NCBI RefSeq assembly: GCF_024506395.1
Contig: NZ_JANIBO010000002.1
Location: 62,001 to 126,000 of the forward strand
Source of the DNA: Cetobacterium sp. NK01
GTDB taxonomy: Bacteria; Fusobacteriota; Fusobacteriia; Fusobacteriales; Fusobacteriaceae
Reading direction: 5' to 3'
DNA: 64,000 bases
Shown here: positions 1 through 64,000 of the stretch, in pieces
Layout of the letters: each line of letters begins with the position of its first letter
Numbering within the stretch: position 1 is the first letter of the stretch
Made by a program: the position numbers and the translations under genes
Notes under the pieces: model-generated
Databases searched by the model: none
Told to the model about the DNA's origin: nothing
What the model saw: only the letters and a program-made list of their open reading frames with translations

Positions 1-119
1 AGAATTGGGCTAAAAATGAAGGGCTAGATCAAAGAAAAGGATGGTTAAACACAGAGGAATTTAAAGCTCAATGGAAAAATGATTATAACTCTTTAACTGA
101 ACTGTTTGGTAAAAAGTAA
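1..119 (+). CDS. C-terminal end of a TctC-like tricarboxylate-binding protein (partial)
   Basis: An open frame runs from the window edge (first full codon at 3) to a TAA at 117-119 and gives 38 residues ending LTELFGKK. The gene starts outside the window. It lies directly upstream of tctB and tctA in the same direction. In tripartite tricarboxylate transporters the periplasmic binding protein usually precedes the small and large membrane subunits, so it is most likely the TctC-family solute receptor. The tail itself is too short for a family assignment; the call rests on position. Confidence 0.6.
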   Translation, partial: NWAKNEGLDQRKGWLNTEEFKAQWKNDYNSLTELFGKK

Positions 120-160
120 TATCAAAGTAAAGAATACTTATAATAGGGAGTGAAATAAAT

Positions 161-670
161 TTGGATATTATATTTTCAATAGCATTAATTATATTTAATA
201 TTTATTGTTTCTTTTTAGTTGGAATAGAATCACCAGCTCCTACCTTAACGGAATTAGGAGCTGCGTTTTGGCCAAGAATAGTTATATCTTTAATGGTTAT
301 TTTATTAATAGCTAATTTAATTAATCAACTAAAAATAAGAAAAGAAAAAACAGTTCATGAAAAGATCGACATAATATCTTTTTTTAAAAGTAAATTATTT
401 ATAGGAATGGTTCTAGTTTCAATTATGGCCCTTTCAACTCCATACATTGGATTTTTAACATCATGTTTTGGATTTTTAGTGACTTATGCAATTTTATTAG
501 GAGAGAGAAATATATTTAAAGTTATATTAAACTCTTTAATAATAACTTTTATTCTTTATATAATTTTTCAGGGACTATTAGATATAAGATTAGAAAGAGG
601 AATAGGAATATTCCGTAACTTAGCACTTTTCCTTGAAGGTATATTATTAAATATTAAAAGGGGGCTATAA
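161..670 (+). CDS. tctB: TctB-family small membrane subunit of a tripartite tricarboxylate transporter
   Basis: This 169-residue protein has about four predicted hydrophobic segments, the layout of the small TctB subunit (length typical of 140-170). Segments fall near residues 3-21, 35-52, 77-107 and 115-137, with a charged cytoplasmic loop between the second and third. The start is a TTG at 161, preceded at good distance by a GGGAG Shine-Dalgarno at 146-150. It ends 3 bases before tctA, so the two are translationally linked. The TctCBA system takes up carboxylates (citrate, tartrate and similar) using a secondary gradient. The substrate cannot be read from the sequence. Confidence 0.85.
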   Translation: MDIIFSIALIIFNIYCFFLVGIESPAPTLTELGAAFWPRIVISLMVILLIANLINQLKIRKEKTVHEKIDIISFFKSKLFIGMVLVSIMALSTPYIGFLTSCFGFLVTYAILLGERNIFKVILNSLIITFILYIIFQGLLDIRLERGIGIFRNLALFLEGILLNIKRGL

Positions 671-673
671 GTT

Positions 674-2173
674 ATGTTTGATCTGTTAGGTATGGGATTA
701 AGAATTATATTAAACCCTAGTACATTTTTATTAATAACTGCAGGAACTATTTTAGGTGTTGTTTTTGGAGCAATGCCTGGTGTTAGTGCATCTATGGCAG
801 TTGCACTAGCGTTACCTTTTGCTTATGCAATGGATCCTGTTATTGCAATTGCATTTTTAGTTTCAGTATATTGTGCATCAATAACTGGAGGTGGTATAAC
901 AGCAATATTATTTAAAATACCAGGAACACCTTCTAGTGCACCTACAACTTTTGATGGATACCCAATGGCTCAAAGAGGGGAAGCAGGAAAAGCTTTGGGA
1001 TTCTCACTAATTGCATCAGCTGTTGGAGGATTAGTTGCAGCATTTGCAATGGCTTTAGTATCTCCACAACTTGCAAGTATAGCATTAGAGTTTGGACCTT
1101 CTGAACTATTTGCTGTATCTTTTTTAGGAATTTCAGTTTTATCATGTTTAGATAGTGATAATATAGTAAAAACTTTAATATCAGGTTTGATTGGACTTTT
1201 ATTAGCTTGTGTTGGAATGGATCCAATGTTGGGAATTTCTAGATTTACTTGGGGAAGTTCTACACTACTTTCTGGAATAGAGATGATCCCAATAATGATT
1301 GGATTATTTGCTGTTACAGAAGTATTGAAGCAAACTGCTAAATCAAAAAAAATTGAAGTAAGTGATAAAGAAAAAAATGAATCAACAAAAATGAAAACAG
1401 TTCTTCCATCTGTAAAGGAGATTTGGGAAACAAAGGGTACGATGACAAGATCTTCTATATTAGGAACTGTAATTGGAATACTTCCAGGAGCAGGAGCTAC
1501 AATAGCATCATTTTTATCATATGCTATTGAAAAAAAGGTGTCAAAACATCCAGAGAAATTAGGAACGGGAATAGCTGATGGAATAGTAGCATCAGAAGCA
1601 GCTAATAATGCTGCAACAGGTGGATCTATGGTTCCTTTGTTATCTCTTGGAATTCCAGGTGGAAATGCAGCGGCAATAATGATGACTGCTCTAGTTATAA
1701 AAGGTGTACAAATAGGACCTTTATTAATAAAAACACAGCCACAATATTTAGCATCTGTATTTGGTTCAATGCTTATAACAAATATTGTAATGGTTATTGT
1801 TGCTATGGCTGTAGCAAAAGTATTTGCGAAAATTTTAGCAATTCCATATACAATATTAGGACCAGTTATCGTTATGTTAGCAACAATAGGAGCGTATGCT
1901 TTAAAAAATAATACTGGAGATGTTATTTTAATGGCGGCAGCTGGAATAATAGGGTATATGTTTGTAAAATTAGGTTATAATTCAGCAGCTTTAGTTTTAG
2001 GTCTTGTGTTAGGTCAAATGAGTGAATCTAACTTTAGACGTGCATATACTTTAGCTAATGGAGATCTAGTAAAAGTATTTACAAGACCAATAACAGCAGT
2101 ATTGATGATTGCTTGTGTATTGATGTTAGTTTATCCTCTTATAAAATATATACTTAGAAAAAAAAGTTGGTAA
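674..2173 (+). CDS. tctA: TctA-family large membrane subunit of a tripartite tricarboxylate transporter
   Basis: A 499-residue polytopic membrane protein of the usual TctA length. The conserved glycine/proline motif GAMPGVSAS lies at residues 32-40. A second copy of the fold carries ILPGAGATIASF near 268-279, followed by GIPGGNAAA near 328. TctA forms the translocation channel for the carboxylate delivered by TctC. The ATG at 674 follows an AAAAGGGGG ribosome site inside the end of tctB. A strong intrinsic terminator follows the stop directly, so tctCBA is a closed operon. Confidence 0.93.
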   Translation: MFDLLGMGLRIILNPSTFLLITAGTILGVVFGAMPGVSASMAVALALPFAYAMDPVIAIAFLVSVYCASITGGGITAILFKIPGTPSSAPTTFDGYPMAQRGEAGKALGFSLIASAVGGLVAAFAMALVSPQLASIALEFGPSELFAVSFLGISVLSCLDSDNIVKTLISGLIGLLLACVGMDPMLGISRFTWGSSTLLSGIEMIPIMIGLFAVTEVLKQTAKSKKIEVSDKEKNESTKMKTVLPSVKEIWETKGTMTRSSILGTVIGILPGAGATIASFLSYAIEKKVSKHPEKLGTGIADGIVASEAANNAATGGSMVPLLSLGIPGGNAAAIMMTALVIKGVQIGPLLIKTQPQYLASVFGSMLITNIVMVIVAMAVAKVFAKILAIPYTILGPVIVMLATIGAYALKNNTGDVILMAAAGIIGYMFVKLGYNSAALVLGLVLGQMSESNFRRAYTLANGDLVKVFTRPITAVLMIACVLMLVYPLIKYILRKKSW

Positions 2174-2179
2174 ATAAAA

Positions 2180-2209
2180 AAATTGCAGGTAAAATCTGCA
2201 ATTTTTTTA
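2180..2209 (+). terminator. Intrinsic terminator of the tct operon
   Basis: A stem of AATTGCAG and CTGCAATT around a 7-base loop is followed by a T-rich tract. It begins 7 bases after the tctA stop. The same stem word recurs in the terminator at 7623. Confidence 0.9.
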
Positions 2210-2355
2210 TTTTTTGGAATTAATGCTAGAATATTATTAGGTGCTAGATTTTACATTAAAGAAAATTATCCCTAACAGAAAAGGGGGGACCTTGACTAAA
2301 TTATTTAGATTTTCTTTTTTATCACAGAAAAATGATTTCATAATTTGAAAAAAAT

Positions 2356-2364
2356 TGGTATAAT
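2356..2364 (+). promoter_or_regulatory. Extended -10 promoter for the rsgA leader
   Basis: TATAAT at 2359-2364 is preceded by TG one base upstream (TGG-TATAAT), an extended -10 element. No convincing -35 lies 17 bases upstream. It is about 48 bases before the leader peptide. The remaining 2210-2355 stretch shows only AT-rich sequence with no gene I can support. Confidence 0.55.
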
Positions 2365-2411
2365 TTATTACTAAATTGAAAATTAAAAAAAATATATAGG
2401 GAGTGTGTTTT

Positions 2412-2471
2412 ATGAGAAAAAATAAAAGTGTATTAGAGAGTGTAATGAAGAAGGAGGGATTGAATAAATAA
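2412..2471 (+). CDS. Short leader peptide upstream of rsgA
   Basis: A 19-codon reading frame (MRKNKSVLESVMKKEGLNK) starts at an ATG with a TAGGGAG ribosome site at a suitable distance and stops 51 bases before the rsgA start. It is too short for homology. Its last five sense codons form the left arm of a strong hairpin at 2451-2490. Ribosomes finishing this frame would therefore open that hairpin, the arrangement of a translational attenuator. Whether the peptide is made is untested. Confidence 0.5.
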   Translation: MRKNKSVLESVMKKEGLNK

Positions 2472-2490
2472 CCTACTTCAATACCTCCTT
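2451..2490 (+). promoter_or_regulatory. Leader hairpin containing SD-like and anti-SD-like arms
   Basis: Left arm 2451-2464 (AAGGAGGGATTGAA) pairs with right arm 2477-2490 (TTCAATACCTCCTT) with one G/A mismatch, around a 12-base loop. The right arm and the next base read ACCTCCTTT, the same as the 3' tail of 16S rRNA. The right-arm CCTCCT (2484-2489) can alternatively pair with the rsgA ribosome site AGGAGG (2509-2514), so two exclusive folds are possible. No T-tract follows, so it is not a plain terminator. Confidence 0.6.
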
Positions 2491-2522
2491 TAAGTTAAAT
2501 TAAAAAATAGGAGGCGTTTATT

Positions 2523-3590
2523 TTGAATATATTAGAAAATTATGGTTTAAAAAATATTTATATTGAGGAAGCTAAAAACTATCCTAAGCTTAAATTAGCT
2601 AGAGTCATAGCTCAATATAAAGGTTTATATAAAATTATTACTGAATGTAATGAAAAATTAGCTGAAATATCTGGGAAGTTTAGATATGAAGCTACAGAAT
2701 CGATTGAATTTCCTGCAGTTGGAGATTATGTGATGGTTTCATTTGATGAAAATGATTCTAAAGCTATTATACATAAAATTTTAACAAGAAAAACTACTTT
2801 TTCTCGAACGGCAGTTGGAATAAGTGATCAAGTTCAAATTATTGCAACTAATATTGATATTGTTTTTATTTGTATGTCTTTAAATGAAAATTATAATTTA
2901 AATAGACTAGAAAGATATCTTTCTATAACTTGGGACAGTGGTGCAGTTCCTGTTATTGTTTTAACAAAGTCTGATCTTTCTAAAAATTTGCTTAAGTGTA
3001 TACAAGAAGTTGAAGAAATATCAGCTTTTTCAGATATTATTGTTACAACATTTAAAGAAGATAACATTGATAAATTTAAAAAATATTTAAAAAAAGATAT
3101 AACTACAGCTTTTATTGGCTCTTCAGGAGTTGGAAAATCAACTTTAATTAATGAAATTTTAGGAGAAAATCGACTAGAAACAAAGAGTATTAGTAAAGGA
3201 GATAAAGGTAAGCATACTACAACAGGGCGTGAAATGTTTGTTTCACCTTTTGGTGGAGTCATAATTGATACCCCTGGAATGAGAGAGATTGGAATTCAAA
3301 GTGCTGATGTATCTAAGTATTTTTTAGAGATGGAAGATTTAGTGAATCAATGTAAATTTAATAACTGTTCTCACACTGATGAACCAGGTTGTGCTGTGAA
3401 AAAAGCATTGATAAATGGCCTTATAGATGAAAGAAGAATTGAAAACTACTTTAAGCTAAAAAGAGAAAGTTCATACGATGGACTAACTAGTAAAGAGTTA
3501 GAACAACAAAAATTAAATCAAATGTTTAAAGAAGTTGGTGGAGTGAAAAAGGCTAGAAAATTTATAAAAGACAGACAAAAAAGAAAATAA
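2523..3590 (+). CDS. rsgA: Ribosome small-subunit-dependent GTPase A (RsgA/YjeQ)
   Basis: RsgA is a circularly permuted GTPase that acts late in 30S subunit maturation. The 355-residue protein has an N-terminal OB-fold region (about 20-95) and then motifs in the permuted order G4 TKSD (148-151), G1 GSSGVGKS (199-206), HTTT (231-234) and G3 DTPG (249-252). A zinc knuckle with C277, C282, H284 and C290 is complete. The start is a TTG at 2523 behind AGGAGG. The length resembles the longer RsgA forms rather than the shorter Firmicutes type of about 300 residues. A leader peptide and hairpin upstream suggest translational control. Fragments of an acetyltransferase follow. Confidence 0.95.
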   Translation: MNILENYGLKNIYIEEAKNYPKLKLARVIAQYKGLYKIITECNEKLAEISGKFRYEATESIEFPAVGDYVMVSFDENDSKAIIHKILTRKTTFSRTAVGISDQVQIIATNIDIVFICMSLNENYNLNRLERYLSITWDSGAVPVIVLTKSDLSKNLLKCIQEVEEISAFSDIIVTTFKEDNIDKFKKYLKKDITTAFIGSSGVGKSTLINEILGENRLETKSISKGDKGKHTTTGREMFVSPFGGVIIDTPGMREIGIQSADVSKYFLEMEDLVNQCKFNNCSHTDEPGCAVKKALINGLIDERRIENYFKLKRESSYDGLTSKELEQQKLNQMFKEVGGVKKARKFIKDRQKRK

Positions 3591-3715
3591 TAGAAAAAGA
3601 CGAAGTAGAATATAAAACAATATCTTTTGGGCCAGTTTTTATCTCACCTGAATATCATAGAAAAGGGCTTGGAAGAAAGTTGATAAAAATTTTATATAAT
3701 AAAAAAGGAGATTGA
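3590..3715 (+). pseudogene. GNAT acetyltransferase remnant
   Basis: The frame starting at the last base of rsgA reads about 41 residues that include FGPVFISPEYHRKGLGRKLI, the acetyl-CoA binding motif A of GNAT N-acetyltransferases (R/Q-x-x-G-x-G/A). There is no start codon with a ribosome site, and the N-terminal half and everything after motif A are missing. It stops inside the terminator hairpin. I read it as the internal scrap of a decayed gene. Confidence 0.65.
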
Positions 3716-3732
3716 TTTTTTCAATCTCCTTT
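3704..3732. terminator. Bidirectional terminator between rsgA and a minus-strand GNAT fragment
   Basis: A perfect 12-bp stem (AAAGGAGATTGA / TCAATCTCCTTT) has a T5 loop. On the minus strand it is followed by six T residues, so it terminates the minus-strand GNAT fragment best. On the plus strand the T-tract is weaker. Confidence 0.7.
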
Positions 3733-3789
3733 GAATTTTCTCTGAAGTTTTCCAAAATTTAGTGTAAACCTCTAGGCCTCACGACGTTT

Positions 3790-4026
3790 TTACTTATTTA
3801 ATTTCAGATGTAAGATTGGGTAAGGATTACCATGGTCATCAAATTCAGATCTTTTGAATATGCTAAAACCTATATGCTCATAAAAAGCAGTTCCTTGTGG
3901 ATTTTGTTCATTAACATCTACATATTTTACGTTGAGACTAGAAATTGCAAAATTAATAAGTTGCTTACCAATCCCTTTTCCACGAAAATCATCACTTACA
4001 AAAAGCATTTCTATTTTATAGCTCAT
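3790..4026 (-). pseudogene. N-terminally truncated GNAT acetyltransferase
   Basis: A 78-residue frame shows only the C-terminal half of a GNAT fold: beta4 and motif A (MLFVSDDFRGKGIGKQLI), then the NPQGTAFYEHIGF segment typical of the end of the domain. A full domain needs about 140 residues. In-frame stops lie directly upstream of the ATG at 4026, so the missing half is not simply unannotated. An AAGGAG precedes the ATG by about 12 bases, so a short product could still be made. Together with the plus-strand remnant at 3590 this looks like decayed acquired cargo. Confidence 0.6.
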
Positions 4027-4254
4027 TATAATTTTCAACTCCTTAATTTATTCGATATTTTCACTACTGTTCCTAATTATTTATTCTCAAATATATTTAA
4101 ATAATAATTTTCTTTACTTCTTCTAATAAATAGTAATCTTTACTATTCTTTTAGTTAAACCGTATCATCTTTTTCTATAAAAATCAATTCCTTTTCATTT
4201 TTTTAAGAAAAACTTGCTAGTAATTAAAAAAAGAATTAAAATAATGTTAAGCTG

Positions 4255-4260
4255 TATAAT
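4255..4260 (+). promoter_or_regulatory. Candidate -10 element upstream of the nucleotidase gene
   Basis: A perfect TATAAT lies 22 bases before the start codon at 4282. No good -35 is visible at 16-18 bases. The surrounding 4027-4281 gap is otherwise AT-rich sequence without a supportable gene. Confidence 0.4.
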
Positions 4261-4281
4261 ACGAAATCAGGAGGAGATTAA

Positions 4282-6033
4282 ATGAGATTGAAAAATGTGA
4301 TGCTAATAGGAACTTTAACAACATCGTTTTTATTAGCTAAAGAGGTGGATATAAAAATAATATCTAGCTCAGATGTACATGGAAGAATTATTCCTTGGGA
4401 GTATTCTGGAGATTCATATGTTTCTGGAAGTTTTAGTCAAATAGATACTTATGTATCAAAAGAAAAAGAAAATAATAGCAACGTTATCTTAGTTGATGTT
4501 GGTGATGCAATTCAAGATAACTCTGTTGAAAAGTTTTCAAAAGTTTTTCCAAATCCAGTGGCAAAAGTTATGAATGTAATGGATTATGATATATTTGTTC
4601 CAGGAAATCATGAGTTTAACTTTGGATTAGATGTTTTATCAAAGTACACACAGGATTTTAAAGGAAAATCTTTAGCATCAAATCTTTTTTATAAAAAAGA
4701 TGGAAAAGAGTTTCTAGAAGGTTCTACAATAATGGAAAAAGATGGAATTAAAGTTGGATTTATTGGTGTAACAACTCCTCTTATTACAAAGTTTGAAGCA
4801 GATACAGGAAATGTAAAAGATTTAGAGGTTATGGATTCAATTCCAGCTATAAAAGCACAGGTTGAAAAATTAAAAGGAAAAGTGGATGCTATAGTTTTAG
4901 TTGCTCATATGGGATATGATAATGAAAATGGAGTTCCTGGAAGTGGAGTAAAGGATATAGCAAATGCAATTCCAGAAATAGATGTTATTTTATCAGGACA
5001 TGCACATAAAGAGATTTCAAGTGTAGTTGAAAATGGTGTGGTAATAACAGCACCTTATAAATATGGACAAGACTTATCAATAGTTGATTTAAAGTTTGAC
5101 ACTAATAAAAAATCAAAACTTGTATCAAAAGAGGCTAAAACTGTTTCTTTAAAAGGTGTTGAAAATAGTGAAAGAGTAGATAAGATATACGCTCCTTATC
5201 ATGAAAAGTTAAGAGAGGAAGCTAATATAGTTATAGGAAAAGCAACTAATCCTCTTGTACCAAAGGATAAGGTAAAAGGAATTCCAAGTATCTATGTTGA
5301 GGATACAGGACTTGCTACTTTTTTACATAATGTTATGTTAAATTATAGTGATGCACAAGTTGTTGCACTTTCTTTAGATAGAGACGATTCTAAATGGGAT
5401 GCAGGAGAGGTGAAGAAAAAAGATATTGCTTATAACTATCGTTATACAGGTGGAGAGATTACTGTATATGAATTCACAGGGAAAGACCTAAAAAATTATA
5501 TGGAGTGGTCAGCTGAATATTTTAATACTTTAAAACCTGGAGATTTAACAATAAGTTTTGATTTAGATAAAAGATCTTTTAAATATAGCTTATATGATCA
5601 ATTTGGCGGAGCACAATATAAGATTGATTTAAGAGAGGAAAAAGGAAATAGAATAAAAGATTTAAAACTTATGAACGGAACTCCAATAACAGATGATATG
5701 AAAGTTAAAGTTGGAATGAATTCATATAGATTCGATATGTTAGCTAAAAAAGGTGGAATATTTGAAAATAGAAATATACCTATTTTATGGGATTCTAAAA
5801 CCGCTTATGGAAAAACAGAGGGGACTATTCAACAACTATCTATGAAATATGTCCAAGAGAAAAAGGTAATTGATGGACTGCCAGACAATAACTGGGAAAT
5901 AATAGGATTACCAGGAGATAAAAATCAAGCTATAGCAGTTGAACTTATAAATGAAGGAAAAATAACTCTACCAAAAGAGGGAAGAGCTACAAATATAAGA
6001 TCAATAACTGTTGAGGATATAAAAAATAAATAA
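4282..6033 (+). CDS. Periplasmic bifunctional metallophosphatase/5'-nucleotidase (CpdB/YfkN-like)
   Basis: This 583-residue protein hydrolyses nucleotides or 2',3'-cyclic nucleotides in the periplasm, by family. A short signal peptide covers residues 1-19. The calcineurin-type metal motifs are all present: D31-x-H33, G74-D75, GNHE at 108-111, AHMG near 210 and GHAH near 240. A 5'-nucleotidase C-terminal substrate domain follows from about 320, with YRYTGGEITVYEFTG near 390. The ATG follows AGGAGGAG. It has its own terminator. The exact substrate (5'-nucleotides versus 2',3'-cyclic nucleotides) cannot be decided; the DVHGRIIPWEY start resembles the cyclic phosphodiesterase branch. Confidence 0.85.
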   Translation: MRLKNVMLIGTLTTSFLLAKEVDIKIISSSDVHGRIIPWEYSGDSYVSGSFSQIDTYVSKEKENNSNVILVDVGDAIQDNSVEKFSKVFPNPVAKVMNVMDYDIFVPGNHEFNFGLDVLSKYTQDFKGKSLASNLFYKKDGKEFLEGSTIMEKDGIKVGFIGVTTPLITKFEADTGNVKDLEVMDSIPAIKAQVEKLKGKVDAIVLVAHMGYDNENGVPGSGVKDIANAIPEIDVILSGHAHKEISSVVENGVVITAPYKYGQDLSIVDLKFDTNKKSKLVSKEAKTVSLKGVENSERVDKIYAPYHEKLREEANIVIGKATNPLVPKDKVKGIPSIYVEDTGLATFLHNVMLNYSDAQVVALSLDRDDSKWDAGEVKKKDIAYNYRYTGGEITVYEFTGKDLKNYMEWSAEYFNTLKPGDLTISFDLDKRSFKYSLYDQFGGAQYKIDLREEKGNRIKDLKLMNGTPITDDMKVKVGMNSYRFDMLAKKGGIFENRNIPILWDSKTAYGKTEGTIQQLSMKYVQEKKVIDGLPDNNWEIIGLPGDKNQAIAVELINEGKITLPKEGRATNIRSITVEDIKNK

Positions 6034-6041
6034 AAAATATT

Positions 6042-6071
6042 AAAGCTGTGGAAAAATCTACAGCTTTTTGC
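6042..6071 (+). terminator. Intrinsic terminator
   Basis: AAAGCTGT and ACAGCTTT form an 8-bp stem around a 10-base loop, followed by a T tract, just after the nucleotidase stop. Confidence 0.85.
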
Positions 6072-6138
6072 TTTATAGTTGATATATGTGATATAATACT
6101 TCAGATTTAAATTTAATTATTTTATTGGAGGGTGTATT

Positions 6139-7620
6139 TTGAAAAAATTATTACTTAGTTTTTTACTTATTTCGTCATTGGTTGCTGCTCAAGAAAAGGC
6201 GACGCTACTATATTTTAATGACTCTCATGTGATTTATCCAGTTGTAGATAAACATGGTGAGAGAGGAGGAGTTGCTAGAACTAAAACTTTAGTTGACTCT
6301 GTAAAAAAAGAAAATAAAAACACTGTAGTTCTTCAAGGTGGAGATTTAGGAGGGGGAGTTTTGTTTGGAGCTGTTTATCATGGATTTCCAATGATCGAAG
6401 CTTTTAATAAAATGCCAATAGATATTTCAAATTTCGGCCAACATGAGTTTGATTTTGGAGTAACTGAAGCTAGAAACTTAGTTAATAAATCTAAGTTTCA
6501 ATGGATAAGCAGTAACTTAAAGGAGAGTTCAGGAAAGCCTTTTAATAATTCTAAAGAGTATATTGTAAAAAAGATAGGAGACTTTAAAGTTGGTTTTTTA
6601 GGAACTACTGATGGAATGGAGACAACAATTCAAACAACTGAAATTTATCAAGAGGATATAATCAAAAGTATTGGAGAAAATTTAGAAAAACTAAAAAAAG
6701 AAAAAGTTGATTTCATAGTTCTTTTAACTCAATCAGAACCAGAGCTTAATATAGAGATTTTAGAAAAATATCCAGAAATAAATGCAGTATTAGCAGAAGA
6801 AAAATCTGAAAAATATAATTTTGTGACATATGTAGGAGAAAAGCCAATTGTTTCTCCACAAGGAAATATGGGATCTATTGTAAAAATTGATATATTTAAA
6901 AATAAAGATGGAAAAATAAAACAAAGTTTAGAATTTTTACCAGTGGATAGCTCTGTTCCTTCAGATAAGGAGATGTTAAAATTAGAAGAGTTTTATAAAG
7001 AGAAATTAGATAGAGACCTAGGAACTGTTATTGCAAAAAACAATGTAAAACTAGATTCAGGGTTTGGAGAGAATCATCACGCTAGATATGAGGAAAGCAA
7101 TGTAGGAAATCTAATAGCAGATGCTTATAAAAATCACTTTGATACAGAGATTGCATTTATGAATGGTGGAGGAATTAGAGCAAATATAGAATCTGGAGAT
7201 TTTAGATTAAGAGATGCAATATCAATTCTTCCATTTTCAAATAAAGTTGGTGCTTTTAAATATAGTGGAAAAACTATAGTAGAAGCATTGGAGCATGGAG
7301 TTAGTAGTGTGGATAAGAAAGCTGGAAGATTTTTACAGGTTTCAGGAATGGAGTATAGTTATAATCCAAAAAATGAAGTGGGATCAAGAGTAAGTAGTGT
7401 TACTATAAATGGTAAACCTATTCAATTAGAAACTATCTATACAGTGGCTCTTCCTTTATACATCAAAAATGGTGGAGATGGATTCCAAATGTTAAAAAAT
7501 ACTGTAGGAGTAGTAGAAATAGATTCAGAAAAAAATATTGATTCAGATATTTTTATTGATTATGTGAAAAAAATAAAGGTATTAAATCCTAAATTAGAGG
7601 GAAGAATAGTTGTAAAATAA
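6139..7620 (+). CDS. 5'-nucleotidase/UshA-family protein with a degenerate metal site
   Basis: This is a 493-residue exported protein (signal peptide about 1-17, ending VAAQ) with the two-domain architecture of UshA. The N-terminal metallophosphatase domain keeps D28-x-H30 and GGD (67-69). The GNHE motif reads GQHE (100-103). The later H of the THxG motif is replaced (LLTQSE, Q198), and the GHxH motif is absent (AVLAEEKSE near 216-224). The C-terminal domain is well preserved: GNLIADAY, FMNGGGIRA and LPFSNK. Family knowledge says the lost residues bind the two metals, so I infer weak or absent hydrolase activity and possibly a nucleotide- or substrate-binding role. The start is a TTG at 6139 after TTGGAGGGTG. 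It is a single-gene unit between terminators. Confidence 0.8.
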   Translation: MKKLLLSFLLISSLVAAQEKATLLYFNDSHVIYPVVDKHGERGGVARTKTLVDSVKKENKNTVVLQGGDLGGGVLFGAVYHGFPMIEAFNKMPIDISNFGQHEFDFGVTEARNLVNKSKFQWISSNLKESSGKPFNNSKEYIVKKIGDFKVGFLGTTDGMETTIQTTEIYQEDIIKSIGENLEKLKKEKVDFIVLLTQSEPELNIEILEKYPEINAVLAEEKSEKYNFVTYVGEKPIVSPQGNMGSIVKIDIFKNKDGKIKQSLEFLPVDSSVPSDKEMLKLEEFYKEKLDRDLGTVIAKNNVKLDSGFGENHHARYEESNVGNLIADAYKNHFDTEIAFMNGGGIRANIESGDFRLRDAISILPFSNKVGAFKYSGKTIVEALEHGVSSVDKKAGRFLQVSGMEYSYNPKNEVGSRVSSVTINGKPIQLETIYTVALPLYIKNGGDGFQMLKNTVGVVEIDSEKNIDSDIFIDYVKKIKVLNPKLEGRIVVK

Positions 7621-7622
7621 GG

Positions 7623-7650
7623 AAATTGCAGAGTGAAATCTGCAATTTTT
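7623..7650 (+). terminator. Intrinsic terminator
   Basis: AAATTGCAG and CTGCAATTT enclose an 8-base loop, followed by T residues. The stem is nearly the same as that at 2180. Confidence 0.9.
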
Positions 7651-7658
7651 TATTTTAC

Positions 7659-7690
7659 TTGACATATTGAAAATAATGAGCTATATAGCT
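7659..7690 (+). promoter_or_regulatory. Sigma70-type promoter with a palindrome over the -10
   Basis: TTGACA at 7659-7664 and TATATA at 7682-7687 are separated by 17 bases. The -10 lies inside a perfect 12-base palindrome, AGCTATATAGCT (7679-7690), a possible operator. It drives the exported TSCPD gene. Confidence 0.75.
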
Positions 7691-7725
7691 ATATTAATAA
7701 TATAAAAATACAAGGGGGAAAAGTT

Positions 7726-8175
7726 ATGAGAAGAGATCTATTTTTATTAGCTGGAGTTTTAATGGCAAGTACTTTTGCTAATGCAGAAGTAAAAAAAGAT
7801 GTTAAGTTTACAGAGGTACCTTATGGAGCTTGCTCTAAAGAGATGAGTGTAGAGGTTAAAGATGGAAAAATAGTATCATTTTCAGCAGTAAGGGGATGTC
7901 CAGGAAATTTAAATGCAATTTCTAAATTACTTCCTGGAATGGAGGTAGAAAAAGTTATTGCGCTTTTAGATGACAACGAATGCTCTGGAGCTCCAATAAA
8001 AGGGTTATCTTCATGCATGGACAACTTAGCTGAAATGTTAAAGTATCATGTTAATGGAGAGGGAGATGGACACGTTGCAGAGTTAAGAAAGAAGCAGAGA
8101 GCACAAAAAATTGCATTCTCTTACAATGGACATGTTTGCTCAGGATGTGGACTGTGTGATGCTCGTTTTTCATAA
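7726..8175 (+). CDS. Exported TSCPD-domain protein
   Basis: The 149-residue protein has a clear signal peptide (MRRDLFLLAGVLMASTFANA, cleavage after residue 20). The mature part matches the small TSCPD domain: PYGACSKEMSVEVKDGKI, then VRGCPGNLNAISKLLPGM, then a variant of the name-giving motif, SSCMDNLAEML. TSCPD domains are normally cytoplasmic, either free-standing in anaerobes or at the C-terminus of B12-dependent ribonucleotide reductases. An added C-terminal tail carries a Cys cluster CSGCGLC near residues 139-145. Seven or more cysteines in a secreted protein suggest metal or redox binding, but no function is known to me. It has its own promoter and terminator. Confidence 0.75.
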   Translation: MRRDLFLLAGVLMASTFANAEVKKDVKFTEVPYGACSKEMSVEVKDGKIVSFSAVRGCPGNLNAISKLLPGMEVEKVIALLDDNECSGAPIKGLSSCMDNLAEMLKYHVNGEGDGHVAELRKKQRAQKIAFSYNGHVCSGCGLCDARFS

Positions 8176-8183
8176 TAATTGTT

Positions 8184-8217
8184 AAAAAGTTGCATGTTAA
8201 ACTGCAACTTTTTTTAT
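8184..8217 (+). terminator. Intrinsic terminator
   Basis: An 11-bp stem AAAAAGTTGCA / TGCAACTTTTT encloses an 8-base loop and continues into a T tract. Confidence 0.92.
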
Positions 8218-8224
8218 GCTCAAT

Positions 8225-8253
8225 TTGACCAGAGCTTTAAATCATGTTACAAT
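8225..8253 (+). promoter_or_regulatory. Sigma70-type promoter of the BCCT gene
   Basis: TTGACC (8225-8230) and TACAAT (8248-8253) are spaced by 17 bases, placing transcription start just before the ribosome site at about 8271. Confidence 0.75.
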
Positions 8254-8285
8254 ATACTTATTATTTACAAAAAGGGAGGTTTTAC

Positions 8286-9917
8286 ATGAGTGTGAACAAA
8301 AGAGGAGATATTTTATCAAATAACAACAGAGCAAATTTTTTTAGTAAATTTTTATTGAAAGAAAATCTAATTTTCTACATTTCATTTTTTATCATTTTTA
8401 CAATTCTATCAATTATTGGGTTAAATAAATCTCAGTTTGAAAAGATAACAAAAGTATTATTAAATTCCATAATAACAAATTTTGGATTTTTATATTTAAT
8501 AATAGTATTGTTAATAGCTTTAGTTTGTTTATATCTTTGTTGTAGTAGTTATGGAGATATTCGATTAGGAAAGGATGATTCAAAACCAGAATATTCAAAT
8601 ATGTCTTGGTTTTCAATGCTTTTTTCAGCTGGAATGGGAGTAGGGCTAGTATTCTTTGGAGTAGCAGAACCTATGACTCATTTTGTAAATCCAATAGGTG
8701 GAATAGAAAGTGGTTCGAAATCAGCAATAGATTTCGCCTTTAATACTTCGTTTTTTCATTGGGGAATACATCCGTGGGCAATATATAGTTTTTTAGCTTT
8801 AGGAATGGCATATTTTCAATTTAGAAAAGATGAGAAAGGACTAATTAGCTCTTTGTTTTCTCCTATTTTAAAAGGAAAGAAATATGAAAAACAATGTAAA
8901 ATGATAATAGATGTAATTGCGATTTTAGCAACTATAACAGGAGTAGCTACAACACTTGGATTTGGGGCACTGCAAATAAATAGTGGTCTTAATTATTTAT
9001 TTAATATTCCAAATAATATAGCTAGTCAAATTATAATAATAGGAGTTGTAACAGTTATTTTTGTATACTCTGCATTGGGATCACTAGATAAAGGAATAAA
9101 AACCTTGTCAAATTTAAATGTTTTTATATCATTTCTGTTACTATTAATTGTAATTATTTTAGGTCCAACAATAGGTATTTTTAATGTTTTTTCAGAAAGT
9201 TTAGGAAACTATTTAAATAATTTTTTAAAGATAAGTTTAAGAACAAATAGTTTTGGAGATAAAACATGGTTATCTTCGTGGACAATTTTTTATTGGTCTA
9301 ACTGGGTTGCTTGGACACCATTTGTGGGAACATTTATAGCTAGAATATCTAAAGGTCGTACTATAAGAGAGTTTATTATAGGAGTTGTAGTTATACCATC
9401 TCTAGTTTCTTTTATCTGGTTTTCAGCTTTTGGAACATTAGGAATATCTTTGGGAAAAGAGTTTGCAAAAATAGCTATAGAACATACTGAAACAGCCTTA
9501 TTCTTAGTTTTTGGAGAATATCCTTTTGGAAATTTAATGAGCGGGGTAGCAATTGTTTTATTAGCTTCATTTTTTATAACTTCAGCAGACTCAGCTACAT
9601 ATGTTTTAGGAATGATGAGCTCAGATGGAGATTTAAATCCTCCAAAATATAAAAAATTAATATGGGGAGTTTTTCAATCTCTTTTGGCAATAGCTCTTAT
9701 ATCTGCTGGAGGATTAGATATGTTGAAGACAGCGTCTATAATAATAGCATTTCCACTTTTAATTTTATTTCCAATAATGATTTTTTCTCTTTTTTATTCT
9801 CTAAAAAGAGATAGTTTTATAAAAAAGCGTATAAAATTAAAAAATGAAATAAAAAAGATGTCTTTAGAGGAGATTGGTTATCTTTCAGATACCTTAAAAG
9901 AGATAAATATGAGATAA
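8286..9917 (+). CDS. BCCT-family betaine/carnitine/choline transporter
   Basis: A 543-residue, twelve-segment sodium- or proton-coupled carrier for quaternary ammonium compounds. Diagnostic stretches are AGMGVGLVFFGVAEPM near residues 113-128 and the aromatic family signature WTIFYWSNWVAWTPFVG near 337-353. I chose the ATG at 8286, which follows AAAGGGAGG at proper spacing. An upstream in-frame ATG at 8244 lies over the -10 region and has no ribosome site. The gene is monocistronic between its own promoter and a shared terminator. The substrate is unknown; osmoprotectant uptake or trimethylamine-precursor uptake are both possible. Confidence 0.92.
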   Translation: MSVNKRGDILSNNNRANFFSKFLLKENLIFYISFFIIFTILSIIGLNKSQFEKITKVLLNSIITNFGFLYLIIVLLIALVCLYLCCSSYGDIRLGKDDSKPEYSNMSWFSMLFSAGMGVGLVFFGVAEPMTHFVNPIGGIESGSKSAIDFAFNTSFFHWGIHPWAIYSFLALGMAYFQFRKDEKGLISSLFSPILKGKKYEKQCKMIIDVIAILATITGVATTLGFGALQINSGLNYLFNIPNNIASQIIIIGVVTVIFVYSALGSLDKGIKTLSNLNVFISFLLLLIVIILGPTIGIFNVFSESLGNYLNNFLKISLRTNSFGDKTWLSSWTIFYWSNWVAWTPFVGTFIARISKGRTIREFIIGVVVIPSLVSFIWFSAFGTLGISLGKEFAKIAIEHTETALFLVFGEYPFGNLMSGVAIVLLASFFITSADSATYVLGMMSSDGDLNPPKYKKLIWGVFQSLLAIALISAGGLDMLKTASIIIAFPLLILFPIMIFSLFYSLKRDSFIKKRIKLKNEIKKMSLEEIGYLSDTLKEINMR

Positions 9918-9931
9918 AAGATTTAATTTAA

Positions 9932-9961
9932 AAGCTGTAGATGATTAGTTGTCTACAGCTT
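9932..9961. terminator. Bidirectional terminator between BCCT and lacI-type genes
   Basis: AAGCTGTAGA and TCTACAGCTT form a perfect 10-bp stem, with A/T tracts on both sides. It sits between convergent genes and overlaps the stop of the minus-strand regulator. Confidence 0.85.
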
Positions 9962-10946
9962 AATTTTTTATTTTTTCAGAGCCTTTTAATTTTAAAATAG
10001 GATTTATAATAATTTTTTGAGTATGCTCTGTATTATTTTTTAATTTTTTAAATAACATTTTTGCAGAAATCAATCCTATTTCAGAAATAGATCTAGTAAT
10101 AGAGCTTATATTTAAATTTAATATATCAAAATAATCTGGATTATCAAATCCGATGATAGAAATTTTATTTTTTTTATTAACTTCATTTTGGTATTTTATA
10201 AAACCAAGTGTAATAAGATTGCTACAGGAAAAAATAGCTGATAGATTGGAGTTTTTTGAACAAATATCCTTTGCAACATTGTAACCATCTTGAACTTCTA
10301 AGTCGATTTCATAAATAAAATTATTATTAAATTCAATATTATAAACTTTTAGAGCGTGACAATAACCAAGAAATCTATTATACATATTTTTATGTTTCAA
10401 TTTTCCAACTAAAATTCCGATATTACTATGATTCTCTTTTATTAAAGCTTCTGTTGCGAGAAAACCTGCTTTAAAATCATCTAAAAAAACTCCATCATGA
10501 TAAAAATCGAGCTCTCGATCAAATAAAACAAAGGGGATAGAATAGTCTTCTAGTTTTTTTAAATTTTTTTCAGAGTTACTACCACCAGAAGGACACATTA
10601 TAACACCTAGAATATTTGATTTAATTATAGAATCAATTGATTCTATTTCATTTTGAAAGTTTTCATCTGTATCAAAAATTAATACTTGATAGGACTCTTT
10701 TCTTGACTCTTCAGTTATCTTTTTTACAATTTCAGAAAAAAAAGGATTTTTCAAATCTGAGACAATAACAGCAATTCTTTTTATATCATTAGCTATTTTA
10801 TAAGAGTTATTATAAAATCCAGACTCTATTAAAAGTTTTTCAATTAAATCTCGTTTTTCTTTTCCTACACCTGTTTTATTATTTAAAACTCTAGATACTG
10901 TTGAAACAGAGGTGTTTGCACTTTTAGCAATTTCTTTTAATTTCAT
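9960..10946 (-). CDS. LacI-family transcriptional regulator of the fucose locus
   Basis: The 328-residue protein has an N-terminal LacI helix-turn-helix (MKLKEIAKSANTSVSTVSRV, residues 1-20, then the hinge helix region) and a periplasmic-binding-like effector domain (about 60-325) with VIVSDLKNPFFSEIV and SIIGFDNPDYFDIL. It is divergent from the fuc operon, and a perfect palindrome lies between them. The family represses sugar operons and is released by the sugar or a phosphorylated intermediate. The ligand is inferred to be L-fucose or a catabolite, from context only. The ATG at 10946 follows GGGAGGAACC. Confidence 0.9.
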   Translation of the reverse strand: MKLKEIAKSANTSVSTVSRVLNNKTGVGKEKRDLIEKLLIESGFYNNSYKIANDIKRIAVIVSDLKNPFFSEIVKKITEESRKESYQVLIFDTDENFQNEIESIDSIIKSNILGVIMCPSGGSNSEKNLKKLEDYSIPFVLFDRELDFYHDGVFLDDFKAGFLATEALIKENHSNIGILVGKLKHKNMYNRFLGYCHALKVYNIEFNNNFIYEIDLEVQDGYNVAKDICSKNSNLSAIFSCSNLITLGFIKYQNEVNKKNKISIIGFDNPDYFDILNLNISSITRSISEIGLISAKMLFKKLKNNTEHTQKIIINPILKLKGSEKIKN

Positions 10947-11037
10947 AAGGTTCCTCCCTAAAATTAAGCTGATATATTTTTAAGTATATACCAGAAATAG
11001 AAAAAAATGTATATATTTAATATAATTTTTTCTGAAA

Positions 11038-11059
11038 TTTACGCAAATTTTTGCGTAAA
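11038..11059. promoter_or_regulatory. Perfect palindromic operator in the lacI-fuc intergenic region
   Basis: Half-sites TTTACGCAAA and TTTGCGTAAA, exact reverse complements, flank a TT centre. The CG-containing word stands out in a very AT-rich gap. Position between a divergent LacI regulator and its target operon makes it the likely binding site. No second copy is visible in the window. Confidence 0.7.
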
Positions 11060-11086
11060 TAAATTATAAAATTCCTTGTTTTGTTA

Positions 11087-11115
11087 TTGATTTCAAGAAA
11101 AATATAAAGTATATA
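11087..11115 (+). promoter_or_regulatory. Candidate fuc operon promoter
   Basis: TTGATT (11087-11092) and TATATA (11110-11115) have a 17-base spacer. The palindromic operator ends 28 bases upstream of the -35. Confidence 0.5.
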
Positions 11116-11172
11116 TCTAATAGAATAAAAAATATACACAGTGTTTTACTGAAAATAGGGAGGTAATTTTAA

Positions 11173-11820
11173 TTGAAAATTGAGCATATTAGAGAAAAAA
11201 TTATTGCAACATCGCTGAAAATGTTGAGTGATCAACTTACAAATGGAACAGCAGGAAATATTAGTATCTACGATAGAAGTGAAAATTTAATCGCAATAAC
11301 TCCTTCAGGAATTCCATATTCACTTTTAAAACCTGAAGATGTATCAGTTGTTGATTTAGATGGAAATTTAATAGAAGGAAAAACACCAAGTAGTGAGTTA
11401 GAGATGCATTTAATGCTCTATAGAAATCGAAATAATATAAATGCAGTGATACATGGTCACACTAAATATTCAACAGCCATAGCATGTTTAAGAAAAAACT
11501 TACCTGCAATAGATTATATGATAGCAGTTACTGGTGACAAAGAAGTTAGATGTGCTAATTATGCAAGTTATGGAACAAAAGAACTAGCTGAAAATTGTTT
11601 TAATACTATGAGAAATTCAAGAGCGTGTCTATTAGCTAACCATGGAATAACAACAGCAGGAGAGGATATTGAAATAGCTTATAATGTTTTAACTCAAGTA
11701 GAATATATTTCAAGTTTGTATCTATTATCTTCATCTGTTGGAGAGCCAGTAATTATAGAAGATGAAGAAATATATAATATGATAGAAAGATTCAAAGATT
11801 ATGGTAAAAAAATAAAATAG
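11173..11820 (+). CDS. fucA: L-fuculose-1-phosphate aldolase-like class II aldolase
   Basis: The 215-residue protein is a zinc aldolase of the class II/adducin family. It cleaves L-fuculose 1-phosphate to dihydroxyacetone phosphate and L-lactaldehyde. The metal ligands match E. coli FucA: HGH at 94-96 and H157 in ANHGI, with the catalytic Glu at 75 in SSELEMH. NGTAGNISI near 24-32 binds the phosphate. The length equals the family norm. The start is a TTG at 11173 with a GGGAGG site. First gene of the operon. The presence of fucI downstream favours fuculose over rhamnulose phosphate. Confidence 0.88.
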   Translation: MKIEHIREKIIATSLKMLSDQLTNGTAGNISIYDRSENLIAITPSGIPYSLLKPEDVSVVDLDGNLIEGKTPSSELEMHLMLYRNRNNINAVIHGHTKYSTAIACLRKNLPAIDYMIAVTGDKEVRCANYASYGTKELAENCFNTMRNSRACLLANHGITTAGEDIEIAYNVLTQVEYISSLYLLSSSVGEPVIIEDEEIYNMIERFKDYGKKIK

Positions 11821-11829
11821 GGAGGTTTT

Positions 11830-13164
11830 ATGAAATCCGTTTTATGTTTAGATTTAGGTGCTTCTAGTGGAAGAGCAATTATTGTTACAAATAATAATAA
11901 TTGCTTAGAATTAAATGAAGTTCATAGATTTCCAACAAAAACTTTAAATAAAAATGGAAAAATTTATTGGGATTTGCCCTATATTTTAAATGAAATTAAA
12001 ATAGGAATAAAAAAAGCACTTAAAGAAAATGCAAACATTCGATCTTTAGGGATAGATACTTGGGGATGTGATTATGGATGGTTGGATGAAAATGGTCAAT
12101 TTTTTAGAAATCCAAGATCATATAGAACTTCTATACCACAAAAAGTAATTGATGAGGTTCATAATAAAATATCATTGGAAGAACACTATAATATTTGTGG
12201 AAATGGTCATTTTGCATTTAATTCAATATATCAATTATATCATGATATAAAGTATGAAAATATATTAGAGAATGGTGCTAAAGAATTTTTATTTATGCCA
12301 AACTTAATTTTATATTATTTAACAGGAGAAAAAGTATGGGAATATACTATAGCTTCTACCTCTGGATTATTAAATGCTGAAAATCGAGATTGGTCTAAAA
12401 CTATTTTCCAAAAGTTAGAACTTCCTTCAACTATTAAAGGTGAGCTGACTCATCCAGGGACTACATCTTATTTTTTAAAAGATGAAATTTTAAAAGAGTT
12501 AGATATATCTCAAAATATACCAATAGTTTGTGTTCCAGGTCATGATTCAGCTTGTGCAGTTATTGGAGCTAATTTAGATAACAATAGTGCATATTTGATA
12601 AATGGAACTTGGTCTCTTTTAGGAGTTGAGCTTTCTAAAACTATAACTGATTTAGTAGGGTTAAAAAAGGGATTGGTAAATGAAGGATCTTTAGAAAAAA
12701 AAATAAGATTTATGTCTATGACAATAGGAACGTTACCATTACAGTCTTTAAGAAATCAATGGAAAAAAGAAAATGAAGATATAGATTTCAAAGATTTTTC
12801 AAATCTAGCTAAAAATTCTATTTTGGATAATCATATTGAAATAACTGAAGAGTTTTTAAACACCACTGATATTGAAAATCTAATAAAAGATAAATATTTT
12901 AAAAAGTATCATTCTGTAATAAATTCTAAAGAAGATATTTTAAGAATAATCTATAACAGTTTAGGAAATAACTATAGAGAATCTTTAGAATTAATAAAAA
13001 CGTTATCTAATAAAGAGATCAATAATGTTGTGCTTTTAGGAGGAGGTAATCAAGATAGTTTTTTAATAGAAATTATTAAAAAATCTTTTGATTGTTCCAT
13101 TACAATAGGTCCAATTGAAGCTTCAGTTACAGGAAATGCTTTAGCACAATTTAAAAGTTTATAA
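11830..13164 (+). CDS. FGGY carbohydrate kinase, rhamnulokinase/fuculokinase type
   Basis: This 444-residue sugar kinase phosphorylates a ketose at C1. The N-terminal ATPase fold begins CLDLGASSGRA. The WDLPYILNEI segment and LGIDTWGCDYGWLDENG (about residues 76-92) are typical of the rhamnulokinase (RhaB) branch. The second domain has PGHDSACAVIGA near 237-248 and a glycine-rich ATP loop VVLLGGGNQDSFL near 396-408. By sequence it is RhaB-like; by neighbours (fucA, fucI) it probably phosphorylates L-fuculose. It starts 9 bases after fucA with GGGAGG as ribosome site. Confidence 0.85.
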   Translation: MKSVLCLDLGASSGRAIIVTNNNNCLELNEVHRFPTKTLNKNGKIYWDLPYILNEIKIGIKKALKENANIRSLGIDTWGCDYGWLDENGQFFRNPRSYRTSIPQKVIDEVHNKISLEEHYNICGNGHFAFNSIYQLYHDIKYENILENGAKEFLFMPNLILYYLTGEKVWEYTIASTSGLLNAENRDWSKTIFQKLELPSTIKGELTHPGTTSYFLKDEILKELDISQNIPIVCVPGHDSACAVIGANLDNNSAYLINGTWSLLGVELSKTITDLVGLKKGLVNEGSLEKKIRFMSMTIGTLPLQSLRNQWKKENEDIDFKDFSNLAKNSILDNHIEITEEFLNTTDIENLIKDKYFKKYHSVINSKEDILRIIYNSLGNNYRESLELIKTLSNKEINNVVLLGGGNQDSFLIEIIKKSFDCSITIGPIEASVTGNALAQFKSL

Positions 13165-13180
13165 TTAATAGGAGGAATTT

Positions 13181-14482
13181 ATGATAAAAAAAATAATTAA
13201 ATCACTTACTCTTTGTAGCATATGTTTAGCTTTTCTTGCTTGTGGAGATGAATCTAAAGATAACGATAAGGTTAAAATTAGATTATTAACTAGAATGGCT
13301 GGAACATCAAATTCAGTCAAAGTTTATAAAGATATTATTTCTCAGTTTGAACAAAAACATCCAGATGTTATTGTTGTAGATGAATCTCAAGGAGATGAAT
13401 CTTCTTTTAATAATAAATTAAAAACAGATTTAGCCTCTGGGACTTTACCTAATATTTTTAGAATACAAGGAGTCGCTAATTTAGGGGAATATGTTGATAC
13501 AAACTTATTAGCTGATATGAAACCAATTTTAGATGAAGATAAAGAGTGGGGTGAAGGATTTAATAAAGGGGCTTTAAATTATTACACAATTCCTGGGAAA
13601 GATGGAATATATGCAATTCCTATGGAACAAGGATTAATGGGATTTTATTATAACAAAGATTTGTTTAATAAAGCAGGTATTGAAAAGTTTCCTGAAACTT
13701 GGGATGAATTCTTAGTTGCTATTGATAAATTAAAAGATATTAATGTTATTCCAATTGCTTTAGGTGCAAAATCTACTTACTCAGTAGGACATTTACATAA
13801 TCAGATTTTTTATCGTTGGTTAGGTGTTGATGCAGCTAAAAAACTAGGTTCAAGAGAAATTAAGTGGACTGACCCTGAAGTTGTTCAAACTTTAGAGTTT
13901 ATAAAAGTTTTAAATGATAAAGATGCTTTTTCTCCTTCAGCTCCTGGAATAAGTAATGATATTGCTACAACTCAGTTTAAAAATGGCGAAGCAGCTATGA
14001 TATTTACTGGTCCGTGGAATATATCTACATTTGTAGATCCTGAAAAAACACCAGTTTATGCAAATATAGATTTTGCTAAATTTCCTTATTTTAAAGAAAA
14101 AGCAGAATTTAAAAATCAAGACATGCAAGTTATTAGTCCATATATGATTTCTGGAAATTTAAAAGGAAAAGAAAAAGATTATACAATTGAACTTTTAAAA
14201 ATGTTAACTTCTAAAGACGCTGGAATTAGATATGTAAATGAAGCAGAATTTTTACTTCCTCGTACTGATTTTGAAGCGGATAGAAATAAAGTAGGAGAGT
14301 TATTCTTAGCTAATAATACATTAGCTCAAACTTCTGATGGAATAGGTGTTGATGTCTTTGATTTTGATAAAATACCATCTATGCAAGATAGAACTAGAAA
14401 CTCTATTGTTAGTGTTTTAATGGGAGCTTCGCCAATGGAAGCTGGAGAAGAAATTCAAGAAGAGATTTCAAGAAAGGAGTAG
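13181..14482 (+). CDS. Sugar ABC transporter substrate-binding lipoprotein
   Basis: A 433-residue family 1 extracellular solute-binding protein. The signal sequence ends in a lipobox (FLAC, Cys at about residue 21), so it is membrane-anchored. Features of the family are IPMEQGLMGFYYNKDLFNKA near residues 147-166, WDEFL near 175 and GEAAMIFTGPWN near 270. It delivers sugar to the two permeases encoded next. The operon suggests a fucose-containing oligosaccharide or fucoside as ligand, which is inference. AGGAGG precedes the ATG. Confidence 0.88.
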   Translation: MIKKIIKSLTLCSICLAFLACGDESKDNDKVKIRLLTRMAGTSNSVKVYKDIISQFEQKHPDVIVVDESQGDESSFNNKLKTDLASGTLPNIFRIQGVANLGEYVDTNLLADMKPILDEDKEWGEGFNKGALNYYTIPGKDGIYAIPMEQGLMGFYYNKDLFNKAGIEKFPETWDEFLVAIDKLKDINVIPIALGAKSTYSVGHLHNQIFYRWLGVDAAKKLGSREIKWTDPEVVQTLEFIKVLNDKDAFSPSAPGISNDIATTQFKNGEAAMIFTGPWNISTFVDPEKTPVYANIDFAKFPYFKEKAEFKNQDMQVISPYMISGNLKGKEKDYTIELLKMLTSKDAGIRYVNEAEFLLPRTDFEADRNKVGELFLANNTLAQTSDGIGVDVFDFDKIPSMQDRTRNSIVSVLMGASPMEAGEEIQEEISRKE

Positions 14483-14485
14483 TTA

Positions 14486-15376
14486 ATGATAAAAATTCAT
14501 AAAAAATCAGATAAAATGTTAATCCTAGGATTTGTTTTACCGGCATTACTTATATATGTTGCTTTTCAAATTATCCCACTAATGGGGGCATTGGTATTTT
14601 CTGTTTCTAAATGGAATGGATTAGCTGTCTCTCCTGTTAAATTCGTTGGATTAGATAATTTTAAAATTCTTATGAATGATAAGAATTTCTTAATATCTTT
14701 AAAAAATATGATAAAAATGGTGGTATTTAGTGTTGCCTTTCATACTCCGATAGCTCTTTTGTTAGCTGTAGCTATAAACTCAAAGTGTAGAGGTCATAAA
14801 CTTTTTAAAGCTATATTCTTTGTTCCTACTATTTTTCCTTTAACTGCAGTAGGACTTATGTGGTATTTTATATTTATGCCCAATGGTGCTCTAAATTTAT
14901 TTTTAAAATCTGTAAATTTACATCAGCATGTTGTACCTTGGCTAATAAATGAAAGTACAGCTATGAATGCTATAATATCAGTTAATATTTGGGTTGGTGT
15001 TGGGTTTTATATGGTTATTTTATTGGCAGGATTAGCAACAATTCCAGATGAACTTTACGAAGCTGCACAAATTGATGGAGCTAATTCAATTAAACAATTT
15101 TTCTTAATAACTATTCCAATGTTAAAGCCAATCATAGGAATATGTATTGTTATGGATATTATAGGTTCTATTAAAGTTTTTGATCTAATATTTGCTATGA
15201 CTGAGGGTGGACCTAATGGTTTGACTAATCTACCAACAACTTTACTTTATTACGAATCTTTTAGATATGATAATTTTGGAAAGGGAAGTGCAATTGGAGT
15301 TTTACTTTTACTTTTAGCATTATCTTTAGTATTTTTAAGTAATTTTTTAACTGGAGAAAAAAGGAGGAATAAATGA
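14486..15376 (+). CDS. Sugar ABC transporter permease (MalF/UgpA type)
   Basis: The 296-residue protein has six predicted membrane spans. The EAA loop that contacts the ATPase is DELYEAAQIDGANSIKQFF near residues 188-206. It starts 3 bases after the binding protein and overlaps the next permease by 4 bases, so the pair is co-translated. It forms a heterodimer with the downstream permease. Confidence 0.9.
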   Translation: MIKIHKKSDKMLILGFVLPALLIYVAFQIIPLMGALVFSVSKWNGLAVSPVKFVGLDNFKILMNDKNFLISLKNMIKMVVFSVAFHTPIALLLAVAINSKCRGHKLFKAIFFVPTIFPLTAVGLMWYFIFMPNGALNLFLKSVNLHQHVVPWLINESTAMNAIISVNIWVGVGFYMVILLAGLATIPDELYEAAQIDGANSIKQFFLITIPMLKPIIGICIVMDIIGSIKVFDLIFAMTEGGPNGLTNLPTTLLYYESFRYDNFGKGSAIGVLLLLLALSLVFLSNFLTGEKRRNK

Positions 15377-16203
15377 AACAAAAGCAAACTCACCACGTAG
15401 TTATAACTTATTCATTTTTAATTTTTGTAAGCTTATCTTTCATAGGTCCTATGATTTTTACAGTTTTTTCTTCTTTTAAAAATAATAATGAGATATTTTC
15501 TACTCCCTTTTCAATTCCTAAAATTTTTAGGGTAGAAAATTTCATTGAAGCTTGGAATGCTGCTAATATGGGAACTTATTTTTTCAATAGTATAGTGATT
15601 TCAGTATCAACTGTTATTATTTTAATTTTTACTGCATCAATGGTTTCATTTATTTTATCGAGATTTAACTTTAAATTTAATAAGTATCTGTCAGTATTTT
15701 TTCTCCTTGGAATGATGATACCTATGCAAAGTGTATTGGTTCCTATCTCATATTTTGTGGGAGTTCTTAATCTAAAAAACAATTTAGTAGCTTTAGTTTT
15801 AGTTTATGTTGCATTTTCTTTACCATTTAGTATTTTAGTTTTGACAGGATTTATGAAAGGGATAAATAACTCTTTGATAGAAGCTGCTATTATTGATGGT
15901 GCTAGCTTTTGGCAAGTTTACTTAAAATTAGTGCTTCCTTTAAGTATGCCAGCTATTGCTACTGTATCTATTTTTAATTTTTTAGGAGCATGGAACAATG
16001 TGGTTTTTCCTCTCCTTTTTATAAATGATAATAAATTAAAGCCTATAACTCTTGGGCTTCTTAACTTTAATGGTGAGCGTGGTTCAGAATATGGATTATT
16101 AATGGCTGCTATCACAATTACAGTTTTGATACCTCTGATTATCTATATGTTATTTCAAGAAAAAATAGAAGGTGGATTAACCGCTGGAGCCATAAAGGAG
16201 TAA
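15373..16203 (+). CDS. Sugar ABC transporter permease (MalG/UgpE type)
   Basis: The 276-residue permease has six predicted membrane spans and the EAA motif NSLIEAAIIDGASFWQVYLK near residues 165-184. The ATG lies in the overlap with the previous gene, with AAGGAGG inside it. No ATPase gene follows, so the complex must use a shared MsiK/UgpC-type ATPase encoded elsewhere. This is common for family 1 oligosaccharide importers. Confidence 0.9.
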   Translation: MKQKQTHHVVITYSFLIFVSLSFIGPMIFTVFSSFKNNNEIFSTPFSIPKIFRVENFIEAWNAANMGTYFFNSIVISVSTVIILIFTASMVSFILSRFNFKFNKYLSVFFLLGMMIPMQSVLVPISYFVGVLNLKNNLVALVLVYVAFSLPFSILVLTGFMKGINNSLIEAAIIDGASFWQVYLKLVLPLSMPAIATVSIFNFLGAWNNVVFPLLFINDNKLKPITLGLLNFNGERGSEYGLLMAAITITVLIPLIIYMLFQEKIEGGLTAGAIKE

Positions 16204-16205
16204 TT

Positions 16206-18200
16206 ATGAAAAAAGAAATACAAAGACAAATACATTTAGATTTCCATACTAGTGAATTTATAGAAGATATTGGAATAGATTTTAATCCAACAGAGTTTGG
16301 AGAAACTTTAAAAAATGCCCATGTTAATTCAGTGACGTTGTTTGCCCGATGTCATCATGGATGGCTTTACTATCCATCTAAAAAACACCCACATTTAATT
16401 CATCCTAATTTAAAAAATAAAAATCTGTTAATAGAACAAATAGAGGCTTGTCATAAGCAAGGTATAAAAGCTCCAATATATACAACAGTCCAATGGGACG
16501 GAAGAGTGATGAGAGAAAATCCAGAATGGTTATCTTTAGATGAGAATGGCGAGTTTATTGATACACAAAATATTCCAAAACCTCATTTTTATAATACAAT
16601 TTGCTTAAATACTGAGTATCGTCAATTTTTTAAAGAGCATTTGGAAGATATTGTAGATTCTGTTGGAAAAGATAGAATCGATGGGTTTTTTCTAGATATT
16701 TTATTTAAAGTTGATTGTAATTGTAAACAGTGTCAAGAGAAAATGAAAGCTCTAAATATGGATATATATGATAAAGAGGAAAGACTAATTTATTCCTCTA
16801 TTATGTTAGATGAGTTTAGAAGAGAAATTGCAGCTTATATTGAAAATCTTGTACCAGGAAAAAGTTTATTTTTTAATAGCTCTCATGTGGGGCCAAATTT
16901 CAAAAAAGCTTTAGATGTATATTCTCATTTAGAACTAGAATCTTTACCAAGTGGTGGATGGGGATACGATCACTTTCCTGCTACGGTAAGGTATGCCAGA
17001 AATTTAGGAAAAGATATTTTTGGAATGACTGGTAAATTCCATACTTATTGGGGAGATTTTCATTCATATAAAAATTTAGAAGCTTTAGAATTTGAATGCT
17101 TTAATATGCTGACATTAGGAGCTGGATGTTCTATAGGAGACCAGCTTCATAACAAAGGGCAATTATCTCTAAGTTCTTATGATTTAATTGGAAAAGTTTA
17201 TGAACAAATAGAAAGAAAAGAAGAGTTTTGTACAGAAATTACACCGATGTCAGAAATAGCCCTTTTAACACCAGAAGAGTTCTACTCTCCTAATGAAAGT
17301 GGAATAGATCCTGGGCTTATAGGTGCTATGAGAATGCTTCAAGAAATGTCTTATCAATTTGAAATTATAGATTCTTCTATGGATTTTTCTAAATACAAAG
17401 TTCTTATTTTGCCAGATAAAATAAAATTTAATATAACATTAAAAAATAAATTAGAAAATTATATGAAAAATGGTGGAAAAATAATTAGTTCTTACATGTC
17501 TTTAATAGATACTAGTAATGAAAATAATCTTTTTTCATTAAAGTATCTTGGAGAATCAGAGTTTGACAGAGATTTTATTCTTCCTAATGAAAGGATAGGA
17601 AGATCTCTTCCTAAAGAAGAGCACGTAATGTATTTAAAAGGAATTAAAATAGAAGAAATAAATAGTGAAGTTATTTTAGAAACAATAGAACCGTACTTTA
17701 ATAGAGAGGGGATATTTTTCTGTTCTCATCAACATGCTCCATCATCTGGGAAAAAAGGGTTTCCAGGAGCTTTAAAGGGTGATAATTACATCTATTTTTC
17801 GCATCCAATTTTTAGAATATATAGAAAAAATGGTGCTAAATGGTGTAAGGAGATACTTAAAGATAGTTTGGATATGCTATTAGATAAAAAATTAGTTGAT
17901 CACAATGGTCCTACAACTCTAATAACTAGTTTAAATGAACAGAAAAATGAGAATCGAATTGTTCTTCATCTTTTAAACTATCTTATAGAAAAACCTTCTC
18001 AAGATATTTATACGATCCAAAATAAATTAAAATTATATGATTTAGAAGTTAAAGTTAATATTCCTAATAAAAAGATTGTATCTATTTTTGAAGAGGAAAC
18101 AAGAGATGAGATTCCATTTGAACAGAATGGACAAACAATAAAATTTAAAATTAACTCTATGAATGGTCATCATATGACTATATTTAATTATGAGAATTAG
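16206..18200 (+). CDS. Putative alpha-L-fucosidase (GH151-like, GHL6 domain)
   Basis: This 664-residue cytoplasmic protein has no signal peptide. The start IHLDFHTSEFIEDIG, then CHHGWLYYPSK near residue 50 and PIYTTVQWDGR near 97, match the hypothetical glycosyl hydrolase 6 domain, a TIM barrel. The middle holds DGFFLDILFKVDCNCKQC near 160-177, with Cys residues that may bind metal. About 350-480 resembles a beta-galactosidase trimerisation domain. That pairing is described for GH151 alpha-L-fucosidases. In an operon with fucA, fucI and a sugar importer, it would release L-fucose from imported fucosides in the cytosol. I cannot name the catalytic residues. Confidence 0.65.
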   Translation: MKKEIQRQIHLDFHTSEFIEDIGIDFNPTEFGETLKNAHVNSVTLFARCHHGWLYYPSKKHPHLIHPNLKNKNLLIEQIEACHKQGIKAPIYTTVQWDGRVMRENPEWLSLDENGEFIDTQNIPKPHFYNTICLNTEYRQFFKEHLEDIVDSVGKDRIDGFFLDILFKVDCNCKQCQEKMKALNMDIYDKEERLIYSSIMLDEFRREIAAYIENLVPGKSLFFNSSHVGPNFKKALDVYSHLELESLPSGGWGYDHFPATVRYARNLGKDIFGMTGKFHTYWGDFHSYKNLEALEFECFNMLTLGAGCSIGDQLHNKGQLSLSSYDLIGKVYEQIERKEEFCTEITPMSEIALLTPEEFYSPNESGIDPGLIGAMRMLQEMSYQFEIIDSSMDFSKYKVLILPDKIKFNITLKNKLENYMKNGGKIISSYMSLIDTSNENNLFSLKYLGESEFDRDFILPNERIGRSLPKEEHVMYLKGIKIEEINSEVILETIEPYFNREGIFFCSHQHAPSSGKKGFPGALKGDNYIYFSHPIFRIYRKNGAKWCKEILKDSLDMLLDKKLVDHNGPTTLITSLNEQKNENRIVLHLLNYLIEKPSQDIYTIQNKLKLYDLEVKVNIPNKKIVSIFEEETRDEIPFEQNGQTIKFKINSMNGHHMTIFNYEN

Positions 18201-18227
18201 CTTAAAATATCAAAGAAGGAGGATGTA

Positions 18228-18299
18228 GTGATAAATAGACTTATATTTATCATACAAAATGAAAATGAAAAGAGTTTTAGTAGGATCTATGCATCATGA
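18228..18299 (+). other. Short upstream reading frame overlapping the M81-family gene start
   Basis: A GTG start lies 5 bases after a strong AAGGAGG (18216-18222) and opens a 23-codon frame ending at 18299. It is in a different frame from the next gene, whose own start at 18259 has no ribosome site. This may be a translational coupling device or the trace of an insertion between ribosome site and start. No homology. Confidence 0.4.
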
Positions 18300-19755
18300 A
18301 TCAAATTCTTTTAATCCAATTATCACAGATGAAAAGGATTTTTCTATAAAATATGGAGAGGATTCATTAAATTTTGAAACAAAAAATAATTCTTTAAGAG
18401 GAATAGTTGATACTTTAAAAGAAAATGGATATGATGTTGTTCCAACACTTAGTGCAAGAGCAGTTCCAAATGGCGAGGTAAGCTACGAACTTTATAGTAG
18501 ATTAAAAAAAGAATTTATAGAGAGAGCTTTAGAAGCAGATAAAATTAAAAAATTAGATGGGATTAACTTAGCTCTTCACGGTTCTATGAGAGTAGTTGGG
18601 TTAGGAGAAGCAGAAGGCGATCTTTTAGAGGAGCTTAGAAAACATTTTAAAGATATTCCTATTGTAGTTGCCCTTGATATGCATACAACTATGACTGATA
18701 AAATGCATAAATATGCTGATGCATATGTTGGATATAAATGTGCTCCGCATACTGATTGTTTTGAAACTGGAGAGCATGCTGCAAAGATGTTAATACATAT
18801 TTTTAAAGAAAATAAAATACCTAAAAAATCTTGGGTAAGAGTTCCTATGTTAATAGCAGGAGAACAATCAGAAACTTCAACTGAGCCAATGGTTTATTTT
18901 ATAAATAGATGTAGAGAGTATGAAAAGAAACAGGGAGTTTTAGCTGTTTCCATTCTTATGGGATATCCTTGGGCAGATAGCGAAGATGCTTCTGTGGGAA
19001 TCTATGTTATAGCAGAAGATGAAAATTTAGCAAATACAATTTCAAAAGAGCTAGGTCAAGAGTTTTTTGATAGAAGAGAAGAGTTTTCTTTTCACACAGA
19101 AACTTATCAGCCTGAAAAAGCTTATGAGGTTGCTTTAAAAGCTTTAGAGGAAAATAAATTTCCAATATATTTATCAGATTCTGGAGACAATCCCACTGCT
19201 GGATCATCATCAGATTGTACAGGATTTTTAAAAATAATTTTAGAAAATCCCAAAACAAAGGATATAATAAGTCCAGTTATTTATGGAGGGATTTATGATC
19301 CTGAAGCAACACTGTTTTGTAAAGGAAAAGTTGGACAAATTATAGAGGTTGTTGCAGGAGCAAAGTTTGATACCAAAACTACAAAACCTTTAACTTTAAA
19401 GGGAGAGGTAATTAATTATTTAGAAAAATGGGGAACATATGAAAGTGATTTAGCAGTTTTAAGAGTAAATAATGTAGATATAATTTTAGCAGAGAAACAT
19501 GTAGGATATGTGACTCCTGAAATGTATGAGGATTTAGGATTAGATCCTAAAAATCGTAATATTATTGTTTGTAAATTAGGATATTTAACTGAACATCATA
19601 AACTTCTTTCTAAAAGAAATATTATGGCTTTAACAACAGGAAGTACAAATGAAGATATTTTAAATATAAAATATGAAAAAGTTAAAAGACCTATTTTTCC
19701 GTTAGATAGAGACTTCAGTTATAAAGCACAAACTAAGGAGGATGCGCGTGTATAG
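18259..19755 (+). CDS. M81-family (MlrC-like) metallohydrolase
   Basis: The 498-residue protein belongs to the MlrC/M81 family, named after the microcystin-degradation metallopeptidase. Family motifs are HHESNSFNP at residues 12-20, LHGSM near 97, [11 protein letters not shown] near 139-149 and [14 protein letters not shown] near 310-323. Its place between an alpha-fucosidase and fucI suggests the real substrate here is sugar-related or a conjugate, but no such activity is established to my knowledge. The start is uncertain: ATG at 18259 or 18265, neither with a ribosome site. It overlaps the fucI gene by 8 bases. Confidence 0.75.
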
Positions 19756-21541
19756 ATTAAATGGAAAATTACCGAAAGTTGGAATAAGGGCAACAATAGA
19801 TGGAAGACGAAGAGGAGTAAGAGAATCCTTAGAAGGACAAGCTATGGATATGGCTAAAATGGTTGCTAAATTTATTGAAGAAAATTTGAAATATCCTAGT
19901 GGGGAACCAGTGGAATGCTATGTTTTTGAAGAGACTATTGGAAGAGTTCCTGAAGCTGCAAGATGTGAGCAAAAATTTAAAGACAATAACGTTGGTGTTT
20001 CACTAACTGTAACTCCTTGTTGGTGCTATGGAACAGAAACAATAGATTGTACTCCAAATATACCAAAAGCTATATGGGGATTTAATGGAACTGAAAGACC
20101 GGGAGCTGTATACTTAGCAGCAGCAGCAGCAGGGCACGCTCAAATTGGAGATCCAGTATTTTCTATATATGGAAAACATGTACAAGATGGAACTGATAAA
20201 GAGATTCCTGAAGATGTAAAGGAAAAAATATTAAAATTTGTTGAATCTGGTTTAGCAGTTGCTTTAATGAAAGGTAAATCATATCTATCTATTGGTAGTG
20301 TTTCTATGGGAATAGCAGGTTCTATAGTAAACCCAGATTTTTTCTCTGATTATTTAGGAATGAGAAATGAATATGTTGATATGATAGAATTAAAAAGAAG
20401 ATTAGACGAAGAGATATACGATGCTCAAGAGTTTAAAAAAGCTATGGAGTGGACAAAACTTCACTGTAAAGAGGGAGAGGATTGTAACAATTCATATGTT
20501 CAAAAAACTAGAGATGAAAAAGAGAAAGATTGGGAAATTGTTGTAAAAATGACAATTATAATGAGAGATCTTATGATTGGAAACAAAAAGTTAAAAGAAA
20601 AAGGATATGTAGAGGAAGCTGAAGGTCATAATGCTATAGCCGCAGGATTCCAAGGTCAAAGACAATGGACTGATTATATGCCAAATGGAGATTTTTCAGA
20701 AGCAATATTAAACTCATCTTTTGATTGGAATGGAATTAGAGAGGCTTTTATTGTAGCAACAGAAAATGACTCTTTAAATGGTGTGGCAATGTTATTTGGT
20801 CATTTATTAACAGGAAGAGCTCAAATATTCTCTGATGTTAGAACATTTTGGTCTCCAGAAGCTGTAAAAAGAGTTACAGGAAAAGAGTTAGATGGAAAAG
20901 CTAAAAATGGATTAATACATCTAATAAACTCAGGTTCTTCATCTTTAGATGGAACAGGAGAACAAATAGATAAAGATGGAAACAGAGCGATGAAACCATT
21001 TTGGGAAGTAACAGAAGAAGAGGTAAATAGATGTTTAGATTCTACAAAATGGTGTGAAGCAGATTTAGGATATTTTAGAGGTGGAGGATACTCATCACAA
21101 TTTTTAACTAAAGGTGAAATGCCAATAACAATGACAAGAATAAATTTAATAAAAGGATTGGGTCCTGTTTTACAAATAGCAGAAGGATATGCTGTTGACA
21201 TACAAAAAGATATTCATGATGTTTTAGATAGAAGAACAAATTTTACATGGCCAACAACTTGGTTTGCTCCAAATTTAACAGGTAAGGGAGCATTTACAGA
21301 TGTTCACACTGTTATGGATACATGGGGAGCAAATCATGGAGCAATTTCTTATGGACATGTTGGAGATAAATTTATAACATTGGCATCTATGTTAAGAATA
21401 CCTGTTGCTATGCACAATGTGTCTGATGAAAAAATATTTAGACCAAAAGTTTGGTCATCATTTGGTACAATGGACAAAGAGGGAGCAGATTATAGAGCTT
21501 GTAAAAATTTTGGACCTATCTATGGAAAAATTAAGGGGTAA
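19748..21541 (+). CDS. fucI: L-fucose isomerase
   Basis: FucI converts L-fucose to L-fuculose using manganese. The protein is about 597 residues, the family norm. The start region [23 protein letters not shown], seen after residue 8, is diagnostic; so are [13 protein letters not shown] near 295 and [13 protein letters not shown] near the C-terminus. I place the start at the GTG at 19748, which is 6 bases from AAGGAGG (19735-19741). The in-frame ATG at 19742 touches the ribosome site and is less likely. The start lies inside the end of the M81 gene, so the two are coupled. It provides the first step of the pathway, completed by the kinase and FucA. Confidence 0.95.
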
Positions 21542-21544
21542 GGG

Positions 21545-22057
21545 ATGTTAAAAGATTTAAAAGGAAAGCAAGAGTTTAAAATTAGAGTTGCTAAAGAACA
21601 AGATACAGAGTTAATTTTAAAATTTATAAAAGAGTTAGCTGATTATGAAAAATTACTTTCTGAAGTTGTAGCAACAGAAGAGATCTTGAGAGAGTCTCTT
21701 TTCAAAAGAAAAATGGCAGAAGTTTTAATTGGAGAGTTAAATGGAAAACCAATAGGGTTTGCACTATTTTTTTATAACTTTTCAACTTTTCTAGGGAAAC
21801 CAGGAATATATCTAGAAGATTTATATGTAAAGCCTGCTTTTAGAGGAAAGGGATTTGGAAAAGAAATGTTAAGTTATTTAGCTAATTTGTGTGAAGAAAA
21901 AGATTGTGGACGATTGGAGTGGTGGTGTTTGGATTGGAATAAAACTTCTATTGATTTTTATAAAAAAATAGGGGCCGAACCAATGGATGAATGGACAACA
22001 TTTAGAGTTACTGGTGAAAATTTGAAAAAACTTTCTGATGAGTACACAAAGTTATAA
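21545..22057 (+). CDS. GNAT acetyltransferase, spermidine/thialysine type
   Basis: The 170-residue protein shows the SSAT-like GNAT pattern: IRVAKEQDTELIL at the start, GIYLEDLYVKPAFRGKGFGK near residues 87-106 (acetyl-CoA motif A) and RLEWWCLDWNKTSIDFYKK near 125-143. The family acetylates small amines such as diamines or thialysine. It begins 3 bases after fucI and closes the operon before a terminator. A role in fucose metabolism is not obvious; it may simply be co-transcribed. Confidence 0.82.
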   Translation: MLKDLKGKQEFKIRVAKEQDTELILKFIKELADYEKLLSEVVATEEILRESLFKRKMAEVLIGELNGKPIGFALFFYNFSTFLGKPGIYLEDLYVKPAFRGKGFGKEMLSYLANLCEEKDCGRLEWWCLDWNKTSIDFYKKIGAEPMDEWTTFRVTGENLKKLSDEYTKL

Positions 22058-22083
22058 AGTAAATAGTTAGAACATATAGTATA

Positions 22084-22118
22084 AAAAGAGTTATAATAAG
22101 TTTTATAACTCTTTTTTA
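22084..22118 (+). terminator. Terminator of the fucose operon
   Basis: A 13-bp stem AAAAGAGTTATAA / TTATAACTCTTTT with a 6-base loop runs into a T tract. Confidence 0.9.
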
Positions 22119-22175
22119 TTTATTTAATGTATAAAAAATTATCCACTAAAAAAAAACTAAATAATGATAAAATGA

Positions 22176-22204
22176 TTGAAGTTTGAACATAAAAGTGCTA
22201 TAAT
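22176..22204 (+). promoter_or_regulatory. Promoter of minCDE
   Basis: TTGAAG (22176-22181) and TATAAT (22199-22204) are separated by exactly 17 bases, 40 bases before minC. Confidence 0.75.
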
Positions 22205-22244
22205 TTGGTAATATGTAAAAAATTAAAATTAGGAGCGTACAAGT

Positions 22245-22934
22245 ATGAATGACTGTGTAATTTTAAAAGGAAAAAAGGACAGATTGGTTGTACAATTAGA
22301 TAGTAACATCGATTTCAGCTCTTTAAAAGATAAATTTTCTGAAAAGATTAAACAGGCAGAAGCATTTATAGGTGATACAAAGATAGCTATTGAATTTACA
22401 AATAGAAAATTAACAGAAATAGAGGAAAATATTTTAATCGGAGTAATAAATAAAGAGACTAATATAAAAATAGCCTTTATTTTTTCTGAAAAATCAACTT
22501 TTTCACAGTTGCCAGGAGGACAACTTCCTTTTAATAATATAAAAGATATTACAGAAGAGGGGACTACAAAATTTCACAGAGGAACTTTGCGTTCTGGTCA
22601 TAATTTAGAATTTGATGGAAATGTAGTTGTGCTTGGAGATGTAAATCCAGGAGCTGTAATAAAATCAAAAGGAAATGTTATTGTACTAGGTTATTTAAAT
22701 GGAACTGTGTATGCAGGAGAAGTTGATGGATCAGAAGCATTTGTTGGGGCATTTTCATTAAATCCTATTCAAATAAAGATAGGACAGATTATTGCAAAAA
22801 ATCCAAGTACAAATGTGTTAGATGTTAATAAAGTAAAAAAAACTATGGATTTTGAAGTGGCATATCTAAAAGATGGAAATATATTTATTGAAAAATTCAA
22901 CAAGGCGACTCTAGAGCATATGATAAAAATATAA
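22245..22934 (+). CDS. minC: Septum site-determining protein MinC
   Basis: MinC inhibits FtsZ polymerisation away from midcell. The 229-residue protein has an N-terminal FtsZ-binding domain (about 1-100) and the C-terminal beta-helix that binds MinD, with the hallmark RSGHNLEFDGNVVVLGDVNP near residues 118-137 and an AGEVDGSEAFVGAF segment. It is first in the minCDE operon, with its own promoter. The ATG follows AGGAGCG. Confidence 0.96.
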   Translation: MNDCVILKGKKDRLVVQLDSNIDFSSLKDKFSEKIKQAEAFIGDTKIAIEFTNRKLTEIEENILIGVINKETNIKIAFIFSEKSTFSQLPGGQLPFNNIKDITEEGTTKFHRGTLRSGHNLEFDGNVVVLGDVNPGAVIKSKGNVIVLGYLNGTVYAGEVDGSEAFVGAFSLNPIQIKIGQIIAKNPSTNVLDVNKVKKTMDFEVAYLKDGNIFIEKFNKATLEHMIKI

Positions 22935-22953
22935 GGGAAAAGCAGGAGGAATT

Positions 22954-23745
22954 ATGGGAAAAGTTATTGTAATTACTTCAGGAAAAGGTGGAGTAGGGAA
23001 GACGACAAGTAGTGCAAACTTAGGGGCAGCACTAGCTATGCAAAATCAAAAGACACTATTAATTGATACAGATATTGGATTAAGAAATTTAGATGTTGTA
23101 ATGGGATTAGAAAATAGAATTGTGTATGATTTAATCGATGTTATAGAAGGGGTTTGTAAACCAAAGCAAGCCATTATAAAAGATAAAAGAAATGAAAATT
23201 TACATCTACTACCAGCAGCTCAATCAAGAGATAAGAATGCAGTTACTCCTGAGCAAATGAGAGAGTTAATAGATGTATTAAAAGCTGAGTATGATTTTGT
23301 ATTAGTTGATTGTCCTGCAGGAATAGAGCAAGGATTTAAAAATGCAATCTCAGCAGCAGAGGAAGCATATGTAGTTACAACTCCAGAAATTTCAGCTGTA
23401 AGAGATGCAGATCGTATTATTGGATTATTAGAAGCAAATGAAATAAGAAATCCAAAATTAATCGTAAATCGTTTAAGAGTAGAGATGGTTAAGGATGGAA
23501 ATATGTTAAGTGTAGATGATGTTACAGATATACTTGGAATAAAACCAATTGGAATTGTACCTGATGACGAGAATATAGTTATATCTACAAATAAAGGTGA
23601 GCCTTTAGTTTATAGAGGAGAATCTTTAGCTGCAAGAGCATATGTAAATATAGCTTCAAGAACATTAGGACAAAATGTAGAATTTTTAGACTTAGATCCT
23701 AAAATTGGATTTTTTGATAAAATAAGAGAAATATTTAAAAAGTAA
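22954..23745 (+). CDS. minD: Septum site-determining ATPase MinD
   Basis: The 263-residue ParA/MinD-type ATPase recruits MinC to the membrane and is cycled by MinE. The deviant Walker A GKGGVGKTTSSAN is at residues 10-22. DTDIGLRNLDVVMGLENR (about 39-56) and the Walker B region FVLVDCPAGIEQG follow. The C-terminal amphipathic helix FFDKIREIFKK is the membrane-targeting sequence. AGGAGG precedes the ATG. Confidence 0.98.
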   Translation: MGKVIVITSGKGGVGKTTSSANLGAALAMQNQKTLLIDTDIGLRNLDVVMGLENRIVYDLIDVIEGVCKPKQAIIKDKRNENLHLLPAAQSRDKNAVTPEQMRELIDVLKAEYDFVLVDCPAGIEQGFKNAISAAEEAYVVTTPEISAVRDADRIIGLLEANEIRNPKLIVNRLRVEMVKDGNMLSVDDVTDILGIKPIGIVPDDENIVISTNKGEPLVYRGESLAARAYVNIASRTLGQNVEFLDLDPKIGFFDKIREIFKK

Positions 23746-23758
23746 TAGGAGGCGAAAT

Positions 23759-24013
23759 ATGGGATTTTTTAGTTTTTTAAATAAAGAAAAATCTAGTTCA
23801 GTAGCTAAAGACAGATTGAAGTTAGTACTGATACATGACAGAGCTATGCTGTCTCCAAAAATGCTTGAAACTTTAAAAGATGAATTAATTGCAGTGATAT
23901 CTAAATATGTAGATATAGATAGAGATTCTTTAAATATTGAAGTTTCTCAAGAAGCTGAAACGGGAAGAGAAACAGCATTAATAGCAAATATACCAATAAA
24001 AATAAAGAAATAG
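23759..24013 (+). CDS. minE: Cell division topological specificity factor MinE
   Basis: The 84-residue MinE stimulates MinD ATP hydrolysis and restricts MinC/MinD to the poles. It has an N-terminal amphipathic region (MGFFSFLNKEKS), the MinD-contact segment AKDRLKLVLIHDRA near residues 20-33, and the dimerisation beta-sheet. The presence of MinE, rather than the Bacillus DivIVA/MinJ system, supports an oscillating Min system. It sits 13 bases after minD behind AGGAGGCG. Confidence 0.95.
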   Translation: MGFFSFLNKEKSSSVAKDRLKLVLIHDRAMLSPKMLETLKDELIAVISKYVDIDRDSLNIEVSQEAETGRETALIANIPIKIKK

Positions 24014-24034
24014 TACTTCGGTGCTATTTTTTTT
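24009..24034 (+). terminator. Terminator of minCDE with a C(UUCG)G tetraloop
   Basis: An 8-bp stem AATAGTAC / GTGCTATT encloses the loop TTCG with a closing C-G pair, the very stable UUCG tetraloop, then a T9 tract. It overlaps the minE stop codon. Confidence 0.92.
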
Positions 24035-24081
24035 TAGTAAATAGGGGAGTAAAAAAAATAAATAATACAGGGGGAGTAAAG

Positions 24082-24945
24082 ATGAAAAAAGAAAATTTTA
24101 GTAAATTCTTATTACTTTTAGTTGCAATGATTTGGGGAAGTGGATTTCCAGCTACAAAAATAATTTTAGATAGTGGTATACAACCATTTGAATTTTTGGC
24201 AATAAGATTTTTTATAACAGCTATAGTTATGTTTATTATTATGAGAATAAAAAAAATTAAAGTTGAAAACAATGAGAGGAATTTGGGGATAGTTGCAGGA
24301 GTAGTTTTATTTTCAGCCTTTGCATTTCAAACTGTAGGATTAGTTTATACAACTGCATCTAAAAATGCATTTATAACAGGAGCTAATGTTATTTTTGTTC
24401 CTTATATAGCCTGGGTATTTACAAAAGAGAAACCAAAGTGGATATATATTTTATCATCTATCATCTGTTTTATAGGAATTGGTTTTCTTTCTTTTGAAAA
24501 AAATTTGACAATAAATTTCGGAGATTTTTTAACATTTATATGTGCTATTTGTTTTGCTCTTCAAATTGTAGTGATAGGAAGTAGAATAAAAAATAAAAAT
24601 CCCTTCACAATTAATGGATTTCAAATGTTTTCAGCAGGAATTATAGGAATTTTGCTGAATATAATATTTGAAGGAGCAACAATCTTTACTAGATCATATG
24701 ATTTAAAACAGGTTTTAGCATTAATGTATATAATTTTATTTAATACTTTTATCTGTTATTCAATTCAAACATATGCTCAAAAGGAGATTAATCCTAGTCA
24801 AGTCTCTTTAATTTTAACAACAGAGATTATTTTTGGAGCGCTATTCTCTGTTTTACTTTTAGGAGATAAAATGACTTTACAAGTTATAATAGGTGGATTA
24901 CTTATTTTTACATCTATACTATTAACAGAAGTCAAAAAACGATAA
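24082..24945 (+). CDS. DMT-superfamily (EamA) transporter
   Basis: A 287-residue protein with ten predicted membrane spans in two EamA repeats. The first begins VAMIWGSGFPATKIILDSGI (residues 14-33) and the second near 145. Family members export amino acids or other metabolites; the substrate is unknown. The ATG follows GGGGGAG. It follows the min terminator and is close to the next gene (20 bases), so both, and perhaps the Pel genes, may be co-transcribed. Confidence 0.88.
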   Translation: MKKENFSKFLLLLVAMIWGSGFPATKIILDSGIQPFEFLAIRFFITAIVMFIIMRIKKIKVENNERNLGIVAGVVLFSAFAFQTVGLVYTTASKNAFITGANVIFVPYIAWVFTKEKPKWIYILSSIICFIGIGFLSFEKNLTINFGDFLTFICAICFALQIVVIGSRIKNKNPFTINGFQMFSAGIIGILLNIIFEGATIFTRSYDLKQVLALMYIILFNTFICYSIQTYAQKEINPSQVSLILTTEIIFGALFSVLLLGDKMTLQVIIGGLLIFTSILLTEVKKR

Positions 24946-24965
24946 AAGTTAATTGGGAGGAAAAC

Positions 24966-26252
24966 ATGAGCCATATTGTCGGTAAGTCAGCATATAAAAG
25001 TTTAGAGGAAAGATTGAATAGATTTCCTCAAGGAGCACCACCATCTAAAGTTTTATACGATATATTAGCAATATTATTTTCAGAAAGAGAGGCGGAACTA
25101 GTAGCTCAGCTTCCAATAAAGCCATTTACATTAAAAAAAGCAGCAGCAATATGGAAAATATCAGAAAAAGATGCTAAGAATATTTTAGATACTTTAGCAT
25201 CAAGAGCTATTTTATTAGATACAGTTCATAAAGGTGTTCAAACTTATATACTACCGCCACCTATGGCTGGTTTTATAGAGTTTTCTATGATGAGGACTAG
25301 AGGAGATATTGATCAACATCTTCTAGGAGAACTTTTATACCAGTATATGAATGTGGAAGAGGATTTTATAAAAGATCTATTTTATAGTGCAGAGACAAAA
25401 TTAGGAAGAGTTTTTGTAAATGAGGATGCCTTAGAAAAAAGTGAAAAAGCTCAGAGTGCAATGTCATCTAATACTGTAGATAATTTAGTTCAAGTCTTAG
25501 ACTATGAAAGGGCTTCTCATATAATAGAAACATCTGAGCATATGGGAATAAGTATGTGTTATTGTAGACATAAGATGGAGCATGTGGGAAAAGCTTGTGA
25601 TGCGCCTATGGATATTTGTATGACTTTTGGAAATGTTGCAAATTCTTTAATAAACAATGGTTATGCTAGAAGAGTTGATAAAATAGAGGGAATGGATCTT
25701 CTTCAACAAGCATACGACAGTAATCTTGTGCAGTGTGGTGAAAATGTTAGAGAAGGAGTAACTTTTATTTGTAACTGTTGTGGATGTTGTTGCGAAGCTT
25801 TAGTTGCAGCTAAAAAGTTTGGTATGATGCATCCTGTTGAAACAACAAATTTTTTACCTAAAATAAATCATGATAGTTGTATAAGTTGTGGTAAATGCTT
25901 AAAAGTTTGTCCTGTAAATGCAATAAAAAAAGTTGAAGATAAGTATGTTGTTCAGGAAGAACTTTGCTTAGGTTGCGGAGTTTGTGGAAGAGCTTGTCCA
26001 AAAAGTTGTATTCTGTTACTTCCTCGTGAAACTAGAGTAATTACTCCTGTAAATTCAGTTCACAGATCGGTATTGATGGCTATTGAAAAAGGAATGCTTC
26101 AAGAGTTGATATTTGATAATAAAGCACTGTTTAGTCATAGAGCAATGGCAGCCATATTAGGTGCAATTTTAAAGCTATCTCCTGTACATAAACTTATGGC
26201 AAGTAAGCAGATGAAGTCAGTTTATTTAGAAAAATTATTAAAAAACTATTAA
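24966..26252 (+). CDS. Multi-cysteine 4Fe-4S protein with a helical N-terminal domain
   Basis: The 428-residue protein has an N-terminal half with winged-helix-like features (IKPFTLKKAAAIWKISEKD near residue 46, then LDTLASRAILLDTV). A central cysteine-rich part contains MCYCRHKMEHVGKAC and NCCGCCCEAL. Two classic [4Fe-4S] sites follow, CISCGKCLKVCPV near 308-320 and CLGCGVCGRACPK near 338-350. Related soluble proteins occur in strict anaerobes, usually annotated only as 4Fe-4S binding. Electron transfer or redox sensing are both possible. It ends 21 bases before the first Pel-like gene. The ATG follows GGGAGG. Confidence 0.72.
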   Translation: MSHIVGKSAYKSLEERLNRFPQGAPPSKVLYDILAILFSEREAELVAQLPIKPFTLKKAAAIWKISEKDAKNILDTLASRAILLDTVHKGVQTYILPPPMAGFIEFSMMRTRGDIDQHLLGELLYQYMNVEEDFIKDLFYSAETKLGRVFVNEDALEKSEKAQSAMSSNTVDNLVQVLDYERASHIIETSEHMGISMCYCRHKMEHVGKACDAPMDICMTFGNVANSLINNGYARRVDKIEGMDLLQQAYDSNLVQCGENVREGVTFICNCCGCCCEALVAAKKFGMMHPVETTNFLPKINHDSCISCGKCLKVCPVNAIKKVEDKYVVQEELCLGCGVCGRACPKSCILLLPRETRVITPVNSVHRSVLMAIEKGMLQELIFDNKALFSHRAMAAILGAILKLSPVHKLMASKQMKSVYLEKLLKNY

Positions 26253-26273
26253 GTTTAGAAATGGAGAAGATTT

Positions 26274-27173
26274 ATGAAAAAAGTTATAGTTTTCCTATTT
26301 ATCACGTCGATATCTTTATTAAAGGGAGATGATATGAGTAAATTAAAGATGAGAGAACTTATTAAACAAATAAAAATCCAATCCAAAGAAAAAATATTAG
26401 TGCCACAAAATGGAACTAATATTTTTTTTAATGGAGATAAATTAGATGAAGAATTTATTAAAAATATAGATGGGGTTTCACAGGAATCTCTTTTTTATGG
26501 TGTAGGAGGAGTAAATAAAGAAACACCAATAGAAGAAAGAAACTATCTTTTGAAAAATTTGGTAGAGATAGAAAAAAGTGGAAAAGTTGTATTTTCAGTA
26601 AATTATGCAAATGATAAAAAATTAAGAGATATAATTTTAAAAGATACAAGAAAGTATAATTTTATAGGAGAAGCAGTGCCATCTTATAGTGCTAACGCAA
26701 TATTTAATCCTCTTCAAAAAAATAGTTCAAAAGATGTATTAAGTTTAAAAGATGTTAAAAATTTTTTATATATATTAAATCCTGAAAAATTTAATAATTT
26801 AGATGATTATTATAGAGTTTTAAAAAATACAGATTTTGATTTACTTATAATGGAACCAAGTTTAAATGGAGAATTCTTATCTAAAAAGCAGATAGAATCT
26901 TTAAAAGTTAGAAAAGATGGAACTAAAAGATTGATAATTGCTTATTTTAGTATAGGAGAAGCAGAAAATTATAGATATTATTGGAAAAAATCGTGGAATA
27001 AAAAATTACCTAGTTGGATTGTAAAGGAAAATGAGAATTGGAAAGGTAATTATATAATAAAATATTGGGATTTAGAGTGGAAAGAGATTATAAAAAATTA
27101 TCAAAAGAAATTAGATGATATAGGAGTTGATGGATATTATCTAGATACTATTGATACATATGAACAGTTTTAA
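26274..27173 (+). CDS. Exported GH114/GH166-like (PelA hydrolase-type) glycosidase
   Basis: A 299-residue protein with a signal peptide at about 1-18. From about residue 150 it matches the TM1410/endo-alpha-1,4-polygalactosaminidase fold: FDLLIMEPSLNGEF, LIIAYFSIGEAENYRYYW, NYIIKYWDLEWKEII and VDGYYLDTID. The acidic residues of IMEP, GEAE and LDTID are the expected active-site positions. In Pel systems this domain is the N-terminal hydrolase of PelA, an alpha-1,4-N-acetylgalactosaminidase. Here it is a separate gene. It stops only five residues after LDTID, shorter than usual at the C-terminus. It starts the Pel-like operon, 12 bases before pelD. Confidence 0.75.
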   Translation: MKKVIVFLFITSISLLKGDDMSKLKMRELIKQIKIQSKEKILVPQNGTNIFFNGDKLDEEFIKNIDGVSQESLFYGVGGVNKETPIEERNYLLKNLVEIEKSGKVVFSVNYANDKKLRDIILKDTRKYNFIGEAVPSYSANAIFNPLQKNSSKDVLSLKDVKNFLYILNPEKFNNLDDYYRVLKNTDFDLLIMEPSLNGEFLSKKQIESLKVRKDGTKRLIIAYFSIGEAENYRYYWKKSWNKKLPSWIVKENENWKGNYIIKYWDLEWKEIIKNYQKKLDDIGVDGYYLDTIDTYEQF

Positions 27174-27185
27174 AGGTGGTTTATT

Positions 27186-28391
27186 ATGAAAAAAAATTTT
27201 TTTATAAGTATAGCAGAAAGTATTTTATATTGTCTTTTAGTATATTTAATATTTTTTTATTATTCAAATTTTAAAAGTGAATTTTTAACTATGAATATAC
27301 AACCTTTAGCTATTGTAGTTGGGTTAATAGCTTTAAAATATGGAGTTTACAGCAGTTTACAAACTGTTTTAGTAGCTTCATTTTTTTATATTTTTTCATA
27401 TTATCAACTAGGAAATGACCCAGTTGTTTTCTTTTTAGATTTTAATTACTATAAATTTATATTAATATTCTTTTTTATAGCATTAACTCTAGGAAGAGTT
27501 TCAGATAACTTTAGAAATAGAATAGTTGAACTACAAGAAAAAAATATAGATTTAGATGAAAGATTAAAAAGTCAAAGAGAAAAAAACATTATGTTAGTAA
27601 ATATAAATGAAAGATTAAAAACGAGAATAATAGGAAGTAAGGAGAGTATTTTAACTTTACATCAAATAACTTCTTCAATATTAACAGAAAATGTAGAGCG
27701 AATATTCACACAGATCTTAGAAATTTTAATAGATTTTTTAGGAAGTGACGTAGTTTCAATATACATTTATAATAAAGAGAGAAATATTTTTCGAGGAAGA
27801 ATAAAAATTGGGAATAGTTTATTGCCTAATTTTATTGAGGTTAAAGAGGGTGATTTATATTCTAAAGTTTTAAAAAATAAAGTTACTTTAGAAGGAAACA
27901 GAGAGCTAAAAGAACCAGTTTATATTTCTCCAATTTTAAAAAATAATGAAGTAGTAGGAGTTATTAATATTGAAAGATTAAAATATGGAAATGAAGAGAA
28001 ATATTTGCTAGAACTTTTTAAAGTTATTAGTCAATGGATAAATAATGCTTTGGTAAAAGCTTTTGAAGAAAATGAAAAAGAAATAAAAAATAATGTTTTT
28101 GAAAATACAAGAATTTATAACTTAAAATACTTTTCCTATGTATTAGAAGAGGATAAGAAAAGAAAAAAACTTTTTAATACAGAATATATAGCTTTAGAAG
28201 GAAAAAATCCAGGATTAACACCAATTCAATTAAATGAACTATTGAAAGGAAAAGTTAGAGATATAGATATTATAGGTATGAATGAAGAGGTTATAAAATT
28301 TTTATTTGTAAATGCTTCTAAAAAAGATAAAGATCTTCTCACTAAAAGAATTGGAGATATATTGTTAGGAGTTGAACTTTATGAAATCTAA
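27186..28391 (+). CDS. pelD: PelD-like c-di-GMP receptor of Pel polysaccharide synthesis
   Basis: The 401-residue protein has about four N-terminal membrane spans (residues 7-105), a short coiled coil (about 115-150), a GAF domain (about 155-285), and a degenerate GGDEF domain. The I-site R-x-x-D is intact as RDID at 358-361. The catalytic GGDEF position five residues later reads EEVIK, so it should bind c-di-GMP but not make it. This matches P. aeruginosa PelD, which switches on Pel synthesis when c-di-GMP binds. It overlaps the next gene by 11 bases. The ATG follows AGGTGG. Confidence 0.85.
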   Translation: MKKNFFISIAESILYCLLVYLIFFYYSNFKSEFLTMNIQPLAIVVGLIALKYGVYSSLQTVLVASFFYIFSYYQLGNDPVVFFLDFNYYKFILIFFFIALTLGRVSDNFRNRIVELQEKNIDLDERLKSQREKNIMLVNINERLKTRIIGSKESILTLHQITSSILTENVERIFTQILEILIDFLGSDVVSIYIYNKERNIFRGRIKIGNSLLPNFIEVKEGDLYSKVLKNKVTLEGNRELKEPVYISPILKNNEVVGVINIERLKYGNEEKYLLELFKVISQWINNALVKAFEENEKEIKNNVFENTRIYNLKYFSYVLEEDKKRKKLFNTEYIALEGKNPGLTPIQLNELLKGKVRDIDIIGMNEEVIKFLFVNASKKDKDLLTKRIGDILLGVELYEI

Positions 28392-30210
28392 ATATATATT
28401 GGGATTAGTATTAGTAGCGGTTTTTTTCTTTCAAGAGCTAAGAGTAAAAAATATAGAAGATCTATTTAATTTGAAGCAAACTTACAACTTCGAACTTCCT
28501 CCACCAATTTCTGGAAATTTAAAAATAGATAATCCAAAAAAATATTTAGTGCTATATGAAGAAAAAAGTGAAGGAAGCGAAGAAATAAAAAATGGAGTAG
28601 AAGAGGTTTTTCGATTTTCTAAAATAAAGTATGATATTTTACCAATTTCCACTACCAAGGTATTAGATTTAAAAGATTATAGTTTAATACTATTAGTAGC
28701 AGAAAATTATAGTGGATTAACTTATGATAATTATATAAGAATAAAAGAAGGAGTTGAAAGTGGTAAAAATCTTTTTATAACAGAAAGAGCTTACAGAAGT
28801 CCTTTTAATTCTTTAGCAGGTATTGAAAAAGTAGATGAATTTATTGAAACAAAAAGTTTTCAATTTAAAAAAGAGATATTTCCAGGTTTAAAAAATTTAA
28901 GGCCTGGAAGCATTATTTTTGGGAGTTCAGGTTTGAAAATAACATTGAAAAATGACGTGGATATAATTGCTACAACTGACGATCAAAAACCACTAATGTG
29001 GATTAATAAATATGGAAAAGGAAAAGTTTTTTATAGCAATTCAACTTTATTTCAAGGGAAAATATTTAGAGGAATTATGAAACAACTTATTAGTTATATT
29101 GAAGACGTTTCTTTTTATCCAATTTTAAATTCAAAAATTCTTCAAATAGATGACTTTCCATCTCCTATTCCAGTTGTAGAAAATGAAATAATTCAAAAAG
29201 AGTATGGACTAGATACAAGTGGATTTTTTAATCTTATTTGGTGGCAAGATATGATGGGAATTGTTGAAAGACAAAGACTTAAAATGACTGGTTTTTTAAT
29301 TGTGGAATATAATGATTTAACAGTGAAAGATAAAATACTTGGAATTGGAAAGAGAACGTTTAATGACTTAAGCAAAAGAGGAAGAGAGTTAAAATCTATA
29401 GGAGGAGAATTAGGATTACATGGATACAATCACTACTCTTTAGGTTTAGAAAAGGAAATTAATTATGAACATTATGGATATACCCCTTGGGAAAGTGTAG
29501 ATGCTATGAAAAAAGGTTTAACTATAGCTAAAGATGAGATTAAAAAACTTTATGGGGATAACTTTCATATATACAGTTATGTTCCACCTAGTAATTTGTT
29601 GCCTAAAAGTGGTAAACAAGCTATAGTAAAAACTTTTCCAGATTTAAAAGCATTTTGTGGAATATTTTATGGAGAATATGAACCAGGATTACTTTTACAA
29701 GAGATAGGAAGAGATCCTGATTTTAAAGATGTATATAGCTTGCCAAGAATGTCTTCAGGATTTTTTTATAATGATACAATTATTTGGCAAATATTAAATG
29801 GAATAGGTGCTTATGGTTATCTTTCTCATTTTATTCATCCAGATGATATTATGGATAAAGAAAGAGGAGAGGGAAAATCTTGGGAAGAACTAAAAAAAGA
29901 GTTTGAAAAAATTTTTTATACTATAAATAAAGAATATAGTGTATTAGAGCCCAATATTCAGAGTGAAATGACCTATAATTATAGTGTTATAGAAACAATA
30001 AGTGTTGCGTATGAGAAAAAAGATGAAAATGTATATATAAATATTGATAACTATAGAGACGAGTTTGCAGCTCATTTTAGAGCAAAAGGAAAAAAAATAA
30101 TTAATGTCATAGGTGGAGAATTTAAAGTAATAAATAAAACATCAGAAGATATTCTGTATCTAATAAGTGTTAAAAGTCCAGAGTTAAAAATTGTTATGGA
30201 GGATTTCTAA
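28381..30210 (+). CDS. PelA-type polysaccharide deacetylase (DUF2194-like)
   Basis: A 609-residue protein with an N-terminal hydrophobic signal or anchor (residues 5-20). A glutamine-amidotransferase-like N-domain (about 50-245) is followed by a NodB-type deacetylase domain with motif 1 LQIDDFPSP (about 255-263), motif 2 LHGYNHYS (about 344-351), motif 3 SYVPPSNLL (about 402-410) and SHFIHPDD late in the domain. The metal-binding Asp and two His are present. In Pel synthesis this activity deacetylates the polymer and is needed for export. It corresponds to the stand-alone PelA-DA of Gram-positive pel clusters. I start it at the ATG at 28381, after AGGAG; the in-frame TTG at 28372 touches that site. 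Confidence 0.82.
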   Translation: MKSKYILGLVLVAVFFFQELRVKNIEDLFNLKQTYNFELPPPISGNLKIDNPKKYLVLYEEKSEGSEEIKNGVEEVFRFSKIKYDILPISTTKVLDLKDYSLILLVAENYSGLTYDNYIRIKEGVESGKNLFITERAYRSPFNSLAGIEKVDEFIETKSFQFKKEIFPGLKNLRPGSIIFGSSGLKITLKNDVDIIATTDDQKPLMWINKYGKGKVFYSNSTLFQGKIFRGIMKQLISYIEDVSFYPILNSKILQIDDFPSPIPVVENEIIQKEYGLDTSGFFNLIWWQDMMGIVERQRLKMTGFLIVEYNDLTVKDKILGIGKRTFNDLSKRGRELKSIGGELGLHGYNHYSLGLEKEINYEHYGYTPWESVDAMKKGLTIAKDEIKKLYGDNFHIYSYVPPSNLLPKSGKQAIVKTFPDLKAFCGIFYGEYEPGLLLQEIGRDPDFKDVYSLPRMSSGFFYNDTIIWQILNGIGAYGYLSHFIHPDDIMDKERGEGKSWEELKKEFEKIFYTINKEYSVLEPNIQSEMTYNYSVIETISVAYEKKDENVYINIDNYRDEFAAHFRAKGKKIINVIGGEFKVINKTSEDILYLISVKSPELKIVMEDF

Positions 30211-31088
30211 TGAAGATAAAATGTTTATTATTAGGGTTAGTATTTTGTATTGCAGATACAATCTTATTTATATATTTTCAAAATGAATTTTTAACATTTA
30301 GATCTAAATTCTGGATAGGGCATATGTTATTAGCCATACTTTTTATATATATAACAAACAAGTTTTCAAAAGACAAACAATTTGATATATTTATTTTAAT
30401 TTTTCCAATAGTAGGTTATATATTGTTTATGATTAATAAAGTTTTATTTTTTAGAAAATATTTTAATAGTGAAGTTGAAATAAATGAGGATTTAGAAAAA
30501 TATATATTAAATGAAGAGAAAGAGATTATAGTTAATCAATCTATTGATCTGAATTTAATTGGTGCATATGACATACTCTCTGTTGGGACTCCAGTAGAGA
30601 AAAAAAACTTTTTAATAGGTTTTGAAACTCAAAATTTAAGTTTTAAGGTTCAAATTTTAAAAAAAGCTTTATGGGATTCAGATATAGAGGTTATACATTA
30701 TGCAGCTACAGAGATAAATAAAATAGATGAAAATTTTCAAAAGTTAATCAAAGAGAAAACATTAGAAAAAGATTTAAACTCTTTGTGTAATATCTATTTT
30801 GATTATTGTACTTCTGGACTTTTAGTAGGAGAAGTTTTAGAGTTTTATCAACTTAAATTTATAGAACTTATTAAAGAGAAGGGGTCTTTAGAAGTATATG
30901 ATTACTATAAACTTTTGATCATATATAGTGATATGAAAGAGTATGAACTTTGTAGTAAATTGATTATTAAAATTAAAGAGAGTAAGAGATATAATACAGA
31001 AATTTTAAATTTTATAAAAAAATATTATTATGATTTAAATGATTATAAAATGTTGAAAGAGGTTGAAAAATGGCAAGAATCTGTCTAA
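30210..31088 (+). CDS. pelE: PelE-like membrane protein with TPR-like repeats
   Basis: The 292-residue protein has three N-terminal membrane segments (about 3-22, 36-50, 59-80) and a helical soluble part. The segment LKKALWDSDIEVIHYAATEI near residues 151-170 is characteristic of PelE, followed by TPR-like helices (YDYYKLLIIYSDMKEYELCS). In the Pel machine PelE forms the inner-membrane complex with PelD, PelF and PelG. The ATG overlaps the previous stop (TAATG), and it overlaps pelF by 19 bases. Confidence 0.82.
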   Translation: MKIKCLLLGLVFCIADTILFIYFQNEFLTFRSKFWIGHMLLAILFIYITNKFSKDKQFDIFILIFPIVGYILFMINKVLFFRKYFNSEVEINEDLEKYILNEEKEIIVNQSIDLNLIGAYDILSVGTPVEKKNFLIGFETQNLSFKVQILKKALWDSDIEVIHYAATEINKIDENFQKLIKEKTLEKDLNSLCNIYFDYCTSGLLVGEVLEFYQLKFIELIKEKGSLEVYDYYKLLIIYSDMKEYELCSKLIIKIKESKRYNTEILNFIKKYYYDLNDYKMLKEVEKWQESV

Positions 31089-32497
31089 TATGTGAAGGAT
31101 CTTATCCATATGTTGTAGGTGGAGTTTCATCTTGGATACAAGAGCTTGTAAAATCAAATGAAGAGCACGAGTTTTCAATAGTATGCATAATACCAAATTT
31201 AGAGTTTGCAAAGAATAAGTATGAAATTCCTAAAAATATTGTTGAGATAAAAAATGTAGTTTTAGATAAAAAATATGAGGTTTCGCCATTTAAAGTTTTA
31301 AAAAATAGAGTTATTTTTAATAAATTAGAAAATGAAATAGAAAAAGTTTTAAACTTTAAAACAGAAGAATTAAAAGAAACAACTAGAATTATAAAAAAAA
31401 TATCAAATAAAAAATATGGAAATCCATTAGAGATAATATTAAATAAAAGTTTTTGGAACAGTTTATTAAAATACTATAATAAAAATTATGAAGATATTGG
31501 TTTTAATACCTTTTATTGGACTTATAGAAATATATTTTTAAATTTAATATCCTTAGCACAAGAGGATTTACCTAAGGCGGATATATACCATCCAGTTGCT
31601 ACAGGATATTCAGGATATATTTCTGCTTTAGCTAAGTTACAAAATGGAGGCTCACTTTTATTAACAGAACATGGGATATACCCAAGAGAAAGAGAGGAAG
31701 AGATTATTGGAGCTAAGTGGATCGAGAAAGATTTTAAAAAAATATGGATAGATTTCTTTTATTTTCTATCTAAGTTAACTTATGATGAGTGTGATAAAAT
31801 TATATCTCTATTTGAGTATAATAAGCAATTACAAATAGAAAATGGAGCTAAAAAAGAGAGATGTAAGGTTATTCCAAATGGAATAGATGTAGATATGTAT
31901 TCTAAAATTATACATGAAAAAAGAGATGGATTTAGTGTAGGATCAGTTTTGAGAGTAGTTCCTATAAAAGATGTAAAAATGATGTTAAAAGGATTTAAAA
32001 TGGCTCTTCCAAAATTAAAAAATACAAAACTATATCTAATAGGGCCAACTGAAGAAAATAAAGAGTATTATAATGAATGTTTAGAATTAGTAAGAAATTT
32101 ACAACTTGAAGATGATGTTATATTTACAGGAAGAGTAGACGTGAAAGAGTATTATAAATTTTTAGATATTTTATTATTAACATCAATATCAGAAGGACAA
32201 CCACTTAGTATTTTAGAAGGGTTAGCTTGTGGAATACCATTTATAGCTACTGATGTAGGGAATTGTAGAGAGATATTAAAAGAGAAAGAGGAGGGAGAAG
32301 CTGGGATAATAGTTCCACCTACTTCATACTCAGATTTAGGGGAAGCAATAGTTTCATTTTTTCAAAATAAAGAAAAAATAAAAGAGATGGGAATAGTTGG
32401 AAAAAAAATTGTAGAAAGATATTATTCTAAAAAACATTTTATTGATTCTTATAAGATATTGTACAAAGAGTTAGGAGAGAAGAGATGGCAGGAATAG
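31070..32497 (+). CDS. pelF: PelF-type GT4 glycosyltransferase
   Basis: The 475-residue cytosolic glycosyltransferase has the PelF-specific start MARICLICEGSYPYVVGGVS and a GT-B fold. Near residue 200 is TEHGIYPREREEEI. The nucleotide-sugar binding part contains PNGIDVDMYS and the GT4 E-x7-E type motif SEGQPLSILEGLACGIP (about 375-391). PelF is the polymerase that uses UDP-GalNAc or UDP-GlcNAc. The start lies inside pelE and the end overlaps pelG by 13 bases, indicating tight coupling of pelEFG. Confidence 0.93.
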   Translation: MARICLICEGSYPYVVGGVSSWIQELVKSNEEHEFSIVCIIPNLEFAKNKYEIPKNIVEIKNVVLDKKYEVSPFKVLKNRVIFNKLENEIEKVLNFKTEELKETTRIIKKISNKKYGNPLEIILNKSFWNSLLKYYNKNYEDIGFNTFYWTYRNIFLNLISLAQEDLPKADIYHPVATGYSGYISALAKLQNGGSLLLTEHGIYPREREEEIIGAKWIEKDFKKIWIDFFYFLSKLTYDECDKIISLFEYNKQLQIENGAKKERCKVIPNGIDVDMYSKIIHEKRDGFSVGSVLRVVPIKDVKMMLKGFKMALPKLKNTKLYLIGPTEENKEYYNECLELVRNLQLEDDVIFTGRVDVKEYYKFLDILLLTSISEGQPLSILEGLACGIPFIATDVGNCREILKEKEEGEAGIIVPPTSYSDLGEAIVSFFQNKEKIKEMGIVGKKIVERYYSKKHFIDSYKILYKELGEKRWQE

Positions 32498-34599
32498 GAT
32501 TTGAATTGAAAAATTTATTTTCTGAAGAAAATAGTACGTTAGAAGATATAAAAGCTATAGCTTACTCAGCTCTTATAGGAGTAGGACCTTGGCTTATAAC
32601 TGTAATTACTTTAAATGTATTAATGTTTGTTGGGAAACAATATATCTTACTGAGAAGTGAAAGAAACTTATTCATGACAGCTATTGTATATTCATTTATA
32701 TTTTCTCAACTTTTAACAGGAACTATTCAATATTTAATAACAAGATTTATTTCAGATTGTATATATTCAGGAGAACAGAAAAAGCTGCGTTCAACATATA
32801 TTGGAGCAATAAAATTTATAACACTAATAGCATTTTTTATAGGTGTATTTTATTTTAAAAATACAAATCTATCTTGGTTTTTTACATATACATTAATACT
32901 ATTATTCTGTTTTCTATCAGGTATTTGGATAAGCATGAATTTTATATCTGTTATAAAAGATTATAGCTATTCTATTATAGCTTATGTCTTAGGGAATGTT
33001 GTAGCTATTTTAATGGGACTATATTTATTAGAGTATTCAAAAAATGATTTTTTTAAAAGTAATTTAGCTTTTTCAATTGTTCTTTCTTATACAGTAGGGA
33101 TAGCAGTAACATTTTTTATGTTATATATCTATTTAACCTATATATTTGAAAATTCTCAAGAAAATGAATTTGAGTTTTTAAGATCATTTAAAAGATATTC
33201 TTCATTAAGTTTTATTGGAATATTTTTAAATTTTGCTATGTGGTCTCATGTTTTTATAAATTGGATATATGGAAGTTCATATAGGGTAGGTGGAGTATTT
33301 TTAAGTTCACCTTTATACGAAGTAGCAGTATTTTACGCATTTTTTTTAACAATTCCCACAATGATATATTTTTTAGTTTTTATGGAAACAAAATTTTTCC
33401 CAAATTACAAGAGATATTATGCTATGTTAACATTAAATGGAAAGTTAAGGGAGATTAACGAGGAAAGAAAAAAGATGATGGAGATTTTAAAAGATGAGAT
33501 CTATTACATAATGGAATTACAATTTTTTATCTCTCTTTCAGTAGCATTAATTTCAAAATTGATATTTTTAAATTTTGGTATGGATTTATATTTGTTAGAT
33601 CTTTTTAGAATTATGATATTTGCGGCGTATTGTACAGTTTTTATAACTATATATATAACTATATTTTTATATTTTGATTCTAGAAAAGAAGCACTTTTTA
33701 TATCCTGTTTGTTTTTTTTATTGAGTGTATTATGTACCTTAGGGACATCTTTTTTAGGTGAAAAATATAGTGGGTTAGGCTTTTTTATAGCCTCTTTTAT
33801 AACTCTTATATGTTCTGAGTTAACTTTAGAAAAAATTTCAAAAGATTTAAACTATATAACTTTTTACAAACAAAATTTTTCTTTTAATATTCAAGCTCCA
33901 ATAATTGAAAAAGTTGAAAAAATATTAAATAAGAGATTTTTATTACCAATTTTAGTGGCTATTATTTTGCTGATAAGTGGATGTACTTCATCTCATACCC
34001 AAGATGGTTTTAATATGAAAACTAAAAGAAACTGGCACACAATGAGTTATTACAATAAAGCTGGATTTGATTATGATGGATATAATCAAGAGGGGATAAA
34101 CTCTAGGGGATTTACAAAAGAGGGATGGAATACATATACAGATTCTCCCTATGATTATTCCAACTTTGATTTTACAGGTATAAATAGTGAAACTGGTAAG
34201 AATATTGATAAAAGAGGATTTGATTATAAGGGATACAACTATTTAACAAAATCAAAATATGATAAAAATGGATTTGATTTTTTAGGAATAAATAAAGAAA
34301 CAAATACAGAGTATGATAAAAATGGATGGACATGGTATGGATTGAATAAAGAGACAAATAATTATTATGATAAAGCTGGATATAATTATGAAGGTTATAA
34401 TGAAGAGGGATATAATAGAGCAGGATATGATATAAATGGAAATAAAAAACCAAAAGAAGAGATAGAAAATATTACAGGAAACCAGAATGAAGAAGAGCTT
34501 TATGATAAGGATGGTTACGATAAATACGGTTATGATGAAAATGGAGTAAATAGAGAAGGATTTAATAGAAAAGGGGTGTATGTGGGAGATGAATATTAA
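32485..34599 (+). CDS. pelG: PelG-like transporter fused to a periplasmic lipobox and repeat domain
   Basis: The first 460 residues are a PelG-type MATE/Wzx-like integral membrane protein with about 12 spans, beginning MAGIGFELKNLF. PelG normally ends near 455-490 residues; this one has 704. The extension starts with an extra hydrophobic helix ending in a lipobox (LLISGC, C500, codon at 33982), then about 180 residues of D/N-x-x-G-aromatic repeats (523-697). No in-frame ATG, and no GTG or TTG with a ribosome site, lies just before that helix, so it is a true fusion in this sequence. An extra span would put the repeats in the periplasm. Overlaps both neighbours. Confidence 0.88.
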   Translation: MAGIGFELKNLFSEENSTLEDIKAIAYSALIGVGPWLITVITLNVLMFVGKQYILLRSERNLFMTAIVYSFIFSQLLTGTIQYLITRFISDCIYSGEQKKLRSTYIGAIKFITLIAFFIGVFYFKNTNLSWFFTYTLILLFCFLSGIWISMNFISVIKDYSYSIIAYVLGNVVAILMGLYLLEYSKNDFFKSNLAFSIVLSYTVGIAVTFFMLYIYLTYIFENSQENEFEFLRSFKRYSSLSFIGIFLNFAMWSHVFINWIYGSSYRVGGVFLSSPLYEVAVFYAFFLTIPTMIYFLVFMETKFFPNYKRYYAMLTLNGKLREINEERKKMMEILKDEIYYIMELQFFISLSVALISKLIFLNFGMDLYLLDLFRIMIFAAYCTVFITIYITIFLYFDSRKEALFISCLFFLLSVLCTLGTSFLGEKYSGLGFFIASFITLICSELTLEKISKDLNYITFYKQNFSFNIQAPIIEKVEKILNKRFLLPILVAIILLISGCTSSHTQDGFNMKTKRNWHTMSYYNKAGFDYDGYNQEGINSRGFTKEGWNTYTDSPYDYSNFDFTGINSETGKNIDKRGFDYKGYNYLTKSKYDKNGFDFLGINKETNTEYDKNGWTWYGLNKETNNYYDKAGYNYEGYNEEGYNRAGYDINGNKKPKEEIENITGNQNEEELYDKDGYDKYGYDENGVNREGFNRKGVYVGDEY
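34051..34575 (+). repeat. Coding pentapeptide-like repeats at the end of pelG
   Basis: About 20 units of the pattern D/N-x-x-G-[YFWIV] occur in PelG residues 523-697, for example DKNGF, DKAGY, NEEGY, NREGF. They are grouped in runs separated by short K/E/T-rich spacers such as NKETN. Net composition is acidic, aromatic and Gly/Asn rich. The DNA repeats are imperfect, so they have diverged but kept the protein pattern. Confidence 0.85.
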
Positions 34600-35506
34600 G
34601 CAAATAGTTTATATATTTTTTCTATTTAATATGACCTCTTTTGCTGTTGGTCGAGAGATCTTAAACTTTTATATAGAGGAATCAGAAAACAATATTTATC
34701 AAAATTATGGAGAGTTAGAAAGTAAGGCTGGTAAAAAATTTTATAAGTGGAAAATAGGAACTGGATCATCAAATCTTAATGAAAATTGGATTTTTGACTA
34801 TGATATAGAAAAAAAATATGATAAAGAGGAGAATACTGATGGATGGGAAAATACCTTTTCTTTATCTAGAAAATTAACAGAAAAAGAGATTTTTGGAAAA
34901 AGTTGGTATATGGATATAGGACCATATGTTAAATATAATGTAAGTGATATAGCTGGAGATTTTGGTGAAGATTTTAAAGAAAATAAATATTCTTTGAGAT
35001 ACAGAGTCAGAACAAATTCAGATTTAGGTTTAGGTGGAGCTTATTGGGGAGTTGACTTTTTTATTTCATCTATTGATACAAACTCAAGAGATGGATACTC
35101 TTTTGAGGGAAACTTCACAGGAAATATAAATTTAGGATATGGTTTTCAGAATTTTTTCACAATTTACAACGAGTATTTAGATTATGCTAACAATAGAGGA
35201 ACATATTTATTTAGAGTTGAAAATAACTTTAGATGGACATACGATCTTAGTGAAAAATTTGCTTTGTCAATAGATTCAGAAATAGATTCGTATAACTATT
35301 TTAGAAATACAGATCAAGATAAATCTTTTAAATTTAATATAGGTCCATATATATTGTACAGTCAAGATATAACTGATGAATTCCGTATATTTGCTAAGGT
35401 TGGAGTTGTAGGATATAATTTTGAAGAGGTTAAAACAAAATTTTCAAGTGTTTCTGAATCTGGACTATATATAAAAATTAGATGTGGTTTTGAATATATT
35501 TTTTAA
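34580..35506 (+). CDS. Outer-membrane beta-barrel protein at the end of the Pel operon
   Basis: The 308-residue protein has a signal peptide (about 1-23, ending FAVG) and a body of alternating aromatic/polar strands, such as YSLRYRVRT, GNINLGYGF and FRVENNFRW. The last strand GLYIKIRCGFEYIF ends in Phe, the usual C-terminal signal of outer-membrane barrels. I predict about 12 strands. I recognise no named family. It overlaps pelG by 20 bases and is the last gene before a gap, so it is very likely part of the Pel system, in the place where other diderms have the PelB porin. The start could also be the ATG at 34589. Confidence 0.7.
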   Translation: MWEMNIKQIVYIFFLFNMTSFAVGREILNFYIEESENNIYQNYGELESKAGKKFYKWKIGTGSSNLNENWIFDYDIEKKYDKEENTDGWENTFSLSRKLTEKEIFGKSWYMDIGPYVKYNVSDIAGDFGEDFKENKYSLRYRVRTNSDLGLGGAYWGVDFFISSIDTNSRDGYSFEGNFTGNINLGYGFQNFFTIYNEYLDYANNRGTYLFRVENNFRWTYDLSEKFALSIDSEIDSYNYFRNTDQDKSFKFNIGPYILYSQDITDEFRIFAKVGVVGYNFEEVKTKFSSVSESGLYIKIRCGFEYIF

Positions 35507-35523
35507 AAAAATAGTTAAAAACA

Positions 35524-35552
35524 TTGCTAAAAAAATCATTATGTGCTAAAAT
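35524..35552 (+). promoter_or_regulatory. Promoter of the flavin reductase gene
   Basis: TTGCTA (35524-35529), 17 bases, then TAAAAT (35547-35552) preceded by TGC, an extended -10. Followed by the gene start at 35597. Confidence 0.7.
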
Positions 35553-35596
35553 TTTCTTTGAATATTTGTTCAGATATAAAAGAAAAAGGGGTAATA

Positions 35597-37279
35597 ATGA
35601 AAGTAAACAGGTGTAAATTAGCAATATTTTTGGCAAGTTTAATGTTAATGGCTTGCGGTGAGAAGGAAAAATCTATTATAGGTAAAGGAAACGGATTTTC
35701 TGGAGAGATTAAAGTAAATGTAATTACAAAAGGGGATAAGATTGAAAATCTTGAGTTAGTTTCAGATAATGAAACTTCACATATAATGTCAAGATCATTT
35801 CCAATTTTAAAAGATAGAATTTTAAAAGCTCAATCTCCAATTGTTGACAGTGTATCAGGAGCAACTTATACATCTTTAGGAGTTAAAAGAGCAGTAGCTG
35901 CAGCTTTAAAAGAGGGTGGAAAGGATTTTGGTAGAATAACTGTTAAAACAGCGGGGCCAGAGCAACCAGTAGCTTATTTAGAGCCGGTATCTACAGATTT
36001 AGTCATAGTTGGTGGAGGACCAGCAGGTCTTGCAGCAGCAATATCTGCAAAAGAAGCTGGATTAAATAATATAATATTAATAGAAAAATTAGATATATTA
36101 AGTGGAAATGGAAAATACGATATGAATTTCTATGATCTAATTAATTCAGAAGCAGAAAAAAATGCAGGAGTAGAGGATTCTGTTGAAAAATTAATAGCTG
36201 ATAATACAAACTGGATGGATACTCCAGAGAGAACTAAAGCCCAAGCAGAAGGAGCATCAAAGTTAGACTCTTGGTTAAGAAGTATGGGAGTAAAGCTAAA
36301 CCATTATTATGGAAAAAGAGGTCATATGGCTGAAAAAGATGCTTATGCTGGAGAAGAGGTTCAAGATGGAATGGAAGCAAAAGCTAAAAGCTTAGGAATA
36401 GATATAAGAACAGGAACTAGAGGAACAGATTTTGTTGTAGAAGATGGAGTTATTAAAGGGATTAAAGTTCAAAATGGAAATAACTTCTATGAAATAAAGG
36501 CAAAAGCTATTGTTATGGCAACTGGAGGATTCTCAGCAAATAAAGATCTATTAGCAAAGTATTCTCCTGGAACAGAAAAATTACAAACTTCAAATCAACT
36601 TGGAGCAACTGGAGATTTTATACCTGTATTTGAAGAAAATAATATACAATTAGCTAATTTAGATGAGTTAAATTTATTTCCATTTATAGTTAGAACTACT
36701 AGAGATTTAACTGGTGGTGGAGATGGATTTATGCTAGTTAACGCAAATGGAGAAAGATTCTTAAATGAAAATATCTCTAAAAATGACAGATTTAAAGCTG
36801 CTCAAACAATTCTTGCACAACCAGAAGGAAAAGCATTCTATGTATATGATCAAGCTTTATACGAGTCAAGCTATCGTTTACAAAAACATACAGCAAAAGG
36901 ATATCATGTAAAAGCTGATACATTAGAAGAGTTAGCACAAAAACTTGGAGTACCAGCAGATAAATTAGTTGCTACAAGAGATCATTTTAACAAGGCTATA
37001 CGTGGAGAGGAACAAGATCCATTTAGAGAAAAGCCATTTAAAAGAGAGTTTAGAACAGAGGGGCCATTCTATGGAGTTCAAGTAGAATCAGCAGTTCATA
37101 TGACTAGAGGTGGAGTAGTAGCAAATGAAAAAACTGAGGTATTAGATGTGGATGGTAACGTAGTACCAGGTGTATTCGCTGCTGGAGAAGTTACAAATAG
37201 TAGTGCAGCTTACAGTGCAGCTGTTATATTTGGGCGTATAGCAGGAGAAAATGCAGTTAAATTTATAAATAAGCAATAA
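35597..37279 (+). CDS. Lipoprotein FMN-binding/FAD flavin reductase (fumarate/urocanate reductase family)
   Basis: The 560-residue protein has a lipoprotein signal (LMLMAC, Cys at residue 20), so it is on the cell envelope. Next comes an FMN_bind domain (about 30-110) with SGATYTS, whose Thr/Ser is covalently flavinylated by ApbE in the family. The FAD_binding_2 domain follows from about 130 (LVIVGGGPAGLAAAISA). Substrate-site features are HMTRGGV near 496 and FGRIAGENA near 546. The usual SGGNT-type motif after the first beta-alpha-beta is changed to SGNGKYDMN. The family reduces fumarate, urocanate or related acceptors outside the cytoplasm. I use the ATG at 35597 after AAAAAGGGG rather than an upstream GTG within the -10. 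Confidence 0.85.
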   Translation: MKVNRCKLAIFLASLMLMACGEKEKSIIGKGNGFSGEIKVNVITKGDKIENLELVSDNETSHIMSRSFPILKDRILKAQSPIVDSVSGATYTSLGVKRAVAAALKEGGKDFGRITVKTAGPEQPVAYLEPVSTDLVIVGGGPAGLAAAISAKEAGLNNIILIEKLDILSGNGKYDMNFYDLINSEAEKNAGVEDSVEKLIADNTNWMDTPERTKAQAEGASKLDSWLRSMGVKLNHYYGKRGHMAEKDAYAGEEVQDGMEAKAKSLGIDIRTGTRGTDFVVEDGVIKGIKVQNGNNFYEIKAKAIVMATGGFSANKDLLAKYSPGTEKLQTSNQLGATGDFIPVFEENNIQLANLDELNLFPFIVRTTRDLTGGGDGFMLVNANGERFLNENISKNDRFKAAQTILAQPEGKAFYVYDQALYESSYRLQKHTAKGYHVKADTLEELAQKLGVPADKLVATRDHFNKAIRGEEQDPFREKPFKREFRTEGPFYGVQVESAVHMTRGGVVANEKTEVLDVDGNVVPGVFAAGEVTNSSAAYSAAVIFGRIAGENAVKFINKQ

Positions 37280-37285
37280 TAATAT

Positions 37286-37315
37286 AAAAAGAGGGATATT
37301 TATATCCCTCTTTTT
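37286..37315. terminator. Bidirectional terminator between convergent genes
   Basis: AAAAAGAGGGATAT and ATATCCCTCTTTTT form a 14-base near-perfect inverted repeat with A and T tracts at either end. It serves the flavin reductase gene and the minus-strand ABC operon. Confidence 0.9.
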
Positions 37316-37994
37316 ATATATATGAAATTTCTCCATTTTTTAAAGAGATAACTCTGTCACACATATATTTTACAACATTAACATCATGAGATATAAAAAT
37401 ATATGTTAGATTTAGTTTTTTTTGTAATTCAATTAATAGATTTAAAATTTGAGCTTGAACAGAAATATCTAGAGCTGATACAGATTCATCTAAAACAATA
37501 ATTTTAGGTTCTATTAATAAAGCTGCTAAAATTAAAACTCTTTGTTTTTGGCCACCACTCAGTTGATTAGGATATTTATCTAAATAATCTTTAGATAAAC
37601 CTACTAATTCCATCATAGACACTATTCTATTTAAACGCTTATCTTTTGGATAGTTTAGAATATCTAAAGGTTGATTTAGATGCCAGCCTATAGTTTTCCT
37701 AGGATTAAGTGAAAGATAAGGATCTTGTAAAACCATTTGTAAATCTTTTCGATATTCTAAAATCTCTTTTTTATTGAAATTAAAGATATTTTTGTCTTTA
37801 TATATGATCTCTCCAGAATCTTGAGATAGAAGTAAAAGAAGAATTTTTCCAAAGGTACTTTTTCCACATCCACTAGGACCTACAAAACCTAAAGTTTCAC
37901 CTTCAAAGATATCAAAAGAAACATCTTTTAAGACAATAGAATTTCTAAAATTTTTATTTAAGTTTTTTATTTTTAAAATTATATTATTTTTCAT
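37314..37994 (-). CDS. Peptide/nickel ABC transporter ATPase (DppF/NikE type)
   Basis: The 226-residue ATPase has Walker A GPSGCGKST (about 39-47), Q-loop VLQDPYLSLNPR, signature LSGGQKQR (about 144-151) and Walker B IIVLDESVSALD. It lacks the C-terminal oligopeptide-binding extension seen in its partner and is at the short end for the family. Its start overlaps the end of the partner gene by 11 bases. Last gene of a five-gene operon on the minus strand. Confidence 0.88.
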   Translation of the reverse strand: MKNNIILKIKNLNKNFRNSIVLKDVSFDIFEGETLGFVGPSGCGKSTFGKILLLLLSQDSGEIIYKDKNIFNFNKKEILEYRKDLQMVLQDPYLSLNPRKTIGWHLNQPLDILNYPKDKRLNRIVSMMELVGLSKDYLDKYPNQLSGGQKQRVLILAALLIEPKIIVLDESVSALDISVQAQILNLLIELQKKLNLTYIFISHDVNVVKYMCDRVISLKNGEISYI

Positions 37995-38967
37995 AAGAAT
38001 TATCCTTTATGGGATTTATACAACGAATACCCGTATTATTTTTTTCATTTAATATAAATTCTATTTTTTGTTGTTTGCATTTTTCTAAAGACATAGGGCA
38101 CCTAGGAGAGAATACACAACCTTCAATTATATCATTTACTCCTGGAATTCCACCACTCATAACCTTAATAGGTTCTCCTTTTTTAAAATTTTTAGGAAGA
38201 GAAGCAAGTAAACCAGCAGTATAGTGATGAGCTGGTTTGGAGAAAATATCCTTTGTTGTTCCACTCTCTACAAGTTGTCCAAAATACATAATAAGAGAGT
38301 TTTCTGTAAAATTCTCAATAACTTCTAAATCATGGGATATTAATATTATAGCTGTCTCATATTTCTTCTGTATATCTTTTAATAGATTTAAAATTTGATT
38401 TTGAATATTTTTATCTAGAGCTGTAGTTGGTTCATCAGCGATGATAATTTTAGGGTTATTGGCAATAGCCATAGCAATCCCGATTCTTTGGCCTTGTCCT
38501 CCACTAAGTTCATGAGGATATTTATTGAATATCTCTAAAAAATTATCTTTAAAACCAACATCAGATAAAACTTCAAAAGTTCTATTGAGTCTCTCTTTTT
38601 TATTTAGATTTTGATGTTTTTCAATAACTTCTAAAATTTGTTTTCCAACTTTCATCAATGGATTTAATGAACTAATAGGATTCTGAAAAATAATAGAAAA
38701 TTGATTACCTCTAATTTTTTCTAAATCTTTTTCAGAACTTTTACACATATCTATTCCTAGAAATTTGATACTTCCATTTGAAACCATTAAATCTTCAGAC
38801 AAAAGATTTAAAAGGCTCATAGCAGTGACAGTTTTTCCACTTCCACTTTCTCCAACAATTCCTAAAGCCTCGCCTTTTTTTAAAGTGAAAGATACATCCT
38901 CAACAACAACTCGATTAATTTTTGAAATCTCTTTTATGGATAAATTTTTAACTTTTAAAATAATCAT
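37984..38967 (-). CDS. Peptide/nickel ABC transporter ATPase (DppD/NikD type)
   Basis: The 327-residue ATPase has Walker A GESGSGKTVT near residues 38-47, signature LSGGQGQRIGIA and Walker B IIIADEPTTALD. The C-terminal oligo_HPY region contains the Cys-rich FSPRCPMSLEKC near 287-298, which in these transporters carries an Fe-S cluster-like site. It energises import together with the downstream ATPase. Confidence 0.92.
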   Translation of the reverse strand: MIILKVKNLSIKEISKINRVVVEDVSFTLKKGEALGIVGESGSGKTVTAMSLLNLLSEDLMVSNGSIKFLGIDMCKSSEKDLEKIRGNQFSIIFQNPISSLNPLMKVGKQILEVIEKHQNLNKKERLNRTFEVLSDVGFKDNFLEIFNKYPHELSGGQGQRIGIAMAIANNPKIIIADEPTTALDKNIQNQILNLLKDIQKKYETAIILISHDLEVIENFTENSLIMYFGQLVESGTTKDIFSKPAHHYTAGLLASLPKNFKKGEPIKVMSGGIPGVNDIIEGCVFSPRCPMSLEKCKQQKIEFILNEKNNTGIRCINPIKDNSYEK

Positions 38968-38975
38968 ATATACTC

Positions 38976-39779
38976 CTATTTTTTTATATACTCTTTAATT
39001 CCTTCACCAAGAAGATTAAATCCAATGGCAACTAAGCTAATTAAAACTCCTGGAACAAAAGCGTAGGATGGGTTTGTAGTGATGTATTCTTGAGCTCTAT
39101 AAATGATTTCTCCCCAAGTAGGATTAGGAGGATTAACTCCCATACCTAAATAACTTAAACTAGCCTCTGTTAAAATTGCAGTGGAAAAAGATAAAGCACC
39201 AACAACAATTATTGTTGAAAGTATATTTGGAAAAATATGAGAATAGATAATTTTGAACTCTTTAATCCCCATAATTTTAGCCCAAGTTATATAAGGAAGA
39301 TTTTTAACTTCCATAACTTTACTTCTGCTTATTCTAAAAAATGTAGGTATATTTAAAATACCAATGGAAATAGCAGTATTTTTAAGATCTTTCCCAAAAA
39401 TAGTTATAAAAACTAAAAGAAATAAAATAGATGGAATAGACATAAAAGCATCTATTATTTTAGAGAGAATTTCATCAATCCAATTAGAAAAATAACCAGA
39501 TATAGTTCCTAAAAAACTACCGATAATCCCACCAATAAGAACAGAAATAAGACCAACATAAAAAGCTCCTTGAGAAGCAATCATAACTCTAGAAAAGATA
39601 TCTCTTCCTAATTGATCAGTTCCTAAAATATGTTTAAATGATGGCGGTTTTAATCTGTTAATCTCATCAATTAAATAAGGATCATATGGAGTCCAAAAAA
39701 TACTTAAAATCATAAAAAAGAAAAGAGTTCCAATGATTAAAAGTCCTATTTTTAAATTAGTATTTTTTTTTATATTCAT
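38976..39779 (-). CDS. Peptide/nickel ABC transporter permease (DppC type)
   Basis: The 267-residue permease opens with a first membrane span (about 10-27) and the family landmark HILGTDQLGRDIFSRVM near residues 50-66, with the EAA-like loop NLPYITWAKIMGIKEFKII near 157-175. It overlaps the DppB-type gene by 4 bases (ATGA-style). Confidence 0.92.
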   Translation of the reverse strand: MNIKKNTNLKIGLLIIGTLFFFMILSIFWTPYDPYLIDEINRLKPPSFKHILGTDQLGRDIFSRVMIASQGAFYVGLISVLIGGIIGSFLGTISGYFSNWIDEILSKIIDAFMSIPSILFLLVFITIFGKDLKNTAISIGILNIPTFFRISRSKVMEVKNLPYITWAKIMGIKEFKIIYSHIFPNILSTIIVVGALSFSTAILTEASLSYLGMGVNPPNPTWGEIIYRAQEYITTNPSYAFVPGVLISLVAIGFNLLGEGIKEYIKK

Positions 39780-40738
39780 CTTTTTTCCTTTCCTTTTCTA
39801 ATTCTTGGATCAATTATGTTATAAATTATATCAATAATAAAATTTATTAAGATAACAGAAAAACTTATATAAAGAACTATACCTTGAACAAGAGGATAAT
39901 CTTTACGATTAATACCTTCCATTAAAAGTGTTCCTAATCCAGGAAGAGCAAAAACATTTTCAATTACAATAGTTCCAGTAATAAGATAGATCGTAATCAT
40001 TCCTATAATTGTAATAACACTAATTAAAGAGTTTCTTAAAATATGCCTTTTATAAATTTCGCTTTGGTTTAACCCCTTACTTCGAGCCACTCTAACGTAA
40101 TCTTTTGAACTTTCTTCAATCATACTATTGCAAAGATAGTGACTAACTAATGGGACTTTACTAATACTTAAAGTCAAAATAGGAAGAATTAAAGATTTTA
40201 TAGAAGTAATAGGGTATCTATTCCAATTTATAGTTCCTAAAGTTGGAAGAAGTTTTAATTTTAAAGAAAATATATAGATTAAAACTATAGCTATCCAAAA
40301 TGCTGGAATAGAAAATCCAATTTGAGAAAAAACTTTTATGAATTTAAAAGCTTTTCTTTTATGATTTTTAGCTAAAATAGTTCCTAAAGGAATAGAAACG
40401 ACTATTACAATTATTAATGTAGTAATAGTAATTATAAAGGTAGTGAGAAACCTAGATTTTATTAGCTCTAATACTGTATAACTAGAATAAGAGAATGATT
40501 TACCTAGGTTTCCATTTATAACTTGAAAGCACCATTTGAAAAATCTTGTATATAAAGGTGCATTTAATCCAAACTCATCTCTTAACCGAGCTTCTAATAA
40601 CGGATCACTTTCAACTCCTAATCTAGCTAAAACAGGATCTCCAGGCAAAGATTCAAAAAGTAAAAAAATAATTAAAGAAACTATAAATATAGTTATAAAA
40701 GATGAAAAAATCTTTTTTAAATAGTTCAAAATTTTCAC
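39776..40738 (-). CDS. Peptide/nickel ABC transporter permease (DppB type)
   Basis: The 320-residue permease has six predicted membrane spans. Typical features are LPGDPVLARLG near residues 30-40, the EAA loop SSKDYVRVARSKGLNQSEIY near 213-232 and NVFALPGLGTLL near 276. The GTG at 40738 directly follows the stop of the binding protein and lies inside a TAGGTG ribosome site. A TTG at 40729 is better spaced and may be the true start. Pairs with the DppC-type permease. Confidence 0.9.
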   Translation of the reverse strand: MKILNYLKKIFSSFITIFIVSLIIFLLFESLPGDPVLARLGVESDPLLEARLRDEFGLNAPLYTRFFKWCFQVINGNLGKSFSYSSYTVLELIKSRFLTTFIITITTLIIVIVVSIPLGTILAKNHKRKAFKFIKVFSQIGFSIPAFWIAIVLIYIFSLKLKLLPTLGTINWNRYPITSIKSLILPILTLSISKVPLVSHYLCNSMIEESSKDYVRVARSKGLNQSEIYKRHILRNSLISVITIIGMITIYLITGTIVIENVFALPGLGTLLMEGINRKDYPLVQGIVLYISFSVILINFIIDIIYNIIDPRIRKGKEKR

Positions 40739-42259
40739 CTACTTATTATTATTTTTTAATTTTATAGTTGAAACATCTATGAAAGCAAAAGGATAAGTTT
40801 TATATCCTGTGTATTTAGAAGAAAGAGCTACAGAAACCCCTTGATCTATTAAATAAACTGATGCAATATCTTTATTTAGTAAAATTTGAATTTTTTTATA
40901 GATATCAATTTTTTTCTGTTCATCATAAGTTTGTGCTGCTTCTTTTAAAAGGTTATCAACCTCTTCATTTGAATAACTACTCATATTTGATGAATAATTT
41001 GTTTCATATCTTTGAAGAATCCTTTGTGGGTCTGGATAACCAGCAACTCTTAAAAGAGCAGCTTCGTATTTATGTCCCTTATAAACTTCAGGAAGATATT
41101 GTCCCCATGGGATAGGGTTGATTGTTATATCAATACCAACTTTAGCTAAATCTTCTTTAATAAAGAGAGCTAAGTCATTTTCAAAAGTATTTTCAGAAAT
41201 AGTAGTTAAAGTAAAATTAAGAGCAGAGTACCCAGATTCTCTTAATAGTTCCTTAGCTTTTTCTGGATTATATGGATAACTTTTTTTAACGCTATTCTCA
41301 TAGATCTCTTTTAAATAAGGAGACATATGTGTGTAAAGTTTCTCAGTTTTAGGCAAAGACAAATTTTTTACAATTCTATCCATATCAATGGCTTGCCAAA
41401 TAGCTTGTCTAACATTTTTATTTTGAAAAGGTTTGAAAGAGTTATTAAGATAAAGAACATTAACATCATTTCCTAAAGAAGAGACTATCTCAATATTTTT
41501 ATCTTTTTCAATCTCTTTTAATGATTCTAGATTTAAGGGCAGAAAATCAATTTCTCCATTTTTAAAAGATAAAAGTCGACCAGCTCCCTCTTTATAAACT
41601 TTAAATTCAACCTCTTTTACTTCAGGAGCTCCTAAATAATAGTCATCAAAAGCTTCTAATACAATTTTTTGTCCAGGAATATATTCTACAAATTTATATG
41701 GACCAGCTCCAATAGGATTTTTTTCCAATTGATCTTCAGAAATTCCAGCTGGGATAATAGAAACATCAGCTATATTATAGATATCAGAACTACTTTTAAC
41801 ATCATCTTTAATATTTATTTCAACAGTGTTGTCATTAAGTATATTTACGCTATCTAATTTTTTATTCCACTCACCAACAATAGCTCGACCAGTGTTTATA
41901 CCTGAAACTCTTTCAAAAGAGTATTTTATATCTTCAGGAGTTATATTTTTTCCGTTATGAAATTTTATATTATCTCTTAATTTAAAAATATAGGTTTTTC
42001 CTTCATTTTCTATCTCATAAGATTCAGCTAATGCTGGAACAAGTTTTTTAGAATCAGGATCAAATTTTACTAATCCAGAGTTTATATTTCTAATAACCTC
42101 TTTTGTAGCAGCAGAAACGTCAGTATTAGGAGCTATAGAGTTAAAACCTACTTTAATGGGAATTATCATTTTAGAACTCTCTTCACTTTTTTCATCCTTA
42201 CATCCACTTAAAGAAAGTAATGATAATGTTATTAAAGTAGTTATAATTTTCTTTTTCAT
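40739..42259 (-). CDS. Peptide/nickel-binding lipoprotein (family 5 solute-binding protein)
   Basis: The 506-residue protein is the extracytoplasmic receptor of the ABC system. The signal ends in a lipobox (LSGC, Cys at about 20). Family 5 features include YIFKLRDNIKFHNGKNITPEDIKYSF seen in two parts near residues 88-113, and NKNVRQAIWQAIDMDRIV near 279. The ATG follows GGAGGC. The ligand (peptide, nickel complex or other) cannot be told apart from sequence alone. Confidence 0.9.
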   Translation of the reverse strand: MKKKIITTLITLSLLSLSGCKDEKSEESSKMIIPIKVGFNSIAPNTDVSAATKEVIRNINSGLVKFDPDSKKLVPALAESYEIENEGKTYIFKLRDNIKFHNGKNITPEDIKYSFERVSGINTGRAIVGEWNKKLDSVNILNDNTVEINIKDDVKSSSDIYNIADVSIIPAGISEDQLEKNPIGAGPYKFVEYIPGQKIVLEAFDDYYLGAPEVKEVEFKVYKEGAGRLLSFKNGEIDFLPLNLESLKEIEKDKNIEIVSSLGNDVNVLYLNNSFKPFQNKNVRQAIWQAIDMDRIVKNLSLPKTEKLYTHMSPYLKEIYENSVKKSYPYNPEKAKELLRESGYSALNFTLTTISENTFENDLALFIKEDLAKVGIDITINPIPWGQYLPEVYKGHKYEAALLRVAGYPDPQRILQRYETNYSSNMSSYSNEEVDNLLKEAAQTYDEQKKIDIYKKIQILLNKDIASVYLIDQGVSVALSSKYTGYKTYPFAFIDVSTIKLKNNNK

Positions 42260-42432
42260 AATGCCTCCAAAATTTTAATTTAAACTGTAATAAGTTTAAC
42301 ATAGTTTTACAAGAAATTCTATATTAAGTGTGGAAATAAAATAATTTATAAAGATAAAAACATTTTTTTATTTTAAGAAATGTGATAAAATATAAAGTAG
42401 AAATAAAATTTAGGAAGTATAAGAGGTATAGA

Positions 42433-43491
42433 ATGTTTGAAAATATTTTATTAGACAATCTAACAGTAGGTATATTAGTTTTAGATAGTAATTTTAAAAT
42501 TAACTATTTAAATAAATTAATGAAAAAAATATTAATAGATCAAAATATAATGCTTAATAATTCTGAAATTTCTTTAGAAAAACTTTACAGTATTAATGGA
42601 TATAAAATAAAAAGTTATAGTATAGAAAATAATACAGAAAAATTTTTACAGTTAGAATTCCATGAAATAAATAAAAATTCTGAAAATAAGTTAGTTGCAA
42701 TGCTTGATACAGTTCAAGATTTTATATTTTATCTAGATTCAGAGGGAAGAATAGAATACTTTAATAAAGCTTATGCAGATTTTATAGGAAGATCTTATGA
42801 AGATATAATTGGTAGAAAAGAAAGTGAGTTTTTCTCAAAAGAGATGGCTTGTAAATGCGAAGAGAATAATAAAAAAGCTTTAAAATATGGTAATTTTTAT
42901 GAAGAAGAAAATTTTCAAGATAACTGGTACCATACATTTAAATCAAGAGTTGATTTAGAAAATAATGAATTTGGAATTTTAGGTATGATTAAAGAGATAA
43001 CAGAGTCAAAGAAAAAAGATCTTGATTTAAAGGAGAAAGTTTATAAAGATATTTTGACTGGAATATATAATAGAAATTTTTATGAAGAAAAAATAAAAAG
43101 AATTTTTGAAGTTAATAAAAATACAAAGTTTTCTATTATGCTTATGGATATTGATAAATTTAAAGAAATAAATGATACTCAAGGCCACGATATTGGAGAT
43201 TTAGTTTTAAAAAATTTTTCAAAGCTTTTAAAAAGAAATGTTAGAAAAGACAATGATTTTATTATAAGAATTGGTGGAGATGAGTTAGCAATAATTGTTG
43301 AAGGCTCTTTAAAAGATCTTAGAAAAATTTATGAAAGAGTTGAAAGTGATATTTCAAATGAGAAGTTATTAAATGATTTAAAGTTTTCAATTAGCGTAGG
43401 ATTTGCCGAAAGAGATCAATGTGAGAGTTTAAAAAGTTTATATAAAAAAGCTGATATAGAGTTGTATAAAATGAAAAATAGGAGATACTAA
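42433..43491 (+). CDS. PAS-PAS-GGDEF diguanylate cyclase-like protein
   Basis: The 352-residue soluble protein begins with a PAS-like domain (FENILLDNLTVGILVLDSNF), has a second PAS domain at about 92-195 (MLDTVQDFIFYLDSEGRIEYF), and ends in a GGDEF domain from about 205 (DILTGIYNRNFYEEKI). The catalytic motif reads GGDEL instead of GGDEF; the metal- and GTP-binding residues are kept, so activity is likely. The inhibitory I-site has Lys in place of Arg (KDND), so product inhibition may be weak. It is a possible source of c-di-GMP for PelD. I start at the ATG at 42433 after AAGAGG; a GTG at 42382 lies in the promoter area. Confidence 0.82.
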   Translation: MFENILLDNLTVGILVLDSNFKINYLNKLMKKILIDQNIMLNNSEISLEKLYSINGYKIKSYSIENNTEKFLQLEFHEINKNSENKLVAMLDTVQDFIFYLDSEGRIEYFNKAYADFIGRSYEDIIGRKESEFFSKEMACKCEENNKKALKYGNFYEEENFQDNWYHTFKSRVDLENNEFGILGMIKEITESKKKDLDLKEKVYKDILTGIYNRNFYEEKIKRIFEVNKNTKFSIMLMDIDKFKEINDTQGHDIGDLVLKNFSKLLKRNVRKDNDFIIRIGGDELAIIVEGSLKDLRKIYERVESDISNEKLLNDLKFSISVGFAERDQCESLKSLYKKADIELYKMKNRRY

Positions 43492-43928
43492 TGAGAAGAG
43501 CAAATTTATTTAAAATTTTATCCTTTTGTGTTATGGGAATAATATTTTGGTTTTCTAATCAAGATGGTGAAGAATCTTTAAAGCAATCTAATTTAATTTT
43601 ACAGTATTTAAAAGAATTATTAGCAATATTTAATTTAGACGTTAGAAAGTTAGCTCACTTTACAATTTATTTAATACTTGGAAGTTGCTATTTCTTAAGT
43701 TTTAAAAACTTAGATAAAAAAGCTGGAATATTGAGTATAGTGTTAACTTTTTTATATGCATGTACAGATGAATTCCATCAGAGCTTTGTTCCAGGAAGAG
43801 GGCCTGCGTTTAAAGATGTAGGAATAGATACATTAGGAGGAATTTTAGGAATTAGTATATTATATAAATTTACTAATTATTATAAAAAGCCTATAATCAA
43901 ATTAAATAAGAAAAATATAAAAGTCTGA
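43491..43928 (+). CDS. VanZ-family membrane protein
   Basis: The 145-residue protein has four predicted membrane spans and VanZ motifs: FWFSNQDG at about 19-26, RKLAHFTIYLILG near 52-64 and DEFHQSFVPGRGPAFKDVGI near 92-111. VanZ of enterococci gives low teicoplanin resistance; most family members have no known role. The ATG overlaps the stop of the GGDEF gene (TAATG), so they are co-translated. Confidence 0.87.
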   Translation: MRRANLFKILSFCVMGIIFWFSNQDGEESLKQSNLILQYLKELLAIFNLDVRKLAHFTIYLILGSCYFLSFKNLDKKAGILSIVLTFLYACTDEFHQSFVPGRGPAFKDVGIDTLGGILGISILYKFTNYYKKPIIKLNKKNIKV

Positions 43929-43945
43929 GAAAATCTCAGACTTTT
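43919..43945. terminator. Bidirectional terminator
   Basis: A perfect 12-bp stem AAAAGTCTGAGA / TCTCAGACTTTT with a 3-base loop lies between the convergent vanZ-like and alcohol dehydrogenase genes. It overlaps the end of the former. Confidence 0.92.
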
Positions 43946-43948
43946 AAT

Positions 43949-45121
43949 CTATAAAGACATTGTTAATATTTCTAAAACATCTTTATATTCTAACTTTTTC
44001 ATAGTTCCAATTGGACCTAATCTTGTTGCACTTGTTGCCATCTCTTCAAATTTTGAGCTATCTATTCCTACATCTGTTAAAGTAGATGGAATATCTAATG
44101 TATCAAAAAATTCTCTTGTTTTTTTTATTACCTTTTTAGCAACTTCAAAATCATTATCGCCATATATATTCCAAACATTATTAGCATATTCCACAAATCT
44201 GTGAACATTCTCTTTATCTAAAACATATTCCATCCAATATGGAGTTAAAATACCTAATCCAACTCCATGAGTAATATCATACTTAGCACTAAGTTCATGC
44301 TCTATTTGATGAGTAGCCCAGTCTGTTGTTTCTTTTCCAGCAGATGTCAATCCATTTAAAGAAAGAGAGCTCGCCCACATAATGTTAGCTCTTGCTTCAT
44401 AATTTATAGGATCTATATAAGCTATTGGAGCATAATGAATAACTGTTTTTAAGAGACCTTCCATTATTCTAGCTTGAAGATATCCTTTTTTATCAGGAGA
44501 AAAATATTGTTCAAAAATATGACTCATTATATCTACAGCACCAGCTGCAGTTTGATATTTACTAACAGAGAAAGTATAAGTTGGATCAAGTATAGAAAAT
44601 ACAGGTCTTAAAAGATAACTGCTAAACCCTAATTTTAAATTTTCTTTTAGATTAGATAAAACACTGTTTCCATTCATTTCACTTCCTGTTGCAGCAAGAG
44701 TTAAGATAGATGCTACAGGAAGTGCTTCAGTTAACAAATTAAATTTTTTATCAACACAAAGATCTTTCCAAATATCTCCATGATATTTGGTTTGTGCCGC
44801 AATGCCTTTAGCACAATCAATTGTACTTCCTCCTCCAACAGCTAAAACTAATTCTAAATTATATTTTCTACAAAGATCAGCTCCTTCTCTTACAGTTTCA
44901 ATTCTAGGATTAGGATCAACTCCTGAAAGTTCTATAATTTCTATATTTTCTTCAGTTAAAGATTTTATAACTTCATCGTATAAACCATTTTTTTTAATGC
45001 TATTTTTTCCATAAAGTAATAAAACTTTAGAAGCATGCTTTTTTACTTCTTTTCCTAAGTTTGAAACTTGTCCTTGACCAAACAAAATTCTTGTTGGAAC
45101 ATCGTAAATAAAATTCTTCAT
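43949..45121 (-). CDS. Iron-containing alcohol dehydrogenase (BdhA/YqhD type)
   Basis: The 390-residue protein is a group III NAD(P)H-dependent alcohol/aldehyde reductase. The GGGS nucleotide loop (AVGGGSTIDCAKGIA, near residues 94-108) is followed by the metal ligands in AVDIMSHIFEQYF (Asp and His near 196-203), TTDWATHQIEHEL and DITHGVGLGI (His near 264-285). It probably reduces butyraldehyde or other short aldehydes. The ATG follows AGGAGG. It is downstream of a Crp-like regulator on the same strand by 13 bases and may be controlled with it. Confidence 0.93.
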   Translation of the reverse strand: MKNFIYDVPTRILFGQGQVSNLGKEVKKHASKVLLLYGKNSIKKNGLYDEVIKSLTEENIEIIELSGVDPNPRIETVREGADLCRKYNLELVLAVGGGSTIDCAKGIAAQTKYHGDIWKDLCVDKKFNLLTEALPVASILTLAATGSEMNGNSVLSNLKENLKLGFSSYLLRPVFSILDPTYTFSVSKYQTAAGAVDIMSHIFEQYFSPDKKGYLQARIMEGLLKTVIHYAPIAYIDPINYEARANIMWASSLSLNGLTSAGKETTDWATHQIEHELSAKYDITHGVGLGILTPYWMEYVLDKENVHRFVEYANNVWNIYGDNDFEVAKKVIKKTREFFDTLDIPSTLTDVGIDSSKFEEMATSATRLGPIGTMKKLEYKDVLEILTMSL

Positions 45122-45134
45122 AATTATTTTCCTC

Positions 45135-45743
45135 CTATAAAATTTTAATAGAATTTCTTTCTTTAACTATAGTACCACTATCAACATAAAAAGCTATGAT
45201 TCTAGTTAGATTTCTATAGCTAATATTGAGTCTGCTAGAGAGTTCATCTAAAGATTTAAAAGTAATTTCTCCTCCATTATCTTCTAAATATTTTATAAAA
45301 ATATCTTTGGCTTTAAGTGTACTTTTATAAAAAATTGCTCTATTTGTATTTAAAAGTTTTTTATTTCCTTCAATAGCTAAGAATCTCCAAAAGTTTATAT
45401 TTTCTTCAAGATTTTCTCTTGCAATTTGAAATGGAAGAAGAAGAACAACTACATCACTCTTAGCTACCACATCAAATAGAACTTCCTCTTTATTTATGTA
45501 TTCAATATCTCCAAAAATTTCTAAAGGTCTCAAAATATTTAGACAAATTTGGTTTCCATTGTCTAAGATACAGGAAACTTCAACTGTTCCTTCTACTATA
45601 AAATAAATGCTATTTGCTCCTTTATGAGCTTCTAAAATATATTCACCTTTTTTATAATGCTTTATCAATAGTTTTTCATGAACTTCTTTGCTTAAAATTT
45701 CGTCTAAATGGTAAAAATTTATATATTTTTCTATTTTTTTCAT
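45135..45743 (-). CDS. Crp/Fnr-family regulator (YeiL-like)
   Basis: The 202-residue protein has an N-terminal cyclic-nucleotide-binding-like beta-roll (about 15-115, with NSIYFIVEGTVEVSC) and a C-terminal winged helix (SLDELSSRLNISYRNLTRII, about 164-183). Effector-pocket residues of true CRP are not evident and no Fe-S cysteine cluster as in Fnr is seen. It diverges from deoA, and in E. coli YeiL sits next to nucleoside genes, so nucleoside or alcohol metabolism may be its target. AAGGAG precedes the ATG. Confidence 0.85.
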   Translation of the reverse strand: MKKIEKYINFYHLDEILSKEVHEKLLIKHYKKGEYILEAHKGANSIYFIVEGTVEVSCILDNGNQICLNILRPLEIFGDIEYINKEEVLFDVVAKSDVVVLLLPFQIARENLEENINFWRFLAIEGNKKLLNTNRAIFYKSTLKAKDIFIKYLEDNGGEITFKSLDELSSRLNISYRNLTRIIAFYVDSGTIVKERNSIKIL

Positions 45744-45857
45744 AAATTCTCCTTATTGGGCCAATTGTCCTATCTATTATATAAGAATTTATATATCATA
45801 AAAATAAGAAAAATACTAGAAAAATATATAAAATATGAAAATAAAACGAGGTGGAGT

Positions 45858-47171
45858 ATGAGAGCGGTAGATATTATTCAAAAAAAGAGAGACAATATTG
45901 AGTTAACATCTGAAGAAATGAACTTCTTACTAGGGGAGTATTTACAAAATAGAGTTCCTGATTATCAGATGTCTTCATTTCTTATGGCAGTTTATTTTAA
46001 TGGAATGACAAAAGATGAATTAAAAGTATTTACAGAGCTTATGATGAATAGTGGGGAAGTTATAAAATTTGACGGAATAGAAAAGTTTCTAATTGATAAA
46101 CATTCAACAGGTGGAGTGGGAGATAAAACTACTATTGCTTTAGCAGGATTATTTGCTGCTTTTAATATAGGAACTGCTAAACTTTCTGGAAGAGGTCTTG
46201 GACATACAGGTGGAACAATAGATAAATTCGAAGCTATCCCTGGATTTGTTTTTCCTGAGACAAGAGATGAATTAGTAAAAATGGTAAATAAAGTTGGAAC
46301 TGGTATTATGGGATATTCAGATACTATAGTTCCTTTAGATAAAAAATTATATTCACTTAGAGATGTAACTGCAACAGTATCTAGCATTCCTTTAATAGCT
46401 AGTTCTATTATGAGTAAAAAATTAGCTGTTTATGCTGATGGAATAATTTTAGATGTTAAAGTTGGATCTGGTGCATTTATGAAAAATTTAAAAACAGCTG
46501 AAGAGTTAGCAAAAACTATGATCGATATAGGAGATTCTTTCGGTAGAAAAGTTGTAACTTTATTAACAGATATGGATCAACCGCTTGGATATGCTGTTGG
46601 AAACGCTAATGAAATTATAGAAGCAATTGAAACTTTAAAAGGTAGAGGACCTAAAGATTTTACTGAACTTGTTGAAACAATAGTAGCAACTGCTCTTCAA
46701 ATTAAAGGAGATGTTAAATCTTTAGAAGAAGGAAAAGAGAGAGTTGCTGAAGTTATATCTAATGGTGCAGCTATTCAACATCTAAAAGATTTTATAGAAG
46801 CTGCTGGAGGGAATCCTGAACTTGTTGAAGATTACACACTTCTTCCAAAATTTAAGTCAGAATATGAATTTAAATCTAAAAAATCAGGTTGGATTTCTAA
46901 GATAGAGGCTGAAGAGATAGGGAAAGCTGCAATGGTTTTAGGAGCTGGAAGAGCGACTAAAGACGATATTATAGATCACTCAGTTGGAATATTATTAACT
47001 AAAAAAGTTGGAGATTATGTTGAGGCAGGAGAAGTTTTAGCATTTATTCAACATAATGATAAAAATTTAGAATCTTCTATTAGATTTTTAGAGGGAGCTT
47101 ATACAATAGTGGATAAAAAAGTAGAAAAAAATAAAGTTATTCTAGAAATTTTATCTAATATTGGGTTATAA
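45858..47171 (+). CDS. deoA: Pyrimidine-nucleoside (thymidine) phosphorylase
   Basis: A 437-residue enzyme that splits thymidine, deoxyuridine or uridine with phosphate. The family signatures DKHSTGGVGDKTT (about 81-93) and SGRGLGHTGGTIDKFE (about 110-125) are exact, and SIPLIASSIMSKKLA follows near 181. The start is the ATG at 45858 after GAGGTGGAG; longer in-frame extension upstream runs through the divergent promoter and is not used. deoC follows by 29 bases, forming a deoxyribonucleoside salvage operon. The broader bacterial Pdp and the thymidine-specific DeoA cannot be separated by eye. Confidence 0.95.
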   Translation: MRAVDIIQKKRDNIELTSEEMNFLLGEYLQNRVPDYQMSSFLMAVYFNGMTKDELKVFTELMMNSGEVIKFDGIEKFLIDKHSTGGVGDKTTIALAGLFAAFNIGTAKLSGRGLGHTGGTIDKFEAIPGFVFPETRDELVKMVNKVGTGIMGYSDTIVPLDKKLYSLRDVTATVSSIPLIASSIMSKKLAVYADGIILDVKVGSGAFMKNLKTAEELAKTMIDIGDSFGRKVVTLLTDMDQPLGYAVGNANEIIEAIETLKGRGPKDFTELVETIVATALQIKGDVKSLEEGKERVAEVISNGAAIQHLKDFIEAAGGNPELVEDYTLLPKFKSEYEFKSKKSGWISKIEAEEIGKAAMVLGAGRATKDDIIDHSVGILLTKKVGDYVEAGEVLAFIQHNDKNLESSIRFLEGAYTIVDKKVEKNKVILEILSNIGL

Positions 47172-47200
47172 TAAATAAAAGAATATTTTAGGAGGAGAAA

Positions 47201-47866
47201 ATGAATTTAAGCAGATATATTGATCACACAGTATTAAAAGCTACAACAGAACCAAAGGATATTATAAAATTATGTGCAGAGGCTAAAGAACATAACTTCT
47301 TTTCAGTTTGTGTAAATGGATGTTATGTTGAACTTGCAGCAAAAGAGCTTGCAGGAACAGAGGTAAAAGTTTGTGCTGTAATTGGATTTCCTTTAGGAGC
47401 TATGTCAACAAAAGCAAAAGTTTTTGAAGCAAAAACTTGCATAGAAGATGGAGCATCTGAAATTGACATGGTTATCAATATTGGAATGTTAAAAGCTGGA
47501 GAAACAGAATATGTTAAAAATGAAATAGCTGCTATTAAAGAGGCTATTGGAACAAATGTATTAAAAGTTATAATTGAAAATTGTTACTTAACAAATGAAG
47601 AGAAAAAAATAGTTACTCAATTATGTTTAGATGCAAAGGCAGATTTTGTAAAAACATCTACTGGATTTGGAACAGGTGGAGCTACATTTGAAGATATTAT
47701 GTTAATGAAAGAGATTGTTGGAGATAAAGCTGAATTAAAAGCTGCAGGTGGAGTAAGAGATTTAGCAACTGCAGAAAAATATATATCTTTAGGTGTAACA
47801 AGATTAGGAACAAGTTCAGGAGTTGAATTAGTAACTACTGGAACTGCAGATCCAAATAAATATTAA
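47201..47866 (+). CDS. deoC: Deoxyribose-phosphate aldolase
   Basis: The 221-residue class I aldolase cleaves 2-deoxyribose 5-phosphate to glyceraldehyde 3-phosphate and acetaldehyde. It starts LSRYIDHTVLKATTE, typical of bacterial DeoC. The Schiff-base Lys lies in ADFVKTSTGF near residues 147-156, and a second active-site Lys in ELKAAGGVRD near 177-186. AGGAGG precedes the ATG. It completes the pathway begun by DeoA. The next regulator starts 2 bases after the stop. Confidence 0.97.
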   Translation: MNLSRYIDHTVLKATTEPKDIIKLCAEAKEHNFFSVCVNGCYVELAAKELAGTEVKVCAVIGFPLGAMSTKAKVFEAKTCIEDGASEIDMVINIGMLKAGETEYVKNEIAAIKEAIGTNVLKVIIENCYLTNEEKKIVTQLCLDAKADFVKTSTGFGTGGATFEDIMLMKEIVGDKAELKAAGGVRDLATAEKYISLGVTRLGTSSGVELVTTGTADPNKY

Positions 47867-47868
47867 TT

Positions 47869-48534
47869 ATGAATCAAGATTACTTAAGTAACTCACTTTC
47901 AAAAGAGTGCTTAAATAATTTATTAAGAGTTTCTCAATGCCAAGAGTTTAAGCAGGGAGAAACTCTTTTTTTAGAGCACGCCTTTTGTGAAAATGTATAT
48001 TTTATAATTAGTGGAAATGTTACCGTATATAAAGATAATTCAGATGGAAAAAGGAAGATAATTTATTTGTTGGGAAAAGATTCATTTTTAAATGATACAG
48101 CAATCTACGATAATCCTTCAAAAACAAATATTAGTTGCGATGCATTTACAGATGTTAAAGTTTTAATTATCCCAATTAAAGAGCTAAAAAAATTGATTTC
48201 AAATCATCCAGATTTAGCTATCTTAATGATAAAATCTCTTTCGAAAAAAACAAAACGTCTATATAGACAATTAAAAAATACAACAACAATATCTATGGAT
48301 AAAAGAATTGCTGCAAAATTATGGAAATTAGCAAAAGATTTTGGATACGAATACAAGGAATTTCATGGATTTACAGTAAAAGTTAATAACACGTATTTAG
48401 CTGATATGTTAGGTACAAATAGAGAAACAGTTTCTAGAGGAATAAAAAAACTTAAAGAACTAGGTCTTGTAAAAGTTGAAAATGGACAGATTTTTATACT
48501 TAAAACTGAAATCAAAGATTTTTATAGACGTTAA
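47869..48534 (+). CDS. Crp/Fnr-family transcriptional regulator
   Basis: A 221-residue regulator with a beta-roll sensor (about 20-120, NVYFIISGNVTVYKD), a long dimer helix (ISNHPDLAILMIKSLSKKTK) and a winged helix whose recognition region NTYLADMLGTNRETVSRGI (about 173-191) is close to Crp. The recognition helix keeps the R-E-T-x-S-R pattern that reads TGTGA half-sites in Crp proteins. The start is 2 bases after deoC, without a separate ribosome site, so it is co-translated with the deo operon. Candidate targets are the TGTGA-N6-TCACA sites at 49134 and 55927. Confidence 0.87.
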   Translation: MNQDYLSNSLSKECLNNLLRVSQCQEFKQGETLFLEHAFCENVYFIISGNVTVYKDNSDGKRKIIYLLGKDSFLNDTAIYDNPSKTNISCDAFTDVKVLIIPIKELKKLISNHPDLAILMIKSLSKKTKRLYRQLKNTTTISMDKRIAAKLWKLAKDFGYEYKEFHGFTVKVNNTYLADMLGTNRETVSRGIKKLKELGLVKVENGQIFILKTEIKDFYRR

Positions 48535-48563
48535 AATAAAAAATAGGAATACTCCTATATTTG

Positions 48564-48572
48564 TGGTATAAT
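48564..48572 (+). promoter_or_regulatory. Extended -10 element before the DUF1456 gene
   Basis: TGTGG followed by TATAAT at 48567-48572, an extended -10. The gene starts 33 bases later behind AGGAGG. No good -35. Confidence 0.5.
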
Positions 48573-48604
48573 TATGAGTAAATTTAAAAAATTAGGAGGA
48601 ACAA

Positions 48605-49081
48605 ATGACAAATAATGACGTTCTAAGAAGAGTTAGATATGCTTTAAGAATAAATGACAAAGCAATGTTAGAAGTTTTCAAATTAGGAGGAATGAATATC
48701 TCTTTAGAAGAGTTAACTGCTCTATTAAGTAAACCTGAAGATGAAAACTTTAAAACTTGTAATAATAAAACTTTAGATGTCTTTTTAAGTGGACTTATCA
48801 CTTATAAAAGAGGACCTCAAAAAGATGCTCCGCAAAGAGTTGAAGAGGTACCAAATAACAAAAATATAAATAACTATATCTTAAGAAAGTTAAAGATTGC
48901 TTTAGCTTTTAGAAGTGAAGATATGATAGATGCATTTAAAACTGGTGGAGTTAATATGTCTGAATCAGAATTAAGTGCAATCTTCAGAAGACCAGACCAC
49001 AAAAATTACAGAGAAGCTGGAGATAAATATGTTAGAGTATTTATTAAGGGAATCACTGAACTTTTTAGAGGAGAGAAATAA
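48605..49081 (+). CDS. DUF1456 (YehS-like) protein
   Basis: The 158-residue protein is an internal duplication: NDVLRRVRYALRINDKAMLEVFKLGG (residues 3-28, split here as two shorter pieces in the sequence) corresponds to NNYILRKLKIALAFRSEDMI near 86-105, and each copy ends in a pattern like SKPEDENFKTC or RRPDHKNYREAG. This is the YehS/DUF1456 family, whose function is unknown to me. It is a single-gene unit with a terminator after it. Confidence 0.85.
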   Translation: MTNNDVLRRVRYALRINDKAMLEVFKLGGMNISLEELTALLSKPEDENFKTCNNKTLDVFLSGLITYKRGPQKDAPQRVEEVPNNKNINNYILRKLKIALAFRSEDMIDAFKTGGVNMSESELSAIFRRPDHKNYREAGDKYVRVFIKGITELFRGEK

Positions 49082-49128
49082 TAAGATTACAAATTGATCT
49101 TAAAAAAATTTATTTTTTGTCAATATAG

Positions 49129-49158
49129 AAATGTGTGACTAGAGTCACACATTTTTTT
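49129..49158 (+). terminator. Terminator hairpin that also matches a Crp-type operator
   Basis: Twelve-base arms AAATGTGTGACT and AGTCACACATTT around a 2-base centre, then a T7 run. As a hairpin it would end the DUF1456 transcript. It also contains TGTGA-N6-TCACA (49134-49149), the Crp consensus, 69 bases before asrA. A sister palindrome lies upstream of the FNT gene at 55922. Confidence 0.7.
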
Positions 49159-49217
49159 CTATATAAAGTAATAGAATGAGATACTAGTATAAAAACAGTC
49201 GTATAAGAGGTGAAGAG

Positions 49218-50225
49218 ATGAAAAAATTATTAACAAATGATGAATTTAATAGTGTTTTATTAAATTTATCAAAAGAGTATGATATCTATGCTCCAGTTAC
49301 ACTTCCTTTTAAAGGAACATTCTCTGATACTGATTTAGTTAAATATGAAAAGATAACTAAATTAGAAGAGATCAATCTAAAAGACAAAAGTTACTATTCA
49401 GCTAAAGAGATTCTACTACCAATAAGACAAACAATATTTTATTTCAATGAGAATGAGTTTAAAAAACCAGAAGGAAGAACAAAAAAAGCTTTAGTTTTAT
49501 TAAGAAGCTGTGACCTTCATGCTATTGAAAGAGTGGATAATATATATTTAAATAACAAATTTGCAGATGAATATTATGCTGATGCAAAAAAAATGGTTAA
49601 ATTTGCTGTTATTGGTTGTCCAGGAAAAGGTTGGGAGAGCTGCTTCTGCGCTTCAATGGGAACAAATACAACAGAGAACTATAACTTAGGCCTTACATTT
49701 AAAGATGGTGCAGTTTATACTCATATAAAAGATGAAGAGTTAAACGAGTTCTTCAATAATGGAAAAGATGAAGAGTTTCAAATGGAGTTTGTAACAGAAA
49801 ATGTTGAAAAAGTTATAGTTCCTGAAAATATAGAGTTAGAAGATATTATAAATGACGAGATGTGGAGAGATTACGATAGATGTATTAAGTGTGGAAGATG
49901 TAATTTTGTTTGTCCTACTTGTACTTGTTTTACAACTCAAGATATCTTTAATAGAGACAACTCTAAAACAGGAGAAAGAAGAAGAGTTTGGGCTTCTTGC
50001 CATGTAGATGGATTTTCAACTATGGCTGGTGGACATGAATTTAGACAAAAATCTGGAGATAGAATGAGATTTAAAGTTATGCATAAAATCTCTGACTATA
50101 AAAAAAGATTTGGAACTCATATGTGTATAGGATGCGGAAGATGTGACGATGCGTGCCCAGAGTATATATCTTATATAAACTGTATAAATAAACTATCGAA
50201 AAAGTTAGGTGATAATAATGAGTAA
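49218..50225 (+). CDS. asrA: Anaerobic sulfite reductase subunit A
   Basis: AsrA (335 residues) passes electrons inside the AsrABC complex that reduces sulfite to sulfide. The C-terminal half has two [4Fe-4S] motifs, CIKCGRCNFVCPTCTCF (about 226-242) and CIGCGRCDDACPE (about 306-318). Other cysteines include SCFCASMG near 143. The ATG follows AGAGGTG. The stop overlaps asrB by 8 bases. First gene of asrABC, behind a Crp-like palindrome. Confidence 0.95.
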   Translation: MKKLLTNDEFNSVLLNLSKEYDIYAPVTLPFKGTFSDTDLVKYEKITKLEEINLKDKSYYSAKEILLPIRQTIFYFNENEFKKPEGRTKKALVLLRSCDLHAIERVDNIYLNNKFADEYYADAKKMVKFAVIGCPGKGWESCFCASMGTNTTENYNLGLTFKDGAVYTHIKDEELNEFFNNGKDEEFQMEFVTENVEKVIVPENIELEDIINDEMWRDYDRCIKCGRCNFVCPTCTCFTTQDIFNRDNSKTGERRRVWASCHVDGFSTMAGGHEFRQKSGDRMRFKVMHKISDYKKRFGTHMCIGCGRCDDACPEYISYINCINKLSKKLGDNNE

Positions 50226-51012
50226 TATATATATGCCTGAAAAAGGAGAAATTTTATCAATAGTTCAAGAGAGTCCAATTGAGTGGTTATTTAAAGTTAA
50301 AACAACTATAAAACCAGCTCCAGGACAATTTATACAACTATCTATTCCTATGGTTGGAGAAGCACCAATATCTGTTGCTAATTATAATCACGATGAGGAA
50401 TGGATTGAGTTTCTAATAAGAAAAGTTGGAAAAGTTACTGATGCAATATTTAATCTTCAACCAGGAGATTCAATATTTTTAAGAGGGGCTTACGGAAACT
50501 GTTTCCCTATGGATACATACTCTGGTAAAAGAGTGATTGTAGTTGCTGGTGGAAGTGGAACTGCTCCAGTAAGACCACTAATAAAACATTTTATAGATGA
50601 TGAGAATACAGATATTGAGCTAATTTTTGGATTTAAAGATCAAGAGTCTATATTATTTAAAAAAGAGATAGATGAATGGAGAAAAAAAACTCCTATGATT
50701 TTAACTGTGGATAAAGGTTGTGGAATTGATGGAGAGTGTGTAGGGCTTGTAACTGAGTACATTCCTCATTTAAAAATGTATGAAAATTTTGATAATTTAG
50801 AAGTTGTTATAGTAGGGCCTCCTATGATGATGAAATACTCTGCTTTAGAGTTTTTAAAATTAGGAATTCCAGAGGAAAAAATTTGGGTTTCTTTTGAAAG
50901 AAATATGTCTTGTGCTGTAGGAAAGTGTGGACATTGCAAAATTGATGAAACATATGTTTGTTTAGAAGGACCTATATTTAATTATGTAAAAGCTAAAAAG
51001 CTTTTAGATTAG
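50218..51012 (+). CDS. asrB: Anaerobic sulfite reductase subunit B
   Basis: AsrB (264 residues) is the flavin subunit that takes electrons from NAD(P)H. It has a ferredoxin-reductase-like FAD domain (PGQFIQLSIP near residues 34-43), a nucleotide-binding domain with VVAGGSGTAPVRPL near 104-117, and a C-terminal 2Fe-2S-like Cys set (NMSCAVGKCGHCKIDETYVC). The ATG at 50218 follows AGGTG; a GTG at 50209 lies in that ribosome site. Confidence 0.94.
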   Translation: MSNIYMPEKGEILSIVQESPIEWLFKVKTTIKPAPGQFIQLSIPMVGEAPISVANYNHDEEWIEFLIRKVGKVTDAIFNLQPGDSIFLRGAYGNCFPMDTYSGKRVIVVAGGSGTAPVRPLIKHFIDDENTDIELIFGFKDQESILFKKEIDEWRKKTPMILTVDKGCGIDGECVGLVTEYIPHLKMYENFDNLEVVIVGPPMMMKYSALEFLKLGIPEEKIWVSFERNMSCAVGKCGHCKIDETYVCLEGPIFNYVKAKKLLD

Positions 51013-51021
51013 GAGGAGACC

Positions 51022-52014
51022 ATGGCTTTAGAGTTAAGTAGAAAAAGTTTTACAAAAAATGCATATAGAATAACAAAGGATAGAAAAAAAACAGCTTTAA
51101 GAGTTAGAGTTCCTGGTGGAGAGATAACAGCAGAGCTACTTTTAAAAGTTTCTGAAATAGCTTCAAAATATGGAAATGGAAAAGTTCATATAACAACACG
51201 TCAAGGATTTGAAATTAAAGGGATCGATATTACAAAAATTGATGAAGTAAATAAAGAGATCCAAGTTTTAATTGATGGTTTTGATATTAATCAACCAAAT
51301 GGAGAGGGAAATGGTTATCCAGCAGCTGGAACAAGAAATATAACAGCTTGTATTGGAAATAGTGTTTGTCCTAAAGCTCAATATAATACAACAAACTTTG
51401 CTAAAAAAATAGAGAAAGAAGTTTTTCCTAATGACTTTCATTTTAAAATAGCTTTAACTGGATGTCCAAATGATTGTATAAAAGCAAGAATGCATGACTT
51501 TGGTATAATTGGAATGGCTATGCCTTTATATGAAAAAGAAAGATGTGTTTCTTGCGGAGCATGTGTAAAAAAATGTAAAGGATTATCAACAGGTGCTTTA
51601 AGAGCGGAAAATTATACTGTTATAAGAGAGCATAGTAAATGTATTGGATGTGGAGAGTGCATTTTAAATTGTCCTACATCTGCTTGGGTTAGAGACGATA
51701 AAAAATACTATAGACTTGCTATTATGGGTAGAACAGGAAAGAAAAATCCAAGACTTGCTGAAGATTGGATTTTATGGGCTGATGAAGAGAGCATAATAAA
51801 AATTATTAAAAATACATATAGATATGTAGATACATATATTAATAGAGCACTTCCAAAAGAACATATTGGATATATTGTTGATAGAACAGGATTCAATGAG
51901 TTTAAAAAGTTTGCATTAGAAGGGGTTAACTTAGAAGAAGTAGCAATTGAAAGAAACATGGTTAACTGGAATGGAATTATCTACTCTGGTGCTGAAAATG
52001 ACATTGGTAAATAA
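51022..52014 (+). CDS. asrC: Anaerobic sulfite reductase subunit C (siroheme)
   Basis: AsrC (330 residues) is the catalytic siroheme/[4Fe-4S] subunit. The siroheme cluster ligands lie in ACIGNSVCPKA (about 112-122) and LTGCPNDC (about 150-157). Two ferredoxin sites follow, CVSCGACVKKC and CIGCGECILNCP. HITTRQGFEIKG near 56-67 is the substrate-side Arg region of sulfite/nitrite reductases. AGGAGG precedes the ATG. Confidence 0.95.
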   Translation: MALELSRKSFTKNAYRITKDRKKTALRVRVPGGEITAELLLKVSEIASKYGNGKVHITTRQGFEIKGIDITKIDEVNKEIQVLIDGFDINQPNGEGNGYPAAGTRNITACIGNSVCPKAQYNTTNFAKKIEKEVFPNDFHFKIALTGCPNDCIKARMHDFGIIGMAMPLYEKERCVSCGACVKKCKGLSTGALRAENYTVIREHSKCIGCGECILNCPTSAWVRDDKKYYRLAIMGRTGKKNPRLAEDWILWADEESIIKIIKNTYRYVDTYINRALPKEHIGYIVDRTGFNEFKKFALEGVNLEEVAIERNMVNWNGIIYSGAENDIGK

Positions 52015-52016
52015 TT

Positions 52017-53087
52017 ATGATTTGGATTTTACAAAGATTGCTACTTTTAATACTTCCTATATTAGGAGTAGCGTATATTTTTTATAAAATATATGGGAGT
52101 TTATGGTATTTTCTTTTTATACCAGTTTTAACTTTTTTACCTTTTGTTCTTTTTTATTTTTATCGAAATAAAAGAAGTATATCTTTAGAAATTTTTTTAG
52201 GACATTATTTATTTTATCTCAACTACATAATATTTGGAGCTCTACTTCTTTTATTAATAGCCTTTATTTTTAAGGTATTTTCAATTGATATTCTAAAAGA
52301 AGTTAGCTATAGAAAAACGAGCCTTCATATTTTTATGATTTTCAGTTTAGGTATTTTGTCAATTTTAGGATATAAAAACTTTAAGAATATCGTTGTAGAA
52401 AATTATGAAACACCAAGAGAGATAATTAAAAATGAAAAAAGCTTAAAATTTGCTTTCATAAGTGATGTTCATTTAAATGGAAAATTTGATGGGAGCAAAT
52501 TAAAAGCAGCTTTTGAAAAAATGAAAAATGAAAATGTTGAGTTAGTTCTTATAGGTGGAGATTTTTTAGATAATTCATATAAAAGTGTAACAGATGATAT
52601 TAAAAGTATAATTGATAAAACAAACTTTAAACATGGAATTTATTTGGTCTTAGGAAATCACGAATATTATGGTGGAATAGATGGAAATATTGAATATATT
52701 AAAAGTCTTGGTATAAATATTTTAAGAGATGAAATAGTTGAAATTGAAGGGATAACAATTGTAGGAAGAGATGATAGACATAATAAAAAGAGAAAGTCAT
52801 TAGATGAACTTTTAAAAAATATCGATAAAAATACTTCTGTTATAGTTGTTGATCATAATCCTCAATCTTTAAAAGAGTTAGGAAATGAAAAAGTAGATTT
52901 GTATTTATCTGGCCATACACATAAAGGACAAATATTTCCTTTTAATCTAGTAGTAGATTATATGTATGAAAATTCTGGTGGATATAAAAAAATTGGAGAT
53001 ACACATACATATGTAAGTTCAGGACTAGGAACTTGGATGATTCCATATAGAATTGGAAGCAGCAGTCAAATCATGATTTTTAAATAG
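52017..53087 (+). CDS. Membrane-anchored metallophosphoesterase (YaeI-like)
   Basis: The 356-residue protein has four N-terminal membrane spans (about 5-130) and a calcineurin-like phosphoesterase domain: ISDVHLNGK near 149-157, GGDFLDN near 181, GNHEYYGG near 216-223, VDHNPQ and SGHTHKGQ near 300-307. All metal motifs are intact. Relatives hydrolyse UDP-2,3-diacylglucosamine or phospholipids; the true substrate is unknown. It starts 2 bases after asrC, so it may be carried in the same transcript. Confidence 0.88.
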   Translation: MIWILQRLLLLILPILGVAYIFYKIYGSLWYFLFIPVLTFLPFVLFYFYRNKRSISLEIFLGHYLFYLNYIIFGALLLLLIAFIFKVFSIDILKEVSYRKTSLHIFMIFSLGILSILGYKNFKNIVVENYETPREIIKNEKSLKFAFISDVHLNGKFDGSKLKAAFEKMKNENVELVLIGGDFLDNSYKSVTDDIKSIIDKTNFKHGIYLVLGNHEYYGGIDGNIEYIKSLGINILRDEIVEIEGITIVGRDDRHNKKRKSLDELLKNIDKNTSVIVVDHNPQSLKELGNEKVDLYLSGHTHKGQIFPFNLVVDYMYENSGGYKKIGDTHTYVSSGLGTWMIPYRIGSSSQIMIFK

Positions 53088-53095
53088 AATTAATT

Positions 53096-53137
53096 AAAGA
53101 GATAACGATATATTCTTATAAAGTTATCTCTTTTTTA
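53096..53137. terminator. Terminator of the asr operon
   Basis: An 11-bp stem AAAGAGATAAC / GTTATCTCTTT encloses a 16-base loop and is followed by T residues. It sits between convergent genes. Confidence 0.82.
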
Positions 53138-53157
53138 CATATAATAAAGCTCAAAAT

Positions 53158-54984
53158 TTATCCCTTGATATAGTTATTTACAATAGAAAGGATATCATTA
53201 CCATACTTTTCAAATTTAGCTTCACCAATTCCGCTTATTTTTAGAAGTTCATCTTTTTCCTTTGGTTTATAATTACAAATATCAATTATAGTTTTATCAG
53301 AGAAAATTATATAAGATGGAACATGATTATCACGAGCAGTCTTGCTTCTATATTCTGATAAAAGGTTAAATAATTGTTCTCCACCAGGTATAAGAGGTAG
53401 AGATGTTTTTTTATCATTAGCTTTTTCTTTTTTCATAACAGAACCATTATCATCATTTAAAGTCTTCATAGATAAAGTTTCTTTAGATTTTATAAAAGTA
53501 TAAGCACTCTCTTTTAATTTTAAAAGTGGGTACTTGCCTTCAGTACTTTCTATAAAATTATTTCCTATAAGGTAATCCATAATTGTTTTGATATAGATAG
53601 AAGACTTATCTTTTAAGCAACCATATGTTGATTGTTCGTTTAAACGATTCTCTCTAATTCTTGCATTGTTAGAACCTTTTAGAATGTCTAAAATTAACTT
53701 TGCGCCATATTTATTATTTAATCTTCCAACACATGAAATAATTTTTTGAGCTTCAATAGTTATATCAATAATTTCGCCTTTATTTTCACAATTTCCACAC
53801 ATTCCACAATTTTCATCTAAAGGTTTATCTTCAAAATAATTTACAATATATTCTACAAGACAACTATTAGTTCGAGTATAATTTTCCATAGCGGAAAGTT
53901 TACTGTATCTAATTTTAGCTATTTCTGGAGATAAATTTTCATTTTCAATAAATAATTTTTGAACAATAATATCTTTTGGACTGTATAACAAAATACAACT
54001 TGAAATAAGACCGTCTCTTCCTGCTCTTCCTGCCTCTTGATAATAACTTTCAATATCTTTTGGTAGATTATTATGAATTACCCATCTCACATTAGATTTG
54101 TCTATTCCCATTCCAAAAGCGTTAGTAGCTACTATTATTTTACATCTATCTAAAAGAAAATCCTCTTGATTTTTCATTCTTTCATTATCTGAAAGTCCTG
54201 CATGATACTTTGCTATATCTCTTTTCTTTGAAAGATATTCACAAATTTTTTCACACTCTTTTCTAGTTGAAACATATATTATTCCACTTTCATCTGGATG
54301 CTCATCAATAAATTTTTCTATAAACTTAAAGTTATCTATATTTTTTAAAACAGAAAACTTTAGATTATCTCTTTTAAACCCATTTCTAAAGATCTCTGCA
54401 TTAATATTTAAGCTCTCTAAGATATCTTGAGTAACTTCAGGAGTAGCAGTAGCAGTAAAAGCAGATATAACAGGATTGCTATCTAAAGTTTGTAAAAAAT
54501 TTTTAATATTTTTGTAACTAACTCTAAAATCATGTCCCCATTGAGATATACAATGAGCCTCGTCAATGGCGATTTGTGATATATTAATATTTTTTATAAC
54601 TGATAAAAATCTTGGGTTTTCAAGTCTTTCAGGAGCAATATAAATTATTTTGTATTTACTAAAAAGAAGAGCATTATAAATAATTTCGCACTGTGAATTT
54701 GAAAGACTACTATTTATAAATACAGAAGAGATACCATTTTCATTTAACGCATCAACCTGATCTTTCATAAGTGATATTAAAGGAGAGATAACAATTGTAA
54801 CCCCTTCAAATATTAGCGCTGGAACTTGAAAGCATATAGATTTTCCTCCACCAGTTGGCATAATAGCTAAAGTATTTTTTTTCTCTAAAATATTTTTTAT
54901 TATTTCATGCTGACCATTTCTAAACTCATCATATCCAAAGTATTTTTTTAGAATTAAATTTTCTTGTGTTTGGAATTTATTCAT
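53158..54984 (-). CDS. recQ: RecQ-family ATP-dependent DNA helicase
   Basis: The 608-residue superfamily 2 helicase acts in recombination repair. Motif I is MPTGGGKSICFQ (about 43-54), motif II AIDEAHCISQWGHDFR (about 139-154), and motif VI YYQEAGRAGRDG (about 316-327). The RecQ zinc domain shows CGMCGNC near 395, followed by a winged helix and a C-terminal HRDC domain (about 530-605). GGGAGGACAG precedes the ATG. Confidence 0.96.
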   Translation of the reverse strand: MNKFQTQENLILKKYFGYDEFRNGQHEIIKNILEKKNTLAIMPTGGGKSICFQVPALIFEGVTIVISPLISLMKDQVDALNENGISSVFINSSLSNSQCEIIYNALLFSKYKIIYIAPERLENPRFLSVIKNINISQIAIDEAHCISQWGHDFRVSYKNIKNFLQTLDSNPVISAFTATATPEVTQDILESLNINAEIFRNGFKRDNLKFSVLKNIDNFKFIEKFIDEHPDESGIIYVSTRKECEKICEYLSKKRDIAKYHAGLSDNERMKNQEDFLLDRCKIIVATNAFGMGIDKSNVRWVIHNNLPKDIESYYQEAGRAGRDGLISSCILLYSPKDIIVQKLFIENENLSPEIAKIRYSKLSAMENYTRTNSCLVEYIVNYFEDKPLDENCGMCGNCENKGEIIDITIEAQKIISCVGRLNNKYGAKLILDILKGSNNARIRENRLNEQSTYGCLKDKSSIYIKTIMDYLIGNNFIESTEGKYPLLKLKESAYTFIKSKETLSMKTLNDDNGSVMKKEKANDKKTSLPLIPGGEQLFNLLSEYRSKTARDNHVPSYIIFSDKTIIDICNYKPKEKDELLKISGIGEAKFEKYGNDILSIVNNYIKG

Positions 54985-55030
54985 CTGTCCTCCCTAAATT
55001 TATATTTATCATTATATTATATCACTAAAA

Positions 55031-55070
55031 TAAAAAAGACACCTATTTTATTTTTCATAAAATAGATGTC
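55031..55070 (-). terminator. Terminator of the FNT channel gene
   Basis: In the minus-strand RNA, GACATCTATTTTA pairs with TAAAATAGGTGTC (one G-U pair) around a 7-base loop, then a T6 run. The wobble and T tract indicate minus-strand use. Confidence 0.82.
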
Positions 55071-55090
55071 ATATATTTTATATTTTTAAA

Positions 55091-55867
55091 TTAGTCTTTT
55101 TTAGAAACATAATAATAAGCTGCTCCAAGTACAACTCCTCCAAGTAAGTTTCCTAAAGATACTGGAATCAAGTTTACAACCATTCCCATAAAGAACTGAG
55201 GCTCTTTAAACATCAATGCTGAGAACAAAGTCATGTTTGCAATACTATGCTCTAATCCAACTGTTATAAATGTAAATAAACACCACCAAATCATTATTAA
55301 TTTTCCAGATTCAGATGTCATTTTTATAGAACACCAAACTGCTAAGCAAACAAGTATATTACAAAGTATTCCTCTATAAAATAGATCCCAAAAAGGCGCT
55401 GTTGCTTTTAAAGTAGCAATAGTTCCCATAAATTTCCCAACACTTTCAGCTCCTGGAACAAAATGAACTGTTAAATTTGTTAAAGAGAATAGATATCCAC
55501 ACAAAATTGATCCAGCTAAGTTTCCAAAATAACATACCACCCAAAGTTTGATCGTATCAGCCCAAGTTGTTTTCTTTGACAGTGTTGATACAGTCATAAC
55601 AAAGTTATTTCCAGTAAAAAGTTCACTTCCACACATAATAACTAAACTCAGTGCTACACCAAAGCAAGCTCCCATAAGTGTTCTAGCACCTAAAGGTCCA
55701 ATAACTGGTGCTGCTAATCCACCAATAGAAAATATTAATAAAATTCCTAATCCAACAAAAAATCCAGCAAAAGTTGATAATACAAAGTATTTTCCAAAAC
55801 TATTCTTCAAAAAATTAGATTTACTAACTCCTGCATTTGCAACTTTTTCAACTGCCTCAAAAAACAT
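55091..55867 (-). CDS. Formate/nitrite transporter (FNT) family channel, likely hydrosulfide type
   Basis: A 258-residue pentameric-type channel with six predicted membrane spans. The family features are LGARTLMGACFGVALSLVI near residues 62-80, GSELFTGNNF near 84-93 and the second half WCLFTFITVGLEHSIANM near 206. FNT proteins pass formate, nitrite or HS-. The asrABC operon lies 3 kb away and shares an unusual palindrome with this promoter. In C. difficile an FNT (HSC) channel is tied to asr, so I infer HS- export. The start is the ATG at 55867 after AGGAGGA, not an upstream TTG. Confidence 0.85.
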   Translation of the reverse strand: MFFEAVEKVANAGVSKSNFLKNSFGKYFVLSTFAGFFVGLGILLIFSIGGLAAPVIGPLGARTLMGACFGVALSLVIMCGSELFTGNNFVMTVSTLSKKTTWADTIKLWVVCYFGNLAGSILCGYLFSLTNLTVHFVPGAESVGKFMGTIATLKATAPFWDLFYRGILCNILVCLAVWCSIKMTSESGKLIMIWWCLFTFITVGLEHSIANMTLFSALMFKEPQFFMGMVVNLIPVSLGNLLGGVVLGAAYYYVSKKD

Positions 55868-55921
55868 AAATTCCTCCTCAATTAAATAATATACTAGCAT
55901 TTTATCTTAAAATAAAAAAAA

Positions 55922-55947
55922 TATGGTGTGACTTAAGTCACACCATA
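55922..55947. promoter_or_regulatory. Perfect 26-base palindrome before the FNT gene (terminator or Crp-type operator)
   Basis: The palindrome has no spacer and contains TGTGA-N6-TCACA at 55927-55942. On the minus strand a T8 tract follows, so it could terminate the gene at 56004. The same core occurs at 49134 before asrA. The possible -10 TAGTAT of the FNT gene starts 38.5 bases from the centre, matching GATACT in the asr case. Confidence 0.65.
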
Positions 55948-56003
55948 AAGTTTTGAGTAAAAAAAGATTTTTTGTGGATCAAAATGTAATCTAACTGTAT
56001 TTT

Positions 56004-56369
56004 CTAAAAGAAAATATTACAATTTCTTAAATCTACATTCCATAGAAGTTTTATATTTCTTTTTGTGCACTGGCAGCCATGAATCGCATCAAATATAGTT
56101 TCTAAATTATAATGTCTAATTATGTAAGACTCTACACAAACATCTAAAGTTGTTTTTCTATCTCTTAAATTACAAGGATAAACTATAACTATTTCCTCTT
56201 TAAGTTTATTAAGCATTTTTAAAGTATTTAAGGTAATATCATTAATATTTTCAAATCTATGTAAAACATTATTCTCTCTGTCTAGAATAAGTCCCTCTCC
56301 AATATGGAATAGATTTTCTTTAACGATGTTTCTGTAAGAGTTAGTTAATTTTTCATAAGCTATAATCAT
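56004..56369 (-). CDS. Hypothetical protein
   Basis: I do not recognise this 121-residue protein. It starts MIIAYEKLTNSYRNIV, is soluble with no signal or membrane span, and ends with a cysteine-bearing tail (IHGCQCTKRN, then LRNCNIFF). A central stretch LKEEIVIVYPCNL suggests an alpha/beta fold. The ATG at 56369 follows GAAGGGG; an in-frame ATG at 56402 has no ribosome site. It is isolated between a peptide-binding protein gene and the FNT promoter. Five cysteines and C-x-C suggest metal or redox binding, but this is only inference. Confidence 0.6.
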   Translation of the reverse strand: MIIAYEKLTNSYRNIVKENLFHIGEGLILDRENNVLHRFENINDITLNTLKMLNKLKEEIVIVYPCNLRDRKTTLDVCVESYIIRHYNLETIFDAIHGCQCTKRNIKLLWNVDLRNCNIFF

Positions 56370-56461
56370 GGTATCAACCCCTTCTATTATCTTAATTACC
56401 ATATTTATTACCTTATAGATACCATAAAGTCAAATGCTTTCCTTTAATTTGAATCATCATT

Positions 56462-57937
56462 CTAATGAATAGTTCCTAATGAGTAATCATGTATAGGGAT
56501 TGGATACATTTCAAATCCTTGAACCTTTTTATTAAGTGCACCATTTAAATCTCTATAAAACAGCATTACTTCGCTATTATTATCTACAATAATCTCTTGA
56601 ATTTGTTGATATATTTCTTCTCTTTTATTTTTATCTAAAGTTTCTCTAGCCTGCTCTAAAAGCTTATCTACTTTTTCATCACTAAAAAATGTACGATTTC
56701 CTGGAGCTCCAAAAGCGCTTGAATGATGAGTTGGATAAAGAGCATAATCAGAATCTCCAGTAACACTTCCCCAAGAACCTATAAACATATCAAATTCACC
56801 ATTATTAGTTTTAACCCAGTATATACTTGGTTCTAGTACAGTTATTTGTACTTCTATTCCGAGGTCATTTAAATATCCAGCTATAATTTCTGCTGTTTGA
56901 ATATCTAAATTACTACTCATTGTAGCTAAAGTTAAAGTTTTATTTTTTAAAGGTGCCAAAAGTTTTGAAGCTTCTTCTTTATCATAACCTAGATTTTTTA
57001 AATTTGGATTATATCCTTTTACTCCTTTTGCAACAGGGGAGTTTGCAATCTCTCCCTCTCCGTTTAAAACTACCTCTAAAATAGTTTCTTTATCAATAGC
57101 TAAGTTTATCCCTTTTCTTATATCTGGATTTTTAAATATATCTTTTTTCAAATTCAACCCCATATAAGTATAAGAATATGATGGTTTTGAAATAAATTTT
57201 AAATTTGGATTATTTGTAACAGTTTTCTCATCTTGAGGTGGTAATGAGAACGCTATATCTGCCTCACCAGTTTCTAAAGCTATAGTTCTATTAGTAGCTA
57301 AAGGTATTGTTTTTATATCAATTTTTTCATAGTATGGTTTTGTATCAAAATAATTTTCAAATCTTTTTAAAACTACTCCTTCACCTGGAGTCCAACTATC
57401 TAAAATATATTTTCCACTACCCATAGGTTTTTCTACTAAAATTCCAGAATCTTTAGTTAGATAATTTTTGCTCACAATGCTTAGCGCAGGATGAGTAAGT
57501 TGATCTATTATTCCTGAAAATGGTTTTTCTAAAATCATTTGAAAATGATAGTCATCTTTTATAATTATCTCTTTTATTGGAGGTAAAACTCCTGCAATTC
57601 TAGGCGATTTTTTCATTCTGTCAAAAGAAAACTTTACATCTTCAGAAGTTAACTTATCCCCATTTTGAAAAAATACATTATCTTTTAAAGTGAAATCAAT
57701 AGTTTTATTATCTATAAACTTATAACTTTTAGCTACTCCAAAAACAGTTTCCATATTTGAATTTTTTTCTAAAAGTCGAGAATACAATAAACGATTTATT
57801 CTTAAGGAGAAACCATCATTTCCAAAATGAGGATCAAATGTTCTAGGATCTCCCTCTTGTACTATATTAATTGTTGCTGAAAAAGCAAGAATGCTTATCG
57901 TAAATAAATAAAATAAAAAAATATGAACCCTTCTCAT
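56462..57937 (-). CDS. Orphan peptide ABC transporter substrate-binding protein
   Basis: The 491-residue family 5 solute-binding protein has an ordinary signal peptide (about 1-19, ending AFSA) and no lipobox. Family landmarks are GDPRTFDPHFGND near residues 28-40, TSEDVKFSFDRMKKSP near 98-113 and NPDIRKGINLAIDKETIL near 272. No permease or ATPase genes accompany it. It lies 11 bases downstream of murI and is probably co-transcribed. It may work with a transporter encoded elsewhere, or deliver cell-wall peptides; the latter is inference from murI. Confidence 0.88.
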   Translation of the reverse strand: MRRVHIFLFYLFTISILAFSATINIVQEGDPRTFDPHFGNDGFSLRINRLLYSRLLEKNSNMETVFGVAKSYKFIDNKTIDFTLKDNVFFQNGDKLTSEDVKFSFDRMKKSPRIAGVLPPIKEIIIKDDYHFQMILEKPFSGIIDQLTHPALSIVSKNYLTKDSGILVEKPMGSGKYILDSWTPGEGVVLKRFENYFDTKPYYEKIDIKTIPLATNRTIALETGEADIAFSLPPQDEKTVTNNPNLKFISKPSYSYTYMGLNLKKDIFKNPDIRKGINLAIDKETILEVVLNGEGEIANSPVAKGVKGYNPNLKNLGYDKEEASKLLAPLKNKTLTLATMSSNLDIQTAEIIAGYLNDLGIEVQITVLEPSIYWVKTNNGEFDMFIGSWGSVTGDSDYALYPTHHSSAFGAPGNRTFFSDEKVDKLLEQARETLDKNKREEIYQQIQEIIVDNNSEVMLFYRDLNGALNKKVQGFEMYPIPIHDYSLGTIH

Positions 57938-57948
57938 ATAACCCTCTC

Positions 57949-58722
57949 CTATAAAATAGTTTTTTCAACTTTATCAATAGTAGTACCTAAAAACTCTTGG
58001 GCCACTTCTTTAAACTTTTGTGAATCACCGCTTACGAAAAATTCTATATGTGATTTTTCTTTTCTATCTCCTTCTCCAATTATTATTTTTAAGGATTTTG
58101 CAGTTTCTTTAGCTGGATCCACAACAGTGCCACTAAAGTATCTTTTTATGTATTTTTCAATTAGTGGATAATGAGTGCAACCTAAGATAAGTGTATCTAC
58201 ATTTTGAGGTAAGTTATTTAAATAGTTTTTTATTAACTCATTACTTTCCTCATTGTCGATCCATCCTTTTTCAATCATTCCTACAAACAGTGGGCATTTA
58301 ACTTGATAAATATTTAAATTTTTATCAAGTTTATTGAACTCTTTTAAATATATATCCATTTTTATTGTGGCTGGAGTAGCTATGACCCCTATATTTTTAT
58401 TTTTAGTTGCTCTTATTCCTTCGTTAACACCATTATCAACAACGCCTACAACAGGAATCTTATATCTATCCTTCATTATATTCATAGCAGCTCCAGTAGC
58501 TGTATTACAAGCTATAACGATGGCATCAACTTGTTTTTCATAAACTAAGAAGTCTGAGACCTTTAGACAGAGCGCACGAATCTCTTCAATCTCTCTATCT
58601 CCATAAGGAGCATGTAAACTATCTCCAAAATAGATGATATTATCATAGGGAAACTCTTTTATAACCTCTTTTAATACTGAAACTCCCCCTACTCCAGAAT
58701 CAAATACTCCAATTGTTCTCAT
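57949..58722 (-). CDS. murI: Glutamate racemase
   Basis: The 257-residue enzyme makes D-glutamate for peptidoglycan. GVFDSGVGGVSVLKE (4-18) with IIYFGDSLHAPYG (about 29-41) marks the start. The two catalytic cysteines are in VIACNTATGA (about 68-77) and LILGCTHYPL (about 179-188). Length is normal. It follows sbcC by 19 bases on the same strand. Confidence 0.96.
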   Translation of the reverse strand: MRTIGVFDSGVGGVSVLKEVIKEFPYDNIIYFGDSLHAPYGDREIEEIRALCLKVSDFLVYEKQVDAIVIACNTATGAAMNIMKDRYKIPVVGVVDNGVNEGIRATKNKNIGVIATPATIKMDIYLKEFNKLDKNLNIYQVKCPLFVGMIEKGWIDNEESNELIKNYLNNLPQNVDTLILGCTHYPLIEKYIKRYFSGTVVDPAKETAKSLKIIIGEGDRKEKSHIEFFVSGDSQKFKEVAQEFLGTTIDKVEKTIL

Positions 58723-58741
58723 TAAAACCTCACATTCATTT

Positions 58742-61700
58742 TTATATTAATTTTATTATACTTCCTGATTCTCCAGGAATCGCAGGAATTACCTCTAATC
58801 TTCTTGGAATTCTGATTTTTAAATCTTCAACATGACTTATAATTCCAATTTTCATCTTTTCTTTCCATCTAATCTCTTCTAAAATTTCAATAACTCTATC
58901 TAAAAGAGTTGCATCTAAAGTTCCGAACCCTTCATCTAAGAAGAAAAATTCAAGTTGAATTTTTCCTTTCAACTGTAATTGGCTTGATAAAGCTAAGGCT
59001 AAAACTAAAGATACAATAAATGTCTCTCCTCCAGAAAGAGTAGAACACTCTCTTGTAAAGTTACTATTAAAAGCATCGACAATATTAAAATCACAATTAT
59101 TATCAACAGTCAAAATATACCTTCCACGGGTAATCTTTTGTAATCTTTTAGAAGCTTCATAAGCTATATAATCAAGTTTTTTTCTAGCTAGAAATTTAAC
59201 GAATTTTCTTCCCTCAAATTTTTTCAAAAGGGCTATAATATCATCCTGTTTTAGCGTTAAAATTTGTATTTTTTCTAAAAGTTCCTTAGATTCTTTAGCA
59301 AGTTGCTCTAATCGTTCTAAATCTCTTTTATATTCAGTAACCTCTTTAAAAAGATTTTGTTCTTGAAGAGATACTTCTTTTAATCTATTATCAAGTTCTT
59401 TCCAGTTATTATTATCAAACTCTCTATTATTTATAGATTTCATTATTTCATCTTTTAGGCTTAAGTATCTCATATTTTCTTTTTCATACGTTGAGATTTT
59501 ATTATCTAATACTTTTATTTTATCATCAGTTAATATATGATTTAAAATATCTTCTATAGATATGAATCCTTTTTTATTAGCTTCAATTTTTAACCAATCT
59601 TTTTTATCAGTATAACTATCTTTTAAATGGTTATTTTTCTCTTCTAAACTAATAACTTCAAGAGAAAGAGTTTGAATATTATTAAGATCTTTAAAAATGC
59701 TATCTCTAATCTCTCTAAGACCTATATCTAAATTTTCCTTTCTAGTAAAAACCTCACGATACTCTTTATCCATATCTTCTAAAAGAGTTTTTCTCTCACC
59801 TATAAATTCTAAAGAATCATTTTCAAGTTTTAATTCCGATATTTTTTCTCTCTCTTCTAAAATTTCACTTTCATAAAGAGCTAATTTTTCTTTTAATTTA
59901 GTTAAATTTATCTCTTTTTGATTCAAATTATCTAAGGCATTAGATATATTAGACTTTAGAATAGATATCTTATTTGTTAGATCTTTTTCATTTGATAAGA
60001 TCTCCTTTTCCTTAGCTTTCAAAATATTTATCTCATTAGTTTTATTATCTAATTCATTTTTTTTCTCAGATATATCTTTAAGATCATTTAGTTCATTTAG
60101 TTTTTTAAGATAGTAATTAAGTTTTGTATCTACCTCTATAATATTCTTTTGTAAATTTTCTTTTTCTTCAATCAATCTATTTAAAGTATTTAAGTCTATA
60201 TTCTCAATCTCTTTAGCTGGATTTGGATGCTCTTTAGATCCACAAACAGGGCATGATTCACCATGAAGTAGATTTTTAGAAATTTCAAATGCTTTACTTC
60301 CTAGATTTTGCTTACTTAGATTTTCAATATCAGCTAAACAACTTTTTAATTTATCTTCATTATCATCTTTTAGAACTTTAATATTTTTAACTTCAGATTC
60401 TAATTTATCCTTTTCTTTCAATTTTTCTTCTAATAATGTAATCTCTGAGTTCAGCTCTTGTATCTCTTTTTCTAAAGCTGAAAGCTTGTCAGTATCCACC
60501 TGTTCCAAATTTTTAAGATTTTCTTTTTCAGTTTCTAGGGATATATTATTCGTTTTTAAATTTTCATTTAAATCTTTTAATTCTGAGTCTATTTTAGAAG
60601 AATCTTCTAGGGCTTCCTTCAATAATCTCTCTTTAAAATTTAGTGATCGGATATACTGATCTCCCTTACGTAAATTATCAAGTTCGTTATGATCAATTTT
60701 TAAATTATTTAACTCTAAACTTAATCTATCTAATTCAATTTGTTTTGCCTTTTCATCTTCCTTTAAAGTTTCAAGAGCTGAATTTAATATGTCTAAAGTA
60801 CCTTTAGATTTTACAAGATTATTTTGATTTGTTAAAATAGCATCTTTAAGAGACTTTAATTCATCTATAATACTTTTAAATGAAGTGGCTACTTCATGTT
60901 TCATTAATAAATTTTTACATAGATCGACATCCTCTTTTTCAAACTCTAATTTCTGAAGCTCAGAAGTATAAAGATTTAATTTTTCATGTAGAGATTTTAG
61001 TTCTTTTAATTCGTTATATTCTAGCTCAATTTCTTTTCTAGTTGATAACAGCTCATTATACTCTCTTTCTTTAGATGAAAGAACTAGTTTTATACTATCT
61101 ATTGTTTCTAAAGAACAATCACCTTTTCCTTTAATTTGATTTTCTAAAGAGGTTATTTCATCCTTTAATTTATTATTTCTAATTTTTATTTTTTCAGACA
61201 TTTTAGTTCCATATCGTTCTAAATCAAAGATATTTTCTAACATTGTCATTTTTTCAGAACCTTTTAATTTTAAAAATTCACTAAATTTACCTTGAGGTAA
61301 AACAACTGATCTTGTAAAATCACTTACATTAATACCAAAAAATTCATTAATTTTACTTTCTACATTTTTTACTGTATCGGCTATAATATTTCCGTTTAGG
61401 ATTAGTATTGGATTACTCTGCTCAAACTTCTCCTCTCCCTTTCTAGAGAATTTTTTCTTGTAACATCTTGTTATTTCGAAAATATCCTTTCCTAGTGCAA
61501 ATTTAAAATATATCTCTAATATATCGCTATCCTGGTTTAAACAAGGTCTAATATTCTTTCCCTTACTTCCCATAGTTCTTGGTATCTCATCAAAAATAGC
61601 AAATATCATCGCATCTAATATTGTAGATTTTCCACTTCCTGTTTCACCAAATATACCAAAAAGTCCAAGAGATGTTAAAGCATCAAAATCTATAACTTGT

Positions 61701-61750
61701 TTTTTTGAAAAACTTTGTAATCCTGTTATTTCTAGTTTAATTGGTCTCAT
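58742..61750 (-). CDS. sbcC: Exonuclease SbcCD subunit C (SMC-like ATPase)
   Basis: The 1002-residue Rad50-like ATPase works with SbcD in opening hairpins and trimming DNA ends. The N-terminal Walker A is GIFGETGSGKSTILDAM (about 33-49). A long coiled coil is broken by the zinc hook CPVC near residue 500. The C-terminal lobe has the signature TLSGGETFIVSLVLALALS and Walker B FFFLDEGFGTLD. The start overlaps the end of sbcD by 14 bases. Confidence 0.96.
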   Translation of the reverse strand: MRPIKLEITGLQSFSKKQVIDFDALTSLGLFGIFGETGSGKSTILDAMIFAIFDEIPRTMGSKGKNIRPCLNQDSDILEIYFKFALGKDIFEITRCYKKKFSRKGEEKFEQSNPILILNGNIIADTVKNVESKINEFFGINVSDFTRSVVLPQGKFSEFLKLKGSEKMTMLENIFDLERYGTKMSEKIKIRNNKLKDEITSLENQIKGKGDCSLETIDSIKLVLSSKEREYNELLSTRKEIELEYNELKELKSLHEKLNLYTSELQKLEFEKEDVDLCKNLLMKHEVATSFKSIIDELKSLKDAILTNQNNLVKSKGTLDILNSALETLKEDEKAKQIELDRLSLELNNLKIDHNELDNLRKGDQYIRSLNFKERLLKEALEDSSKIDSELKDLNENLKTNNISLETEKENLKNLEQVDTDKLSALEKEIQELNSEITLLEEKLKEKDKLESEVKNIKVLKDDNEDKLKSCLADIENLSKQNLGSKAFEISKNLLHGESCPVCGSKEHPNPAKEIENIDLNTLNRLIEEKENLQKNIIEVDTKLNYYLKKLNELNDLKDISEKKNELDNKTNEINILKAKEKEILSNEKDLTNKISILKSNISNALDNLNQKEINLTKLKEKLALYESEILEEREKISELKLENDSLEFIGERKTLLEDMDKEYREVFTRKENLDIGLREIRDSIFKDLNNIQTLSLEVISLEEKNNHLKDSYTDKKDWLKIEANKKGFISIEDILNHILTDDKIKVLDNKISTYEKENMRYLSLKDEIMKSINNREFDNNNWKELDNRLKEVSLQEQNLFKEVTEYKRDLERLEQLAKESKELLEKIQILTLKQDDIIALLKKFEGRKFVKFLARKKLDYIAYEASKRLQKITRGRYILTVDNNCDFNIVDAFNSNFTRECSTLSGGETFIVSLVLALALSSQLQLKGKIQLEFFFLDEGFGTLDATLLDRVIEILEEIRWKEKMKIGIISHVEDLKIRIPRRLEVIPAIPGESGSIIKLI

Positions 61751-62912
61751 TATTTTCTCCCTCCTCTAAAAGTTCTAAGAAAAGTTTCGTTATGTTTTCA
61801 TTTGGACCTAACCCCATAGTTTCCTCTTTATAAAACTCTATAAATGCTTCTTCTATAGTTTGTTCGTTATAATTCGTAACTTCGCTATCCTTTGTTTCTT
61901 CTTTTACAATAGGTATTATTTCTAAAATATTTTTATTATTTTTAATTTTTCTAATTGCTGAATTTGTTAGTGGTTCTTTTAATTCTACATTTAAATATAT
62001 CCACTCATTTACATCTATAAGCTCTAAAGATTTATCAATAGCTGCATCTGCACCACTTACAGTATATTCTCTAATAGGTTTATAATTTTCTAGAGGAATC
62101 TCTTTTACTTTAGTAGAATTTTTTAAAATATCAACCACAAAAACTTTTTTATCAAATTTATTTTCAGTCACTCTATACTCAATAGGAGAACCACAATAAT
62201 ATGCATTTTTACTAATAAAACTCATTGGTTTATGAACGTGACCTAATGCAATATATTCAGCATGAGGTAAATCACTTATAGCAATTGCTCTTGAACCACC
62301 TAATTCTAAAGCGACTTCTCCCTCTCCCATAGAACCTGCTACGTATATATGAGTCATTAAAATTGTAGGTATATCTTCTTGATTATAACTTGCCCCTTCT
62401 GCTAAAATCTCTCTTATTCTTACATTAAATTTTTTATTATCAAATGTTTCATTTAAAATTGCTTCACTTGGAAATGGAAGATTGTATATATATACTTTTT
62501 CATTATTTTTCTCGATAAAAATTCCACCTGGAACAGAGCTATATATATTCATTGTCCCGTACTTGCCTACGGTAATCTGTTGAAATGCTTTATCATAGAT
62601 AATAACTCCATAATCTTTAGCTAAATGAGAAATAGCTGTTAATCTTTGAGGATTATCGTGATTCCCAGGGATAATAATAATTCCAACATCTCCATTTAAA
62701 GAAAGTTGTTTTATACTATCAAAAAATAATTTTTCAGCTTCTGCTGAAGGATTATAGGTATCATATATATCTCCTGCTAATAGAATCAAATCAATTTTTT
62801 CATTTTTTACAGTTTTCTCTAAGGCATCAATAAATAATTTTTGTTCTAAAATTCTTGATTGACCTTCAAGTTTTTTACCTAAATGCCAATCAGATGTATG
62901 AAGCACTCTCAT
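61737..62912 (-). CDS. sbcD: Exonuclease SbcCD subunit D (Mre11-like nuclease)
   Basis: The 391-residue nuclease has the Mre11 metal motifs: HTSDWHLGK (5-13), LAGDIYDTYNPS near 47-58, IPGNHDNPQRL near 82-92, and later MTHIYV and ALGHVHKP. The ATG at 62912 follows TAGGAGGGG; the frame extends 22 codons upstream without a ribosome site. First gene of sbcDC, with murI and the binding-protein gene downstream. Confidence 0.96.
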   Translation of the reverse strand: MRVLHTSDWHLGKKLEGQSRILEQKLFIDALEKTVKNEKIDLILLAGDIYDTYNPSAEAEKLFFDSIKQLSLNGDVGIIIIPGNHDNPQRLTAISHLAKDYGVIIYDKAFQQITVGKYGTMNIYSSVPGGIFIEKNNEKVYIYNLPFPSEAILNETFDNKKFNVRIREILAEGASYNQEDIPTILMTHIYVAGSMGEGEVALELGGSRAIAISDLPHAEYIALGHVHKPMSFISKNAYYCGSPIEYRVTENKFDKKVFVVDILKNSTKVKEIPLENYKPIREYTVSGADAAIDKSLELIDVNEWIYLNVELKEPLTNSAIRKIKNNKNILEIIPIVKEETKDSEVTNYNEQTIEEAFIEFYKEETMGLGPNENITKLFLELLEEGENNETN

Positions 62913-62989
62913 AAAAGCCCCTCCTAAATTTATTTCTTCTTTATAATACAGTGTATCACTGAATTTCCTAAAATTCAAATTTTAAGCTA

Positions 62990-63023
62990 AAATAAAAAAG
63001 GCTATCCATTAAGATAACCTTTT
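62990..63023 (-). terminator. Terminator of the PTS gene
   Basis: In the minus-strand RNA AAAAGGTTATC pairs with GATAGCCTTTT (one U-G wobble) around a 6-base loop, with T residues after. It follows the EIICB gene and precedes sbcD. Confidence 0.82.
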
Positions 63024-63031
63024 ATTTTTAA

Positions 63032-64000
63032 CTATTTTCCTGTCATTCTTTTTAAAGCATTAGCGACAAACTCAACTTGAGTTCCTACAATAACTTGAAC
63101 AGAAGTTTTACTTGGTTTTAGTACTCCTGCTACTCCTAACTTTTTGATCTCTGCATCATTTACTAAAGAACTATCTTTAACATCTAATCTTAATCTTGTA
63201 ATACAGTTATCAATAGTTACTAAATTATCTGTTCCTCCTAAAAGTGGTAACATTTTTTCAGCTAACTCATCATTTGTAGAAGCCTTCGATGATACATTTG
63301 CATCTTCTGAAGGATCAGCATCCTCTCTTCCAGGAGTTTTAAGATTAAATTTTGTGATAATGAAGTAGAAGATAAAGTAGTATAAGAAGAAGAATACAAT
63401 ACCTTGTATAACTAACATATACCATCCTGTAGCTAGTGGGTTTCTAGATGATAATAACATATCTATTAAACCAGCAGAGAATCCAAATCCAGCAATCCAG
63501 TGCATAGTTGCAGCTATAAATAAAGATATTCCTGTTAAAATAGCATGAACTAAGTATAATCCTGGTGCAACAAACATAAATGCAAATTCTAAAGGTTCTG
63601 TAACTCCTGTTAAGAAAGTTGCAAATCCAGCAGCAATCATAATAGATTTTATTTTATCTTTATTTTCTGGTTTAGCCGTTCTTACAAAAGCAACTGCGGC
63701 TCCTAAAAGACCAAACATCATAATTGGGAAGAATCCAGCTTGGTACATTCCTGTAACTCCTGGTATTCCAGTTCCATTTGCAATTGATTGAGCTCCACCT
63801 AAGAATTTAGGTATATCATTAATTCCAGCAACATCAAACCAGAAAACAGAGTTTAAAGCGTGATGTAATCCAACAGGAATTAAAAGTCTATTTAAGAATC
63901 CGTAAATTCCAGCTCCAACAGCTCCCATTCCACTGATTCCCTCTCCAAAGCTAACTAATCCATCATAAATTCCTGGCCATACATACATTAATAAAAATGC
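63032..64000 (-). CDS. PTS EIIC-EIIB transporter, glucose/N-acetylglucosamine type (partial)
   Basis: The frame is open to the window end, so the N-terminus is missing; about 322 residues are visible. Membrane EIIC segments include FLNRLLIPVGLHHALNSVFW and FLTGVTEPLEFAFMFVAPGL, with the substrate-binding Glu of the TEPLEF motif. A linker rich in Asp and Ser leads to the EIIB domain at the C-terminus with the phosphorylated Cys in TIDNCITRLRLDV. This order matches NagE and PtsG relatives. GlcNAc is favoured by similarity but glucose or maltose cannot be ruled out. No EIIA is attached at this end. Confidence 0.9.
   Translation of the reverse strand, partial: AFLLMYVWPGIYDGLVSFGEGISGMGAVGAGIYGFLNRLLIPVGLHHALNSVFWFDVAGINDIPKFLGGAQSIANGTGIPGVTGMYQAGFFPIMMFGLLGAAVAFVRTAKPENKDKIKSIMIAAGFATFLTGVTEPLEFAFMFVAPGLYLVHAILTGISLFIAATMHWIAGFGFSAGLIDMLLSSRNPLATGWYMLVIQGIVFFFLYYFIFYFIITKFNLKTPGREDADPSEDANVSSKASTNDELAEKMLPLLGGTDNLVTIDNCITRLRLDVKDSSLVNDAEIKKLGVAGVLKPSKTSVQVIVGTQVEFVANALKRMTGK

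Follow-up and report, generated by a model that had tools for sequence, protein, structure and literature searches.

The window analysed in this study, a stretch of 64 kb, contains an RsgA gene that is preceded by a short open reading frame (ORF) and by sequences able to pair in two different ways around its Shine-Dalgarno sequence (SD). The locus raises the question of whether translation of the short ORF controls the gene downstream and, if so, which event at the ribosome is sensed. The original prediction regarded the ORF as a leader that mimics the 3' tail of 16S rRNA and through which rsgA would respond to translation or to the state of the 30S subunit.

The downstream gene

The gene that follows the ORF (2523..3590, + strand; 355 aa, TTG start) scored 157.9 bits with TIGR00157 against a cut-off of 100 and 154.1 with PF03193 against 30. 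The window DNA belongs to the Fusobacteriota, close to Cetobacterium somerae, and the nearest named relative of this gene is on plasmid p2 of C. somerae (97% identical). Two RsgA genes are present in the genome itself; the window gene is the second copy and not the housekeeping one, and it shares 33% identity with its canonical counterpart on C1. Canonical rsgA was found in 12/12 genomes of the genus and the window-type paralogue in 2/12, and the latter was present in 16 of 98 genomes of the phylum (E 1e-60 or better). Furthermore, a canonical gene of ~300 codons stood beside a paralogue of ~340-390 codons in all 31 paralogue-carrying genomes searched, a count that leaves out the genome of L070. 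The window gene is an accessory paralogue rather than the housekeeping rsgA, and it was named rsgA2. In L004, L024 and L025, a GNAT gene lies behind rsgA2, and the window keeps a remnant of it at 3593..3685 (+ strand), an in-frame stretch identical to the GNAT gene of L004.

Leader ORF and pairing arms

The leader ORF, MRKNKSVLESVMKKEGLNK, comprises 19 codons from the ATG at 2412 to the TAA at 2471 (2412..2471, + strand), and an SD-like AGGGAG precedes it at 2399..2405 (+ strand), a feature that the leader-search rule demanded. Within Cetobacterium, the ORF is identical at 60/60 positions in L004 and 59/60 in L038, far above the identity of the 200 nt upstream (132/212 and 113/216). The AAGGAGG at 2451-2457, within the last third of the ORF, belongs to arm 1 (AAGGAGGgATTGAA, 2451..2464, + strand), which pairs with arm 2 (TTCAATaCCTCCTT, 2477..2490, + strand) through AAGGAGG and ATTGAA on one side and TTCAAT and CCTCCTT (2484-2490) on the other. 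Alternatively, the CCTCCT of arm 2 can pair with arm 3, the AGGAGG at 2509..2514 (+ strand) that is the SD of rsgA2, and the two pairings of arm 2 are mutually exclusive. The leader, its arms and the alternative pairing were therefore as originally described. The pattern GGAGG..CCTCC..GGAGG..start occurred once on both strands of the window, and 51 of its 53 occurrences in loci L040-L119 (1.03 Mb, both strands) were at rsgA2.

A consensus scan gave a candidate promoter at 2337..2364 (+ strand), TTCATA-16-TATAAT with TG before the -10 and 10/12 matches, which is weak evidence since 6 sites were found against 3.9 expected. The same scan gave no + strand promoter-like site within 2371-2522; a late transcription start had been named beforehand as a finding that would speak against the leader. 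No Rfam 15 family matched the window at gathering or 2340-2560 at E 1, and no Rfam match was obtained at the leader in 17 loci. In single-sequence folding of 2372-2560, the fold was not unusually stable (z -1.2; 28/200 shuffles as good), and thus the case for the element rests on conservation.

Covariation of the two helices

Complementarity of each arm with its own partner was compared with that obtained when partners were swapped among the 61 rows with a full core. These rows came from 71 leaders; L004, L025 and L038 were removed as near-duplicates, and the remaining excluded leaders had no exact GGAGG/CCTCC/GGAGG core. Helix 1:2 covaried within the core (z 9.3, 0/2000 permutations) and outside it (z 3.5, 1/2000), as did helix 2:3 (z 6.7, 0/2000), and two control pairings were flat (z -0.1 and -0.3); the permutation z values ignore the kinship of rows, against which the flat controls are the safeguard. 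Covariation and folding together gave alternative helices, and in one of them, helix 2:3, the SD of rsgA2 is sequestered; the proposed leader switch with mutually exclusive hairpins is thus supported in silico. A generic three-arm search by hydrogen-bond score was positive in 77/98 loci, and in 21 of these at most 1/50 shuffles scored as well; A+T-rich chance helices dominated it, and SD-core rules took its place.

The resemblance of arm 2 to 16S rRNA is real: ACCTCCTTT (2483-2491), 3' of the leader stop, is identical to the 16S tail of the same genome, in which GGATCACCTCCTTTCTAAGGAG is present in 11 copies and a 12th match has another form. However, mimicry of the tail was not upheld as the point of the element. 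The exact 16S-like CCTCCTTT occurs in 2/61 rows and most rows have CCTCCC; this rarity suggests that the mimicry is a by-product of SD pairing, arm 2 being anti-SD-like because it pairs with an SD.

A leader peptide and alternative hairpins before a ribosome GTPase paralogue would also suit transcription attenuation, with an intrinsic terminator behind the leader peptide as in hflXr. We consider this reading extremely improbable, since no terminator-like site, as expected of an attenuator of the hflXr or trp kind, was found in 2100-2600, and since, across the 61 aligned rows, the SD is itself part of helix 2:3.

Conservation of the leader upstream of rsgA2

The 98 rsgA2 loci compared comprised 80 from a collection of named genomes, 16 of the phylum and 2 plasmid loci; the 80 were the best of 494, nearest to the query, and therefore a non-random draw. 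A leader was present before 71 of these 98 loci (including the best 80 of 494), mainly in Bacillota and Fusobacteriota, and before 14 of the 16 loci of the phylum, so that the lack of conservation in relatives named in the original prediction as a ground for rejecting it was not seen. The rule called for a leader that has its own SD and, close to its end, an SD-like arm 1, followed by an anti-SD arm 2 upstream of the rsgA2 SD; it was tuned by eye, ten leader starts among the 71 were set by hand, and L030, whose frame meets no stop ahead of the gene, was left out. A predicted ORF translatable from its own SD, as in attenuators of the erm/cat kind, was recognized by this rule together with the hand-set starts. 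Typical peptides are MFNNSTVEIVRKREVHTK, MYSKQKLEIVTNGEVCAQ, MLKNKGVLESVIKKEVENN and MLNKVLTDSVLRKEGTEKR; rsgA2 starts with TTG in 52/71 leader loci, and the leader stop lies 3' of arm 2 in a few (L059, L085 and L088). No leader was recognized in 27/98 loci (again including the best 80 of 494), among which L104 and L107 are truncated by the end of a contig; L104 is titled archaeon, and labels of metagenome-assembled genomes can err.

Several loci differ in detail. In L028, L032 and L033, from another genus of the family, the leaders read MKKMDSVFFL and their arms differ: ACCTTTCTA pairs with TAGGAAGGT and can also pair with TAATAGTAAAGG at the SD of rsgA2, so that the logic is shared with the window leader and the sequence is not. 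In Schinkia azotoformans (L124, 1501-2200), a second leader copy is still intact, and the rsgA2 that follows it is decayed and carries stops and an internal deletion. The second rsgA of Listeria monocytogenes, beside pnp (L216, 2911-2990), has the leader MAIVKMENLIINTGVFYL, with a G-run and a CTCCC arm upstream of a GGAGC site.

Six of the leaderless rsgA2 loci share another RNA of ~160 nt with an intrinsic terminator at its end, upstream of rsgA2, GGGCATAGT..ACTATGCCC followed by a U-run (L050, 2809-2972; L055, 2748-2918; L056, 2740-2901; L060, 2760-2932; L067, 2770-2928; L102, 2795-2958). This RNA has 43 consensus pairs, 7 with two-sided changes, and no Rfam match. Its covariance model, R3, found two strong places in 391 genomes: one is the L060 locus, and the other precedes an rsgA2-GNAT operon in a genome whose second rsgA2 has a leader peptide. 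The ~160-nt RNA is a candidate for a second attenuator or riboswitch of the rsgA2 gene set.

Leaders upstream of GNAT and RNHCP genes

Two covariance models of the leader were used, R1 built from rsgA2 leaders only and R2 with GNAT and RNHCP leaders added. R1 matched 18/19 genomes, 41/150 genomes of one class and 17/245 of another, and R2 matched 5/348 and 33/391 genomes, the set of 391 overlapping that of 245; the E-values of these models are rough. The R1 scans of the 150 and 245 sets and the R2 scans of the 348 and 391 sets gave 90 distinct places, which are not all independent because some scanned genomes fed the models, although the GNAT and RNHCP places from the 150- and 245-genome scans are independent of R1. 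In 88 of the 90, the leader precedes a gene of one of three families, assigned by profile search for examples and by shared sequence for the others: rsgA2 in 57 (one a broken copy, L124/L218), a GNAT acetyltransferase in 22 (L244 being broken and L139 a more distant GNAT) and an RNHCP-domain protein in 9. At L250, a GNAT-like start is displaced behind inserted DNA, and at L257, the weakest place, nothing recognizable lies downstream.

The GNAT of the leader family is also the next gene after rsgA2 in Fusobacteriota and Clostridia, at 11 of the 97 loci compared, and in 9 of those 11 its frame opens 1000-1350 nt after the rsgA2 start. Its PDB neighbours, 4rs2 and 4zbg, are acetyltransferases without a stated role. 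No RNHCP gene was found in 61 genomes of the window's family, and on a Vibrio plasmid such a gene overlaps an rsgA. The arrangement of the three families, as read from sequence comparison, points to a shared response to translation stress.

A conserved motif in the leader peptide

After identical leaders had been merged (134 to 128; L202 and L208 yielded no leader by the rule), a (D/E)(I/S)(V/A)-like motif was found 13-17 nt before the arm 1 core in 104 of the 128 distinct leaders, across all three gene classes, and the other 24 had no motif at the expected spacing. In the window, it is formed by the E-S-V codons at 2436..2444 (+ strand). The first position is D or E in 91 of the 104 leaders and otherwise Q, G, S or N; the second is I, S, L, V or N; and the third is V in 86 and A in 18. 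The serine codons are AGT, TCG and TCT, drawn from two codon boxes between which no single silent change is possible, which argues that selection acts at least partly on the peptide.

These data bear on the simplest explanation, a plain SD-sequestering hairpin with a fortuitous small ORF, a mere resemblance to the anti-SD and no control by translation. The ordinary single-sequence fold would agree with it. However, the start, frame, length and motif of the leader are conserved across phyla, helix 1:2 covaries, and 95 of the 104 motif leaders place the motif 16-17 nt from arm 1, all of which makes a plain hairpin very improbable.

Folding with the ribosome at set positions

The probability that the SD core is unpaired was calculated with the RNA upstream of the leading edge of the ribosome masked and with an assumed footprint of P-site +16. 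In 84 RsgA-type leaders, this accessibility was 0.51 for free RNA, 0.58 with the D/E codon in the P-site, 0.13 with I/S, 0.02 with V/A and 0.03 with the stop, and the corresponding values for the window leader were 0.51, 0.61, 0.00, 0.00 and 0.00. For 14 GNAT-type leaders they were 0.36, 0.74, 0.51, 0.11 and 0.14, and for 6 RNHCP-type leaders 0.04, 0.38, 0.13, 0.03 and 0.03. The change from start to stop was gone when the segment was shuffled (0.50 to 0.57), against a real drop of 0.52. By folding, and with the footprint assumed, a ribosome halted at D/E would leave the SD open, and the profile implies that the switch would flip during passage of the ribosome over the conserved motif. The claim that the rsgA start site is shut by a ribosome that completes the leader thus finds support in silico, from covariation and folding. 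Moreover, the loop that separates arms 1 and 2 pairs with the motif codons in leaders of the GNAT and RNHCP types (z 4.1, 0/1000); the same pairing gave z 1.2 in RsgA-type leaders, and a fourth arm is not claimed for the window. This pairing would help to close the free RNA of the GNAT and RNHCP types, so that a halted ribosome would be needed there.

Proposed mechanism

Sequence comparison and folding models suggest that the element is probably a translational attenuator that responds to where the ribosome stands on the leader, and a member of a widespread family of leader peptides. With a ribosome at the acidic codon or earlier, arm 1 would be free to pair with arm 2, which would leave the downstream SD open and the gene ON. 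With a ribosome at V/A or at the leader stop, arm 1 would be covered and arm 2 would pair with the downstream SD, turning the gene OFF. The inducing event would be a ribosome halted early in the leader by a drug or another translation stress, perhaps with the assistance of the nascent peptide, and we infer that the set of products serves as a translation-stress response.

In its strongest form, the original idea becomes a general sensor of initiation in which the amino acids of the leader are irrelevant: when competent 30S subunits are few, helix 1:2 would form and rsgA2 would be made, and translation of the leader would switch it OFF. The half-open state of free RsgA-type RNA is consistent with such a sensor, as is helix 1:2 being more stable than helix 2:3 in 60/61 leaders, and RsgA works on the 30S subunit according to passages of PMC6912228. 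However, three unrelated genes follow leaders in which the amino acids of the motif are preserved, RNHCP-type and most GNAT-type leaders are for the most part closed as free RNA, the motif codons make their fourth pairing in these two types, and the gene is an accessory copy; we therefore regard the initiation sensor as unlikely. A feedback of RsgA on the 30S state was not supported, since the normal rsgA accompanies the paralogue, 0/12 canonical rsgA loci of the genus match the leader covariance model, and the same leader precedes GNAT and RNHCP genes.

Within the folding model, free RsgA-type RNA, that of the window included, would be about half open, and absent translation of the leader would also switch the gene ON; for the window leader taken by itself, a halted ribosome and a failure of initiation would thus both have this effect, and a halted ribosome appears to be clearly needed in the GNAT and RNHCP types only. 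Because the ON state common to the leader types is that with an early-halted ribosome, this event is preferred as the most likely inducer.

It is possible, albeit tentative, that the (D/E)(I/S)(V/A) sequence is an arrest peptide and defines a regulon, not described before, through which Bacillota and Fusobacteriota would respond to antibiotics. Ribosomes halted on the acidic codon of the shared leader would release its members: a protective RsgA paralogue acting on the decoding centre of the 30S subunit, a GNAT whose substrate is the inhibitor or a ribosomal target, and the RNHCP protein. In the literature searched, outside which most subscription journals lie, no paper dealt with the RNHCP protein or with a leader peptide upstream of rsgA, and the locus tag lmo1332 gave no match; the passages taken from PMC7278804 likewise contained nothing on either. 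If the proposed attenuator is correct, a single translation signal would link three gene families, of which two have no known role, through a new leader-peptide family, and the RsgA paralogues would become candidates for inducible protection or rescue of the ribosome. The leader of the second rsgA of L. monocytogenes belongs to a studied species for which ribosome-profiling and 3'-end maps exist.

Comparison with known systems

Translational attenuators of the ermC/ermB type control resistance genes through a short leader and mutually exclusive helices, which in ermC form a scheme of four arms. The window leader resembles them in having a short ORF with its own SD and exclusive helices, of which helix 2:3 masks the rsgA2 SD; a halted ribosome is predicted to open that SD. 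The GNAT and RNHCP leaders share the four arms of ermC, whereas the RsgA-type leader needs three only. Unlike erm leaders, the present family carries the (D/E)(I/S)(V/A) motif and serves three unrelated genes.

Attenuators of the ermC/ermB type are mentioned in passages of PMC6310831, which describe hflXr (lmo0762) of Listeria as a ribosome GTPase paralogue that serves in resistance and is governed by a 14-aa leader, with transcription attenuation and an RLR motif. As in that case, the genome encodes a ribosome GTPase twice, by a housekeeping gene and by an accessory paralogue that a leader peptide precedes; neither a terminator nor an RLR motif is seen in the window. A second RsgA is also found in Streptomyces coelicolor, where, in passages of PMC7157823, one copy of the SCO6149/SCO5211 pair follows the antibiotic-response regulator WblC/WhiB7 under tetracycline; control there, as far as these passages go, is by a transcription factor and not by a leader before the gene. 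Finally, the toiL-topAI upstream ORF of Escherichia coli, as presented in passages of PMC12121999, senses several drugs through ribosomes halted at the start or at inner codons, which free the ribosome-binding site, and the window leader is predicted to act alike. The toiL-topAI hairpin, which spans the upstream ORF and the ribosome-binding site, is closed by default in that account, whereas RsgA-type RNA is predicted to be half open and to be closed by the passage of the ribosome.

What the first reader, a model, noticed from the sequence alone, without database searches (positions are those of the whole stretch)
26274..35506. Pel-like exopolysaccharide operon in an apparent diderm without PelB or PelC
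Seven overlapping or adjacent genes encode a PelA-type hydrolase, PelD, a PelA-type deacetylase, PelE, PelF, PelG and a small beta-barrel. Known Gram-negative pel operons need PelB (TPR plus porin) and the lipoprotein PelC for export, while the Gram-positive type lacks them. Here the inner-membrane set resembles the Gram-positive order, yet the cell appears to have an outer membrane. A PelG extension and a short barrel stand where PelB and PelC should be. This may be a third, undescribed Pel export layout.
Basis: partly seen in the sequence, partly recalled or inferred. Interest (0 to 1): 0.85.

Follow-up and report, generated by a model that had tools for sequence, protein, structure and literature searches.

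The report
Fusobacterial Pel operon without PelB/PelC
Fusobacteria, which have an outer membrane, carry genes for the biofilm sugar Pel but lack the usual outer-membrane export proteins; instead the inner-membrane exporter PelG carries a lipoprotein-like tail joined through what looks like an internal signal peptide, next to a small outer-membrane barrel, which together probably form a different, untested export route.

Summary
The window, from a Cetobacterium-like Fusobacteriota, has a seven-gene pel operon: GH191-type hydrolase, PelD, CE26-type deacetylase, PelE, PelF, PelG with a 205-residue C-terminal extension, and a small outer-membrane barrel. The genome is diderm (BamA, LpxC). No PelB barrel passes cut-off in any of 98 Fusobacteriota genomes, and no credible PelC was found. 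PelG occurs in 24 of them; the barrel co-occurs with it (Fisher p about 3e-17). The extension looks like a lipoprotein fused to PelG through an internal signal peptide: TM13 ends in a lipobox holding the extension's only cysteine; one genus encodes the same lipoprotein as a separate gene after pelG; some Leptotrichiaceae carry a signal-peptidase-I-like site instead. A PelG tree puts the separate state outside the single fused clade. The hydrolase is a circularly permuted GH191 barrel with both catalytic residues kept. Best reading: a phylum-specific Pel export layout in which a PelG-derived lipoprotein and the small barrel take the place of PelC and PelB. Processing and export are inferred, not shown. 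Both AlphaFold models were low-confidence. Whether other PelB-less diderm phyla use this layout could not be tested.

The parts
26274..27173 (+). pelA_H: signal peptide plus circularly permuted GH191-type endo-alpha-1,4-galactosaminidase; likely general acid/base E71 and nucleophile D291
   Evidence: phmmer vs TM1410: query 183-298 aligns to chain 49-163 and query 28-115 to 185-266; D291 = D156 and E71 = E225 of TmGH191; both invariant in 14 permuted rows; genus g7 has the unpermuted order
27186..28391 (+). pelD: N-terminal TM helices, GAF, degenerate GGDEF-like domain with RDID (RxxD) motif; probable c-di-GMP receptor
   Evidence: GAF matches; RxxD aligned with the PelD of a proteobacterial pel operon and with several fusobacterial relatives; 8 GGDEF matches in the genome
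28381..30210 (+). pelA_DA: membrane-anchored CE26-type polysaccharide de-N-acetylase (ORF open from TTG 28372)
   Evidence: DUF2194 4e-97; PDB 9zau_A 3e-70 with IDDFPSP, GLHGYNH and HFIHPDD motifs kept
30210..31088 (+). pelE: N-terminal TM helices plus a soluble domain
   Evidence: position and conservation in relatives; no Pfam family
31070..32497 (+). pelF: GT4 glycosyltransferase (Pel polymerase)
   Evidence: NF038011 1.5e-106, PF11997 8e-83
32485..33918 (+). pelG core: 12-TM MOP-type exporter (residues 1-478)
   Evidence: PF16933 2e-125; 12 hydrophobic segments before residue 450
33919..33984 (+). internal signal peptide: PelG TM13 (residues ~479-499, N-in/C-out) ending in lipobox LISG-C500
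   Evidence: C500 is the only Cys after residue 450; SPase I-like sites replace it in g19, g21, g22
33982..34596 (+). PelG extension: predicted lipoprotein of G-[YF]-[DN]-x-x and 18-residue repeats
   Evidence: alignment A4; repeat periods 5 and 18; homologous to the free-standing lipoprotein genes in L045, L046, L047
34580..35506 (+). small outer-membrane beta-barrel (likely start 34589), probably 12-14 strands, C-terminal Phe
   Evidence: 16-row family A2; PF13505 hits in 4 of 16 members, best 3.7e-8; beta-amphipathicity z 5.4; low-confidence all-beta model whose leading Foldseek hits are OmpG/CymA barrels

Best explanation
This is a Fusobacteriota-type Pel system. PelD (c-di-GMP-responsive in this copy), PelE and PelF make an N-acetylgalactosamine-type polymer that PelG passes across the inner membrane; PelA_DA deacetylates it and the permuted GH191 hydrolase trims it in the periplasm. 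Outer-membrane passage uses neither PelB nor PelC. PelG is translated as a two-part precursor: its 13th hydrophobic helix acts as an internal signal peptide, is cut by lipoprotein signal peptidase before C500 (by signal peptidase I in some Leptotrichiaceae), and frees a repeat-rich, aromatic and glycine-rich lipoprotein that works beside the small barrel as polymer guide and outer-membrane channel. Shown from sequence: gene set, absence of detectable PelB/PelC, diderm envelope, conserved fusion and separate forms, conserved cleavage motifs, barrel co-occurrence. Inferred: cleavage, outer-membrane location, polymer identity and binding, export through the barrel.
For: Families of PelF, PelG, deacetylase and hydrolase. 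PelG in 24 of 98 Fusobacteriota over cut-off; PF24604 over cut-off in 0 of 98; PelC profile gives only fragments at E above 0.02; BamA and LpxC present. Gene block conserved across genera. Extension: the lipobox Cys is the only Cys after residue 450 in nearly all fused PelGs that have one; g14 has a separate lipoprotein gene ~20 bp after pelG; AxA-like sites in g19, g21, g22 and a Cys form still carrying HAA in g24; tree: proteobacterial outgroup, then g7, then g14 (separate), then one fused clade 99/99. Barrel beside pel in almost every PelG genome, divergent next to pelA_H in g14; Fisher 3e-17. pN/pS about 0.2. F. nucleatum pelG/pelF are expressed and regulated (PMC9848294; PMC12826042).
Against: No experiment on Pel production, cleavage or export in any Fusobacteriota was found. 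The barrel model is poor (pLDDT 48), so pore size and strand number are unknown; about 12-14 strands is smaller than the 16-stranded PelB. The extension repeats also occur in non-pel fusobacterial proteins, so they need not be export-specific. The extension's net charge is only mildly negative and sometimes positive, whereas PelBC is strongly anionic. Genus g7 lacks both the repeats and the separate barrel. A very diverged PelC could be missed by a three-sequence profile.
Confidence: 0.6

Rival explanations
1. Bridge model: the extension is not cut. TM13 anchors it in the inner membrane and the repeats span the periplasm to the barrel, as the PelB TPR scaffold is thought to do, so PelG and barrel form one envelope-spanning channel.
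For: PelB itself has a probably uncleaved N-terminal TM helix and a long periplasmic scaffold (PMC12141448). Extension length varies with repeat number. In g7 PelG is followed by a long Asn-rich linker and a conserved C-terminal domain ending in Phe.
Against: A conserved lipobox Cys, its replacement by signal-peptidase-I-like sites, and the separate lipoprotein gene in g14 all point to a freed product. The g7 C-terminal domain shows no significant beta-amphipathicity.
Confidence: 0.2
2. Surface-anchor model: the lipoprotein is a surface Pel-binding protein that holds polymer on the cell, and the barrel exposes the lipoprotein or takes up hydrolysed oligomers; polymer leaves by an unknown route.
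For: Aromatic/Gly repeats look like a sugar-binding module and occur in other fusobacterial lipoproteins; the barrel's best fold matches include sugar-uptake porins such as CymA (low-confidence model).
Against: Fusion to the exporter and near-perfect pairing of barrel with PelG suggest a core rather than an accessory role. No alternative channel was found in the locus.
Confidence: 0.13
3. The operon makes a polymer other than Pel, or a non-exported one, so the absence of PelB/PelC is not informative.
For: Only sequence similarity supports Pel; activity of the T. maritima GH191 enzyme could not be measured (PMC12054363).
Against: PelF, PelG, PelD, a CE26 deacetylase and a galactosaminidase-like hydrolase together are the Pel toolkit; F. 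vincentii also has a GalE-like gene next to pelD.
Confidence: 0.07

Closest known systems
Gram-positive pelDEA_DAFG operon (Bacillus cereus ATCC 10987; PMC7112168, PMC13254593)
   Same: Separate CE26-type membrane-anchored deacetylase, PelD/E/F/G, separate hydrolase, no PelB or PelC
   Different: Cell here is diderm; order D-A_DA-E-F-G; PelG carries a lipoprotein-like extension; an outer-membrane barrel gene is added; hydrolase is circularly permuted GH191
Pseudomonas aeruginosa pelABCDEFG with PelBC export complex (PMC12141448)
   Same: PelD/E/F/G core, diderm envelope, a lipoprotein plus a barrel presumed at the outer membrane
   Different: No detectable homologue of PelB (TPR scaffold plus 16-stranded barrel) or PelC; deacetylase and hydrolase are separate genes of other families
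GH191 family, TM1410 of Thermotoga maritima (PMC12054363)
   Same: Homologous (beta/alpha)8 barrel halves, catalytic Asp and Glu kept
   Different: Second half of the barrel comes first in the chain: circular permutation, which that paper does not mention
Bacterial membrane polyproteins cut by signal peptidase, e.g. Bradyrhizobium FbcH cytochrome b/c1 (own knowledge, not tested)
   Same: Polytopic membrane protein fused to an exported protein through an internal signal peptide
   Different: Here the exported part is a predicted lipoprotein of an exopolysaccharide system

Membership tests
Pel biosynthesis system | PelF GT4 synthase | tested here: met
   NF038011 357 bits vs cut-off 100
Pel biosynthesis system | PelG exporter | tested here: met
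   PF16933 420 bits vs 29
Pel biosynthesis system | PelD with GAF and degenerate GGDEF carrying an RxxD I-site | tested here: inconclusive
   GAF below Pfam cut-off and PF16963 not matched, but RDID aligns with the RxxD of a proteobacterial PelD; the second copy in this genome lacks the domain
Pel biosynthesis system | polysaccharide deacetylase | tested here: met
   9zau_A 3e-70, metal/catalytic motifs kept
Pel biosynthesis system | GalNAc-type polymer produced | not testable with these tools
   needs chemistry
Gram-negative Pel export (PelB/PelC) | PelB C-terminal barrel PF24604 | tested here: not met
   0 of 98 Fusobacteriota over cut-off; the model finds the proteobacterial references
Gram-negative Pel export (PelB/PelC) | PelC lipoprotein | tested here: not met
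   three-sequence profile, best E 0.03, fragments only
Gram-negative Pel export (PelB/PelC) | window barrel homologous to PelB barrel | tested here: inconclusive
   hhalign probability 0.2% with a shallow, poorly aligned three-row PelB profile
Bacterial lipoprotein | signal peptide with lipobox and +1 Cys | tested here: met
   KR-hydrophobic-LISGC in the window; separate lipoprotein signal peptides in g14; processing not shown
GH191 | both catalytic residues and both barrel halves | tested here: met
   order permuted; activity not tested
Outer-membrane beta-barrel | amphipathic antiparallel strands, signal peptide, terminal aromatic residue | tested here: met
   fold model low-confidence

The most novel reading that the evidence does not exclude
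A third Pel export architecture in which the inner-membrane exporter PelG is made as a polyprotein whose internal signal peptide releases the periplasmic/outer-membrane lipoprotein partner, paired with a small barrel that replaces PelB.
Probability: 0.55. Interest if true: 0.8.

Novelty: new variant of a known kind. Interest (0 to 1): 0.66.

Why it matters
It would show that export of a common biofilm polymer across the outer membrane can be done without the TPR-porin/lipoprotein-ring design, would link the Gram-positive and Gram-negative Pel machines, and would point to a probable matrix polysaccharide system in Fusobacterium and Cetobacterium, where the pel genes are annotated piecemeal and the export proteins are called hypothetical. 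An exporter fused to its lipoprotein partner through an internal signal peptide is also an unusual gene design that is easy to test.

Tried and rejected
PelB single-protein search of the own genome: no match, uninformative alone, so the Pfam model was used. Barrel and extension profiles against PDB sequences: nothing. hhalign barrel vs PelB: nothing, shallow profile. AlphaFold of the extension: pLDDT 53, no usable fold; barrel pLDDT 48, used only for strand content. Idea that the hydrolase is truncated (Pfam covers half the domain): rejected, it is permuted. Idea that the extension is a mis-joined gene: rejected, open frames in many genomes and purifying selection. Idea that the g7 C-terminal domain is the same barrel: not supported. 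Rfam and tRNA scans empty. Promoter/terminator scan no better than shuffles. Paper search for internal-signal-peptide polyproteins found nothing useful.
Full report
What is there. The window lies on G000:C2, a 609,639-base replicon of a 3.1 Mb genome. The closest named relative locus is an uncultured Cetobacterium, and the same gene block lies on a 705 kb plasmid of C. somerae. Seven same-strand genes overlap or nearly touch between 26274 and 35506: pelA_H, pelD, pelA_DA, pelE, pelF, pelG, barrel. PelF and PelG are secure. NCBI annotation of the C. somerae copy already names pelF and pelG but calls pelE and the barrel hypothetical.

Envelope and missing parts. The genome has BamA-type Omp85 proteins and LpxC, so it is diderm. 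The PelB barrel model PF24604, which finds PelB in proteobacterial operons, passes its cut-off in none of 98 Fusobacteriota. A PelC profile from three operons gives only short or weak matches at E above 0.02. TPR_16 finds only two sub-cut-off matches in the genome.

Distribution. PelG exceeds the cut-off in 24 of 98 genomes. The barrel family gives strong hits in 22 genomes, 21 of them PelG genomes (2x2 table 21/3/1/73, Fisher 3e-17). Of the three PelG genomes without a strong barrel hit, two are genus g7 and one is an 81%-complete draft with a short weak match; the extra barrel genome is 62% complete. In g14 the barrel is divergently transcribed next to pelA_H.

The extension. Beyond residue 460 PelG continues to 700-1050 residues in most species. 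A 13th hydrophobic helix preceded by basic residues ends in a lipobox, and that Cys is the only one after residue 450 in nearly all fused PelGs that have one. As PelG has 12 helices (PMC13254593), the extension should face the periplasm. In g14 the same protein is a separate gene right after pelG with its own lipoprotein signal peptide. In g19, g21 and g22 the Cys is gone and signal-peptidase-I-like sites appear (KIKA, AHA-A, ANA-A), while g24 has a Cys followed by HAA. The PelG tree places g7, then g14, outside a single clade of all fused forms (99/99), which fits one fusion of an ancestral separate lipoprotein gene; the root rests on a distant proteobacterial outgroup and a long branch. The extension consists of 5- and 18-residue repeats rich in Gly, Tyr and Asn. 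Such repeats also occur in other fusobacterial proteins, some of them lipoproteins. pN/pS is about 0.2.

The barrel. It has a signal peptide, invariant Gly/aromatic positions, a terminal aromatic residue, PF13505 matches in 4 of 16 relatives and strong beta-amphipathicity (z 5.4). The two-sequence AlphaFold model is poor (pLDDT 48) but all-beta with about 13 strands; its leading Foldseek hits are outer-membrane barrels, first CymA and OmpG. Pore size cannot be judged.

The enzymes. The deacetylase aligns over most of its length with PDB 9zau, taken here to be B. cereus PelA_DA because its motifs fit that paper, with the Asp-Asp, His and His-x-Asp-Asp motifs kept. The hydrolase is homologous to TM1410 (GH191) in swapped order: residues 183-298 match the N-terminal half and 28-115 the C-terminal half. 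D291 and E71 correspond to the putative active-site pair D156/E225 of TmGH191 (PMC12054363) and are invariant in 14 permuted rows. Genus g7 keeps the normal order.

Regulation. The window's PelD keeps an RxxD motif in a degenerate GGDEF-like domain, as do several relatives; the genome has eight GGDEF matches. The second pel operon of this genome (L033) has a PelD without that domain. F. nucleatum pel genes respond to putrescine and to P. gingivalis (PMC12826042; PMC9848294).

Mechanism. The most economical reading is synthesis and inner-membrane export by PelD/E/F/G, deacetylation and trimming in the periplasm, and outer-membrane passage by a lipoprotein released from PelG plus the small barrel. 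The rival is an uncut bridge. Cleavage motifs and the g14 gene arrangement favour release. Export itself is untested.

Novelty. No paper found in the held library describes Pel export in Fusobacteriota, a PelG-lipoprotein fusion or a permuted GH191; the library is incomplete. Other diderm phyla with PelF/PelG, such as Negativicutes (Selenomonas sputigena, PMC13339959) and Thermotogota (control), could not be examined. It is filed as a new variant of the Pel system.

Noticed in passing
L033 (G000:C4:85000-104000), 6810-15047: Second, divergent pel operon in the same genome (pelD-A_DA-E-F-G-barrel, PelG 804 aa, 42% identical) whose PelD lacks the GGDEF-like domain and which has no pelA_H in the locus.
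   Followed up: partly
26274-27173: Circularly permuted GH191 hydrolase; unpermuted in genus g7 (L084, L038), so both forms exist within one phylum.
   Followed up: yes
L084:4198-7359, L038:8142-11240: Genus g7 PelG carries a different C-terminal fusion: Asn-rich linker plus a conserved ~360-residue domain ending in Phe, with no repeats and no separate barrel gene.
   Followed up: partly
22245-24013: minC, minD and minE lie just upstream of the pel operon; in C. somerae this block is on a 705 kb plasmid, so cell-division genes sit on a secondary replicon.
   Followed up: no
L103, L105, L106, L107: Repeat proteins of the G-[YF]-[DN]-x-x kind unrelated to pel, some with lipoprotein signal peptides, in other Fusobacteriota.
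   Followed up: partly
L054:2992-3966: A GalE-like epimerase gene is divergent from pelD in Fusobacterium vincentii, which could supply UDP-GalNAc.
   Followed up: no
L038:3893-8140: pelA_DA and pelF are broken into pieces in G040, either decay or assembly errors.
   Followed up: no

What the first reader, a model, noticed from the sequence alone, without database searches (positions are those of the whole stretch)
33958..34599. PelG fused to an internal lipobox and an aromatic/acidic repeat domain
PelG is 704 residues instead of about 460-490. The extra part begins with a hydrophobic helix ending in LLISGC, then about 20 units of D/N-x-x-G-aromatic. A lipobox inside a transporter is odd: either signal peptidase II releases a periplasmic lipoprotein (a PelC substitute), or the helix stays as a 13th span. 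The repeats are acidic and aromatic, well suited to bind cationic Pel. No usable internal start is seen, so the fusion looks real.
Basis: partly seen in the sequence, partly recalled or inferred. Interest (0 to 1): 0.85.

Follow-up and report, generated by a model that had tools for sequence, protein, structure and literature searches.

The report
Polysaccharide exporter fused to a lipoprotein
In Cetobacterium and most relatives that have it, the Pel sugar-polymer exporter PelG is made as one long protein with a whole lipoprotein, signal peptide and cleavage site included, at its end; unrelated soil bacteria have built the same kind of fusion with a different lipoprotein, which suggests that the cell makes both parts at once and may then cut them apart.

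Summary
Confirmed: ORF 32485-34599 is PelG (aa 1-460, PF16933) plus a tail with a 13th hydrophobic segment, lipobox LISG|C500 and 21 aromatic repeat motifs. The tail is under purifying selection like PelG. All 19 sampled PelGs of one fusobacterial clade carry it. In a sister genus the same tail is a separate lipoprotein gene next to pelG, so the fused segment matches a lipoprotein signal peptide. Cys is kept in 16 of 19 fusions; the three without it (Leptotrichiaceae) show SPase I-like sites. In Bacillota, PelG is independently fused, at the same point and through an internal lipobox (18 of 18), to an unrelated CotH-like lipoprotein that in sister lineages is the next gene. I found no description of either fusion.

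Best explanation: a transporter-lipoprotein polyprotein whose 13th span is a signal peptide, probably processed by Lgt/LspA (present in this genome), giving PelG plus an extracytoplasmic lipoprotein in equal amounts. Processing is inferred, not shown. The tail probably helps hand Pel to the neighbouring beta-barrel protein; no PelB barrel or PelC was detected. 'Acidic, binds cationic Pel' is weak: net charge runs from -25 to +5 and similar repeats occur in unrelated, probably cytosolic proteins.

The parts
26274..27173 (+). GH114 endo-alpha-1,4-polygalactosaminidase (PelA hydrolase-like), first gene of the pel operon
   Evidence: PF03537 44.6 bits; same gene in relatives' operons; annotated so in C. 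somerae
27186..28391 (+). PelD-like membrane protein with GAF domain
   Evidence: weak GAF hits; conserved position
28372..30210 (+). DUF2194 protein, deacetylase-like (PelA deacetylase counterpart)
   Evidence: PF09960 326 bits, DUF2334 and weak polysaccharide deacetylase hits
30210..31088 (+). PelE-like protein
   Evidence: position and size between DUF2194 and pelF; conserved in relatives; no Pfam hit
31070..32497 (+). PelF glycosyltransferase
   Evidence: NF038011 357 bits over cut-off 100
32485..33864 (+). PelG transporter core, aa 1-460, 12 predicted spans, MATE/MOP fold
   Evidence: PF16933 2e-125; AlphaFold2 model, pLDDT mostly above 90 from aa 40 to 460, structural matches to MATE, MurJ, WzxE with Z up to 24 over aa 2-462
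33919..33981 (+). aa 479-499: positively charged n-region (KILNKR) and 13th hydrophobic segment ending at the lipobox = internal signal peptide
   Evidence: hydropathy; strict lipobox pattern; aligns with the N-terminal signal peptide of the separate homologue in genus g12
33982..33984 (+). C500, predicted lipidated and cleaved cysteine (LISG|C)
   Evidence: kept in 16 of 19 fused fusobacterial tails; corresponding Cys in 18 of 18 PelG::CotH fusions
33982..34596 (+). predicted mature lipoprotein, aa 500-704
   Evidence: separate gene in G022/G080/G083/G085; dN/dS 0.12-0.18, like PelG
34060..34590 (+). aromatic repeat region (aa 526-702), motifs spaced 5 and 13 residues, 54-nt tandem element inside
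   Evidence: AlphaFold2 pLDDT 75-86 for aa 570-610 and 680-700, below 50 for aa 495-566
34580..35506 (+). outer-membrane beta-barrel protein, overlaps pelG by 20 nt; candidate Pel exit porin
   Evidence: homologue accompanies the fused or separate tail in every operon with sufficient contig; low-confidence model with consecutive strands and porin matches

Best explanation
PelG of this Cetobacterium is a transporter-lipoprotein polyprotein. aa 1-460 are a normal 12-span MOP-type Pel exporter whose C-terminus lies in the cytoplasm. The appended hydrophobic segment is a lipoprotein signal peptide that goes in with its N-terminus inside and so carries the repeat domain into the periplasm (shown: sequence and homology; inferred: topology). 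Lgt and LspA then most likely lipidate C500 and cut before it, leaving a 13-span PelG (aa 1-499) and a 205-residue lipoprotein made in a 1:1 ratio beside the exporter (inferred). This is the same pair of products that the sister genus makes from two genes. The aromatic repeat domain probably helps receive Pel from PelG and pass it to the beta-barrel protein encoded next, in a system with no detectable PelB barrel or PelC (inferred, least certain).
For: 1) 24 of 98 Fusobacteriota genomes have PelG over the Pfam cut-off. The fused-tail PelGs form one clade (SH-aLRT 100). 2) Rosetta pair: in four genomes of genus g12, PelG stops at 513-520 aa and the tail follows 20 nt later as a stand-alone lipoprotein (MKYKIAIVISGIIFMAGCSSYDKTGFN...), matching the fused KKIYMVLVFISMIFLTGCSSYDNRGFN. 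3) That PelG itself ends with a 13th span, as the cleaved fused PelG would. 4) Lipobox Cys kept in 16 of 19 fusions while the helix around it varies; the three exceptions have GSAKAHA|AYD, GGKANA|AYD and GGKIKA|STYD, and two relatives carry both LGSC and HAA. All these genomes have LspA, so the signal type changed while a signal-peptidase site stayed. 5) Convergence: in Bacilli and one Lachnospiraceae MAG, PelG is fused to a CotH-like protein with a lipobox Cys at aa 489-500 in 18 of 18. These are at least two origins separate from Fusobacteriota, and in sister lineages CotH is the gene directly after pelG, often a lipoprotein. 6) 13th span: present in every PelG with an extracytoplasmic fusion, absent from unfused ones apart from g12 and L107. 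7) Own genome encodes LspA and Lgt. 8) dN/dS 0.12-0.18 in the tail versus 0.11-0.14 in PelG between the more distant Cetobacterium pairs.
Against: No biochemical evidence for cleavage or lipidation. LspA normally acts on N-terminal signal peptides; I found no paper on internal lipoboxes, so processing after 12 spans is unproven. Three of 19 fusions lack the Cys, and three more have an atypical LNGC. Pel binding rests on aromatic content only; net charge is not conserved and similar repeats occur in other proteins. That these operons make Pel is inferred from gene content.
Confidence: 0.62

Rival explanations
1. Uncleaved tether: the hydrophobic segment is a permanent 13th span and the repeat domain stays covalently attached to PelG on the periplasmic side. 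The Cys is a relic of the lipoprotein, or is lipidated without being cut.
For: Simplest reading of a hydrophobic segment after 12 spans; three Leptotrichiaceae fusions have lost the Cys. Membrane proteins with an internal, Tat-dependent span before an extracytoplasmic domain are known (PMC5449189).
Against: A relic Cys should drift, yet it is kept in 16 of 19 and 18 of 18 fusions of independent origin, and the exceptions show SPase I-like sites. The separate-gene state shows that the two parts can work unlinked.
Confidence: 0.28
2. Two products from one mRNA: an internal start before the hydrophobic segment makes the lipoprotein as a separate chain, so the fusion is mostly nominal.
For: Some relatives have an in-frame ATG near the segment (G000b, G025, G064).
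Against: No start is conserved; the window has only GTG (aa 491) and TTG within the hydrophobic segment, without an upstream positive region or an evident ribosome site.
Confidence: 0.03
3. The tail is a periplasmic or outer-membrane structural protein (wall binding, or docking of the beta-barrel) and does not touch the polymer.
For: Similar repeats occur in unrelated contexts, including a helicase-like protein; net charge not conserved. The Bacillota cargo is CotH-like, not obviously sugar binding.
Against: The tail-type repeats with the NW-H-T/S-M start are linked to pelG in all sampled pel operons of that clade, and aromatic content stays near 14-20 percent.
Confidence: 0.35

Closest known systems
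PelG of the P. aeruginosa and B. cereus Pel systems (PF16933)
   Same: The whole 452-position Pfam model is matched, MATE/MOP fold, pelF next to it
   Different: Known PelGs end after the 12th span; here a complete lipoprotein with its signal peptide follows
PelC, lipoprotein ring of the P. aeruginosa PelBC complex (PMC12141448)
   Same: A lipoprotein of a Pel operon that would sit between inner-membrane exporter and outer-membrane barrel
   Different: No sequence similarity found, repeats instead of an LpoB-like domain, encoded as the C-terminus of PelG, fixed 1:1 ratio
CotH-like accessory protein of Gram-positive pel loci (PMC7112168; S. intermedius SIR_1594, PMC12345266)
   Same: Extracytoplasmic protein encoded directly after pelG in many Clostridia and Paenibacillaceae; in other Paenibacillaceae fused to PelG through an internal lipobox, as here
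   Different: Unrelated domain (PF08757 plus an FnIII-like end); Gram-positive; the papers searched describe it only as a separate gene
Polytopic proteins with an internal Tat-dependent span (PMC5449189)
   Same: A signal-like segment after several spans exports a C-terminal domain
   Different: Tat, not lipoprotein signal; no signal peptidase II site

Membership tests
PelG (PF16933) | full-length match to the family model over the curated cut-off | tested here: met
   419.6 bits against cut-off 29, aa 1-460, model 1-452/452
PelG (PF16933) | next to pelF in an operon with pelD/E-type genes and PelA-type domains | tested here: met
PelG (PF16933) | MOP-type 12-span fold | tested here: met
   model and structural matches to MATE/MurJ/WzxE, Z up to 24
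Bacterial lipoprotein | positively charged n-region, hydrophobic segment, lipobox with invariant Cys | tested here: met
   3 of 19 homologous fusions lack the Cys
Bacterial lipoprotein | signal peptide at the N-terminus of the translated protein | tested here: not met
   It is internal, aa 479-499 of 704; it is N-terminal in the separate homologues of genus g12
Bacterial lipoprotein | lipidation and LspA cleavage | not testable with these tools
   Lgt and LspA genes present; no biochemistry possible
PelC | sequence similarity to PelC | tested here: inconclusive
   No Pfam hit for the tail. A Zoogloea PelC finds nothing in this genome at E 1, but without a positive control
PelC | twelve-subunit ring on the PelB barrel | not tested
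   needs a structure
PelB (PF24604 barrel) | match to the PelB barrel family | tested here: not met
   None in the own genome; the neighbour beta-barrel protein does not match it
Pentapeptide or other named repeat families | Pfam match of the repeats | tested here: not met
   No Pfam family at E up to 1; no confident PDB relative

The most novel reading that the evidence does not exclude
Signal peptidase II (and, in Leptotrichiaceae, signal peptidase I) cuts inside a 13-span transporter precursor, so that one gene yields a polysaccharide exporter and its extracytoplasmic partner in fixed ratio: a bacterial polyprotein strategy that arose at least three times in Pel systems with unrelated partners (aromatic-repeat lipoprotein in Fusobacteriota, CotH-like lipoprotein in Bacilli and in Lachnospiraceae).
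Probability: 0.55. Interest if true: 0.75.

Novelty: new variant of a known kind. Interest (0 to 1): 0.66.

Why it matters
Lipoprotein signals are by rule sought at N-termini, so a transporter carrying a full lipoprotein at its end is missed by standard annotation (PGAP calls it plain PelG). If the internal signal is processed, it extends the known substrate range of Lgt/LspA and gives a new way to couple an exporter to its extracytoplasmic partner. The repeated, independent fusion of pelG with whatever lipoprotein follows it points to an extracytoplasmic partner directly at the PelG exit as a general, unstudied part of Pel systems without PelB/PelC. It also makes the outer-membrane route of fusobacterial Pel testable; pelF and pelG are expressed and regulated in F. 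nucleatum co-culture (PMC9848294).

Tried and rejected
Sequencing error or mis-assembly: rejected, open frame in all intact relatives. Internal start: no conserved start. DNA-level slippage repeat: only a 54-nt and a 15-nt tandem element, 75-77 percent matches, and dN/dS shows selection on protein. Weak PDB matches of the tail to designed Pizza6 propellers (best E 5e-6 for the whole sequence, but no single stretch is significant) are composition-driven. Fold of the tail: full-length model gives moderate pLDDT in two repeat stretches with bridges about every 5 residues, low elsewhere; the structural search was filled by the transporter part, so the tail's fold is unresolved. Beta-barrel model: mean pLDDT 46, porin matches with E just above 1e-3, supportive only. 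Test whether the 540-aa extension of PelG in genus g3 is the missing barrel: profile comparison negative. A search with the diverse tail alignment in genome contigs found no usable conserved stretch; the fused PelG alignment was used instead. No tail in phage records; viral contigs only gave generic repeats. LolA was not detected by Pfam model, so inner- versus outer-membrane residence of the lipoprotein could not be argued. No paper found with 'internal lipobox'.

Full report
OBSERVATION. The ORF at 32485-34599 encodes 704 aa in one open frame. PF16933 (PelG) covers aa 1-460 with 420 bits; no Pfam or NCBIfam family covers the rest. The extra part begins with KILNKR-FLLPILVAIILLISG-C500 and continues with motifs of the form G-aromatic-D/N spaced mostly 5 and 13 residues: 21 found, 2.4 expected from shuffles, maximum 9 in 2000. 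C500 is the only cysteine in the tail.

OPERON. Upstream lie a GH114 hydrolase, PelD-like, DUF2194 (deacetylase-like), PelE-like and PelF; downstream, overlapping pelG by 20 nt, a 308-aa beta-barrel protein. The same order occurs in the complete C. somerae replicon NZ_CP092520, where PGAP calls the fused protein simply PelG. The barrel has a homologue in every fused or separate-tail operon with enough contig. Its model is of low confidence but shows consecutive strands and porin matches. The PelB barrel family was not found in the genome and PelC was not detected (without a positive control).

CONSERVATION OF THE FUSION. In 98 Fusobacteriota genomes, 24 have PelG over the Pfam cut-off. Fused tails of the same kind occur in Cetobacterium (4 more species, 74-77 percent identical tails), in a second pel operon of the window's own genome, in Propionigenium maris (G014, identified), in several other genera and in Leptotrichiaceae, and in an unannotated Fusobacterium vincentii record. 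Between the more distant Cetobacterium pairs dN/dS is 0.12-0.18 in the tail and 0.11-0.14 in PelG, so the tail is a maintained protein domain.

THE SEPARATE-GENE STATE. In genus g12 (G022, G080, G083, G085) PelG ends at 513-520 aa. The next gene, about 20 nt downstream, is a 304-359 aa lipoprotein that starts (G080) MKYKIAIVISGIIFMAGCSSYDKTGFNGNTKRNWHSMGY. The fused forms read (G000b) KKIYMVLVFISMIFLTGCSSYDNRGFNTKTGRNWHTMGKF. The fused segment thus corresponds to the signal peptide, lipobox and mature start of a lipoprotein. The g12 PelG itself ends with an additional 13th span, which is just what would remain of the fused protein after cleavage before C500. In the PelG tree the g12 clade is sister to the fused clade; L107 and genus g3 also have a 13th span, so the split state may be the older one, but direction depends on the root.

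THE CYSTEINE. Of 19 fused fusobacterial tails, 16 keep the Cys: 13 meet a strict lipobox pattern and three read LNGC. The pattern occurs only 0.18 times per 465-aa PelG core. The three exceptions, all Leptotrichiaceae, carry GSAKAHA|AYD, GGKANA|AYD and GGKIKA|STYD, which resemble signal peptidase I sites; two relatives (G054, G091) carry both LGSC and HAA. All six genomes tested there have LspA. This pattern, one type of signal peptidase site replaced by another, is what selection for cleavage would leave. It is my main reason to prefer processing over a permanent tether. G049 is frameshifted in pelG, so its loss could be relaxed selection.

CONVERGENCE IN BACILLOTA. A scan of named genomes with a fused PelG alignment gave 80 PelG loci. 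Sixty, from many phyla, were used as unfused comparators; most are 455-502 aa, the longest 552, and one Planctomycetota PelG has an 883-aa form with a low-complexity tail and no span. Seventeen Bacilli (Paenibacillus, Brevibacillus, Rummeliibacillus, Psychrobacillus, Solibacillus) and one Lachnospiraceae MAG have 1029-1069 aa proteins: PelG, then a hydrophobic segment with a lipobox Cys at aa 489-500 in 18 of 18, then a CotH-like domain (PF08757, above 210 bits in three tested) and an FnIII-like end. Ten more sampled in the same family, some perhaps the same genomes, all have it. The tree needs at least two origins of this fusion, apart from the fusobacterial one. In sister Paenibacillaceae and in Clostridia the gene directly after pelG is the separate CotH-like protein, often with an N-terminal lipobox, sometimes with an anchor instead (identified there by sequence resemblance, not by a Pfam scan). 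The published Gram-positive pel papers describe CotH as a separate downstream gene (PMC7112168); its deletion in S. intermedius (SIR_1594) alters Pel level and aggregation (PMC12345266). I found no mention of PelG::CotH or of the fusobacterial fusion in the searched literature.

STRUCTURE. The full-length AlphaFold2 model has a confident transporter core that matches MATE, MurJ and WzxE structures over aa 2-462 with Z up to 24. Twelve spans put the C-terminus of the core in the cytoplasm (MATE topology, established knowledge), so the 13th segment runs in-to-out, the orientation of a signal peptide. aa 495-566 are modelled with low confidence; aa 570-610 and 680-700 reach pLDDT 75-86 with bridges roughly every five residues, suggesting a repetitive beta structure. 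The tail's fold remains open.

MECHANISM. Shown: the fusion, its conservation, the lipobox, the separate-gene homologue, the independent second case, and genes for Lgt and LspA in this genome. Inferred: periplasmic location, lipidation and cleavage (about 0.65), and a role in passing Pel to the neighbouring barrel (about 0.35). Similar repeats occur at the N-terminus of a helicase-like protein and behind an N-terminal span in other Cetobacterium species, so they are not by themselves a polysaccharide-binding signature.

VERDICT. It is a new variant of the Pel system: a transporter-lipoprotein polyprotein with an internal lipobox, evolved more than once with unrelated partners. The decisive experiment is simple: a C-terminal tag, globomycin and C500A.

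Noticed in passing
window 34580-35506: 308-aa beta-barrel protein overlapping the pelG end by 20 nt, conserved in the fusobacterial pel operons; a candidate outer-membrane Pel porin unrelated in sequence to the PelB barrel.
   Followed up: partly
L062:4198-7359 (-) and L063:9142-12240 (+): PelG of genus g3 is 1032-1053 aa: a 13th span and a long, Asn-rich extension ending in FEKEF-type residues; no separate barrel gene was seen in these operons. It might be an exporter fused to an outer-membrane barrel; profile comparison with the barrel family was negative.
   Followed up: partly
L004:5810-13957 (own genome contig C4): A second, diverged pel operon (PelG 47 percent identical, also fused) in the same genome.
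   Followed up: partly
L066:6463-9204: Similar GYDxxG repeats form the N-terminal 180 residues of a superfamily 1 helicase-like protein; comparable repeats follow an N-terminal span in Cetobacterium G007/G010 and end a phage-contig protein (L185).
   Followed up: partly
L059:3629-4555, L060:4416-5303: PelD homologues of about 300 aa lack the C-terminal stretch that follows the GAF domain in the 401-aa window PelD, so c-di-GMP control may differ; not tested.
   Followed up: no
L064:9209-9934 and 9946-11907: pelG of G049 is split by a frameshift, and its tail lacks the lipobox Cys.
   Followed up: partly
window as a whole (G000:C2): The window's contig is about 610 kb and its pel operon matches one on C. 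somerae 'plasmid unnamed1' of 705 kb, so pel may lie on a megaplasmid or second replicon.
   Followed up: no
L191 (NZ_CP084075.1): A 2.1-Mb Fusobacterium vincentii record listed as a plasmid, with almost no annotation in the collection, carries a fused pelG.
   Followed up: no
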